Origin: Norana najaformis
Taxonomy: Eukaryota > Annelida > Clitellata > Crassiclitellata > Hormogastridae
Direction of reading: 5' to 3'
Length of the DNA: 64,000 nucleotides
Assembly (NCBI GenBank): GCA_964023275.1
Contig: OZ029913.1
Span: 52,840,144 to 52,904,143, forward strand
Below, piece after piece: positions 1 through 64,000 of this stretch. Under the pieces are notes generated by a model. That model saw only the letters and a list, made by a program, of their open reading frames with translations, made no database searches and was not told the DNA's origin. Position 1 is the stretch's first letter. The number at the start of each line of letters is the position of its first letter. Both the position numbers and the translations under genes were made by a program.

Positions 1-45
1 AAGCCATACGGTCGCTATATAACACCTATACATTTACATTTATGT
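1..45 (+). repeat. 3' tail of SINE-like repeat family B
   Basis: The first bases (GCCATACGGTCGCTATATAA followed by a TTTACATTTA tail) match the 3' end of the family B repeat seen complete near 16.0, 35.2 and 54.5 kb. The body lies outside the window. From 46 to 986 there is AT-rich sequence with TATG/CATA dinucleotide runs and no recognisable gene; the last 100 or so bases are presumably the TMED 5' UTR and promoter, with no clear TATA box. Confidence 0.55.
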
Positions 46-986
46 ATATATGTATACATATATGTGCGCCTGCACACATATACACATAGTTACATATAAC
101 ATACATATATGCCTGCATCTATACACATAAGTATGTTCATCCAACATTTATATAGCGCCTTTTAAAACCCACAAAGGCCAGCTGAAACATAGCTTGACAG
201 AAGCTAAATAAAACAACACTGAGTACCTTGTTGAATGATTATCTGTGAACTTCAGGCCACGTGGACCAACTCAGTCCTCTATCACTTCGTGGTCGGTTTA
301 CGAATATGTACTATACAATTAAAGGTATAAGCCTCTAACTTCACCTAACTGAATTATATTTGTACCATATAATTAGAAGTATAGGCCTACAAGTTCTACG
401 TTTAAAAACACAAGAGTATTTAAATATGTAAATTTACATAGAGACCGTAAATTTAATTAATTATATACTCGAAATAGAGTGTACAACTATACGCGTTTGT
501 GCGCTACATTATAAGTCTTATGGCCTATTACACTTAAATGTGAGAGTAACTTACATTTTGGGTGTTGAGAGGCTGTTGCCTTACATACGCTTATAAGTAC
601 AGTAGGCCTATAGGCCTATATAATAGTGCGACTGCAGATAAAAGTGAGCCAAAGGTTTAACTACATTCTGTTACTGGGGCCTTCTGAACGCGGATCTACA
701 AACAGGCCTATCAATAAAACACGATCACTCAACTGCAGTTTAAATAGCTTACAGTTTGGCTACAGCACTGAATTAAGCAAATTCCAAGGAATACATATAG
801 AGTAAATTGATATTAAAAAATTCGCTGAAAACTCGAATAAATCTTTTGTGTTCCAGCTGAATGTGAAAGATATCGACAGCCATAGATTTCAACAGATCTT
901 CTAGTCTGTACAGCAGAGGACTTAGCAACCTCATCCGAAACGCCGGCGCCATTTTGAATTTGAAGCGCATCTAGAGACGTTTCAGA

Positions 987-1682
987 ATGCATCAAATTTT
1001 GTCGACTTTTGTTGTCTTTCTCTTCGCCATTCGATTATCTGTCGGCCACCAATCGTCTGGCCTCACGTTTGAGCTCCCCGACAACGAGAAGATGTGCTTT
1101 CACGAGGACTTTGAAGGAAGCAAGAAATACGTCTTCGAGTTCAAAGTCCTGAGCGGCGGCAACAACGATGTGGATGTTAAAGTTCAGTCACCGAACGGAA
1201 TTCTGCTCTACGACGCCGTCAAGCGAAACACCGGCGTCTACAGCTTCGACATATCCTGGGGAACCTACACTTTCTGCTTCAGCAACGAATTCTCAAGCTT
1301 CACGCACAAGATCGTGTACTTTGAGGTACGGCCAGAGGAGCACAAACCGCTCTCGGTGGAAGGTGGTAAGAAGGCGCCGTTTGCCAACACGCAGCTGGAA
1401 GAATCAATGGAGACCGTTCACTCGCAGACGACACGGGTCATGACCTTCCAGAAGATCTATCGCCTGACTGAAGCCATGGGTCGCTACAGGGCTGAGGAGC
1501 TCAACCAGCGAGTCCAGTGGTGGTCCTTGGCTCAATCCGTCATCATACTGTTCACCGGTTTGGGCGAGATCTTCATTCTCAAACGCTTCTTTTCGGACCG
1601 ACCGCAGCCAGCGATTAGTCCACTCTTGGCTGGACTTAAGCAGCCGGAAGTGATCCACGCAGCTCCAGTTATGAAGCCCTGA
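987..1682 (+). CDS. p24 family cargo receptor (TMED3/TMED7-like), intronless
   Basis: Type I membrane protein of 231 aa of the p24/TMED family, which cycles between ER and Golgi in COPII/COPI vesicles as a cargo receptor. Residues 1-20 are a hydrophobic signal peptide. The GOLD domain starts at LTFELPDNEKMCF and contains TFCFSNEFSSFTHKIVYFEV; Cys37 and Cys97 are the conserved disulfide pair. A predicted coiled coil (about 135-178, ending in RYRAEELNQRVQWW) leads to one transmembrane segment (about 179-199) and a cytosolic tail with the FF motif (201-202). These features fit the gamma subfamily (TMED3/7). The tail is unusually long (about 30 residues) and lacks an evident dilysine signal. The reading frame is open from first Met to stop with no intron, unlike vertebrate TMED3/7. 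The exact orthology is inferred. Confidence 0.93.
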   Translation: MHQILSTFVVFLFAIRLSVGHQSSGLTFELPDNEKMCFHEDFEGSKKYVFEFKVLSGGNNDVDVKVQSPNGILLYDAVKRNTGVYSFDISWGTYTFCFSNEFSSFTHKIVYFEVRPEEHKPLSVEGGKKAPFANTQLEESMETVHSQTTRVMTFQKIYRLTEAMGRYRAEELNQRVQWWSLAQSVIILFTGLGEIFILKRFFSDRPQPAISPLLAGLKQPEVIHAAPVMKP

Positions 1683-2291
<609 letters not shown>

Positions 2292-2559
2292 TCTCAGTGT
2301 TGTCTCAGAGCGATTATTCTAACTCCAAGTACGACGGCAACACTTTTTTGACCCTAATACTAGACATAGGTCACGTAACTCGTTCCCCCACTCTGACCAC
2401 CTGTTTATGAATAACGTGGGGGCGAATGGCTGTGGTTCCAATGTTTGAAATCAGAGCCGATCACGGCCTTGTTGGTGACCTCTGATACGCTGTGTTCAAT
2501 AACAACTGTGCTAACATATCCCGCGCAGAGTTTGGCACTAGTTTGGCAAATATTGCTCT

Positions 2560-3045
2560 CCAAATTTCCTATTGCCCCGCTTTTCTATCTCTCTCATCGT
2601 TCTCTCCTCCCATAGTTCTCCCGTTTCAACTCTTCATCTCTTTTTCTCCAATCCCCGTCCTCCCCTTATGCTTATGCGTAATTGTCTCGTTGGCTCTGCT
2701 CCATCATATCTTAGGGACTTCTGCATTTCGGTCTCCTTGATTCCGGGCCGTAGCACTCTCCGGTCGGCCTCCCTTGGACTCCTGACTGTCCCTCGTATGC
2801 GCACTGCTACAGTTCAGTCTAGAAGCTTTGCCTATGTTGGACCTAATAGCTGGAATCACCTTTCCCAAGAGCTCCGACTTCAGTTCCTCTGTTTGTCCCT
2901 TCCGCTGTTTCACAAGAGCCTGAAGTCTGTATTATTTGACAGTGGTCTCACTGGTTCGGGTCGGGAACGCCTCTGATGAGTCAATTCTTGAAGTGGCGCT
3001 TTATAAATGTCAGATTACAATTACAATTACCATTACAATTCCCCT
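2560..3045 (+). mobile_element. LINE (CR1/L2-like) 3' fragment
   Basis: A broken frame at about 2570-2976 resembles the C-terminal part of non-LTR retrotransposon ORF2, with a PNSWNHLSQELR stretch like the WNSLP motif of these proteins and a terminal KSLKSVLFDSG. It is followed by GGCGCTTTATAAATGTCAGA and a TTACAA-type tail (to about 3045), the usual form of a CR1/L2 LINE 3' end. The copy is 5'-truncated. Confidence 0.75.
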
Positions 3046-3214
3046 CCCCTCTCCTTCTATCTTTTGCCTTCCTCTTATTCACCAAACAGCTTACGGATTC
3101 CTCTCATTCGCAAGACGGCGCTACATGTCGCTGTTCCATGTGCATTACGTAGAGCATGTTCGCTAGGTGGCGCCACCGTTGTCCAAAGATACACTTGTTA
3201 TAATCGGATAATTA

Positions 3215-3575
3215 TATAGTTAAATAAATGTAATTGTACATGTTTTTCTATAGTGACCGTATGGCCTCCACCCTGCTCCGTGTTTACTTTGGAAGAACTA
3301 GAAAACACATACTTGTTTGAATGTGTACTATTTTTACTGTTAAATGAAAGGCCCGAGGAGAAATTGAAAGTGCAGTGTTTGTGAGCTGGTAAATAAAAAT
3401 GTAAATGTAGACGTTTTTCTATAGCGACCGTATGGCCTCGACCATCGTTATTTTTCAATGAATTAATCGAGTGAGATCCTTCACCACCGTTGCCCGTTTC
3501 AGTGGGCGCCACGTCATTTAAAGTCGCTGTGTAGGCTACTGACCGTGCTAGCCCGAGATTCAAATCGCGTAAATA
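3215..3575 (-). repeat. Family B SINE-like repeats, minus strand (tail fragment plus fuller copy)
   Basis: Two minus-strand copies of family B. A tail fragment lies at about 3215-3290 and a fuller copy at about 3400-3560, read as GATTTGAATCTCGGGCTAGC, then a GGTGGTGAAGGATCTCAC block, then GGTCGAGGCCATACGGTCGC with a TTTACATTT tail. The GATTTGAATCTC stretch resembles a pol III B box, which suggests a tRNA-derived SINE. Confidence 0.65.
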
Positions 3576-3584
3576 AGCCACTAC

Positions 3585-4170
3585 CCAGTAATCGTAATCT
3601 CGAAATTTCTACAGCGCCCAACGAAAAGCTAAGTCGTGGGAATCACCTTATTCACAGGCGCTCAGACAAAACAAAATCGATAGGCAGAAAGGGTTCGGTT
3701 CCAGGTCAAGATCCAAAGGTCAGGCGGGCAGACAGCTGGACGGCTAAGTCGGATGGTTTATCGGATTGGAGCGAAGAGAGAGAATGGGAAGAGGAAGACT
3801 CATGGTAAGATTTTTAAAAGAGTACTGTTTTCAGTTTCGAGTGAAAGACCAGCGCAGAAATTGCAAGAGGTGAAGTGTTGGTGAGTTCGTGTGATGGGTC
3901 AGATAATTGTCGTAATTCTTCCGAGAGTTCATTCTAGGGGGTGGAGCAGCTATGACCAGAGAGCTATTTCCAAATTTTCGTTCGGATAATTGTCGTACTT
4001 GCCTTAGAATTAACGCTGTAAACAGTCCCGGATTCGCCTGGAAAGCCTCGGAACGGCTTTGTGCGTCCCGTGTCCCAGATTCATCCCAAATTATCCCGGA
4101 ATTTGGTGTAAATGTCCACTTCACCAAATGTTGTTCTTTTCGCACACTAAACTCGAACAGCTGGCCGTAA
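3585..4170 (-). mobile_element. Family A LINE 3' end, minus strand
   Basis: Read on the minus strand, a degenerate ORF2 C-terminus (LTHHTNSPTLHLLQFLRWSF and flanking residues, about 3830-4145) runs into a 3' UTR ending at CTTTTCGTTGGGCGCTGTAG and AAATTTCGAGATTACGATTA. The same tail recurs at about 7.6, 20.2, 28.8, 46.4, 50.8 and 54.7 kb. The copy is 5'-truncated and frameshifted. The remaining stretch up to 4877 holds nothing recognisable and is probably the DDX52 5' flank. Confidence 0.7.
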
Positions 4171-4877
4171 ATAAGTTTTACAGAGTGACCGTAGAATAGG
4201 GGGTAGTTAGGTTAGCAGACCCAACAAATGACATCTGCAAATTACATGCATCATGCATGTAGGGCCTATATGTGAACTTAGCTCGTGCTAGGCCCTGAAG
4301 CCTGGTAGGTTATTGGAATTTAATAAACGTTTTGCTCTTGAAGTTGATTCAAATTTTATATAGGCCAGTTGTATCTTCATGATTTGAGTCAAATCATTTG
4401 ACAGTAATTTTTAACGGCTGTTTGCAGTAGATCATACATTAGTCTAACGCAACATTCGTTACATATAGTGATGTGGACAGGATAAATTGGTACTGGCATA
4501 TCGACTGACTGTGGGCGTCCCGGATTGGCAGAATCAAAAGTTGGCAGCCCTACTTAAAATACCAGTATATAGAGTCCTTCATAATGGCAGAATGCTTCAC
4601 AGAGGGCTATATAAATATTGTATGATTACAAGTAGACCTACAAATACTTCTACAATTGTTACTGAAGGATCTCACCCGTGCAGGGTCGAAATCATACCGT
4701 GTAATTTACATTTTGCATTATGCAACTTACAACGATGCGCTGATCTACTTACTCACTCGCTTTCTGAGTCAAGTACTGATTTTTAGTTAAATTTATATCA
4801 TCTGAGGCCACTTTGAAGAATTCGGTGTTGTCGTGATTGCACGAGGATAAATTTGAATATAATCACTTAGAGTAATT

Positions 4878-7800
4878 ATGAGCAATTGGCACGTAGTTTT
4901 TCGCCGTTTGACTTTTGGTGCAAAATTTGACTTTAAACGATTTCATGATGATGCGGAAAAATTGAAGGTATACTAAAGCACGTTTTTAAAGCGAATCATG
5001 TGGAACGATAATATGGGTTTCGGCTAAGTTCGGTCTTTTTACATCTAGGTGTTTGATTATGGCGAATATGCTGGGTATAAAGTTCGCGTAGTACTATAAG
5101 CAAGTTCATTCGGTATCTGCGGTGTGCTAATATTTTTACTTTGCGTCTGCTTATTTTGATTATATTATTCTGTAATAGTATCTAACAGCTTCTGCTATAC
5201 CAGTGTCGAATAAACTTTAACTGACCCAAGCAGAACGTGGGAACCAACTTCGTGAAGTCGTAGACATGTAGCCTGTGGCGGATAAACAGGTGATGTTGCG
5301 GTTGGCCTCACTAACAAGAACAACCACGACTGATAACAAGGACAACCACGACTGATGTAGAAATAAAGAAGTGCCCCCGTGAACAGTAAATTTGTGGCAC
5401 GTTAGTCAAATTGTTAAGTAACATTGAGGTGTTGTACATGTGTACAATTTCTACAATCTGGAAAATGCTGATGTCCGTGCAAAATGTGGAAAATGTATGG
5501 ATGCATGCCAAAAGCAAACTGAAATGGTAATGGCACAAGTGATTTCTTACTCCTCAAATACCTGCAGGAGTTCACATGGCACTGCATGTTTTTCATTCAA
5601 ATATTTTGAAAACCGTATGATACGCTTCATCTGTAAATTTCACAGTATTTCATACAATCTAAAGATTTTGCTGAATCAAGCAATTAAAATGTCATTTTCA
5701 AGATTTTCTGTCAGTCTTTGTTGTGCTGTGATTAATTTATGCTTTTTTGCTCACATGTGCAACACTGTTTTAACCAATTTGAGTAACAGTTCTGTAGGAA
5801 ATGCTTTAATGAGGTAAGCTGTAACATCACTAGATCCTGGTTGAAATGGCGTTTGGGTCTAAGTCATATGAAAAGTTGTGGGAGGAGCTGAGCTGATCAG
5901 GCTCGTCTTTCAATGCGGTGTTTGTAATTTAATTATAACTTGATCAGTTGACCTACCCAGTAGAACTTATTATCTTTGACCGTAATGAACCATTCTTGCT
6001 TGCTAGACACTTAAGTTAACAGATGTGTTAACATATACAGTCATAACCATAGTTTGTTTGAAACATTAGATGGAATTTGTTGCAGACAGTTTATATTTTG
6101 GAATTCTAGGAATGGAATTGTAAAAGAATTTTGTATCGTTGGAAAGAGTTTTGTCAACAGTGTTGACTTGCTTGTTCCCTTCAGACTGGTTGTTATTTGA
6201 TGCTTTTAGATTCTGCGGCCAGTTATTAGTCACGAATCTCAGAATCAGCACATTAGTAAATCCAATGGAGAAAGCAGAAAATCCAGCAATGAAAACAGAA
6301 AGCGAAAACAGTCGTCATCATCTCCAATTGATGAATTTCCTATCACTACCAAAAAAAGAAAAGCAGGTATTTGTGCAGGTTGTGTTTTCAAAGTTTCTCA
6401 GTTATTATTTTGTACATACTAGAGTAATATCTGGCACATACTAACTTACGTATTCTTTTCTGCCTTTATAAGTTGTGTACAGTTCTCATGAATGGTACTC
6501 TATGTAAATGCTGTTATTATATAACAGATCTGCTCTTATATTTTGCTATAACAAAGTACCCAGCAGAGTGTATGCTAAATTGAACTGGAAAGTCAGAATT
6601 ATTTGTATGCTGTAAATGAAGTGTGATACAAAGAGAGTTTGATGTTTTAATTTCTACAACTTACTTGTTCGTTTCAGAAATAGAAGATGATGAAATGGAT
6701 TTAAGAGAAAACGAGTCAATAGATGACTTGGATGATTTAGCAGACGATGACAGTAATGGAAGCAGTGGTGCTGATGATGAAGATGATGATGGTAACAGTA
6801 ACGGCAAAGATGAGAGTGAAGATGAGAGCAGCGATGATGATAGTGAAGATGAAGAAGGAAGCAGTGAGAATGAGAATGACAGTGATGATGGTGATGATGA
6901 AGAAGATGATGATGAAGAAGAAGATGAAGATTGTGACAAAAACATTGATGCCACCCAACGATGTGGCTCAAATCATGTTTCAGAAAAAAAGAAAAATATG
7001 AAAGTTAAAGACATTTCTGCTGCAAAATTGGCTCAGATTAAACAGGAACAGGTAAAAATCTTGTGAAAAATGAAAACATATGCTTTCAAAAAAAAATTAA
7101 TCTAAAGTAATAGCTTTGCACTATATTTTTGGAATCAGGATATTTTCCAGATGCAATGTAATGGAAGTATCATATAGCACCATATACTCATTGTTAGATA
7201 AGTGTAATCTTCTGGATTTTGTATATTTTGGTGGTGCATTGGGGCATGATTGTCAGACTTAAAATTTACTACATGGTTTCTGAAAACTCCAATTTCAAGC
7301 ACCAGCCTGTGCACAAAGTTGAATTTTGAAAGTATTGTTTCCTTTATGGTATTCAATAAAAAGCTTGTTTCCTTGATGTCCAAAGCTGACGTGTTATACA
7401 ACCTAAAACAGCTATTAACTGCCATTAAGTGTTCAATAAAAACACACCAAGGATTGGATAGACACTATGGTAGCTTTAATAACACTTCACCTCTCAGTTT
7501 CTGCGCAGGTCTTTCACTCAAGACTGAAAACATTCTTTTCCAAAAATCTTATACTGACTCTTCCTCTTCCCCTTATCTCTCTTCTCGCTTCAAACACCAT
7601 CCACCGTAGCCGTCTGACTCTCTGACTGCCTGACTCCTGGATCTTGACCTGGAACCGAACTCTTGCCTGTCGTTTTTGTTTTGACTGAGCGCCTGTGGAT
7701 AAGCTGGTTCCTGTGACTTAGCTTTCGTTGGGCGCTGTAGAAATCTCGAGATTACGATTACGATAATAACTAATCATATTTCAGACATTCAATCTAAAAA

Positions 7801-8791
7801 GACAGGTTTCAGCCTACAGCGTATTGTCAATCTAAAGAGTTTGCCGAACATTTTATGATTATATCCATTTAGTTGAATCACTTCCGCAACGAACGCCACA
7901 TGCAGGTATATGGTGAAGATATTCCTGACCCAGTGGCGACCTTTGAACAGTTAGCAGAGGAATATGCTATTAGCCCGAAAATAATGGAGAATTTGAAGAC
8001 TATGGGATTCACAACACCTACTGACATCGAAACACAGGGCATTCCCGTCATGTTGCAGGTAAATGTTTTATTAAATTTTCACTTGTATATAACAGAATTG
8101 CCAGAACTATAATAGTTTACCTGTCAGATTTGCTTAGACTTTGCCAACAGATATGATTCGGACTATGATTGCAGCACTACTGCAACCCAAGAAGACCATC
8201 GATTGATGCTTCATGCATTATGTTGACAGTGCTCTGGAAGTCATTAGATTAGCATACATTGTGTTTTTCAGTTACACACTGAAAGGAAACCCAGTCCTGA
8301 GGTTAAGTCTTGTGGTTAATATGACTGGAAAGATGTTGTTAGTCTTGGGTAAATTGATAAAAAAGTGAAATATTCTATTGCTGCTGCAATTCATGGAGAC
8401 AGAATTTGTTCTAAGATTCTTTAAATTGACAGACGTTACGATGTTGAGAAATATAGTAGTAGTAGTAGTTCCAGTGTTTAACGACATCTTATGGCATCAG
8501 AGGCTGTTGACTTTGCCCTCCTCCTTTATCCAGACTTGGGACTGGCACTAACCATGTACAGCAGCGGGGAGTTATTGAGAAATATAGCAAAGTTGAAACT
8601 GGTGAAGTCAAGGAGGGCAAGCTTTTGTTGCATTTGATGGTACGTGTACTGGTTTGTAGTCTCAGTTAAGCAATGCTTCTGACTTTTTTCTTTGCAGTTT
8701 GGACATTTGTGATTTCCTTGGAACATACACCTTAAGTGCATTATAATGCAGCAGTTTAAAATTACACTTTAGTGTCTTTGGCAAAATGTTA

Positions 8792-8822
<31 letters not shown>

Positions 8823-11800
8823 CGTGTGTGTGTGTGTGTGTGTGGTTACGAAGAGAAATTCTATACCCTCTTGTGATGTAGAGAAGTAATGACCAGTACA
8901 TGACATTGGCTATTAAAGATATCATCTAAATAAATATTAATAAATATTAAATTATTGGACCTGCCAATACTCATCTTTTGAATTTTTCTTTACTTAAAGC
9001 GGCGGGAAATAATAGCTTGTGCGCCAACGGGATCTGGAAAGACGCTGGCATTTGTTCTTCCAATTTTGCACCACTTGAAAGAGCCAACAAAGAAAAGGAA
9101 TAGCATTCGGGCGCTTGTGTTGACACCAACGATAGAATTAGCTAAACAGGTAAGAAAACAACTGCCTTAGAGTCTCGTGTTTTGACCCATTCTAAACTCT
9201 TGCTTATCTATTGCATTTTTCAGTCAAACAGGAATGTGTATTTTGATTGTTCTGTACAAAAGTTTCGAAGAAGTGATTCAGCTTTTAGTTTTACAGCATT
9301 TGAATTTCCTGATTGAATTTTTGATTTGTTCTAATGCTCAGTCAAAATTAACTGCAAACGAGACAGAGCGTGACATACTCATTGGCATAGGACATGTAAC
9401 ACTGCTTGCTGTCCTGGATGTTAATGCGGTGTTTGACAAGGTGGATCACAGCATTTCCATGTTGGAAGCACTTTGGGTTGTCCGAGGCCTAGGAGTGCTT
9501 CTAGATTAGGATCTATCCTTGGAGGAGACTGTCAGTTCTCTCTGTATGTCCTGCTTTTTCCAGCTCCATCAGAAAAGAGATATATTGCAAAATTTATGAT
9601 TTGATGCCGCTGTGATTCTCATCCACTTTTATTCTGACGTGCCTGGACTATTGTAACTCTATGCAAGCCTACCAAAGTTCCAGATACAGCAGCTTCTGTA
9701 CGTCCTTAACTGCTCCACCTAATTTATAACTCACATGCCCTAATTCTGATACATTTTGAGCTACACACAAGATGCGGCACTTGCAGTCAAGGACGGGATT
9801 AACTTCAAGATCAACCTTGTGGGATGCGCTTCGACAGTCGTTGGAGCCCTAGAATACATCAGAGAACTCTGCATTCCTGTCTGCAGCCAGCCTGGTGAAT
9901 GTTTGTTGTGTTCTGCAGCTCATGGGGGCTTACTGGTTTTGCGCTCTCATACAGTGATTTGGGCACACTGCTTTTTCATGCACTGGGCCGTCTTATGGAA
10001 CAGTTTCCCATTAAGAATATGTAATATTCTGCCACAGGCAGCTCGTAAACATTTTCCAGTTATCTTAAGTCACACCTATTTAGATCTGTTAGTAACCATG
10101 TTTAGCATCATTGTGAGTTGTTTGAAAGGCATTACAAATAGTCATTTATAATTATTGTTAATTAGAAACTTTTATAGTGCTGTTATCTAATGAACAAGGC
10201 ATCAACCGATGGTACACCAAATGCAAGCCATAGTCAGGATCATATCCAGAAAGTCAGTCCACTGAAACAGAAAGGCAATCTACAGTGCATAAGCCAACTG
10301 GAAAAGGTAACCTTAATTTGAAAAACAAAAACCAGATGCATACGTACATACATACTTGCATACATACAAAGCAAAATTAAGGTTCTTATTGGGCATAAAT
10401 ATTAGGACAAGACTGTAAAGCACTTTCAAGAATCTACAACATTAGGATTATTCATGATGTCATTAAGAGGCATTTTATACAATGCATTGAATGACATCTC
10501 TGACAAATTGCTAAAAATGCTGCAATGTATAGGTTGCACACTGTCTTAGATGAGCCACACACTTGATTGAATGCTCTACTGTCATGTGATATCTTTCGTC
10601 AGCAGTGCCTTTTAAGGGTTCATGAGAGGCACTATGGATATATTACCTTAACTGATGTGAAGACCAGTCATTGCTTCAAAGCCTGATTTCAGTTTGTATA
10701 CTCATTGAATTTCAGATACATCGAGAGTTTGATCGGGTTGGAGAAGGTTTAGGTTTTCGTGTCCAATTTATAGAAAAGGTCGCTAAAGAATTAAAACAGG
10801 CAGCAAAAAAGCCAAAGAAAGTTGGTGAGTAGTGTTTAGGAATTATCAGGATTATTAGAAGCTGTTAGCACGTTCAACTTTGAAGTAGTTAAAGATGCCA
10901 GATTAAAGATGTATTAAAGATGTTAGATGTCTTCATATGTTGTTTATGAAGTGTATTTATGAAATTTTGAATTGGCTTTTTAAACTGACTAGTTCTTTAC
11001 ATTTATGCTTCTGTTTTAGATGTTCTTGTAACAACCCCAAATCGACTTGTCTATCTCATGACAGAAAATCCAGATATAATGTCTCTAGCCAGGTACAAAT
11101 TGTGATGTTATCTTAGTGCTCTGCAGTGTGATAAAACAAAGTCTTCATTCTGTTTTATCTCTGACTATTTGTAAACTATTGAACTAAGGTTTTGTTACAG
11201 AACATTTACTGTACATCTTTGAAGTGTTAGTATAAGCAGACCTATATATTTTTAGCTAGTGCATGGTCGTGAGTGTAAAAGGTGTTGCTCATTCATGTGT
11301 ACTTTGTCATTAGCCAGTAGCTATGACTTTATGACTCAACGCTTTATATTATAAAAATGTTTTCATCCGTTAAAAGTTGCTAGATTTTCCAAGCATGTCA
11401 CCTTGCAAAGTTTTTGAAGCGACAATGTTAAATCCTTGACTGGACTTTGCATCTTAACCAGCAATTATATGCATGATACTATCCTATTAAAGATAGAAGA
11501 GAGAGACCTTGATTGTTGCTATTTTTTAAGATTTGCTCTTGTTTTTTGCTTCATAAATTCAACAACTGAAAAATGTTTGACCATTTTCTTTGTGAATTGT
11601 TGATTTCTGGCAGTGTTGAGTGGCTGGTCATTGATGAATGCGACAAACTCTTTGAAGATGGAAAAAGCGGATTCCGAGATCAGGTTATTTATTTTTAATT
11701 TAGTCAATTATTAGCTGATTTCCATGAAGTTATACTAAGTGAATGATTTGATTATTTTCTTACTAGTAAACCTCAGAAATCTGAAGCTGGAACGTAATGT

Positions 11801-14800
11801 AGAATAATGTAATTAAGTCTGTAAGTATATTAATGTAAGATTAACCTATAAAAATGGTAATGTATTATATAGTGCAGTGCCGCCTATGCTCAATCTGTTT
11901 ACACATCCATCCGCTTAATGCACAGTTGCAGCGTACCTCCCAATGCTACCTATTTTACACGAGAGATCCATTAATTTGCGATGCAAGAACTTGCTGTGTG
12001 GCAGAATTTTCATAAAATCAGTGCAGACGCTGCACTGGCAAACACCCAGTCTCATCATCATTTTTTTAGACAGTCTGTAACAGCTGCCTGGATATGCAAC
12101 AGCAGTTGATGGCTGCAGCTGGCTTTAAGGCCTTCAGAAATATACAGTTCCAAAGCAGGCAGACTTAATATAGTTACTCATGTCTCCACTCCCTGACAGC
12201 TAAAGGGACCACATCCAGTAGCAGCTGTAGTTGAGGTATATTGTGGTTCTTGTGCCCCTACCTCCCACAGCCAGGGTCATGGATTTAATCTTCAGTCACA
12301 TCAAACCAAAACTGAGCTTGGGAACTATGCCTCTGTGTTAAAAGACTGAAAATGACCTTCAGTCTGATCAATTCTGCAGCATTTAAAGGTCAAAAACGAC
12401 TATAATTTCATAAAAATTTTGCAGGAACATTCTAAAATTTTGATTAAGGCTAGTGGACATTTAACTGAGTAAAATCAAATGCAACCAGACTGTTGAGCAA
12501 ACAAGTGACAAGCAGATGTCTTTCTTGCTTCATGATGTTTGCTTACCAACAGTACAGCTGTAACTGTTTGTGAAACCATAAGATGGGGTTAGGCTTAAAA
12601 TAAGTTTGAAATCCTAGGTACCTAATTCATTTGCCTTTTCTAGTCTTGAAATTTTCTTGGGTTATTGACAAAATTTACAATGGCATTTTCTTGAACTCTA
12701 GTTTTAAATGACTGGTTTGATGTATTTTCAGTTGGGTATCATCTATAAAGCATGCAGTTCAAAAGACATTCGAAGAGGTCTGTTCAGTGCTACTTTTGCA
12801 AATGACGTGAAGGAGTGGTGCTTGCTCAACCTTGATAATGTCATTCAAGTCTATGTTGGAGCGAGGTTTGTGGATTTTCATCTTATTATATGAGTGTGAT
12901 TCACACACTTAAAAGAATTTAAAGTGCACACTTTGAATCAGTTTATGCACCTGTAAACACTAGAAGCTTGCTATCTTGCTGTCATTGGGAGCCATGTGAA
13001 GAAATGCTTTATAACAAGTTTGTTTTGTAATGAAGTTATGTAAAGCTGACCAAAATATAGAATCCATGGTCGTGTTACTTCAGAATCCATGTTATCGTGA
13101 AGCCATTGTAAAGAATTCCTTGTGTATGTTTTGCCTAAGTTTTTATTATGCTTTTTGTTTTAAACTATAAATCAGATTTTCATTTGGTGTTTCTCCCTGT
13201 AAAGTTAGCTTGAAAAGTGTTACTGTTGCCTGTGTGTGCAATGGTCGTGGAATGACAAGCTTCCTAAAACATTAGCTGTTTTGTGTGCTTTAACTGCAAT
13301 CACAGAATGTATACAGAAGCTTACATCTTGCAGTAATGGTAAAGAAAACGTCCAACCAAGTTAATTTGCTATTTTTATATTTAAGGAATGCTGCAACTCA
13401 TGTCATAGAACAGGAATTGATCTTTGCGGGAGATGAAACTGGTAAACTGATGGCCTTGAGAGAGCTCATACGTAAGGTATTCCTTTCTTTTCTGTGCATT
13501 GAATGATCCTGTCTGTCTTTAAGCTAAGGCTGTGGGCATTTTTCTTCAAGATTCTCTCTGAATGTCTGATGTTGGTGGCAAGTGATGGGAATTATTTAAT
13601 AATAATAACAATAATAATATTAATAAGAGATTAAGTAAAGTTTTTAATAATGATAAGAGATTAATGCATTTGCAAAGATTACTTATTTTTTATGGCAACA
13701 GATTACTGTAATAGTTTATTCACATTTTGGTTTATCTCTGTTGAAACTGAATTTGTTTTTTGCCAGGGCTTCCAACCGCCTGTGCTCGTATTTGTGCAGT
13801 CGAAAGATCGGGCAAAAGATCTCTTTCATGAATTATTTTACGATAAAGTCAATGTTGAAGTTATCCATGGCGATAAAACTCAAGCACAAGTAAGTGAGAT
13901 TGCTGACTGGGTTGTTCAAAAACTTTATGGTTTAAAGGACTTTAGAAAATACTGAGTTGAAAGAAACAGATCAGTGAGTTGTTTATTGCTATATTTCTTT
14001 TAGTTGGTTGTAGCTGGTGCACAATTGGCCTCTCAAGATGAATCATCAGGCTGCTTCATTCTTTTTCAGGAATTCTGTTGTGTAATTCAGTCAATGTTTT
14101 TACCTGTTTTCTTTCAATCGTCTGACTTGTTAACCTTGGACTTTTTTCAGTCATCTTATATTTAAAGCTCACTTCATTTGCAGCCTTTGGGGACTAGTTG
14201 GTCATGTGCATTTGAACAATGACTTAAGCACTTTGTGCTTTTGCGTGCATTGAACCCATCTTCCATGACCAATCTTCCACCACGGATCAGAAATTTTTAG
14301 CAGTTGATACAGCTCCAGAAACAGTTTCAGCTTAGCTTAAGTTGCACCGCACCACTTTAGATCAATTGAACATTTATGCTTCATTGCATGAGGGGTTCTT
14401 AAATGGCATTATGTATGTTAACATGCAAAATGAATACAAACATACACAACTTTGAATACAGAAGTTAGGCTTTGTGGTTGTTTACCACGGCTTAGAGAAG
14501 CCTCTGCATCATTTTCCACTGACGCAGCACCCAGATAGGTGCATTTTTTCTGCTGTTGAACTAAGGTACCTCAAGTAGGATTATTAAATTAAAGGATGCT
14601 GCAGATGTTGCATTAAATTGCTGTATTGTATACCATAATAAATTATAATTTATTATGGTAATGCAATAATAATATAATAATTATTATATTGCCACTTGAA
14701 CAATCATTTATTATTAACATTTGATTAAAACCCCAAGTTCCGAATGAGCTCATGTTAAGCAAGGTTATGACTTCATTATTGCTGTCATTTTGCAGAGAGA

Positions 14801-17607
14801 CAAAGTTGTGGCAGGTTTTCGCAGCGGCAAAATATGGATTCTTATTTGCACTGAAGTCCTTGGTCGTGGTATTGACTTCAAAGGAGTCAACTTAGTCATC
14901 AACTATGACTTTCCTAACAGTGCTGTTAGCTACATTCACAGAATTGGTAAGAAACTTGTTTCACGAGGAAATAATTTCCACGTCACAACTGAATTTGCCT
15001 GGAAGATGTAAACCAGGATTACGCTTGAAATAATAAATAGTCATTTTACTACTCTGTGCATAGTTCTGAAATTTATTTTTCAGAAAGTTGACTGTTTTTG
15101 AGGGGTAAATCTGAAGCACAATAATCCAGTAAAAAATATGTTTTAAAGTAATCTCAGTAGGCTCTTCGTGGAGTGTTTTTTTGTCATTTTTTTATATGAG
15201 ATGCTTGTTTGAAACTTATTCAGCTGAAACTATTTGGCTAAAAGTATTTTTCTTATAATATTAGGATATATTAGGTTAGTGTAGCATGGTTACTGCAATC
15301 AATGTCCTATTTGTTAATTCTGTGATATTATGTAATATCATCTCATGCACGATGTTTGTATTGTAATGATGTTCATTGTTCTCATGTATTTGTAGGAAGG
15401 ACTGGAAGAGCAGGTCGTCCAGGCAAAGCTATTACATTTTTTACAGAAACTGATGTAAAGTACCTCAAAAGGTAACATTTTTTCTCGTAAATTTGTTAAT
15501 TTTGTCAAATTTGTAAAGTTCTTACATGTTAAGCTGTCACTTTTAATCTGCTACAGAATGTCCTGTTGCAATATTTAATTCACTGGCAAGTTTTACCATT
15601 TTTAGCCTTTGTAAATTCAGAAAAAGCTTATTAACAGATCTCTTTTACAGTGAATTTGTTGTAATACTTTCTGCACTGGCCAAAAACAGCAATAATAATT
15701 TAATTACAATAAATTTATTTAAAATGGTTAAAACTTTTGAGAGACTTGCTGGCTAATCTGAGATGTGGTTGTGTGTGATTGCAGTATTGTGAATGTCATG
15801 AGAGAGGCCGGCTGTGATGTGCCGGAGTATATGCTTCAACTTAAAGCACCAAACAAGTAAGTACATATATTCTGTGATTTAACTTTTGTGCTTTGAAATC
15901 TCTAATCATCATTGCCACAAGATTGTTGCTGGCCTGGTTGGCTACACACATGTCAAGGGGCCTCTGAGCATGAAGATGACGGTTTGCGTCTCAGTCGTGG
16001 CTTATTTCAGAGATTTGAATCTCGGGCTGGCATGACTGTACACAGGGACCTTAAATGACGTGATGCCCTTTCAAGTGGGCAGCGGTGGTGAAGGATCTCA
16101 CCTGATTAATTGATTGAAAAATGAGCAGGGTCGAGGTCATAAGTTCGCTATAGAAAAATATTTACATTGTTTTCTGTGACCTAAATTACAGTTATTGGCA
16201 TTCTGTGTAATTACTATGCTGATGAAATTTATATAGCTTCTATTCCAGAATTCCTGTCAAAACCAATGTTCCCTCTTAATTTTTGTTGGTTATTTGCACT
16301 TAAAAGTGCTCATATTTTTGAACTAGTGAACAAAACGTTGCACGTTATGCCAAAGCAAATAATAATGTGGACAGCCTCAAAACTTTGTATTAGACTGAGT
16401 AGACTTTGTCTTAAGCAACACTTTCATAGAATTAATCTTATAACTGCAGGCTTTTTATTGGGGCAATAGATACGTCCCAATATAATCATTCCATTTCATA
16501 TTGAAAATGGTCTGAATATTGTTCTGTCCTGTTGTCCTAGTTCTGTCCTGTTGTCCTAGTAAGGATGTTTGTTTTTCCGCATTCGTTGCATGCCACTGAC
16601 CATTTTTCTCATTGTATCAGTAAATTTCATCTGAAAAATATTATTTGAAAAAGTAATGAACAAGAGCTGTCTAAGGAAGATCAGAAATATCTTTCTGGTC
16701 AAAACTGGATTGTTAAGGTGCACAATTCTTCAAGATGAATTATACAAATACTGTATTTTAGTTATAAATAAATAAATGTTAACAAAAACAAACAAATAAA
16801 TGTAAGCAAATACTTTTGTGTCTGATTTTAGAAACAAGAGAAAATTACTGGCCAGATCAGCAATCAAACGTGAACCAATAAATTTGGAACGATCTCTTTC
16901 CAAGAAAGTGAAAGAGTAAGTTTTAACTTGTATTAATCAAGCTTCAGAAAGTAGCTGCTGCTTTTTAATGTTTTACCAGCTTTATTATTTATACATTCCA
17001 GCAATGGAATTATTATTATTACTTTTATTATTATTATTATTTTGTAGTGGTTGTTATAGTAGTATTGGCAGTATTATATGTAATCTCAAGGTTAACAGGT
17101 ATCCCCTCAGATGTCAATCTAGTGTGGATGGACAGATGGTCTGAACCAGTTTGGGTGAAATTTCCCTTGGTCCCCCAATCGATTCCACTTTTTTACAAAA
17201 AGTTGAAAAGAATGGAGGTCATTCGTTTCCACAGATTAATACTAGGAATATTGATGATGTGCATAAAGCAAAGTTATTTGCTTCTATCCAAAGTCATTAA
17301 ATACACTGTCTTAAATACATTGAAGTCTTCAGGTCAGAGTGAGGTAATCTGCATCTGTCTTTTGCAATTTTCAGTAACAGGTTAACATTTTGTGGCTAAG
17401 CTACAATCTGTTTTGTGGCATTTCCAAAACGCTGATCATGGAACTTTTACATGAATTAGTTTCCAGCTGATTTCTTAGGATAGATGGCTGATTGTTTGCA
17501 TATTTTAATAAAGTTGTGTGTTTTATTTTAGGAATCCAACGAAGAAGAAGAAAACTTCAGGTGCTAGTGAAAAAAAGAAGCCAATTAAGGGACAATTAAA
17601 GAAATAA
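4878..17607 (+). CDS. DDX52: DEAD-box RNA helicase DDX52 (Rok1), 16 exons, 671 aa
   Basis: ATP-dependent RNA helicase of the Rok1/DDX52 group, which acts in the nucleolus in 40S/18S rRNA maturation. Exons: 4878-4967, 6210-6366, 6678-7051, 7873-8058, 9000-9149, 10716-10824, 11020-11092, 11614-11683, 12732-12865, 13386-13476, 13767-13889, 14796-14946, 15396-15471, 15785-15856, 16832-16915, 17532-17607. All junctions are GT...AG, phases match, and the total is 2016 bases. The start is set by GAKFDFKRF, typical of DDX52 N-termini. Motifs: Q ([14 protein letters not shown], 252-264), I APTGSGKT (277-284), Ia PTIELA (312-317; usual form PTRELA), Ib TPNRL, II DECD (387-390), III SAT (422-424), IV VFVQS, V RGIDFKG (543-549), [13 protein letters not shown] (567-577). 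A basic tail ends the protein. Residues 83-170 are an acidic D/E/S tract that makes it longer than human DDX52 (about 600 aa). The exon 2 acceptor is the least certain junction. Confidence 0.95.
7440..7775 (+). mobile_element. Family A LINE 3' end in DDX52 intron 3
   Basis: Degenerate ORF2 C-terminus ([16 protein letters not shown], about 7500-7548), then the shared 3' UTR with GGATCTTGACCTGGAACCGA, TTTCGTTGGGCGCTGTAGAA and ATTACGATTACGA. Same family as the copy at 3.6-4.2 kb, opposite strand. Confidence 0.75.
8455..8570 (+). repeat. Interspersed repeat F, copy 1 (DDX52 intron 4)
   Basis: A stretch of about 110 bases with GACATCTTATGGCATCAGAG and CTTGGGACTGGCACTAACC. It matches a second copy at about 23810-23925 between TENT4 exons. 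Class unknown. Confidence 0.6.
8797..8843. repeat. (TA)n(TG)n microsatellite in DDX52 intron 4
   Basis: A TA run of about 25 bases passing directly into a TG run of about 22 bases. Confidence 0.95.
9340..10150 (+). mobile_element. Degenerate LINE reverse transcriptase in DDX52 intron 5
   Basis: Broken frames on the plus strand resemble CR1/L2-type reverse transcriptase. [19 protein letters not shown] corresponds to the LLDLSAAFDTVDH motif, GLGVLLD follows, and a later frame (about 9930-10090) carries WNSFPLR and a terminal SHTYLDLL like the ORF2 C-terminus. Stops and frameshifts show that it is old and inactive. Confidence 0.75.
10155..10315 (-). mobile_element. Family G LINE 3' fragment, minus strand
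   Basis: Similar to the minus-strand LINE 3' ends at about 47.4-47.7 and 55.2-55.5 kb: shared blocks around AAGGCATCAACCGATGG, CCAGAAAGTCAGTCCAC and a following AAGCCAACTGGAAAAGGTAA. Only the 3'-most part is present. Confidence 0.6.
14631..14690. repeat. Two adjacent perfect AT palindromes in DDX52 intron 11
   Basis: Positions 14631-14660 form a perfect 30-base palindrome with no spacer, starting TACCATAATAAATT. Ten bases on, 14671-14690 form a second perfect 20-base palindrome, AATATAATAATTATTATATT. Either could form a cruciform or hairpin. Confidence 0.9.
16005..16175 (+). repeat. Family B SINE-like repeat in DDX52 intron 14
   Basis: One of the best complete copies: AGATTTGAATCTCGGGCTGG at the start, CGGTGGTGAAGGATCTCACC in the middle, GGGTCGAGGTCAT, then CGCTATAGAAAAATATTTAC at the end. 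Confidence 0.75.
16522..16559. repeat. 19-bp tandem duplication
   Basis: The unit TTCTGTCCTGTTGTCCTAG occurs twice in direct tandem without a mismatch, in DDX52 intron 14. Confidence 0.95.
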
Positions 17608-18570
17608 AGGCAATAATTAGTCTTTATGTAGCTTGTCGACTGCAGCCATTAACATGTTTGCTTATGCATTATGTTTAATGTCTGATTGAATGTCTGTTGG
17701 TTTGTTAATGAGTAAATTAAACCTCCTTTATAGATTACTGATAATTCAGTACAGAATAATTATTTAAATAACAGATGACAAAGTAACCATTCTCTAATGC
17801 TAATAACCACTGAAATTAAGTCTGTCGGTGTTTAATGAGTATCTTTGACATATAGTGATTCTTCTGTCCACAATCTCATTAGTGGTATAGGGTGGATTTA
17901 TAGGTTAAGATGTTAGAAATATAAGTTTTAAGAACAATATAGGAAATTGATTGCAACAATAAGAAAGCCAAAAATGCTAAAGTCGGCATTGGTGATGATT
18001 GATAGAGATGACTGATGGATAAAATCAAGCAGAGTGATGAGGCTCAGCACCATCAGTGGTATGCTGGGAAGAATGAACATGGTCTTGGCAGCCACAGGAG
18101 GCACCGGTGAGCAAGGCATTCATGAAGGTGACAGAAGCTGGGATGCTTTGGCACTGGAGTTATGGAGGAGGATGTAGCTACCATCAGCAACGCATCTGGA
18201 TGGATGGGGGCATAGATGCCCAGGATGAGGTGAATGAAGGGTGGGAATAGTTTGGCATGAGATGCCTGTCTTATCTTCATTTTTTGAGGCATTCTATTAA
18301 GTCAGTCTAAACAGCAGGATCAGGAACTGTTATCGGACTGCTGAAGGCACTGCTAACTGACTTAAATAATGGTTGAATATATTGAAACGATGAACATCGT
18401 TGAAGAACTAAGTCACTTCATTGTTTGATGTTGTTGCATACAATCATGTGTTTGTATGCAGTCATGAAAGACAGGTTATCGATGATTGTTTGAACTGTAG
18501 ATGGTTTTGAAGGATCTTTGCGCTGTGAAGTTTTTTGAATTTGGACGCGACTCAGAGATAGTCAAGTCTA
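17608..18570. other. DDX52 3' flank, no gene seen
   Basis: AT-rich 3' flank of DDX52. Short frames at 17.9-18.3 kb on the minus strand have no recognisable domain and are not supported as genes. Confidence 0.4.
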
Positions 18571-18579
18571 GGCTTTAGT

Positions 18580-19310
18580 ATTCTGGAGTGCAGACGTCTG
18601 CAAAGAGGGATGGGGAGGGATATGTCATAAGCAAGGACAAGGGGAGGCGCCCAAAGTAGGTCAGTTCATGTGGACGTCATTTATGGTAAAACATTTACAA
18701 CATAAGGACAAGCTTCCATAGGTGCTTTTGTTTCCAAGGATATCACATGTAAAAAAGTGCGCACAGTTAGTGGTACAGATGTTGCATTAAATTAATACTA
18801 CACAATACATTTGCTAGTTAAGTGCAGTAATAGTTCCTTGGCCTTCCTTTCCCCACATTTCTCATTCTGCTCAATCTTAACTTGCACTGTGAGCTTGGGA
18901 GTGCCTCTGAGTGGTTTTTCGTAAATTTGTGCCATATAGGTATTTGATTATGATTAGGGGTCGTCCATAAAAAATGAGGACGTCCGTTGGGAGGGAGAGG
19001 TCGCCCAGATGCAGACTAGGGGAGTGGTTGTGCCTAATGCGGACGTCCGCATCTAAATTTGACGCAGTTATATAAGTCACCTGTGCTTTCAACGCCAACT
19101 TTAGTCAGACAGCAGACAGTCTGTATTGAATTGGATCTAATTAGAGTCCCTTTGCCGGACGCGGCAGTGTCAAAGTACCCACCCATTGTAGGACAGTTAG
19201 CTCTGCAAGTTCAACAGGATAGCCTAGTCTAGGATTAGTAGGCCTACTCCGCTGGAGTGCTGACGTCTGCAAAGGGGATGGAGAGGGTTATGCCAAAAGC
19301 ACACAAGCGC
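18580..19310. repeat. Repeat cluster with GACGTCCG palindromes
   Basis: A direct repeat flanks this block: CTGGAGTGCAGACGTCTGCA near 18583 and CTGGAGTGCTGACGTCTGCA near 19251, each followed by a GGGATGG...GGTTATGCC-like stretch. Between them, about 18955-19215 begins GGGGTCGTCCATAAA and contains the self-complementary TGCGGACGTCCGCA. Much of that inner part recurs at about 61145-61410 (shared GCCAACTT.AGTCAG and ACAGTTAGCTCTGCAAG blocks). It is a mobile interspersed repeat of unknown class, perhaps a non-autonomous DNA element. Confidence 0.6.
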
Positions 19311-19329
19311 TGCGTCAAGTCCTTGGGAT

Positions 19330-19480
19330 TGTCCAAAGATGCCAAGTCAAGAACTAAGTCCGGTTGCCTGGAGGACAGGAGACTCGGGTGGGTTGTGTTT
19401 AAGCTGAGAGAAATGGGAAGACTGATCAGAGTGGGATTTCTTGAAAAGGTGAGACCGATTTGAGCGGTCTATTAGAGCCG
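19330..19480 (-). mobile_element. Family D LINE 3' fragment, minus strand
   Basis: Similar to the minus-strand fragment at 57.56-57.93 kb (shared TCCGGTTGCC, GGTGGGTTG and GATTTCTTGAAAA blocks). It is a short, decayed piece with no intact frame. Confidence 0.5.
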
Positions 19481-19794
19481 TGGTTCGCGAAGGTAAGTAA
19501 GTAAGGATCATAAGTAATCAAGCAACATATTGAAGTGTCATGTTTATTTGCCGAACAAGGCCTTAGTTTATTCGTCCGCTGGCAAATTTTGCGAGAGAAA
19601 CGTCGATTGGTGTATTGTCCGCGGCCCAAGTCTACGACGCCACAACTTACATTTACTCTTTGCAGCGAAATGGGACGTTAGTATAATTTTTCAGTAACGG
19701 GACACAAACGTTGTCAACATCAATTTTTTAGACAATTTTAAGGAATGTTCAGTGAAGAAAAAATAATATTTTTGATATTTGCATTCTGTGTATC

Positions 19795-19925
19795 CTATAC
19801 CGACTTTTCGGCTTTGTCGCTTTTATCTTCGGTTTTTCGGTTTTTTGGTTTTTCGAAAACCGACTTCGGTGTCGCCTTCAGTTTTTCTGAATATCGAGAT
19901 ATCAGTTCGGTATCGTTAAACAGTC
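19795..19925. repeat. TCGG/TTTTCGG low-complexity block
   Basis: An imperfect run of TCGGTTTTTCGG-type words ending in GATATCAGTTCGGTATCG. It includes a self-complementary core around GGTTTTTCGAAAACC. Nothing coding is seen. Confidence 0.7.
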
Positions 19926-20124
19926 ATATCACTACTGTTTACCTGCTTGACCTTTGAAGTGTTGCTTAGAGCCGTCGCTGACCACAACTGCCTCACCAAT
20001 TTTATTTTAAATACGCGCCTGTAATAAGCTGATTATCACGGCTTAACGTTTTATGTGCTGATGAAATGAGGAGTTTACGAGTATACTATCTAGTTAGTAA
20101 TTACAGCCTGGGCTCGAAGTATAG

Positions 20125-20385
20125 GCATGCCCTTGGGTTAAACACTACCCACCCTAGACTCCTCTCCCCTCCTTTCTTTGGTCTCCTGACATGGTTCTTG
20201 ACATGGCATCTTTGGACATCGTAATCGTAATTCTGAGATTTCTACAGCGCCCAACGAAAACCGCGCCACGGGGACCAGCCTATTTACGCAGATTTGACGC
20301 AGCGCTCGTGAATAAGGCTGTTGCCTTGCGCTTAGCTTTTAAGTAGCACTTTAGAAATCTCGAGTTTACGATTACGATTAGCTAG
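20125..20385. mobile_element. Nested LINE tails (family A inside family D)
   Basis: A family A tail on the minus strand (about 20215-20300: ATTTCTACAGCGCCCAACGA) appears to interrupt a second LINE 3' end on the plus strand. That element resumes as GCGCTTAGCTTTTAAGTAGC and CTTTAGAAATCTCGAG and ends in GATTACGATTA. The outer element resembles the reverse complement of 57.56-57.93 kb. Confidence 0.5.
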
Positions 20386-20729
20386 TTGGTACTATATCCA
20401 TTGACTTGCTCACTTATTTATCGTACACTTTCGGAGAGTCTTTTGAATTTGAGTGATAATGTGGGAAAATAATAAGCAAATTGCAATCTATTTTGGTTAT
20501 TGAAATAGCAGTTTGTTACTATGCAGTATTGGCCAAAACTCTTCGAGTAGTGATAGTAGAAATACATGAGTTTTAAATAGAAATCGACCTCGTCTAGTTA
20601 GTATATGCGGTTTTGACTTGTTTTATCCACGTGTAGGTATATTCACTGATGTACGGGTAATTTACGAATCAGCTGAACACCGACGCCGGGACTCCCAGCA
20701 ACAGAAACAGATACAGATACATATCCGTG

Positions 20730-21745
20730 AAAAAAGAAAGCATGTCCGGGCTAAGAAAAAGAAGTCGCTTACACTTTATATCCATGGCTGCCTCTTGGGG
20801 ACAGCTTAATGGACTGATTTTCGTGTTTCTGACTATCCTACCTTCGTGTATCTGTTTTATGATTTTCCGACCTTCATAATGCTGAGTCGTGTGCCATATC
20901 CTAGTGGTTAGCGTGCTGAACTGTCAGCCAAAAGTATGGAGTTCAAATCCCAGCCAGGGCAGAATTTTTTTAGAGATTTCGGCTCTAGTTAAACCCCTTT
21001 GCCAACTCGGCTATATTGAGTGCAATTACCGTCTACTGTAACTAGGAGGATAAGGTGGTGAGGGAGAGTAATGGTCAGTTGCCCTTATTTGTCGAGGCTA
21101 ACCAAAATGAACCATGGCAGCCACTTACACCCCGAGTCAACTCAGCTACAATGAGCATAATTAATGCAGACTGCCAGTAGGAGGATAAGGTGGCGAGGGA
21201 GAAGAATAACCAATCGTCCAGATGCCAAGGTTAAGAAAAACGAAGTTGCTAACACTTCTTATCCATGGCTGCCTCTTGGGCATAGCTTAAGGTACTGCTT
21301 TTCCTTGTGTCTCTGATTTTCCAACCTGCATCTATCTGTTCCTGATTTTCTGACCTTTGTGTTTCCAAGGGGTATGCTATAGTCAAGTGGTTAGCATGCT
21401 GTACTGTTAATGGAAAGTCACAGGCTCAAATTCCCTATGGGGCAGACTTTTTTCAAGGATTTGACTCTACTCAAAATCCCTTGCCAACTCAGCTCTAATG
21501 AATACAACTACCATCAGCTGTCAATGGGAGTATCAGGCAACGAGGGAGAGGAATGGCCAATTGCTCACATGCTGATGCAATAAAAATTTAAGTCACTAAC
21601 ACTTCAAATTGATGGCTGCCTTTCAGGTCTAGTTTAAGGAGCTGCTGTTCTTCATGTTTCTGATTTTCTGACCGGCATGAATCTATTTAATGTTTGCCAA
21701 CATTCGTGTATCTGCTTCTGATTTGCCGACCTTCATGTTTCACTA
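20730..21745 (+). repeat. Tandem array of tRNA-derived SINE units (family C)
   Basis: Three degenerate units in head-to-tail order share two modules. One is a tRNA-like head with A-box-like TAGTGGTTAGCG (20902) and B-box-like GTTCAAATCCC (20941), seen again at 21387 and about 21423. The other is a block reading AAGTCGCT.ACACTT...CATGGCTGCCTCTTGG and GATTTTCCGACCTTC, starting near 20755, 21235 and 21590. Related single heads lie at about 35.83 and 46.99 kb. The heads are not functional tRNAs. Confidence 0.75.
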
Positions 21746-22304
21746 GATGGCAATACGAAAAATTGGAAAATGGAAAACAGAAAATTGAAATGGAAGTGTT
21801 TCTGCTACTGGGTTTACCAACGTTAAATACCAGCTGGTTTGAGAATGTGAGCTATTACAAGCGAAGCTTTATGGGACGCTGACCATAAATTTTAAATAGT
21901 GTTTATATGCCATGAACAGTCGACCAGTTAAATGTTTAATATCAGTATGTACATAAATGTAACAGCAGATTCAGATTCATGTAGTTATCTACCGTGAGGA
22001 ATAAAAGCAGTAGAAATGTGAAATTCAAATTTAAATTATTTTAGTTGGACATCCAAAGCATCTTTGTTCATATACTGCAAAGCAACAAAAACAGAGTTAT
22101 TTAAGTGTTACATTTTCAAGGTAAAAAAGAAGTTTACTGAAAGCTGTGAAATATTAATTAAGCACGCCTTTTGATAGTTGTTCAACCTAACAGAGCCTGG
22201 TGAACCTAGTGCTAACAACTAAATCAAGAAACATTTACACAGTTTGTGTAATCCTCTGTTAATTTTTGATTAGCTGTTTGATTGTGTCTGTTTTGCAAGA
22301 GGAA

Positions 22305-29645
<7,341 letters not shown>

Positions 29646-30048
29646 AAGTTTGAGTCTACATACAAATGAAACTGGTTAACTTTATGACTTTATCGTGTGA
29701 CTGATTTTAGCATTTTGAATTTGTGTGATTTGTTTGGACAAAAAAGAACCTGCAACATCTCGTCTGATAATTATATGGAAATTATATTTACTTTAGCAGA
29801 TTTTAAACACAAATAGCTGCATGTACGATGTGCGCTAAATTAACAAATTGTGAATAGTTTTTGACATTCTGAGTATTATCTGCAAAACGTTTGCTTGATT
29901 TGTCTTATTGGTCAAAGGTCACATTGTTACAAAGCAACCACACCATGGCATTGCTTAGACTGAAGCTGGTAGCAACTTTGTAGCACTCTTGAGCAAGTCC
30001 TTCACATACAATTGCTCAGCACCATTGAGTGATGCCTTGTCATTGGGT

Positions 30049-30054
30049 AATAAA
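30049..30054 (+). terminator. Possible TENT4 polyadenylation signal
   Basis: AATAAA about 400 bases after the TENT4 stop codon. It is the first canonical hexamer noticed in this 3' flank. The rest of 29646-30627 shows no gene. Confidence 0.45.
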
Positions 30055-30627
30055 TACAGAAAAAATAATTACAAAGATGGCACTGAATGCAAGATTCACG
30101 TGAAAGCTAAGCCACAAATGACGGATCACAAGAGTTAGGCAAAACCAAAGAATACATAACAAGACTTAAATTAATCATGGGGAAAGCACTGGACCTCACA
30201 AGAAACCAAACAGATGTCTAAACTGGGAACTACGTTGAGCACAATTCATAGTTTTGATTTCCAACAAAGTGGCAGCGTTGACGTTCTACGGTTGCATTCC
30301 ACATCGCTACCCCAACCACACTGAATAATTTTAAGGGGCTTGAATAATGCTCCGCGCTCGCCATGTGGCCTCTGCGCCGAAATCCTGGATCCGCCCTTGC
30401 ACAACTCCCCCACTGAGCTTATGGGTCCCTCAATTAAACGGAAAACAATGGCCATTTGCGCCTTAGAACCTAATTTGATTTCATATGCTAAATCTTGAGC
30501 CCTTGTGCCAAAATTTTATACATCTAACCATGATTCTGAACTTTAACCGGTGGTCTATTCAGTTTGAGCCAAGAGGAACACGGCTGGGGCATTTGCAAAG
30601 AACCACGATCAAGAATCACTCGAGAAG

Positions 30628-33518
30628 ATGGCCGCGTACGAGGGCAGTAATTTTGAATGGCTTCCACAAAACTTTAGAAATCTCGTTGTCAGGTATAATC
30701 CTAGGGACGGCGGCGGTTTTGAAACGACCATACGAACGAATGCTGCGACAAAAGCAGAGATGGCGCAGTGGTTGGCGGAGTTTGAGCACCTAACGAAGAC
30801 TAAGTGGAGGGTGCGATTGACATACCCCAAGGTGAAGCGCTTGCTATATCGAACTGACTTCGTTTGTCAGCATAGTGCCTTCAACAAGAACAACACGAAG
30901 CGTGCTACAAAAAACTGCAAGTGCGACGCAAAGATGACCCAGAAAATTAACTTGGTGACAAAAAATACAAAACAGGAAAATCCATACGTAAAGGTATATT
31001 TACTTACTTTTTTCATTTATTTATTGCATTTATTACGCGCACAAGTTCAGTAAATCTGTATCTGAGGTGCGAGAAAAGTGTGTGAACAACTTGTCCGGGG
31101 TCATTATAAGGAGTCTGCTCAGCAGCCTCAAACATGCAGTAGTTGGATTACAGACCTAGTGTACCGTGCGGTACAAAGTATTCAGGCTGCTCTGAGATTT
31201 GAACCCACGCCTTTTAGGAGAGCGGTGCCGAAACTAGGGCCTTACCTCTCAGCCTTGCTACCACATATTTTAACTGTGAAACTTCTCATAACACCTCCAT
31301 TTATTTACAAATAAAACAAACCACAAATCGTTTTTACCTCTGGTGGCAGTTGGGGAAGTTTGAAAGAGGAGCACGTTATTTTGCGCAAATTGTTGTTACC
31401 CCGGTAAAGTACAGTACCTGTGTTTCTTTTTCATCACGAATACTGCCAACTACACTTAAACACAGGTACTTGTCTTTCTTAGCTTCATTCTTGTGATGCA
31501 GTCAGAGCATTCACGCTGGTACCAAATGGTTGTACCATACCAACACCTAAACAAGACCCTTTGTTTAATAGAGACCGGCATTTAAAAGATATCAGCATTT
31601 ATATGCATAAATTATTTTACTCCAGGTGACTATTGGAGACTGGAATTTAATTGGAACCCAGAGCTTAAAAGAAATTTTATGATAGTAATGATTATCAATG
31701 CTTTGTGTTACCCTCTCCACCAAAAACAACAGATTCCTGCTTATCTCTAAAATAGTTGAAGGCTTAATAATGAATTATGTGAATGCAAACATGATTGGAC
31801 ATTTATTGTTTTCCTTCATTCATTCATGCAGAAGTTTGCACATATTTACTTGCAGAAACAACGAAAATGATAAACACACGAACTGGAGCTGGATTTTAGC
31901 GGACATTTATGAAAATATGAACAACAATGTTGAAGACGACACTGACAAGGAGATTATATTGAAAATCTGAAAATTTCTGTTTTGCAGTTAACTGTTACCA
32001 ATGTCCTTGTGAAAAAAGCAGCTGTTGCATGTTCATGTTCTAGGATGGTTTGCCTGGAATTATCACAATAAAGAATTTCCATAATCACTCTACCAACACC
32101 ACAGTCTCTTTGCAGCAACTTCCAGCCAGCGCTGAAACTAGACTCCGGTTTGAGGAATACTTTGCAAGCGGTATGGGCATTACTGATGCAATAAAGTACC
32201 ACACCAGCATTCTCAGACTGAATACTGATGCAAGCGAGGCTGTGCTGGCTGACGGTTCAGTCAACCCAAAGTACAGTACCGTACAGTGGTGGTACAAGCA
32301 GTGGAGAGAGGGTAATCGGGATCAACAGACAGGCAGCTTGATACTCACGGTTGAGTCATATAACTGAATTCTTTTTCTCAGTAATCTTTAAGTTTAGGTG
32401 CCACTTATGTCAGTAAAAAATGAGATTAAAGTTGATAACTGCAAAATGTTTCTGGAATAATAATTATTCTAATAAAATAATAATCATGTGAAATTTTCCG
32501 TTCCTGAGCTATCACTGTTGGAATCTAGTATCACATGGAGGCTAGGATATTTTCCAGGTAATCTTCTGTAGCTTGTTCTTTTAGGATTGTAACTGGTCTA
32601 TCAGGAGGCTTAAGCTGGACAAGGAACATGTTGTGCAGTTTATAGTACTTGTTCACATAGTTTTTGGTATGTATTGTACACAAAGAATAATGACTTGTAT
32701 ACTTAGAAGTGCACACAGTTGACAGTTCTTCTGCTCAGTGATGAAGGCCTAAGTTCTTGAGTCAAGAACCGATTTGAGCTGGTTGGTCTGCATATGCTGA
32801 TTTACTGCCGAGTACTGCTCAATTTATCAGTGCCTATTTAGCATGCAGCCATTTGAATCCCAGCTCTGAGTACTATTGTTGCTAGTGACAAGTACAGTAA
32901 TATCTGATTGCATTATGCATTACTTTGTTCTATGTGGCACAGTGAAAATTTACTTCCTGTTCAATTCTAATCCTGCATACTTTTTCATTCTTCTGTTCTT
33001 TAAGTACGTTTGTTTGATTAACTTCTTGTTAAGAAAGATATCCATTATATGTGTTGGTTTGTGTGTTTTGAACATAGGTATTGGAAGAGAATTTTGAGTC
33101 ATGCAAGCAGCCTACAAAAGCTGAAATGGTGCCAAGTGCAACACCAACTGGTGAAGTTTCAAATGATGCATTTAGTCTCGTCATACAGAGGATGTGTGAA
33201 CTGAATGATCGCTTCAGTTCAACTCCATCCGGTAGCGCTAAGCTTTTAAAGCGACTGAAACAGATCACTACAGCAACTCAGTGGGAAACATTCCTGCATA
33301 ATTATGGTGCTGCAGTTACTTGTAAATCCAACAGTGGCTCTTTGATGTGTGTCCGACCGACTTCATTCAGCCATCGTCGACCTACCACGACACGAGGAAG
33401 CAAGCAGATTGCTTTTGAAAGGCACCCATTGTCAGCTGATGTACCGTCTCATTGCAAACGCAAACAGGATGTCGGATTGAATCAGCTTAGTGCCAAACTG
33501 CATCGCACAGTTCACTAA
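30628..33518 (+). CDS. WRKY/GCM1-like zinc-finger protein of probable transposase origin, 3 exons, 370 aa
   Basis: Exons 30628-30993, 32044-32349 and 33078-33518; both introns are phase 0 and the total is 1113 bases. The start ATG has a good context (AAGATGG) in a CpG-richer stretch. Residues 40-140 look like the N-terminal DNA-binding region of MULE-type transposases and their domesticated relatives: WLAEFEHLTKTKWRV, LLYRTDFVCQHSAF, NCKCDAKM (Cys97, Cys99), then IITIKNFHNHSTN (His135 and His137). The Cys...HxH arrangement fits a WRKY-GCM1 zinc finger. It is followed by LRFEEYFASGMGITDAIKYH and VQWWYKQWREGN, also seen in such proteins. The last exon (225-370) is Ser/Thr/Lys-rich with no recognised domain. 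No DDE catalytic core is visible, which suggests a host gene. Its function is unknown; DNA binding is an inference from the fold. Confidence 0.75.
31135..31275 (-). repeat. tRNA-like SINE fragment in intron 1 of the zinc-finger gene
   Basis: Read on the minus strand, GGTAGCAAGGCTGAGAGG is followed about 40 bases later by GTGGGTTCAAATCTCAG, a B-box-like word. The layout suggests a tRNA-derived SINE; the A box is weak. Confidence 0.45.
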
Positions 33519-34084
33519 ATGCAAACTGTGATAACTAGACGTTAAATATATAGGTTTCCCGTTTACTGACATAGTCAAAATTTTCTCCACCATGATTGTC
33601 TTTTGTCAGAGAGTTGTTAAGATGCATCTTGTTTATATATTGTAAGTCTGTGCAAGTATCCCAAGGTAAACACTACTGTTGCTTTAGTTTTGTTTAGGCA
33701 AAGTTGAGTTGTTTGTGTTACCACTTTGATCAAGGGATTGTTTAAGGGAAGAACTGTTTAAACTTGAATTGTGTTACTGCAAAGGCCATTGAGAGAAGAG
33801 GGGCGTTAGTGGTTACAGCTATGAAGGAGTAGTGTCATTATTTCTGGCAGTGTATGGATGAAGTCTGATAAGTGCTACTTTACATTCATCTCCAGTTGTT
33901 AATTTACATTGGTCTGATGGTGAATGCAGCTGAAGTTTGGCAGATGGTTTGCACTTTTCCAAAGTTGCTAATAACATACATGTAAATGCAAATCTCAATG
34001 CCACAAAAAAGCTGCACCGAGGAGACCAGCTTATTCGCTCCATGATTCTCTCACTTCTCTTGGTGTATGTATGCGTGACCAACT

Positions 34085-34240
34085 TTGCTGGCTGTCTGTT
34101 CCATCCCAGATGTAGTTTAATGTTCTGTGTAAGATCACTTTTAGCAAGAGTGTTATCTGGTCAGGCTCCCAGATACCTTTGTGATCTTGTTAATCCTCTG
34201 GCTTTGACCATCTTTTGCTGATCTGATATGGGTGCTCTGC
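34085..34240 (+). mobile_element. LINE ORF2 fragment
   Basis: A short frame with VRSLLARVLSGQAPRYLCDL resembles the (Y)KALHGLAPSYLSDLL stretch near the C-terminus of CR1/L2 ORF2. The stretch 33519-34085 (3' flank of the zinc-finger gene) and 34240-35095 show nothing else that can be supported. Confidence 0.6.
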
Positions 34241-35094
34241 TTGTTTGCTGGGCTAGGACTTTCATGGTGCAGAATTAGGGCACTTGCAGTGGTGGGTCTG
34301 TCACTTTGAAAGAATCTTACCAGGTTATTTATGTAGCTCGAGTGGCTGTGATGAGCAGGACTGTTGCAACTCTAAGACTCGTAAGTACACTAGTGAATCC
34401 CAAGATGCTTTACATAAATTGACCAATACAATACTATTACTACCACGACCACTATGCCCATTCCAGCTAGTACGGCTACCACTTCCCTTACTGCTACCAG
34501 TACTATTACTACTACTACCACCAGGTTGTGATTTGTGGGTCCGGAAATAATGGAGTGGAATTAAGGAGTGGAGGCCAAGATAGACCAGAACCTTAATTTA
34601 GACGACCTCAGTAAATTGCGTTGTCAACTTCTGTTCCGCATTTTTTATAACCATTTTTAGCCTGCAACGTTGGAAACATATTTCCAAGTCTCCCAAATTT
34701 CGGCATTGGACCATGGCCTCCGAGTAGTTTATTGGCCATCGAGTTCCTTGATCAACGGCAATAGCACCTAGGCCTATGGGATTTGCTATTGCAGCGTATT
34801 CGTTGATATCCAACGCATTTTTAATAATGGCCTGGATATTGTGTTGTATACGAGTGGTATGCACCATATCAGTGTACAATATGATGCATATTCAGTACGA
34901 CATACAGAACCTATATATGGAATTTTTCATATTGTTTCTGTGTTGTCGACATGCGACATGTTGTGGGGATTACGCCTTCTAGAACACGCAGTGGCGGTGA
35001 AAACGAATTTCCGGTGGGGATGTCGGACCATAGGCCAGTGTGCACAGGAGTTTGGCTTGAAGCAGTGGTGGCGTGATTTCCACCTTCACTTATA

Positions 35095-35428
35095 AATCAC
35101 AGCCTGATTGGATTGCCATATGTCTGGAATAAACTCCCGCCTGAATTTCGACAATTCTGTGATCCATCATACGAACTCACCAACACTTACCTATTGCAAT
35201 TTTTGGGGCCACTCAAACGGGAGCGGTGGTGAAGGATTTCACACGATAAATTCATTGCAAAATTAGCAAGGTCGAGGCCAGGCGGCCGCTATATAAAATT
35301 GTGTACATTTACATTTAGTATGTTGTACATTTATTATGTTGTAACGCGTCCTCTGAGTAAGGCATTGTTTTATTAAGGTGCGTTATAAATATAAGTTGTA
35401 TTGTATTGTATTGTATTGTATTGTAGGA
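35095..35428 (+). mobile_element. LINE 3' end interrupted by a family B repeat
   Basis: A LINE ORF2 C-terminal piece (LPYVWNKLPPEFRQFCDPSY, about 35110-35170) is interrupted at about 35205-35325 by a family B repeat (GGTGGTGAAGGATTTCACAC, GGTCGAGGCC, GGCCGCTATATAAA). The LINE-type 3' end resumes (TAAGGTGCGTTATAAATATA) and ends in five TTGTA repeats (35394-35425). Confidence 0.7.
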
Positions 35429-35542
35429 CATAGAATACAGATTCCTTGACATTTAATCTACAGTATTCGGACGAACGTGTTGGGCTACTTCTTGGCTACG
35501 AGAATTGTGCAAAATGTTGACTTAGCGGCCATTCGTTTTAAG

Positions 35543-38500
35543 ATGGCGAATGGCAAGATGGAATCGTTTTACGGCCCGGTTAAACCCCAATTTGGTAAGC
35601 ATACAATGCAAATTAAGCACCGTTGAGCAACGAAGTATATCGGATTTGATCAAATGTAAAAGACTGCGTGCAACGGTTAGATTAGATGGCGTTTTTGTCG
35701 AAATTTAGCAGCAAGATTATTAGTACGCATTGTGTTCTTCGCAATTCAAGTAGACTTGCAATAAAATGTTAGGCCCGGTAGTCTTGGTTTATTTGTAGTT
35801 GATAAGGGTTTCGTTTAATTTTATTTTAAGGTACGCGATAGTGTAGTGCTTTCTGTGCTGGATTGTGAATCCTGAGGTGGAGGTTCAAATCCCCGCCAGG
35901 ACAAAAATAAAATTTCAGCTCCTTTAGCGCCGCTTAGCGAAAATGAACTATAAATGAGTACCCTGGCCGTTTACTGTTGATGGGAAGGTCAGGCGGCGAG
36001 GGTAGGATTAACCACCCATCCGCATATGCTTCATCTTATGCCCATTGCATTTTTATTTTTATCACTTTCACTTGTTATTATGCATAGAGAAAAATAACTT
36101 ATGCATTGTTACAAATTCAAAAAAACGAATGGATTTTGAATGAAATTGCTCTTTTAGACTTGAAATTTTTTTAACTTAAGCCAAATTTTTAATCAGATGT
36201 ATCATGTAGTACATTTATTTCACCGATCATCCACATTGTCTGATCATAGCGATGATTTTCAGTGAAAAACTTTATCACAAATTGTTGGATGGATCTCAAT
36301 TGTTTTACATTCAATTATAAATTTTTTACTGTTTTGCCTTTGCTATTTAGTATGTTATCATAAAATTTGGCTACATATAATTTCTGATTATAAGTGATGT
36401 CACTTCACTTGATCTTTGCAACTTTTCAATTTGGTTTAATGTTCATGTGTAGAGAAAAATATTAAAAGAATAAGAAATGTCAAGAGTAAGATTTTGGTAT
36501 TTGACATTATTTTGGTGAATAATTAAATAATAATTGTGCCCTGGATGTGCAGATGCACTTCTGGACTCAGTTCTGACTAGGCATATATCAAGTCAGTCTA
36601 ATTTCAAATTGCCCCTTGATCTTAACTTGGTTTTATCGATACCATGTCATTTAGTAATTTTAACCAGACCAGGCCGATATCCAGTTACAGGCTGTTGACT
36701 TAATTAGATTAGATCTCAACCTGATAAGCCTAATTTTAAAATGGTAGTTGATCTGAGTTTTATTCGAGTAATATTTCAAATCGCCAATCAAAAACTCTGA
36801 GCATTTAAGAGATTGAGTATGATTCACCCTTCAGAATAAGAATCAGTCATAAGTGAAAACATGACTTGTCTGTCAAGTGTGATGAAAAACATCAAACCTG
36901 ATAACTGGAAAAGATTAGAGGTTGTCCACATTTGCTAACAGTGGTATAACGGTAACACTGATGGTCAATGGTTGCGCAGTTGCAGGATCGTCTTCATGTA
37001 ATGACCCTGGGAAAGTTGTTTGCGCACACTTCCTCTCTCAAAGCGGTATAATTTAGGACCGACATAAGCTAGGAAGTAAACAGCAAGTCCTTTGATGCAC
37101 AGGGCCAGTGTCCAGGACCTTGGGATTTGTCTGTTGTCTGCTTAAGAGCCAAAGTGATGGAATTAGCACAAACCCTAAGTTTTTTTGTGAGACATGCAAG
37201 CTTTCTTACTTACCTGTCAAATGGCTGGATTCAGGAAATGATGACGACTGCAACAAACTAACCTTGTACCTAATGAGAGTAAGTTCAGAAACACCAGACA
37301 ATCCCCACACCAAACAGGAAAATTGTAAATCAGATCGGGAGGTTCCACGACTCCTGATGTCGGATTAAATCAAGGCAGATACACTGTAATCTAAGCTAAA
37401 GACTTCTATAGAACTGTTAATACAATGTTCTAGGCATCAATCAATGGTCACTTCAAGTGTAAATCGCTGTAGGGAGGGCACTGAAGTTTATCGCTGTGAT
37501 GCCAAGAATCACGCATGATGGGGAGCAAGGGTGAAGAGTAAACCTCTTTTGGTAGGATTCTGTCATGGAAAAGTGTGTCTGAATCCTACCACTCTCTTTT
37601 TGTAGGCAGGGACTGGAGTTGAGTAGCTGGCTTAGGGCATCACCCATGTCCCTGACAAATTCCAGCATCAAGAAAATCAGTTTGCTAAAAAACTAACCAA
37701 AATAACATTCTTATCATGCTGATGTACAGCCATGTGTGGAATGAAGCCTATTGTGGTTGACACAAAGGTGTCATTAATTAAACTAGTTAACATTATCACT
37801 TAGAGTCGTTTTATTTAGTCTGCTTTTGGTTAATACACATGTTTTACACAGGGTAGAGAATCGTGAGTCAAGTCAAAGCATTATACTAAATTTGAATTAC
37901 CAAATGATGAAATAGTTGCAGGAATATCTTGAAACTGAAAATTTTGTTGAATTAGGGTTGAAAAACAGAATTAGAGATATTTATTGATGCAACAGATTTC
38001 CCTGTGATTTGTTCCCAATGCCAGTATGAATATCAAACCAGGCAGAGAATGTTTATCTAAATAAGTCTGCTTCTAACAAGTTACACAAAGAAAAGTTTGA
38101 TTAAATCTGGAAAAGTTTGGAATAAATAGTACATGAATAATATGACTCACACATTTTGAGTCTCATGTTATGAGTATATTATTATTGCTTAGTTTATTAT
38201 TAATATGTGATTCTTTTGCAGTCATTTGCATGCAAAATAAGTGAATAGATTCAGATTAAATCACCACCAAATGAACGAGAAATGATCTAAATTCACCTTT
38301 AATGTTTTATAGCAGAATCGTTATTAGCACAAATCATCTCATTTTGTCATGGTGAATCTGATGTATGGTTTTTGTAAGTAACTGTTATGTGAAAATGGTT
38401 TTGACATAATGTAATGAAATGTCAGATGCTGAGAGCACAATTAGCTTTAACTGGTTTTGTACTGAGGATTTGGTAAAAAAGGCAATCAGTAATTATTAGA

Positions 38501-41500
38501 ATTAATGCTAGTTTCTCTTTGACTTTGAATTTTCTGATTAATAATACTGATGCAGCGTTGCTTACATCCTGGTGTGGTTTGGCTTAACTGGCACGCAGAC
38601 TTAGTGTAAAAAGTTTATTTCTGTTAGCCTGGTTTCTTTACAGTCAGCGTAAATATGTAACATCAACTGTGTATCATGGATGTTTTGACGTGATCTATAT
38701 TGTAAATAAAATCTGCAGCTGTTCCAACAATGAGAATGCCTCGTGGACAGAGCTATCGCCGTTCTTAGTTTTAAGATGTTATGGGACTGCAGGCTCAAGC
38801 AGAGGTATTATTTCATAAACTTCTGGAAAAGTCTAAATTTGACCACACAGAGCCCTTAATGGAGTCTGTGTGTGTGTGAGTAAGGAATTTAAGTTCTAGT
38901 GAGTAAGGTAAATGCTTGCTTTTGAATCTCAGGAACTGAACAGATTCATCTGGAGGTTGTAACATGTGCAGCAAAGTTGTATTTTATCAGTTTTAACCGA
39001 GTCTTTTCACCAACAAAAAAGGATTAGACTCATGGAAGTTCTGTAGTGCTCTGAAATTGCAGCCTTCCAATATGTTTTAAGTTGAGATTTGTGTAATCTT
39101 GACATGTTGACTACTTGCACTCCATGGACAGAAATCTAAAATTTACTCTGCATGAAAATAGACCGTGAAGTGGTCTTTAGTTTTACCTCAAATTTCCAAA
39201 CTTTTTGGGATCTTCGATGGTGATCATGCTGGCTTAATTTCATATACAGACTAGCTATTATTTATTTGCTGTGCTAGTCAAAGAGATGAGAGGTTAAACT
39301 TCACTTTCATTTCTAAAAAATATTTTGGTTTGTAAATTTCATAATGTACTGCATTTTGGCAGATTCAAGTTAACTGCACTGCATTTTGGCAATCTTCGAC
39401 ATTAAATAGGAGGATGCAGTTCATTGTCTTTTGTTGCCTTGGATTGCATCTGAAATCTGGTAAAAATTCCTCGTGCAAAGTATGAATAAATCAAGTTTCT
39501 CATTTTCCTTGATTTATCACGTTCAGTATAGTGTAAATAATCCCATAAGAAAGTCTTCAAGAGGCGACATGAAGAAAGTCAACATGCAAGCCATTTATTT
39601 GTAGCCTTTTTATCGCTTTCTGATACAGCAGAGCATGAAAAGGCTATGCTTAAGTTGCTGCATGAGCTGTTTGCCTTCTGAATGGTTAACTGGCAAGGGA
39701 AATAAATGCAGAGTAAGTGGAAGGTGTTTGATTTAAACGGTAGAAACTCAGATTATTTTGTCACTAAATGCAATCATGTGAATGTGATGGAGTTTGTTTT
39801 ATCTCTCAGAAGGAGATGGAGAGGATGGAGATGGCGCACCACGTAAGCGCAAGGTGAAAAATCGAATTTTGCACCTGACGGAGCTTATGCCTGATGCCAC
39901 GTTCCAGTTAGTTGCACAGTATGGCACAACTGATCAACCTAAATACGTCATGGAAATTGAAATCCATAGCCAGGTAATAATACACCTGATAAATAATAAC
40001 TTTTTAAAATTCAGGGAAGAAAAGTCTTAGGCTTTTTTAGGTTGTTCAGGATTAAGAAGAGTCCAGAAAGATGATTTAATGTTTTAAGCAGAATAAGAAG
40101 CATGAGTTAAAATAAGAAGCACGAGTTAAAAGTATATACAAGGTGTTTTTATAATATATTTTGAAAACCTCGGCAGCTCTTGCAGTTGTTGACATCATTA
40201 GGCTAGGGTGCAATGCTGGCAAACACAATCCAGGTAAGCAGCATCCAGTTTGGTTGGTGCTTGGTAATTCCCAGGCAAATTACTATCTGGCCATCTGGGC
40301 CAACTTCAATTTCTTGATATTTTTGCCTGCGAATCAGTCATTTCTTAGAAAAATGGTGAACGGCAAAGCTCAGTTGTTGATCTTGCACCTCATCTGTTCT
40401 AAAATAAAATACATCGGTCAACAAATGCTGCAGTCCCTAATTTTTAGGGAAATCCAGTCGAGGTCAGAAACATTTTATTGCTATAGTGAACTTATGTAGC
40501 ACCTACAGATATATTCAGAGATGCTTCCAGTAGGGGAGCCCCTCCAAAATAGGTTAAGTACAAGAAACTGAATTAGCAGAGCTGTCAAAACAACTGTTTA
40601 TAAGATGTATCTTTTACCAAAAGCCAGTTTAGTGCTTGTTGTGTTGATATTTGAATAAAGTGCAAGTTTTAGCACCATTATCACAGTTTAATACAGAGAT
40701 CTCAAACACAAGGCCCACAGGCTGCATGCAACCCTCAGAATCATTTCAGAAGTTCTGAAATATTTGACAGTGTAAATTTATGCTCACTTACTTTTGCCCT
40801 GATAGTAAATTAAACCCCGTCAGACAGCCTTTGAGTGAAAGAAATACAATTTGCGGAAGATGTGTTTTCCAAGCCAAATTGGAGAATTCATATTTTTTGA
40901 TGAAAGTAAGAGAAACTTCTGTGCATTTTTGGTATACTGTTGAAGTTCTGAAAGAGTATACTGTGTGTTGGCACTGTTACACGTGATTCATTGTGAAAAA
41001 CATGAAGCAGTCATGGGAAAACCATGAGAGACAAGAGTTCATAAACTGAAAGCTGGATAATTTGCCTAGCAGAGAAACTTGTTTTTAGTATTAATACGTC
41101 TGGCAAAGATTTGGTAAGATAAAGTTTTGTGATTAGCAAATTGATACCCAAATCATAGCAGCTTATTACAGAAGGCCAATTCATAAAAGAATATCTTTTG
41201 AAGTGTAGCAAAATTTTGTCCTGATAAGAAGAAAGTTTTTAAAGGTGTGAGCTTGTCTGCCAGTCTTGCCAGAAGGATTAGAGATTTAGCAGATAATGTG
41301 CAAACACTGTTCAGGAGGCAAACTGCTTCAAGTTGAGTTTAATATCATATTACGTTACTCCTGATTTATCCATTTTTGACTAACTTTTGCGCTGAGTGAA
41401 AAGAATTAAGTGATGCCTTGAATTAACTGATGTATTAGTCTTCGTTGGGCCCTTAGAGTGATCTGAGATTGAGACCTCTGGTTTAATAGAAGGTTCATGA

Positions 41501-44500
41501 CAGAATGAACCTTGTATTAAATGCTCTTCGTCTGCTGTAGGTTTTCCAAGGTATTGGACCATCAAAAAAGCGAGCCAAGGCAATGTGTGCAGATTATGCA
41601 CTTGTCCATCTTGGAGTCATTGACAGAGTGGATGAAACTCCCTCTGACGTGGTGGAGGATGTTGAGAGTCCTGACGACTTCACCGCTGACATATCTGACC
41701 AGAGTACACAGCTATACTACGACTTTAGTCTCCCAGAGTCTGAACAGATTGCTGAACAGCCAAGAGAAGATTTCTATGCAGATGATGATGATGATGATGA
41801 CTTCATAAATGAAATTGACGATGTGACCCTACAGCTTCTGGGCAAGAACCCACTCACAATCATGGGTGAGTTACGGCCTGACGCAGTCTACACACTGTTG
41901 GATGAAACTGGTGACCCACTTCACCCGAAATTTCTTATGTCGGTGACACTGGATGAGGAAACATTCCAGGGATCAGGTCCAAGCAAAAAGTTAGCCAAAG
42001 GCAGAGCTGCTCGTGACGCTTTACGCAGATTCTTCAACCTCGAGTTTGGGACTTCAGAAAGTGAGTTGCAGTTGTACATCATTTGTCTTCAGTTTGAGTA
42101 GTGAATATTCTTATAGATTTTAGTTATACAGATTTATTATTTAAAGTCTTATTTCTAATGCTTTTGATACTTTTCATGGCTACTCTAAGATTTTGCAGCT
42201 TATAATTTGCTTCCATGCTACTATTCATGTCCATAATACTGGAGATATCACTGGACAAAGAATTTATGGAGACAATCTAGACTGATGCACATAAGTTTGT
42301 TGTAATTTTTCCTGAATTAAATGTTTGTTGTAATGCAGCAAGAATTATAGGCGTCTAATCTATAGAAGTTTGAATGCTCTTGTCATTTATAAATAATACA
42401 TGCCAATTGTTTACATAATGCAAGTATTTAAGAGCTTTTACAAAATCACGAAGAAAATGCATTATAACTACCTTTGTTTTATTTCAGATGGAATGCCTAT
42501 ATATGAAGGCGATGCTCGTATCTGGCAACATTTCAAATCCAAGCTGGAAGGTAAAGCTCAGGAACGACTTGACATGAGTAGAGACCCGGTGGTCGTCCTT
42601 CAAGAGTATTTTCCCCAGATTCGTTACTCTCACCGTGAACCTGTGGAGCGAGATGGTGTTATGCAGTACACCACAATTGTGAACATATTCGATGAGGTTT
42701 ATGAAGGTGTTGGTCCCTCAAAGAAGGATTCAAAGGCTGTGGCTGCAGCAAATACCCTGGATGCACTGAGGCGCAATGGTGTGCTGTCTGCCAAAGAGAG
42801 AGAAGTGGAGGCTGACAGAAAGGCTGCAGCACTGCAGCCACGTATCCCAAGTCTTTTTGAGTCAGAGAAGAAATCGGTTCCAGTGCAGAGAAATGCTGTG
42901 GCTAAACTGAATTTGCTTTATCCAAATCTGGAGTATCAGCTTATGGCTGAAAAGCCTGTGCGCAACACACTGCTTACAGCATTTGTCATGGCAGTTGAGG
43001 TCGAAGGACGCAGTTTTGCAGGAGTCGGAAAGACGAAGAAGGCAGCCAAAGTGGAGGCTGCTGAAAAGGCACTCAGGTACTTGAGGATGTGGACACGTGA
43101 GGATGAGGATGCTAAGGAGATGACGCTTGCCGAAGACACGGATCCTGTGGCGTCAATATCAATGCATCGTGAAAAGCAAGAGGCCAAAAAGGCTAGACTG
43201 ATGCAAGGGAACTGGGGTGGCGGTCCAGAAGGAAACTATTGGGGCGGGCCAGGGCCTGACCAGAATATGAGCTGGCGAAATGACATGGGAGAGTGGGGAG
43301 ACAATCAGATGGGATGGAATGAAGCACCAGGTAGCTGGGGAAACCCATTCGGTGGTGGACCACAGTGGGGTAATAGAGGAGACAATGGCTCAAATTTTAT
43401 GGGTGGCAGTGGTGGTTCATTTAATGAAATGCCTGATATGGGACGTGGCTTTGGAGGCGACAGAGGAAATTTCGGAGGACGGAGACCGTTTGGCAATCAG
43501 GGAAGAGGAATGGGTCCTCGTGGCAGCTTTGATGGCGGATTTGGTCCCAGGGGAGGAGGCAGTATGGAGCCACGAGGTGGAGGCTTCTTTGGAGAAGGAA
43601 TGCAGGGAGACAACCAACGATTCCGAGGTCCTGGAGCATTTTCTGGCCCTCGAGGTGGATTTGGTTCCCCAGATGCTTCAGGCAAAGGTGGCACTGGCAG
43701 AGGTGGCATGAGGATGCCTATGGGCGGCAATGGTGGTAGTGTTGCAAGCAACAGTGGCATAGGACAACAGAAGAGATTTCCCAGTTCACCATCTTATGAA
43801 GGAGGCAGCGCATATGGAGGTAGCCAGTTGAGACCTCCCAGCCAGCCAGGTGTTATGAGCCAGCCTGGCACAGATACATCAAAAGGTGTTGGCAGAGGCA
43901 GTTTTAAGTCACAAGCAGATAGCACTTCAGGTGGAAACTTCCGGCCTGGAAACCCGAGAACTCCCACAGCAACTGTCAAACCTCCTGTGCTTCCTGGTGT
44001 GGCACAGAATCCCAGTGGCAAGCCTCTTGGTGCTGCTGGGCTTTCCAACAGTCCGGCACGTGGAATCCTGAAGTCTACTGCCACTGGTACATTCCAGTCG
44101 GGTGTGGCCTCAGATAACTACCAGTATGGAATGACAGGAAGTGCAACCGGTTCTAATAAAGCATCAGAAATTTCTGGAAGCTATCAGTCAAGCCTTGGAG
44201 CCAACCGAATGTACTACCCTTCGGAAGGTTACCAATCTAGCGGAACAGGAATGACCGGATACCAGCAGCCACAGCAGCAGCAGCAGCAAATGTCGAATCT
44301 ACAGTCGGGAACCACCATGAATTACCCAGCTTCCTCTTTCCAGACGACCACTACTGTTGCTGCAGCTGGATACACAGGCACATCGTTCCCAACAACTGTT
44401 GGGTCATCTTTCAGCGATTCCAGCTACATGACGGGTAGCACTTACGGAACTGGGTACTTTGGAGGATACGGTGGCACGATGGGCTCTGTCCAGGGCTACG

Positions 44501-44712
44501 GGTATGAGTACATGACTGGATATCAAGTTCCAGCAGCATCGACTGATCCAAACTATAACATGGGCAACTATGGAACCCAGCAGGGCAGTGTCAACAGTGG
44601 CTATTATGCCGCTGGTTATGATTACTCTCAGACTGGTGCCACCAACACTGGCACCATGGATAGCTATGGAACTGGCGCCTCTGGGTCTAGTACGATGAAA
44701 ACTACTTGGTGA
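35543..44712 (+). CDS. Protein with four dsRNA-binding domains and G/S/Y/Q-rich tail, 4 exons, 986 aa
   Basis: Exons 35543-35594, 39810-39973, 41541-42060 and 42488-44712; phases 1, 0, 1 agree and the total is 2961 bases. Four dsRBDs: about 32-100, 174-240, 278-342 and 380-446. Each keeps the C-terminal lysine signature that contacts dsRNA: GPSKKRAK, GPSKKLAK, GPSKKDSK, GKTKKAAK. Domains 1 and 2 are separated by an acidic linker with a seven-Asp run. Residues 450-986 are low complexity: Gly/Trp/Asn-rich, then RGG/FGG-rich, then Ser/Gly/Tyr/Gln-rich with a short CAG-coded Gln run (near 44262-44290). The layout recalls ILF3/NF90-NF110 (dsRBDs plus RGG and GQSY tail), but there is no DZF domain and there are twice as many dsRBDs. 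It probably binds structured RNA in ribonucleoprotein granules or the nucleus. A frame beginning at 42400 reads through intron 3 and is not the true start. Confidence 0.92.
35830..36045 (+). repeat. tRNA-derived SINE (family C) in intron 1 of the dsRBD gene
   Basis: GTACGCGATAGTGTAGTGCT, then GAGGTTCAAATCCCCGCCAG (B box), then a body with ACCCTGGCCGTTTACTG and AAGGTCAGGCGGCGAGGGTA, related to the heads in the 20.7-21.7 kb array. The rest of this 4.2-kb intron is AT-rich with no gene. Confidence 0.75.
36940..37165 (+). repeat. SINE family E, copy 1 (dsRBD gene intron 1)
   Basis: Shares GACCCTGGGAAAGTTGTTTG, AACAGCAAGTCC and GTCCAGGACCTTGGGATTTG with the more complete copy at 51829-52117. The tRNA-like head is diverged. 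Confidence 0.65.
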
Positions 44713-44816
44713 GCATATCTTCAAGTAACTGAGAAGATAGGCGAAGAGGTGTCTGTTTAACGTTTCTTAAAACTTTCACTTGATGTCCTTCAAGTTTTAG
44801 CCTCATCATCAGCACC

Positions 44817-44822
44817 AATAAA
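44817..44822 (+). terminator. Probable polyadenylation signal of the dsRBD gene
   Basis: AATAAA lies 105 bases after the stop codon at 44712, the expected position for a short 3' UTR. A second one occurs near 45461. Confidence 0.6.
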
Positions 44823-46420
44823 TTGAGGAAATTTATAGCTGCCCTTATTAAGCTGGATGACTTGTGGGGCAGGCAATGGCAGACAAGCAAAACACAAGAA
44901 AATAATTTTAAATTTGCAGGAGTTTAGTTATAAAAGAATCGGATCATTTATGTAGTCTTTTGTTTCTGTGAAAACAATGGGATTATATGTGCGTCTTTGA
45001 TTTATTGTTTTAAATATTCAAATGGTCCCTGTATGTGTAGTCAACATCAATTCCCAGTGCCAGATGTCGTCTTTTTGTTTATGTTGTCTGTGCAACATAA
45101 CATTAATCATCCTTGGTTTCTATGGAAATCTTGCTGTGGTTTGGGCCTCTGTGGTTTGCAGCATCACAGCTTGGTACTTGGGCCTGTTCTGCTCACTTTG
45201 ACAAATTAGTTCATCATATGCTGAACTTGCTTGATTATGCTTGCAAGTTCAGACGTATGCCATGTTTGAGCCTGCGCTGTACAGAGCATTTTGTGTGAAA
45301 AGTTGGACAGGAAAGATGTAAGCACAAAACAGGACAGCTGTTGGATGTCACAACTCTTCTGGATCAAAGATTTAAGGGAAGAGATGTAAGAAATCACGAG
45401 GTGGTGATTTGGAGACACGGGATTCAGATATAGCAAAAATTGATGGATGTACAACAGAAATAAAGAAGAACAGATTTGTGAATTAAGCTGGAATCATAAA
45501 CTTGTGTAGCACCTGTTGAAAGGAAACTCCTAAGGGTTGATGCCAACAACACATAACCACTAGTCCCTGGAGCCACCATAGGTATGCCCCATGTCAAAAT
45601 CGGTCACTAAGACTGGTCGTTTGTTTCATCTTCATGACGCTGCTGTTATTGACTTGTGTGACTGAGAAAATACACCGTAAACCCATTATAACACAAAACT
45701 GGGGTCCATGTCTGCAACTGCGATTATGTCAGTACCACGTTGAAAAAATTTTGCATGCTGTATAGGAAAATGTTTGCTTAAAGGTTTGGGGCCATGGAAA
45801 ATCTGTAGCAGTCATGTATTGGTGCCCATTGGCATAACTTCATTTTGAAGAAAGACGTATGGGTAACGTCATTTCAGTTTGTAAGCATTACATCGTAGCG
45901 TGGTGGGCGTGGCCGTAGTTACATATATACAGAAATTAGTTCTTCTCATTTCATTTTAAATTAAAGATGAGGGAGTTGCAGTTTATTTGTAATTCTTTGT
46001 TTCTCGTTGGTACTTTGTAGTTTCATTGTATTTAGTACTCATTGTTTATTTTCATGGGTTTAGTAGTTTTTAATGTTATATTGGAGGGTGCTATAATGGG
46101 TTTACGATGTAGAATGCAAGGTTAAAGGTAGCACCCAGCACATTGTTTAAACAAAAAACAGGCTGAATGATCAGCACTTGATCAAACGAGGTATTACTGA
46201 ATTTATCTGGCATGAATGGAAAGTTTACACTACTAAAGGCTCTTGCCAAGGAAGTGGCTTTCCTGTGCCTGTTGAGAATTCTAGGTATTAAAGAACGAAA
46301 GAGCAAATTGATTAACTTTTCCCTGTTTTGACTCTTCATTCAATTTATTTTGATTTTACTTTCTGGTTCATGTCAGGTTGCTACGTCTTGATTGTTCTGA
46401 CTTCTGCTTGCCAATGTCAT
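44823..46420. other. Intergenic, nothing recognised
   Basis: About 1.6 kb of AT-rich sequence with only short random frames and no recognised repeat. Confidence 0.4.
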
Positions 46421-46424
46421 GATC

Positions 46425-46625
46425 GTAATCTCTAGGTTTCTTCAGCATCCAAGAAAACCAGTTTGTGGGATTCAGCTTATTCAGAGGCACTCAGTGAAAC
46501 CAAACTTGGTAGGCAGCTAAGGTCAGGTTCAGTTCCAAGTTGAGATCCAAGAGTCGGGCAAATAGAAGGCAGTAGGAATAAAGAAGAGAGAAGAAACGAT
46601 AGAGAAAAGAAGGAATGAAAGATGG
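46425..46625 (-). mobile_element. Family A LINE tail, minus strand
   Basis: GATCGTAATCTCTAGGTTTC, CAGCATCCAAGAAAACC and GAGATCCAAGAGTCGGGCAA match the family A tail. It is followed by a purine-rich GAAGGAA-type stretch (46580-46760). Confidence 0.6.
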
Positions 46626-46989
46626 AAACAAAAGACATCAGGAAATGAAGGAGGTTGAAGGCTAAGGAAGGAAGGTAGGAAGAATTAGAAAGAAAGAATG
46701 GAAGAAAAAGAGAATGAATGGAAGTGAATGCAGGAAACGAATGAAAGAAGGGGTAACAAGGCAAGGACATAGTGATGATAAAATGGAGGGAGGGTGTGAA
46801 GGATGGACAGAGCCATTTTTGGACGTACTACCCTGTGCATGCACTGGAAACTTTAGGCGTACTGCATACGACATTAAAATATACAGATGGGTTGTTGTCT
46901 AGAGATTTCATTAACACAGCGGTCTATCAGCTGGGGCAAAAGTGTAGTTATAACCCTTTGTTCTACCCATATGTGATATTCGATTATGC

Positions 46990-47060
46990 ACAGGGTATGC
47001 AGTAGTCTCGTGGTTAGTGTGCTGGACTCGATTCAGAGGTCAGGGATGCTAAACTTCCCA
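46990..47060 (+). repeat. Family C SINE head fragment
   Basis: GGGTATGCAGTAGTCTCGTG followed by GTTAGTGTGCTGGACT matches the heads at 21369 and 20890. The body is missing or unrecognisable. Confidence 0.55.
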
Positions 47061-47389
47061 TGACTAGTCATTGCTAGACCTGGTTCTCTTGTGGTGTTGG
47101 CCCCTTTCACCACAAATTTTTGATGATATGGTTGAACCAGGAACATTAGGAGTGTTCTGTCAGCGCTTTAGCATTGAGACGCGGTTTTGGGTCCTGGCAT
47201 ACGCTCGGACTGGGTCATGTGACCTGAGTATTATTGCCAATGAGGGTTTGCAAATGGTGTCTCGTGCATGCTTGAGTGTATGTGGTGGTTTCTGGGTGCA
47301 TCTCTGCTAAAGAGAAGTTCTGCTCAACAAAAAGGTTTAAGGTGGTAATATTTCTGGTTCTGAATATCGCTGTGTTAATAATAATTAGT

Positions 47390-47725
47390 AACTTCTAATG
47401 CACTGATGTATAACGCATAAGGCATAAACCGATTGTGCACCAAAGCCAAGCCGCAATCAGGTCAATATCCAGAAGGTCAGTCCACAAGACAGAGAGGCAG
47501 CCTACGGTGGATAAGCAATTGAAAAAGGGAAGGTTTAAGTTGTAAATGAAATGATTGAAGCGACAGAGCAGAACGAACAGACACAGGGAAGGCATTCAAA
47601 AAGTTAGGTCCAGCAACCAAAAATCCTATTTATCAAGAACAATTCTAGTCCTAAGTATGACCAGGGAAGGACAAGGATTTGTTTCAAATTGGGCTTACAG
47701 TTTATAAATCATCGAACTCCAACCA
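47390..47725 (-). mobile_element. Family G LINE 3' end, minus strand
   Basis: Closely parallels 55225-55515: GCACCAAAGCCAAGCC, CCAGAAGGTCAGTCCACA, GGTGGATAAGCAATT, GAACAGACACAGGGA, TTAGGTCCAGCAACC and AATTCTAGTCC occur in the same order. The frame is degenerate. Confidence 0.7.
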
Positions 47726-47764
47726 ACCACAATACTTAAAATCAGCCCTAATAACTGATGAATC

Positions 47765-47895
47765 TGTTACAGCACTGTAGTCATGTTCTAGTATCAAAAA
47801 GGCATTGGTATATTATATATAAAAATATAAGGTATATACTGGACAATACACTGGCGGTATCTCTGCAGGCAGACATGTTTTGCAGATTTTAACAA
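47765..47895. repeat. Direct repeat, copy 1
   Basis: About 130 bases (CATGTTCTAGTATCA...CTCTGCAGGCAGACATGTTT) recur with moderate divergence at 49485-49615 in the same orientation. Confidence 0.7.
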
Positions 47896-48129
47896 ACACA
47901 GCATCTGCAAAAAATGCTTCTCAGGTGGTGGTTTGTGCCATCGGTTGATGTCTTGTGCATTATTATAACGGTACTTAAAGACTGAGTTTTCGGTATGACC
48001 TGGATTAGCTGAAACCACTTCAAAGAAATACTGATTGTATTACGACATCATTCAAACAAAAATTTGGATAGCCAATGAAAAAACCAACTGGTTGCTTCTT
48101 TAAGCTGTTGCATGATGGTACGATAATCT

Positions 48130-48795
48130 GTGACATTTTGTTCATCTACACCTTCCTTGAGAGGAATTAGAGACGGTAACAAGTTTTACATTCTTGGGAT
48201 CAGTAGTAGAGAGAGAAGGAAAGTGCGATAGGGAAATAAACCAAAGGGTGGCGATTGGAAAAGCCGCAATGAATGGATTAGAAAAAATATGGAAAGACAA
48301 ACATGTGAGCACAGACACGAAAAAAAAGATTGGTGAGGGCCTTGATTATACCAACAGTAACATACAGCAGCGAGACGTGGACAATGACTAAGAAAATGGA
48401 GAAAAAAATCAATGCTTGTGAAATGTGGATATGGAGGAAGATGCTGAGAACATCATGGACGGAGAAAAGGACTAACGAATGGGTACGCATGACGATTGGA
48501 ATTGAGCAAGATGAGACGTTACAACAAACAGTGCTAAAATCAAAGCTGAGGTTCTTTGGACATGTTATGAGATCAGATGGATTGGAAAAAGAAATGATGC
48601 TGGCTTGTGGAGAGGGAAAGAGAAAACAAGGGAGACCAAGGAAAAAATGGATGGACAAGATACATGAAGCAACTGGAATGAACTTGGCACAACTAAGGGA
48701 TGCGACATTGGAAAGAAAGAAAGGAATGGAGAAGACTGATCATGACGGTCGCTAGAGCTCAAAGAGCTGACAGCACAAGGTGACAAGGTGACACC
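48130..48795 (+). mobile_element. LINE ORF2 C-terminal fragment, longer copy
   Basis: Frames broken by at least two shifts encode typical ORF2 C-terminal features of a non-LTR retrotransposon: DREINQRVAIGKAAMNGLEK, VTYSSETWTMTKKMEKKINA, CEMWIWRKMLRTSWTEK and [19 protein letters not shown]. The 3' 250 bases are almost identical to the insertion at 25740-25986. The end carries a short AAGGTGAC duplication. Confidence 0.85.
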
Positions 48796-50089
48796 TTCAG
48801 TATAACAGCATTTGAGGCCACCAGTACTGTGTGGTTAATTATTAGTACAGACGAAGCCATAAAAAGTGGGATTTGAGCAGAAACATCTGCATTCTGCATT
48901 GCACAGTTAGAAGATATCTCCTTCACCACCTACAGCATGGATTGTGAATCCCTACAACTGTTTTATAGAATACATGCAGTATAATACAGATAATTACTGC
49001 ATTTTATTTGAAAAGCAAAACTTTAAATTAGCAATCTGTCTTATAAAACTGAAATTCTCTGCATTTAGGGGTGTAATGTTTTAGAAAGATTGTAGAGCAA
49101 TCTAAAACATGGCTTGGTGCTAGCATTGCTATTGTGCAGACGTTCTATCTGTAAAGCATCTCTTCTGGGGTGTTCTCGCCAGCTGGTTTGATACAATGAC
49201 TCGCCAATGATGCGTCTCTTAAGTTTAATGAACTTTCAGCAGAAATCTTTACAGCAGCAGATATAGCATAACGATTAGACAGTCTAATTAGACTTGCTAA
49301 TTACTCTCGGGCTAACTTAAGACTATGAGAAATGTTGATTCTTGTCTCGTTCGTTGCCGCAGCTTTTGAGTGTATTTCTTGATCGTCAGTGATGATGTTC
49401 TCTGAGCCTAAATTCTGACTCGCTTGTTTTACTTTCCTATACATAATCTGCTTCCTTCTGTGTTCTGCACTTACAAATCTGTCATAGCACTGCAGTCATT
49501 ATGTTCTAGTATCAGAGGCATTATTGGAATATAATATGTAATTTATAAGGTAGATAATGGACAATAAAATGGCAGTTTCTCTGCAGGCAGACATGTTTGC
49601 AGATTTTAACACTGACCAACAAATCCTCCCTCATTTTAGTCACTAGGTGATTGATCATGATACCTTTGGCAGTTCCTGGCTTGTAGTAGATTGAAAGATC
49701 AAAGATAGTTCCTGTGGAACCTGCCAGACATAATGTCATTATTGTGCCACTAGGAAAACATAATCACAGATTAAAGCTTAGAGTCTGAGCTGTATTACTG
49801 GGAAAGAAGCAAGACAAGAGCAAAAATGACTTTCAATTGGCTTCCTGAACCCTGAAGATTAATTTTTTTTGAAAATACTTATAAAGGCAACACTCGATTA
49901 ATTTTTTTGAAAATACTTATAAAGGCAACAAGTTGTCACTTGCCACCAAGACTTTCTGCTACACTGGTTACTTCTCCAAGATGAACTCCATTCTAAATTT
50001 ATCTGCTATGATAACTGCTTTAACTCCAGTTGGTCAAGTTGAATTTGGAATTTCATGAACAAGGTAAATGGTTGATCATGAGTAATGCA
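48796..50089. other. Intergenic and 3' flank of the ZP gene
   Basis: No supportable gene. It holds the second copy of the direct repeat (49485-49615) and a duplicated 35-base AT-rich unit (49857-49892 and 49896-49930). A minus-strand frame at 49613-49739 is open but has no recognised domain. Confidence 0.4.
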
Positions 50090-53000
50090 TCAAAGGCAGG
50101 TCAAACACTTTCTCTTGGCTGGCGTGGGTGTTACTCGCTGTTGTGCAAACTGCTGTGGTTGTGACATTCGTGTATTTTTCGGCCTCCGACGAACCAACAC
50201 TACCACGAGGATGATTATCAGCACAATTACAAGGAATCCAATTAATGCACAAAGAACAACAAGTGTGATGTAACCAGAAGTACCGACTTCAGTTGGATCT
50301 GAAGATAATTTTAAACAGAAATCATTAAAAATGATTTGATTATAACATAAAATGGTTGATCACGAATATTTAAAAGCAAAATATCATTTGCTGGTGGGAT
50401 TTTCTGTGTGATTAATTAAGTTAAAAGAAGTCACCAAAAGAAGTACGCATAGTACATTAACATTCTGTTTCCAGCATAGGACAGCACTTTACAGCAACTC
50501 AACATTCTATACAAGAGATAAAATATACTAATATCATATATTATGCATATATTACATAAATCCTTTTGCTACCATCTTGTTGTGTAATTTATCTACCACT
50601 TGTACTGCCAGAATTATGACAGTTATCTGATCCATCCTATGAACTTGCCAACACGGCACCTTTTGCAATGTCTGTGCACCTTTTGCAATGTCTGTGCACC
50701 TTTTGCAATGTCTGTGCAGGTGTTTCACTCAAAACTGACAACCCTCCTAATCCCTTCCCTGATTCTTCTTCCCCCTATCTTTCTCGCCGCTCCAATTCCA
50801 TACACCATCCTCCATAGCCGTCTGCCTGCCTTACTCTTGGATCTTGACCTGGAACCATTTCTGACCCTTCTTGCCTATTGCTTTTGTTTTGACTGAGCAC
50901 CTGTGAATAAGCTGGTTAATTTGAACTTTTTACATAATGTTAAAATCAGTCAGGAAATTCATCTTAGTATTTACAAGGATCTAAGTCCTAATATGAACAG
51001 CATTCATTTGCTTTTATTTATGTACAATGGTGCCAAATAATTTTCCAACAGATGATGTTTTCCATAAATTTACTGAAAGATGATTTGACTAAATTAACAG
51101 AAGTGCTACATATACAGAGCAAAACTTGATTGTTTAGTGCCAGATGATGGCACTGCACACAAGAAGTGGTGGTGAAAGATCTTACCAAATAAATTCAGTG
51201 AAATGTGAGCAGGGTCGAGGGCACACTGCTGTAATTGAAACACTTGCACATGCATACTTACACGTGCACACACAGATGCGCAGAAACTGCATACTGAGTG
51301 CTTGCCTAAAGTCACGACACTGTCTCGAGTAGTGTGAATACTTACTGTAGGGCTTTGGACTGACTCTAGGATCAATAACCCTGAGGGCAAGGGTTTGATT
51401 CACATGAGTGATGCCATCTGCTGACTCACTTCGGCGTTTTCTCGTTGGCAGAAACTCTTCCCTTTTCTTCCTCATGGACTGCATAGCTGCGCAGTAACTC
51501 TACAGTAAATCAGACAACAGTTTTGCATGTAAATCCATACTTCTGAAAGAACATTTTCTTAATAGCAGTAGACTGCTATTGTACATAATATACTCTAAAT
51601 TGTCAAAGCACTTACATGTAATGTGACTTGCTAGTTATTTATATATATACAACAAACTAGGTTGCATACTTGTATCTAAGAAACTGACCATTGTACAACC
51701 ATAGGCTGTATTTGGGAAACTGTATAGCAAGACCAATATGATTCCTTTTGCATTCTGCCTTTGACCCCTAATGATATAGACCTGTGTTTATTTTTCCTAA
51801 ATCAGTAAAATTAAGCGACCAGACTGAATGACACAGTGGTCTATTTGGTTAGTGCACTGGGTCAACAGTTGAAAGGTTGCAGGTTCAAGCCTGCCGGGGA
51901 ACTCTGTGTAACGATCTTGGGGAAGTGTGTTTTCGCACACGTGGATCTGTCACGAAGCAGTACAGTTTGGAACCCGCATAACCTGGGAACTAAACGGAAA
52001 GTCCAGCAATGCACTGGACCTGTGTCTAGGACCTTGGGATTTGTCCTTTGCCGGCTCAGAGGCCGAACAGTGGGAAATGAGCACCTCCGTTACTATTATT
52101 ATTATTACGAAAATTTTTAACGTGCACGAAGTCGCACAGAAATGTGAATCGGAGGCGCAGATAGTAAGTCGCCACGTTAAAAGAGTTAGATGTCCAGATG
52201 TTTGAAAGTCAGTGAGACAGTGAGTTTTCAGGCATTTTTCTTGAAGGAAGAAAAGCTGTTCGGAGAACAGTTCCATTCCTTCGGGGCAGCGGTGTGGAAA
52301 GCATGAGAGCCTAGGACAGTTCTGCATCGTGGCTCAGCCAAGACACGCATACCTGAAGATCGTAGGCTGCGGGGAGGGGTATAAGGAGAGACTAGTGACT
52401 GAAGGTAGGTAAGAGTGCTCATGGTAAGATTTTTATAGGTCATACAGTCTAGTTTAAATCATCCAGAATTCTACAGGAAGCCAGTGCAGATGGCTTAACA
52501 GAGCTACGGAATTTGTGCAAGGAGGTGTGCGCACAGCACCACAAGATCCAGGGAATTTTAGATGCATTGAAGCCTTGTGAGTTCAAGATTTCAGATACCT
52601 GTAAAAATCAAGTTGGCATAATCACAGCAGACTAGAGAACAGGTTACAGTTTGTGCCATGTCTTTGGTAAGAGCAGACCTGATATGACGTTATGCCATGA
52701 TGTGATAGAAACAAGATTTGCAGAGGTTTGTTATGTGAGGTCAAGATATGAGACTGCCGTCAAAAATTACCCCCAAGTGTTTTGACCATGTTTGATAGTG
52801 GAACAGCAGTGCCAGCTAGTTCAGTGCTGGAATGTGAAGGGAAAGAACACAGACGTTGGCGTGAGCCAAACATGATCGCCTCAGATTTATCCGGATTTAT
52901 GGCCAAACCACTGAAACAAAACCATGCATGAATAGAAGAGACACTCTTCAAGCTTTACTTTGCCTGACTGATCAGTGGGTGACAGAGCAATCTAGAGCTG

Positions 53001-56000
53001 AGTATCATCGGCATATTGCTGTAACTTCACTCCAAAGTGGTTGGCTTTGCGGCTGACTGGTGAAGTGAAGATTGTGAACAATAATGGGCCAAGGACAGAT
53101 TCCTTTGGAACACCAGCAGTGCGGATAGAAGGATCAGACTGAGCACGTGTAACCTATGCCCACTTGCTGAGACTGATTGCAGATGTAAGAAGCTAGGCAG
53201 CTTAAGGCTGTCCCAGACACATCAAAGCTTTTTCTTATTCTAGAAAGAAGTAGATGGTGGTCAACAGTGTCAAAAACAGCACTAAGGTCGAGGCACACTG
53301 AAAGGCACATTACATTCCTTTTAGGACATTGGGAGCTTACTTTAATCCATCAGTTTCCATCTATCTCTACCTGTACAATGCCTGTATAAGTACTGCCTGT
53401 CCTCCTTTATGGGGTTGATGCTTGGATGCTTCCATGGCCCATGCGGAGGATGCTGGATGTTTTCCAGCAATGGTTCCTCAAAAGGATCCTGCAGATTCCA
53501 TACAGTAAGTTACTAATACCATACAGAAATCTATGGACACAATTTGTAGCTGATCCAGAGAAGGAGGCTTCAAATATGTTGTACGAGGTCAGACAGGATC
53601 ATGGCAAAGCATTCGAGCAATCTTCTTGTACAGATTTAAATACCATGGAGTCCACCACCATCTGGATCCACCGCTTAACTTCAGGTTACACACAACCAAG
53701 ACAGGGACAGCTAGAAATGTGTTGTGGAAAAGTTCTGCAGAGAAGCATGCCATTGATTATGATGTTTTGGTCTCCCACTTGGCATTAATTATATTCTCAG
53801 AGTTACAAATCTCATCAACTAAGCTTTTTCAAGCAAATATTGAGATTGTAATAACAAAAATTAATAACATTATAAGTAGCAAGCTACTTCTAGTGTGCTT
53901 TACAATATCAATTGTCAGTGCAAGTGCTGAAAGCTAAATAAAAGATAGAATTTCAGTAGTTCAACGTACGTTATTTAGCACTAAATGGCCTGTCTTAGAC
54001 ATAATATGGACCTACAAACTCTTCAGCGCTCTACTCTGAACTCAGTGTACCTTTGGTATTTATGAATGAAAAATTGACATTTAAGACATTCATCAAGAGA
54101 TGACTGGCTGTTGGCTACACGTCACTATAGCACAGACAACAACCAACAACTGTTAAGGAAAGACATTATTGGCAAACAGGATGTCCAGAGGCAACATTGA
54201 TCAAATAAAAAATATGTGATGCTCTAACACTGGCAACAATCATGCTGTTGAATTTTATGTAGTCTATTTTGAGTTTTGTGTAAAAAGGTTGTAAAAATGT
54301 TTATTTTCAAAAACTTAGTCAAAAATCTGCCTGCACAGTGTAACTTTTAAGCAACCAACTGGGTACGTTTTTATTTGTGATGTCAGTCCTATTGTGACAA
54401 CCCAGTAGTTTTGTCAAGTATGATCAGAAAAAGCAGCAGAGAACCCTGCAATACATTACTTACAATGTGCAGTAGGTTGCCGGCTGCAAACCGCCAGTGG
54501 CTATATTTTGAGGATTTAAATCTCAGGCTAGCACGGTCCATACTCGGGAACCTTAAATGGCATGGTGCCCATTCAAACAGGCAGCAGTGGCAAAGGATCT
54601 CACCTGAACAATTCATTGCAAAATGAGCATGGTAAAGGCCATATTGTAAGCTTGAGATTTCTACAGCACCCAACGAAAGCTAAGTCACAGGAACCAGCTT
54701 ACTTACAGACACTCAGTCAAAACAAAATCGGTAGGCAGGAATAATTTGGTTCCTGGTCAAGATCCAAGAGTCGGGCAAGTAGACAGTCAGACGGCTATGG
54801 TGGATGGTGTTTGGAATTGAACCGGAAAGTGAGATAAGGGGAAGAGGAAGAATCAGACAAGTGCCTTATTTAGAATAAAGCTATAAAATATTTTAAAATG
54901 AAGTCTGATGTTGCTATCATACTGTACTGTACCCTGGGACTTGAATAGAACTGTACTGCAACCCATTTTCCGGGGTGAACAATGACGAGTGTACATTTGG
55001 ACATTAGAAACTTCTTTTCAGCCAGACAAGATCACTGGAACCAGCTATCAGAAGAAATAATATCTGCACTGAGCTTGAACACTTTCAAAGACTGGACAGT
55101 TGGATGGAGAGATTAATTATTCACTCTATTTGTAACAACTACCCCAAACCTACCAGCAAGTGGCTGGGAAAATTTTCAACTGGCAAAAAAATTCATAATG
55201 AGGTCCTGTAAGAATAATAATTAGAAAACTTCTAATGTGCCGGTGTTTAATGCACAAGGCATCAATCGATCGAGCACCAAAGCCAAGCCACAATCAGATC
55301 AATAGCCAGAAGGTCAGTCCACACAACAGAGAGGAAGCCTATGGTGGATAAGCAATTTGAAACAGGTAAGTTTTAAGTTGAGAACAAAATGGCAGAAGGG
55401 ACTGAGCAGAACAAACAGACACAGGGAGAGAGTTCCAGAATTTAGGTCCAGCAACCGAAAAAGCCCATTTACCCAGAACAGTTCTAGTCCAAGGTATGAC
55501 CAGAGAAAGACAATCAGAAGAATAATGGTAAGTCTGGAGGATAAGGACTGATTTTAAGTATTGTAGTTGGCCAGAAAGTATTGAGGTTGGCCAGAGTGAC
55601 ATGACATCACATCGTGGACAAGGTTACTCTCAGACCAGTACAGTACAAAAGTACAAAAGTCCAGTAATGACATTGCATTAAGACGTTAATTTGATTAATG
55701 TGCAGCAAAGTCATGCCTACCAATGACACCCACACAGTAGTCATTAACGCATCGTATGCAGACAAGCAATACGCAGCATCCGACTCACTAGCATGGCAAA
55801 CAGCAGTACAGGTACATGCAGTACAAGTACTGCTACTGTAAAGGCATTTCCTTATTTCACCCTTTTCCGTGATTATCAATATTGGTGAGACGTATCACCT
55901 ACATCTGTGCCCTCATGCTCTCGCTATTTGCACGTATATGTATCAATATATGGACAAAATTATACAAATAATTGATATGTAGAAATTATTAGATCCTTAG

Positions 56001-59000
56001 ATAGCTTCAGCATCAGTTCCTTTTCCATGAAAGAAAATCCACAAGTCACATTTCTCAAAGGTTATTATGATGACTAAACAGCCAGGCCAAACTACAGATC
56101 ATTTTACAGGCATAGATTCTAAAGAGGTCTTCATCAAAAACGTGAAGTGCTATTCAGTAAATTCAGATGCAGACAAGGCCATGTGCATGCAGTTTGCTCA
56201 GGCGAGGCAAAAAGACACTGCCAATTATTCAGACAGTGGTAAAAACTTTGGAAATTTAGTCATTATAGCAGAAGATGACTGAATGATTCCTACACAAAGA
56301 TGTGGTTAAAGTACTATGCCGCCATTCACAAGTCATTTGAGGCATAATTACATCACTGTAGACTACTGATACATGGCATACAGCATCTGGTAATAAATCA
56401 CGAGAAACTGTTTTAACCTAACTAGAAAATGTTCATTTAAAACAGTAGTTTTAATGTATTTCATAGCTAAAATTTATACTCTTTGAAAAGTTTTAATGAT
56501 GACTTTCTGGGTGTGTAATGTGCTAGATGCACACGTGCTAGATGTACATTTCTGTTCATATTTTTAAAAATTGAAGTCAGTAGGTCTAATTAATAAGGAC
56601 ACTATAAATGCATATAAGAATAAATAGACCTATATTAGAACATTTAATATGCAGATTCTGAGATTTTTCAGCGTAATTCAGTAGCACACATTATCAAGTT
56701 GCCTCAAAGCTAAAGCTATGGATATGAGCAAATAACGATAATTGGTTCATAAACGATAAATGGTTCATACAAAGAAACTTACCCTGGTAGGCTGCTGACA
56801 GGGGTCATAGCCAACAAAACACATCTTCATTGCACAGTGAAGATAAATGTACTCGCTGCTTGAAAGACGAAATATTGGAACAAGTTGAGTGTTACTAACA
56901 AATGTTGCATTTGTTGACATTTCTGATGTCCAGTACCAACTATCAGCAGTTGCTTCATCCTGAATAGGACACCTACAACATTAGTACTACTACTAATAAA
57001 ATCACAATAAGAATAGTGATAATAATAACAACGATGTTGATAATAATAATAATAATATAAGCACAGATGTATCTATCACTGATGCTTGATTTCACAGCAA
57101 TAACCATTGATATTTTCCATCAGCTGAATAATTTTTGCCAAATATTTTGAACTTTATACATATGAAGCTTTAGGCTATCATAAATGTAAATGTATTTGTT
57201 TTTCTTTCGCAACCACAAGGCTTCAACCCTAATCATTTTTAATGAATTTATTGGGTGTGAACTTTCACACTGCTTGAATGGGTGCCACACCACTTAGGAC
57301 CCCATGTCTGAACCATGCTAACCCAAGATTCAAATCTCTTAAATATGCCTATGACTGCTCAGAGGTGCTTTGACATAGGCTTTAACGATAGTAGTTAGTG
57401 CTACTAATGGTATTTTCATGATGCCGACAGTTGCCACAGTACTCTATTGCTGAAACTTAATATTCCAGTCAGTAAGACGGCAAATAAGGAAAGATTGTAA
57501 AGTCTTCATGCATTCTGTCACATGATGGGTGATACTGTCTTAGTAATGATAATCGTCATCATAAACTAAAGAATTTCTAAAGTGCTACTTAAAAGTTAAG
57601 CACAGTGCACGGGCTTATTCATGACTTCTGTTTAAAGTCAGAGGAGTTGTCCAGAGATATCCTGTGAAGTACAAAATCCGGTTGCCAGGAGACCCAAGAG
57701 AGCAGGCAGAGGAGCTGTTATGGTGGGTTGGTTTTAGCCAGAGTGAAATGAAGAAATGAAGATTTGAGAGCTCAGGGTGAGATTTCTTAAAAAAAATGGG
57801 ATTCTGGTTTTGAATGGAAAGCCTGAGGAGTGACAGATAGAGGGGCTTAAAACAGATGATGGTGAGTGAACTGTGGATAATAGGAGAATTTGTGGAATTC
57901 AGGAGGGATATTACTCCATGTGCAGTCAAAGTGCAATGAGGTATATGAATCGGTTAGCGAATGTATACTGAATAGTTAGAGAACAAAGCAAATACTGAAA
58001 CAAGTAGAAATTTGCCTTACATCTGTGCTTGCGTTGGTTAGTAGTGCTGACTTACCCTTTGAGAAGCAAGACTCGTGTTTCTGCTTTGGGGTCTGGCATG
58101 ATAAAAGATGTAGACATGGTACACGTCCTCACCTCCAGACTGTGATAGATGCCTGTTCAGTTGAAATAACAACATATTAATCCTCGTGGGCAAGCAACTG
58201 GTACTTAAACCAATTCAAATTTGTTCTGTTGGCTTGACTCAGTCAAAGGGCCACTGAATACGTTTGTTTTCCTAAAACAGGTTACCTACATGGCTGAGAG
58301 ACTGTGTGATTACTTTACATTGCATAAGGAGGTCAAGTCTCCATATTCAGTAGCGGAAGAAATGCTTATTTCCTTCATATGAAACACTAACTTATGGAAC
58401 TTATTGAGAAAGCAAATTCAACAAATGTCTCAAAAGTGGATTTTCTAACAGTTTTGAAAACATATTGCTATCGAAGGGACCAGCAGCAAAATCTAATATG
58501 CAAGATTGGTAACACACGCCTGAAATGAGAATTTATGTAGCTTGAACATGCAAATAAAAAAATGCAAAACACAAAAAACAACAGATTTAATCGATTTATA
58601 ATTACCATCTCTTGTTAAATTAATGATAAATCTAACATAGTCTCCCACGCGAAGTTCTGTAGGCCCACCACTGCCTGTCAGTGGCCGATTGAAAGCATCT
58701 GTTACTTTCAGAGTCAGAACTGGTGACACTTGCATGCCTTCATCACCATACCTTCAATATACAACGTAATCTCTAAATTTATTATAATTAGTAAATTTAT
58801 TTATTTGTTGTAATTAGTAAATTTATTTAATGGCCCCTTCCTGGAAGAGGTGTAAAGTATTTAAATTTATGTCACTTTGCAGTAGGGCTGCTAACTTTTG
58901 ATTCTGCCAATCCGGGACACCTGCATAGTCACTCGATATGCCACTACCAACTTACCCCATTTAGGGCCTATAGCTGGATATCCGCTACCACCGTTGGCAC

Positions 59001-62000
59001 AGTGCGGCCCAGTTATGTGCCCAATGAACATGGATTTCTAGGTAGAAGGAGTAGACATTGTAGAATTTGGCCAATGCATACAATACATGAACTAGAAAGG
59101 AGCATCAGGCTGGACCGGGCGGTCCAGTCTTTTTTTCACAGGCCAGGCTGAGCTGAGCTTGTGGCGGGCCAAGAAGTTTAAACAGCGTGATGCATACTGA
59201 GATAAGCACTGGACCAGGCCAAGCCAGGCCACAATTTTTACGACGTGGGCCGGGCCGCAATTTTTCGGCCCGTGCTCTACTCTACCATGAACTCATTGGA
59301 ATAAACAATGCAGTAGTACATTTTCATCATTCTGACTCTTCTGCAGTTGACCAGATTATATATTAACTTGATCGAGGCTTTGCGCGTTTTTGTCGCATGG
59401 TGGCTGATTTTGTTACATGACAGCCAGGCGGATTCAAACTTCCCCATTAGATGGTCACTGTGTATGGGACATTGAGCAAATCCTAAATGTCCAGCTGTTG
59501 ATTGATCCTCTGTAAGATGACTAACTTCTTCAAGAAAATAAAAAAATAACAGACAAAATTTGAATACGCATCTAAAAACGGATGCTAAAACACTTCTGAT
59601 GCGTGATTCAGTTTTAAGGCCCAACTTCCGATTTAGATGCAGTGAACACTTTTTATGCAACAAAGGCCTGCTACTTGTTTAAGATTGTGGACCCTCTGGA
59701 AATGAACCAATTTGTAGATGGGGGTTGGTGAGCCAAAAATAAAACTGAAATCACGTGCAGTTATGCAACAGCGCTAAATAAGTTCTGAGATGTTTTTAGA
59801 TTGGATGCTCAATTGCCATTTCAAATTCTCCCTCTCTTTCATCACCTGAAGTAAAATTCCATGCTTCATTGGCTCTCTGATTTCCAGCTGTCATTTACTG
59901 TGCTTTGTGACTTATTATTTACTTACTATTATTTACTTACTATTATTTAAGCACTAAAGAAGATCAATCTTTATTTACTTACAATTATTTAAGCACTAAA
60001 GAAGATCAATCTCTTAAGCTACAGATGAGTATGCAGTGTTACTGACTTCATTATATTAGCCAGACAGTGTACAGTCAGTGTACACATATTAGCTGAGTTG
60101 GCTACACTGAATACCAAGTTAACTTTTGTAATGATTTCCTCCAAATATTACATAGAAACTGTAATACCTTCACATAATATGCATCATCACAATGCTTATT
60201 CTGATTTAAAATGGTCTGGGACATAAATCCGAAGAGAAATTCAGCATTGGGTAATGACATACCTGTTATGTTGTTTCAAAGTTAAATTTAGCTCATTGTT
60301 TCAGTTGTTGGCATATTTAACCTACTATGTCCAGTAGGGCCAAAGTTTTATGGCCTATGTTTTGAAACCAAACGGCTTGTCAGCTAGCTTCCCTGTTGTA
60401 GGGTCAAAATCATCTGGTTCACATAATACCTTTGGCCATAGCAGGGTGCAAGCTGTCTGTACTCCCGAACTATAGCCTGTACATGACGGATGCTCAGTGA
60501 TCTCTGCCTGCTACCTGAATCAGCTGGTGCAAGTGCTTCGTCGTTATAATGTTACTTGGTCTGCAGTGTAAGTAGTCCTTCATTTTCATACTTATAGTAA
60601 CTGTAAATCAGTAGGCCCATTTTAGTCTTGTATAGGCTGCAGTGTACTTAACTGGACTACAAGTTTCTGCTCTCTGTATTTAACAGTTTGTGATTATACC
60701 AAATGTCAAGACAAAAAAGGAAACTTTTTAACTCAGAAAAAACTTGCAAAATATTTAAGATAGAGTGGCTGAACGAGTGTAACGAGACTGAACTGCCTTA
60801 ATCAAGTGCAAAGCAAACCATTATGTTAAAGGAAGTTTTAACATATCAACCATTATGTTAAAGGAAGTTTTAACATATCGTGACATTTCTGATGATGTGC
60901 TTAGCAACACACTGGCAAAGGCCAACACTCATGGCGATGTCACCACTGGTAAACAATGAGAAGAACGGAAGTTGGATTATTTAAAGCGACAACACACACT
61001 AAATTCATGAGGATTCCATTACAAAAACGTTGGAATAGAGATAAACAAGGCAAAGGAATCAACCATGCAGCCTTTCTAGCTTAACAGACATGCATTGCAC
61101 GAAATCAACCTGGGTCATAGTATGGTCATTGGCAATAAAAGCACATGGGATCGTCCATTAAGGGCATCCGCATAGGGGAAGGAGGGTCCCCAAAACGAGA
61201 AAAAAGGGAGAGGGTTATGCCAAATATTTGGCATTTAAATTTGATACATATAGTCATTTCAGCATAGCCTATGCTTTAAACGCCAACTTCAGTCAGTCTC
61301 CATGCAGTCTGTACTTTGTTGGATCTAAATTAGAGTTGCTTTGCCACATGTGGCAGTATCAACTTACCCAATCCCATAGCACAGTTAGCTCTGCAAGATC
61401 AACATGGTAGTCTTTTTCTTTCTGCATGATGTGATTTATAGGCTTATAGTTTAGACCCAGAACAGATATGTAATCTTGCATGGACTAGATCACAGGTCCC
61501 AAAGGTTGGTCCCATGTGGCAGGCCAGTGCACACACATTGAAAAGCTAAAGGGAACACTGAATAGGGTGAGTTGTACCCATAGCTGGAGGCAGAGAGAAA
61601 GACCAGAGGACAACAGTATAATAAAATCATAGCACACATACCAGTGCAGTGCTAATCTGAAACAGTGAAGAAGAAGTTTCATCTTTTCCCAATTAGAGTA
61701 GCTTTGTTGGAAATGGCAATATCAAATTATCCCACAGCACAATTAGCTCTGAAAGATCACATTGTAGTCCTTTCAATGTAGAGAACAGCATAATATAAAG
61801 TGCAGCACACATCCAAGTATAGTGCTAGTCTGAAACAGTGAGGAAGTAGCTTCGTCCTTCTCTGTCTGTCTATGGAATGCATTTTAAGCCTTCATTTAAG
61901 AACGAGCAAAGAATAAAGACGTGAGAATGATTTTCTGACAGCCAAATTGAACTGAGTATTTAAGAGAATTTGACTGGTTGCCAATATGTTGCAACTCCAA

Positions 62001-63747
62001 GGTAATTATTTGTTCAAGCCACAAGTTTTATGCTAGACTGTCAGTTTGGTTGGCATGACTGTTAAATCACCTACAAATCACCTGCACATGTCAGCTCTAG
62101 GAAATCAACCACAAAATTCCACAGTGCTCGGCAGATCTGGCATGCTTCACAGAGTGTAAAATGCCATAAAACAAAGTAAAACCACCTGTTACTAACTGCA
62201 CGTAGATTTACAATATAAAATTAATAAATATAAATCAATAAACACAGAATAGGTTAATTTACTCTGAGCCACGTTTTTCTCTGCGATGTGAAGACCTTTG
62301 GTTTGCAAGAATTGATCTGTGAAAGCTGTTGAAATTGTATCCTGTGACAAACAAAAATTTAACCTTGTTTTGTCAAATTGAAAAATAACAAGTATTTTAC
62401 CAAGTAATGTGAAACTATAAAATGTTAAATTAAAATGTTAGATTTAACTATAAGTGTTAGATTTATGTATGTATGTATGTATGAAGGTATGTATATAAAT
62501 ATATACATGCATATATGTATGTATGGATCTGGGCATTTCCACAGCACCCTTTCAGTACCTCACTAAACTGAACTTAACTGAACATATTCAGGATACAATG
62601 GGTGATGGATAAAGATCACATGACATGTGTGAAAGGGAAAACTCAAAAGGTATTTTATGTCCTGCTAACTGAGCTGCCCTGTTTCTGTAGCATATACATA
62701 TTTACAAATAAGGACTTTATCTGTGTGCTAAGAAATGAGTTCTGTTATTGAAATTGTGAAAACAACTGCATGATTTCAAACAATAAAACAACATTCATTT
62801 AAAGAAATTATGAAAAGTCTTAATAATTATGGTTTAAACTGGTGCAAAGTGGGCAAGTTTGTGAAGTTAGTATGTAGAGAATTCTGCATTACTGGTCCAA
62901 CAATCATGCAATCTAATATAGGTGCATGCATTGTCTTCAAGAAATTTTCCTGCAGATCTAGCAGCACTGATGCATAGCAAAGGAAGCCCTCAAAAGTGGA
63001 AGGGGGCAGTTTGTTTTTAAAGCCATACATATGGAAAATGAGCTGCATCTATGTAATAATGCATTTCATATAGAAAATACCTAACATGCATCAACTGTTT
63101 TGAGCAGTCCAATACAGCAATTTTAAGTATTCCATTATTAAATGCTTCAATCAAGAGCTGCAGTTATGGCAATAAGAAAGCAAAAACTTCCTTATATGAA
63201 ATTTCTTCATTAGGTAGGAAGTGAACTCGGGCCCTATGCTCGGACGCCAATTTGCAAATACTCATTCCTACTAACAGTACATAATAAAAACAGCATTGAT
63301 AATAAGGCAACAAGAGGGTAGGATGAAGAAGGCAAACAACTGGGGACATTGAAGGCAAAGAACCAAGACAGACAGACAACCAAACAAACTAAGGAGCACG
63401 CAGGGGCAGGAAGGCAGGCTGGCTGGCAGTCAGGCATCGAAGCAAGCAGCAACAAAGTCATTAGCTTTTCCGATGACCAATGTGGTCTGTCGACTGCTTG
63501 AAGTGCATGTTAATATATGAAGCAATAAGCGACGAGTCTAATTAACTTAGCGCCTACCTTGACGATGCCGCAGCCCCGGGAGCCTCGCAGTCGGCAGATG
63601 CTTTGAATGTATAGATGCATCTTCGGTTACTGCTGCTGTTTCTGCAGTCACTAAACTCATCTGTTTCGCATTAATTAATATTCTACCACTCATATTCACA
63701 ACGACGAACACGCAGAACATTATCAGACCGCCTAATTGCGAACGCAT
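50090..63747 (-). CDS. ZP-type membrane protein with ZP-C module, 7 exons, 354 aa
   Basis: Minus-strand exons in transcript order: 63747-63558, 62341-62263, 58751-58606, 58152-58056, 56972-56783, 51499-51346, 50298-50090. Phases agree and the total is 1065 bases. Residues 1-27 are a signal peptide (MRSQLGGLIMFCVFVVV). Residues about 95-240 match the C-terminal half of a zona pellucida domain: LTLKVTDAFNRPL, LRVGDYVRFIINLTRDG, SLEVRTC (Cys149), LLLKGCP (Cys172), EYIYLHC, MKMC, DPC and SYC, six cysteines in all. A furin-type site RKRRS (254-258) and a hydrophobic TLALRVIDP patch precede one transmembrane segment (about 295-321) and a short basic tail ending CLTCL. ZP proteins polymerise into extracellular matrices. 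No ZP-N half with its four cysteines was found; it may be absent or lie in the 3.5-kb intron 2. A second RREKRG site lies at 83-88. The exon 3 acceptor lacks a good pyrimidine tract. Confidence 0.88.
50600..50925 (+). mobile_element. Family A LINE 3' end with internal triplication, in ZP intron 6
   Basis: LSDPSYELANT-like degenerate ORF2 end, then GGATCTTGACCTGGAACCAT and TGACTGAGCACCTGTGAATA of the family A tail. The terminal TTTCGTTGGG block is missing. Positions 50657-50716 are three exact tandem copies of CACCTTTTGCAATGTCTGTG. Confidence 0.75.
51160..51255 (+). repeat. Family B repeat, partial (next to ZP exon 6)
   Basis: AGTGGTGGTGAAAGATCTTA and GAGCAGGGTCGAGGGCACAC match family B. It ends about 90 bases from the donor of ZP exon 6. 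Confidence 0.6.
51829..52117 (+). repeat. tRNA-derived SINE family E, complete copy
   Basis: A-box-like TTGGTTAGTGCACTGG and B-box-like GCAGGTTCAAGCCTGCC, a body with TAACCTGGGAACTAAACGG and GGACCTTGGGATTTGTCC, and a tail of five TTA repeats. A partial relative lies at 36940-37165. Confidence 0.8.
52200..53320 (-). mobile_element. LINE reverse transcriptase fragment, minus strand
   Basis: About 1.1 kb on the minus strand, in order: LDLSAVFDTVDHHLLLSRI (near 53285-53230), the catalytic QYADDTQL box (near 53020), LAINPDKSEAIMFGSRQRL (near 52900-52850) and LGSHAFHTAAPKEWN near 52310-52270. Stops and frameshifts interrupt it. CR1/L2-like type. Confidence 0.85.
53380..53515 (+). mobile_element. 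LINE ORF2 fragment, plus strand
   Basis: LLYGVDAWMLPWPMRRMLDV and FQQWFLKRILQIPY resemble the LLYGCETWTL...LEVFHQRCLRRILGI stretch of a non-LTR retrotransposon, of the same broad type as at 48.1-48.8 kb. It directly abuts the minus-strand LINE at 52.2-53.3 kb. From here to about 54.5 kb nothing else is recognised. Confidence 0.6.
54500..54865. mobile_element. Family B repeat (+) followed by family A LINE tail (-)
   Basis: Family B at about 54510-54640 (GATTTAAATCTCAGGCTAGC, AAAGGATCTCACC, GAGCATGG). It is followed at once by the family A tail read on the minus strand (GAGATTTCTACAGCACCCAA, GGTTCCTGGTCAAGATCCAA). The junction is similar to the close pair at 3.4-3.8 kb. Confidence 0.65.
55200..55610 (-). 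mobile_element. Family G LINE 3' end with ORF2 C-terminus, minus strand
   Basis: A partly open minus-strand frame (55339-55602) encodes TVLGKWAFSVAGPKFWNSLP and a terminal LLPFCSQLKTYLFQIAYPP, the C-terminus typical of CR1/L2 ORF2. The 3' UTR resembles 47.39-47.72 kb. The stretch 55610-56780 has no recognised feature. Confidence 0.8.
57195..57350 (-). repeat. Family B repeat, minus strand (ZP intron 4)
   Basis: Reverse complement shows GATTTGAATCTTGGGTTAGC, GGTGTGGCACCCATTCAAGC, then AGGGTTGAAGCCTTGTGG in place of GGTCGAGGCCATACGG. A diverged copy. Confidence 0.6.
57555..57935 (-). mobile_element. Family D LINE 3' end, minus strand
   Basis: Minus-strand sequence runs from a degenerate coding-like part to GGTCTCCTGGCAACCGGAT, then TGCTTAACTTTTAAGTAGCA and CTTTAGAAATTCTTTAG, matching parts of 19.33-19.48 and 20.1-20.4 kb. 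Confidence 0.55.
59090..59280. repeat. GGCC-rich repeat with inverted words
   Basis: TGGACCGGGCGGTCCA is an inverted repeat. Repeated GGCC words and GGCCGGGCCGCAATTTTTCGGCCC follow. The composition is unlike the AT-rich surroundings and suggests a non-autonomous DNA transposon remnant; class not established. Confidence 0.45.
59942..60012. repeat. 29-bp duplication in ZP intron 2
   Basis: ATTATTTAAGCACTAAAGAA plus GATCAATCT occurs at 59942-59970 and 59984-60012, inside a TATTTACT-rich stretch that is itself repeated. Confidence 0.9.
60816..60879. repeat. Exact 32-bp tandem duplication in ZP intron 2
   Basis: AACCATTATGTTAAAGGAAG plus TTTTAACATATC occurs twice without a spacer (60816-60847, 60848-60879). 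Confidence 0.95.
61145..61410. repeat. Second copy of the GTCGTCCAT repeat (ZP intron 2)
   Basis: GGGATCGTCCATTAAGGGCA, GAGGGTTATGCCAAA, CGCCAACTTCAGTCAGTCTC and GCACAGTTAGCTCTGCAAGA parallel 18955-19215. A short further piece lies at about 61690-61770 (ATTAGCTCTGAAAGATCA). Confidence 0.6.
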
Positions 63748-64000
63748 AATCGATACGCCAATTAGTTTGTTAGCGATCTCTATCTACGGCTAGTAAACGA
63801 ACAACATATCTGAGGGCCATACACGCAACACTCGAAAAACGACGAATGTTAGGTATATTTAACTCTATACATACAAACTAATGGTATTATCCTTAGTCCA
63901 CAATGTTCACGGAATGACTTCCATCGGTTTATCCGGAGTATATGAAGTTAGATGAGTGGAATTTTTGTACTTCAAGCAGCTTCCAGGCTACCGACGCACG

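Follow-up and report, generated by a model that had tools for sequence, protein, structure and literature searches.

The window, meaning the whole 64 kb stretch of DNA analysed, carries a four-exon gene whose 986-residue product combines four tandem dsRBDs with a long low-complexity tail, and in which neither a DZF nor a deaminase domain is found. The gene and domain architecture is well supported; the function we infer from it. All four dsRBDs seem to be of the ADAR2/NF90/fly-Adar class, copy 3 weakly so, and we give about an even chance to the reading that the product is a non-catalytic dsRNA-binding protein of this class, which would reside in the nucleus and there occupy and concentrate dsRNA.

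Gene model and domain content

Conceptual splicing of the four exons (Table 1) gives a continuous frame across three introns, all GT/AG, and a product of 986 residues followed by a stop codon. Exon 2 contains 3 and 6 stops in its two other frames, exon 3 contains 4 and 24, and exon 4 contains 19 and 44; the first exon, with 0 and 1, is too short to judge. Exon 2 ends at position 43 of the dsRBD profile described below and exon 3 resumes at 43, so that dsRBD1 itself backs the join between them. The frame of exon 2 is open from 39788, with its first ATG not before residue 44, within dsRBD1, and an upstream exon of some kind must therefore provide the start. The ATG of exon 1 (35543) lies in the context AAGATGGCG, with an in-frame stop upstream and no other in-frame ATG between the two. 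The join of exon 1 to exon 2 is thus predicted from splice consensus, phase and a well-placed ATG, with no support from homology.

Table 1. Positions of the gene's exons, domains and other features in the window
Feature	Position	Strand	Content or basis
Exon 1	35543..35594	+	Start codon; residues 1-17 plus base 1 of codon 18; GT donor; phase matches exon 2
Exon 2	39810..39973	+	Acidic stretch, presumed NLS-like PRKRKVK, 5' portion of dsRBD1; profile positions 1-43
PRKRKVK, residues 28-34	39839..39859	+	Basic, precedes dsRBD1
dsRBD1, residues 34-98	39857..41618, interrupted by intron 39974-41540	+	Pfam, profile; top PDB match ADAR2
Exon 3	41541..42060	+	Rest of dsRBD1, linker, dsRBD2; profile positions 43-67 from first residue, then full copy
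dsRBD1-dsRBD2 linker, residues 99-173	41619..41843	+	DFTAD and acidic run; resembles ADAR2 linker
dsRBD2, residues 174-241	41844..42047	+	ADAR2 dsRBD pair 8.4e-31; full profile copy
Exon 4	42488..44712	+	dsRBD3, dsRBD4, tail, stop codon
dsRBD3, residues 277-344, divergent	42580..42783	+	Pfam; partial profile match; ADAR2 1.4e-05, then STAU1 0.0039
dsRBD4, residues 380-446	42889..43089	+	Full profile match; 52% identity to ADAR2 dsRBD1
Low-complexity tail, residues 483-986	43198..44709	+	Composition; G/R-rich, then G/S/T/Y/Q-rich
First AATAAA 3' of stop codon	44817..44822	+	Sequence; candidate signal only

The original prediction of four tandem dsRBDs in the assembled protein was borne out by two kinds of search. 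In Pfam-A, PF00035 (dsrm) matched over four stretches of the protein (E 5.7e-29; 100.9 bits vs a gathering score of 23), two related dsRBD models also matched over the fourth copy, and nothing further appeared up to E 1. An independent dsRBD profile, made from 11 reference domains and leaving out the window's own copies to avoid circularity, was searched against the 1582 stretches of 25 or more residues that run without a stop on either strand of the window. Matches below E 0.5 fell in three ORFs only, all of this gene, and the next match was at E 0.54. All four copies were recovered, dsRBD3 partly: besides dsRBD1 split across its intron, exon 3 holds a full copy (profile positions 1-68), dsRBD4 covers 1-66 and dsRBD3 covers 32-66.

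The lysine signature KKxxK, which had been called intact throughout, is indeed kept in all four dsRBDs (KKRAK, KKLAK, KKDSK and KKAAK, in order), ‘intact’ referring here to one of the main RNA-contact signatures and not to every one. A second such signature of dsRBDs is GPxH in the beta1-beta2 loop. Alignment of the window copies shows canonical GPxH in none of the four, the His of dsRBD2 sitting one position later, and the base-reading Met is absent from all four in the domain alignment. The dsRBDs of ADAR2 and NF90 are described, in part of PMC4770229, as reading adenine in the minor groove via Met. Since GPxH is non-canonical and the Met is missing, RNA affinity may be below that assumed.

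Few residues precede the first dsRBD, as originally noted (33 by the border used here, 31 by the earlier one), and among them is PRKRKVK, which we take to be NLS-like. The tail, predicted to exceed 500 residues and to pass from RGG-rich to S/G/Y/Q-rich sequence, comes to 504 residues by composition count (23% Gly, 12% Ser; 4 RGG and 12 RG). Its first 190 residues are 34% Gly with 10 RG, and its last 314 are G/S/T/Y/Q-rich with 26 Tyr. The NF110 tail used for comparison contains 27% Gly, 14% Ser and 11% Tyr, its stretch past residue 692 being unverified. The resemblance between the two tails would seem to be one of composition only, a likeness that is no proof of descent, and it is also from composition that the tail may be expected to phase-separate.

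The absence of a DZF domain, likewise foreseen, holds both for the protein, where Pfam-A gives none, and for the 64 kb window, where tblastn with ILF3 1-385 reached a best E of 0.12 (at 6830-6961 and 58889-59002); an ILF3 with a missing DZF was rejected by this search. Pfam gives no adenosine deaminase in the protein, and a deaminase elsewhere in the window was rejected, the best tblastn match of ADAR2 306-701 to the 64 kb having an E of 0.29. The dsRBD portions were recovered in the same window search, exon 3 being matched by ADAR2 at 1e-22 and by ILF3 at 6e-11. The ILF3 match on exon 4 (6e-20) extends, with masking off, into the low-complexity tail and is therefore inflated. Both human query sequences were checked against PDB chains. 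Two NCBIfam matches, to RNase III (59.1 bits, cut-off 166) and to a seadornavirus dsRNA-binding protein (31.4 bits, cut-off 125), lie below cut-off and reflect the common dsRBD alone. Rfam and a tRNA scan gave no matches, and modelling of the structure from single sequences gave nothing informative (mean pLDDT 42.9 and 37.6).

A fusion that arose recently in one lineage, placing ADAR-type dsRBDs ahead of a low-complexity tail and having no conserved role, would fit the finding of no relatives among 249 pattern stretches in the viral contigs searched. However, the frame is open over a long distance, dsRBD1 resumes exactly across its intron and KKxxK is kept in every copy, and we regard such a fusion as improbable.

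Affinities of the four dsRBDs

The best PDB match of the N-terminal 487 residues was the dsRBD pair of ADAR2 (4.7e-30), with ILF3 second (2.6e-18), and the ADAR2 pair was also the top match of each copy taken singly (7.9e-20, 8.4e-31, 1.4e-05 and 3.5e-21 for dsRBD1 to dsRBD4). As a block, residues 34-250 are 33% identical to ADAR2 80-310 (4e-29) and residues 12-237 are 28.5% identical to ILF3 369-589 (5e-22). By pairwise identity dsRBD2 stands at 51% to dsRBD1 and 50% to dsRBD2 of ADAR2. For dsRBD4 the corresponding figures are 52% and 40%, the second of these being exceeded by ILF3 (42%), fly Adar dsRBD1 (44%) and the incompletely verified TARBP2 dsRBD1 (42%). Identities to ILF3 are 41-42% for dsRBD2 and dsRBD4 and span 34-42% over copies 1, 2 and 4. 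dsRBD1 is so nearly equidistant (38 and 37% to ADAR2, 34 and 37% to ILF3) that identity cannot discriminate for this copy. dsRBD3 is 24-39% identical to the 11 references.

The connection between alpha1 and beta1 is short in all four window copies and in all six ADAR2, ILF3 and fly Adar rows of a 15-row alignment, and in none of the five other rows, which are domains of TARBP2, STAU1, ADAR1 and PKR (two of the five being Staufen domains); these five and fly Adar dsRBD2 make up the six of the 11 reference rows that come from incompletely verified sequences. In PDB alignments with dsRBD2 as query, there is no net length change against ADAR2, ILF3, STRBP and fly Adar, and also RDE-4 (E 0.0083), and TARBP2 and ADAR1 require 4-5 extra residues. 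In a dsRBD tree none of the 12 inner branches had good support, and the four copies from the window did not fall into one group.

The affinities of dsRBD3 are equivocal and bear on whether the protein is a Staufen-like transport or localisation factor, some of whose dsRBDs would not bind RNA. STAU1 is the second PDB match of this copy (0.0039), STAU1 dsRBD4 is the most identical of the 11 references (39%), and Staufen proteins are described as having, besides a dsRBD-like domain, three to four dsRBDs (PMC6477676, in part). However, the Staufen PDB matches of copies 1, 2 and 4 are far weaker than those of ADAR2, the window copies lack the longer alpha1-beta1 connection seen in both Staufen rows, and Pfam, up to E 1, gives no Staufen C-terminal domain, which leaves a Staufen-like factor very improbable.

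The segment between dsRBD1 and dsRBD2 gives a further comparison. Against the ADAR2 linker it scores 60, where shuffled sequences score 28 ± 5 and reach at least 60 in 0 of 2000 and 2 of 5000 trials; leaving out its run of seven Asp lowers the score to 44, a value reached by 20 of 5000 shuffles. Similarity to the ILF3 linker is not significant (175 of 2000 and 413 of 5000 shuffles as good), nor is that to a fly Adar linker (2719 of 5000), with which DFTxD alone is in common. The fly Adar linker and the ADAR2 linker are themselves alike (11 of 5000 shuffles), and those of ADAR2 and ILF3 show no resemblance (441 of 2000). Together, the linker and block comparisons make a moderate case that copies 1 and 2 were inherited together, as one block, from the N-terminal half of an ADAR2-like protein. 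Among the later spacers, a likeness between the dsRBD2-dsRBD3 spacer and the ADAR2 segment that follows dsRBD2 was rejected (881 of 2000 shuffles score as well), as was one between the dsRBD3-dsRBD4 spacer and the ADAR2 or ILF3 linker (279 and 1336 of 2000).

These comparisons divide the likeness to NF110/ILF3 that was originally proposed: the tail composition and the absent DZF stand, but taken together the dsRBDs resemble ADAR2 more than they do ILF3, and ‘ILF3 without DZF’ is therefore not the best description; part of PMC4770229 describes the dsRBDs of ILF3 as themselves ADAR2-like. An orthologue of ILF3/NF110 with DZF exons further 5' that escaped notice would fit the composition of the tail and the second-best PDB match. 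It has against it the failure to find a DZF in 64 kb, the presence of four dsRBDs and not two, the better ADAR2 scores for the block and for copies 2 and 4, the linker result, and the description in PMC4770229 of NF90 and SPNR as vertebrate-specific. We consider such an orthologue extremely improbable.

A possible role in binding dsRNA

Since ADAR-type dsRBDs and a flexible tail are present and an editing domain is not, the protein probably gathers or shields dsRNA and does not alter it. Its location would be nuclear, to judge by PRKRKVK ahead of dsRBD1. The several dsRBDs might jointly bind long or hairpin dsRNA, with little base reading, and the RGG/YG tail could gather the bound RNA into foci. 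Occupancy of dsRNA may then allow the protein to compete with, or modulate, ADAR, Dicer or decay factors on shared RNAs. Location, RNA targets and condensation are all predicted features. Precedents for the separate steps are described in passages of published work: ADAR3, seemingly inactive, inhibits Gria2 editing through binding, and NF90 proteins act broadly to hold editing down (both PMC8304401), whilst condensation of Loqs-PD depends on dsRBD binding (PMC12276012).

The likeliest known counterpart, judged by description, is DIP1 (Disco-interacting protein 1), the nearest described insect protein that acts in this way. The fly form has two dsRBDs and a shorter chain, and is not known to carry a deaminase or a comparable tail. 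It is tentatively possible, at somewhat less than an even chance, that the window gene is a DIP1 orthologue, longer than the fly form, with the roles of DIP1 in RNA-dependent nuclear foci, in the decay of stable intronic repeat RNA and against viruses. This identification overlaps with the general dsRNA-binder reading, and the credence given to the two is not additive. The cited passages describe Aedes DIP1 as an orthologue of human ADARs whose silencing leads to more dengue RNA (PMC9488832), and fly DIP1 as a nuclear protein that lowers INE-1 intronic RNA and whose foci become diffuse after RNase A (PMC5624886); DIP1 is also listed among Dicer-2 partners (PMC12058146). A dipteran dsRBP tree holds drosha, mle, DIP1, Adar, Dicer-1, Dicer-2, pasha, Son, tRNA-dihydrouridine synthase, Staufen, R2D2, Loqs and Loqs2 (PMC10809485, in part), and in this list DIP1 seems the natural slot for a deaminase-less ADAR-like protein. 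Against this, the likeness is drawn from published descriptions, and the DIP1 passages cited give no tail or dsRBD number. Judged by title or abstract opening, none of the open-licence matches listed, including the DIP1 literature, concerned a deaminase-less ADAR relative; judged likewise, those listed for four-dsRBD proteins were reviews, work on Staufen and a single study of DGCR8. A lead from PMC9488832, AAEL004859, was set aside, being seemingly Dhx15 according to the title of PMC9731432, where the tag occurs 33 times.

A broader scheme, which we regard as doubtful, is that in animals without NF90 an ADAR-derived gene lost its deaminase, came to have twice as many dsRBDs and acquired a tail like that of NF110, to become a scaffold controlling editing and nuclear dsRNA, with fly DIP1 as a reduced remnant. 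If true, the protein would be an independently built, DZF-free counterpart of NF110.

Comparison with known systems

In its order of dsRBD1, linker and dsRBD2, its DFTxD linker motif, its short alpha1-beta1 connection and the basic stretch before dsRBD1, the protein resembles the N-terminal half of ADAR2 (ADARB1). Unlike ADAR2, it has no deaminase, carries two extra dsRBDs and a long low-complexity tail, and does not keep the base-reading Met or GPxH. ADAR3 (ADARB2) may be analogous in mode, as a non-editing binder of ADAR substrates, but retains a silent deaminase domain, whereas the window protein is without any. ILF3, NF90 and NF110 share with it the dsRBD class and, by composition, a tail that is RGG-rich and then S/G/Y/Q-rich. 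In contrast, ILF3, NF90 and STRBP have an N-terminal DZF and exactly two dsRBDs, and copies 2 and 4 are less identical to ILF3 than to ADAR2 dsRBD1.

Staufen is alike in having multiple dsRBDs per chain and differs in its longer alpha1-beta1 connection and its C-terminal domain. Drosophila Blanks is comparable by description, as an insect dsRBD protein, and is set apart by description too, being a recent fly gene with two dsRBDs; its similarity to NF90 is stated to be confined to the dsRBDs and the basic stretch preceding the first (PMC7144943, in part). For insect DIP1 the similarity is one of description: the passages cited above present the Aedes protein as orthologous to ADARs and the fly protein as binding dsRNA in the nucleus.

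Non-modifying dsRNA binders govern the extent to which RNA is edited, diced or recognised as foreign. The description of NF90 and SPNR as vertebrate-specific in part of PMC4770229 thus raises the question of which protein fills their role elsewhere. An ADAR-type protein that has four dsRBDs and a tail like that of NF110 offers a concrete candidate here, one that may affect editing, RNAi and repeat-RNA decay.

Repeated sequences

Seven dispersed-repeat pieces lie in the window (table), with similarities of about 70-84% among the listed pairs. A (TA) repeat at 2082-2290 comprises 105 copies with 99% matches. The end of an ORF (12 protein letters, not shown) is present in two copies, 25734-25987 and 48527-48784, which are 96.5% identical, gave no Pfam match and are presumably retrotransposon-like; the first copy falls inside the poly(A) polymerase region.

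Sequence 5' of the dsRBD gene

One of the dispersed-repeat pieces lies 227-419 bases 5' of the dsRBD gene's start codon, and an upstream ORF of three codons (ATG TTG ACT TAG; 35514-35525) ends 17 bases 5' of the same codon.

Other genes

Positions of domains and repeats in the window
Feature	Position	Strand	Source
NTP_transf_2 domain of poly(A) polymerase	24122-24418	+	Pfam
PAP_assoc domain of poly(A) polymerase	26569-26874	+	Pfam
Dispersed repeats	3397-3937, 7481-7764, 15994-16168, 35124-35316, 46422-46559, 50697-50917, 54643-54856		

The open frame of a p24/TMED gene occupies 975-1682 (+) and matches PF01105 in Pfam (1.4e-41). An exon for a helicase C-terminal domain at 13665-13955 (+), which we take to resemble DDX52, has a Pfam score slightly under the cut-off (21.4 versus 23.5). 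Exons within 24122-26877 (+) encode a non-canonical poly(A) polymerase, which we take to be TENT4/PAPD5-like.
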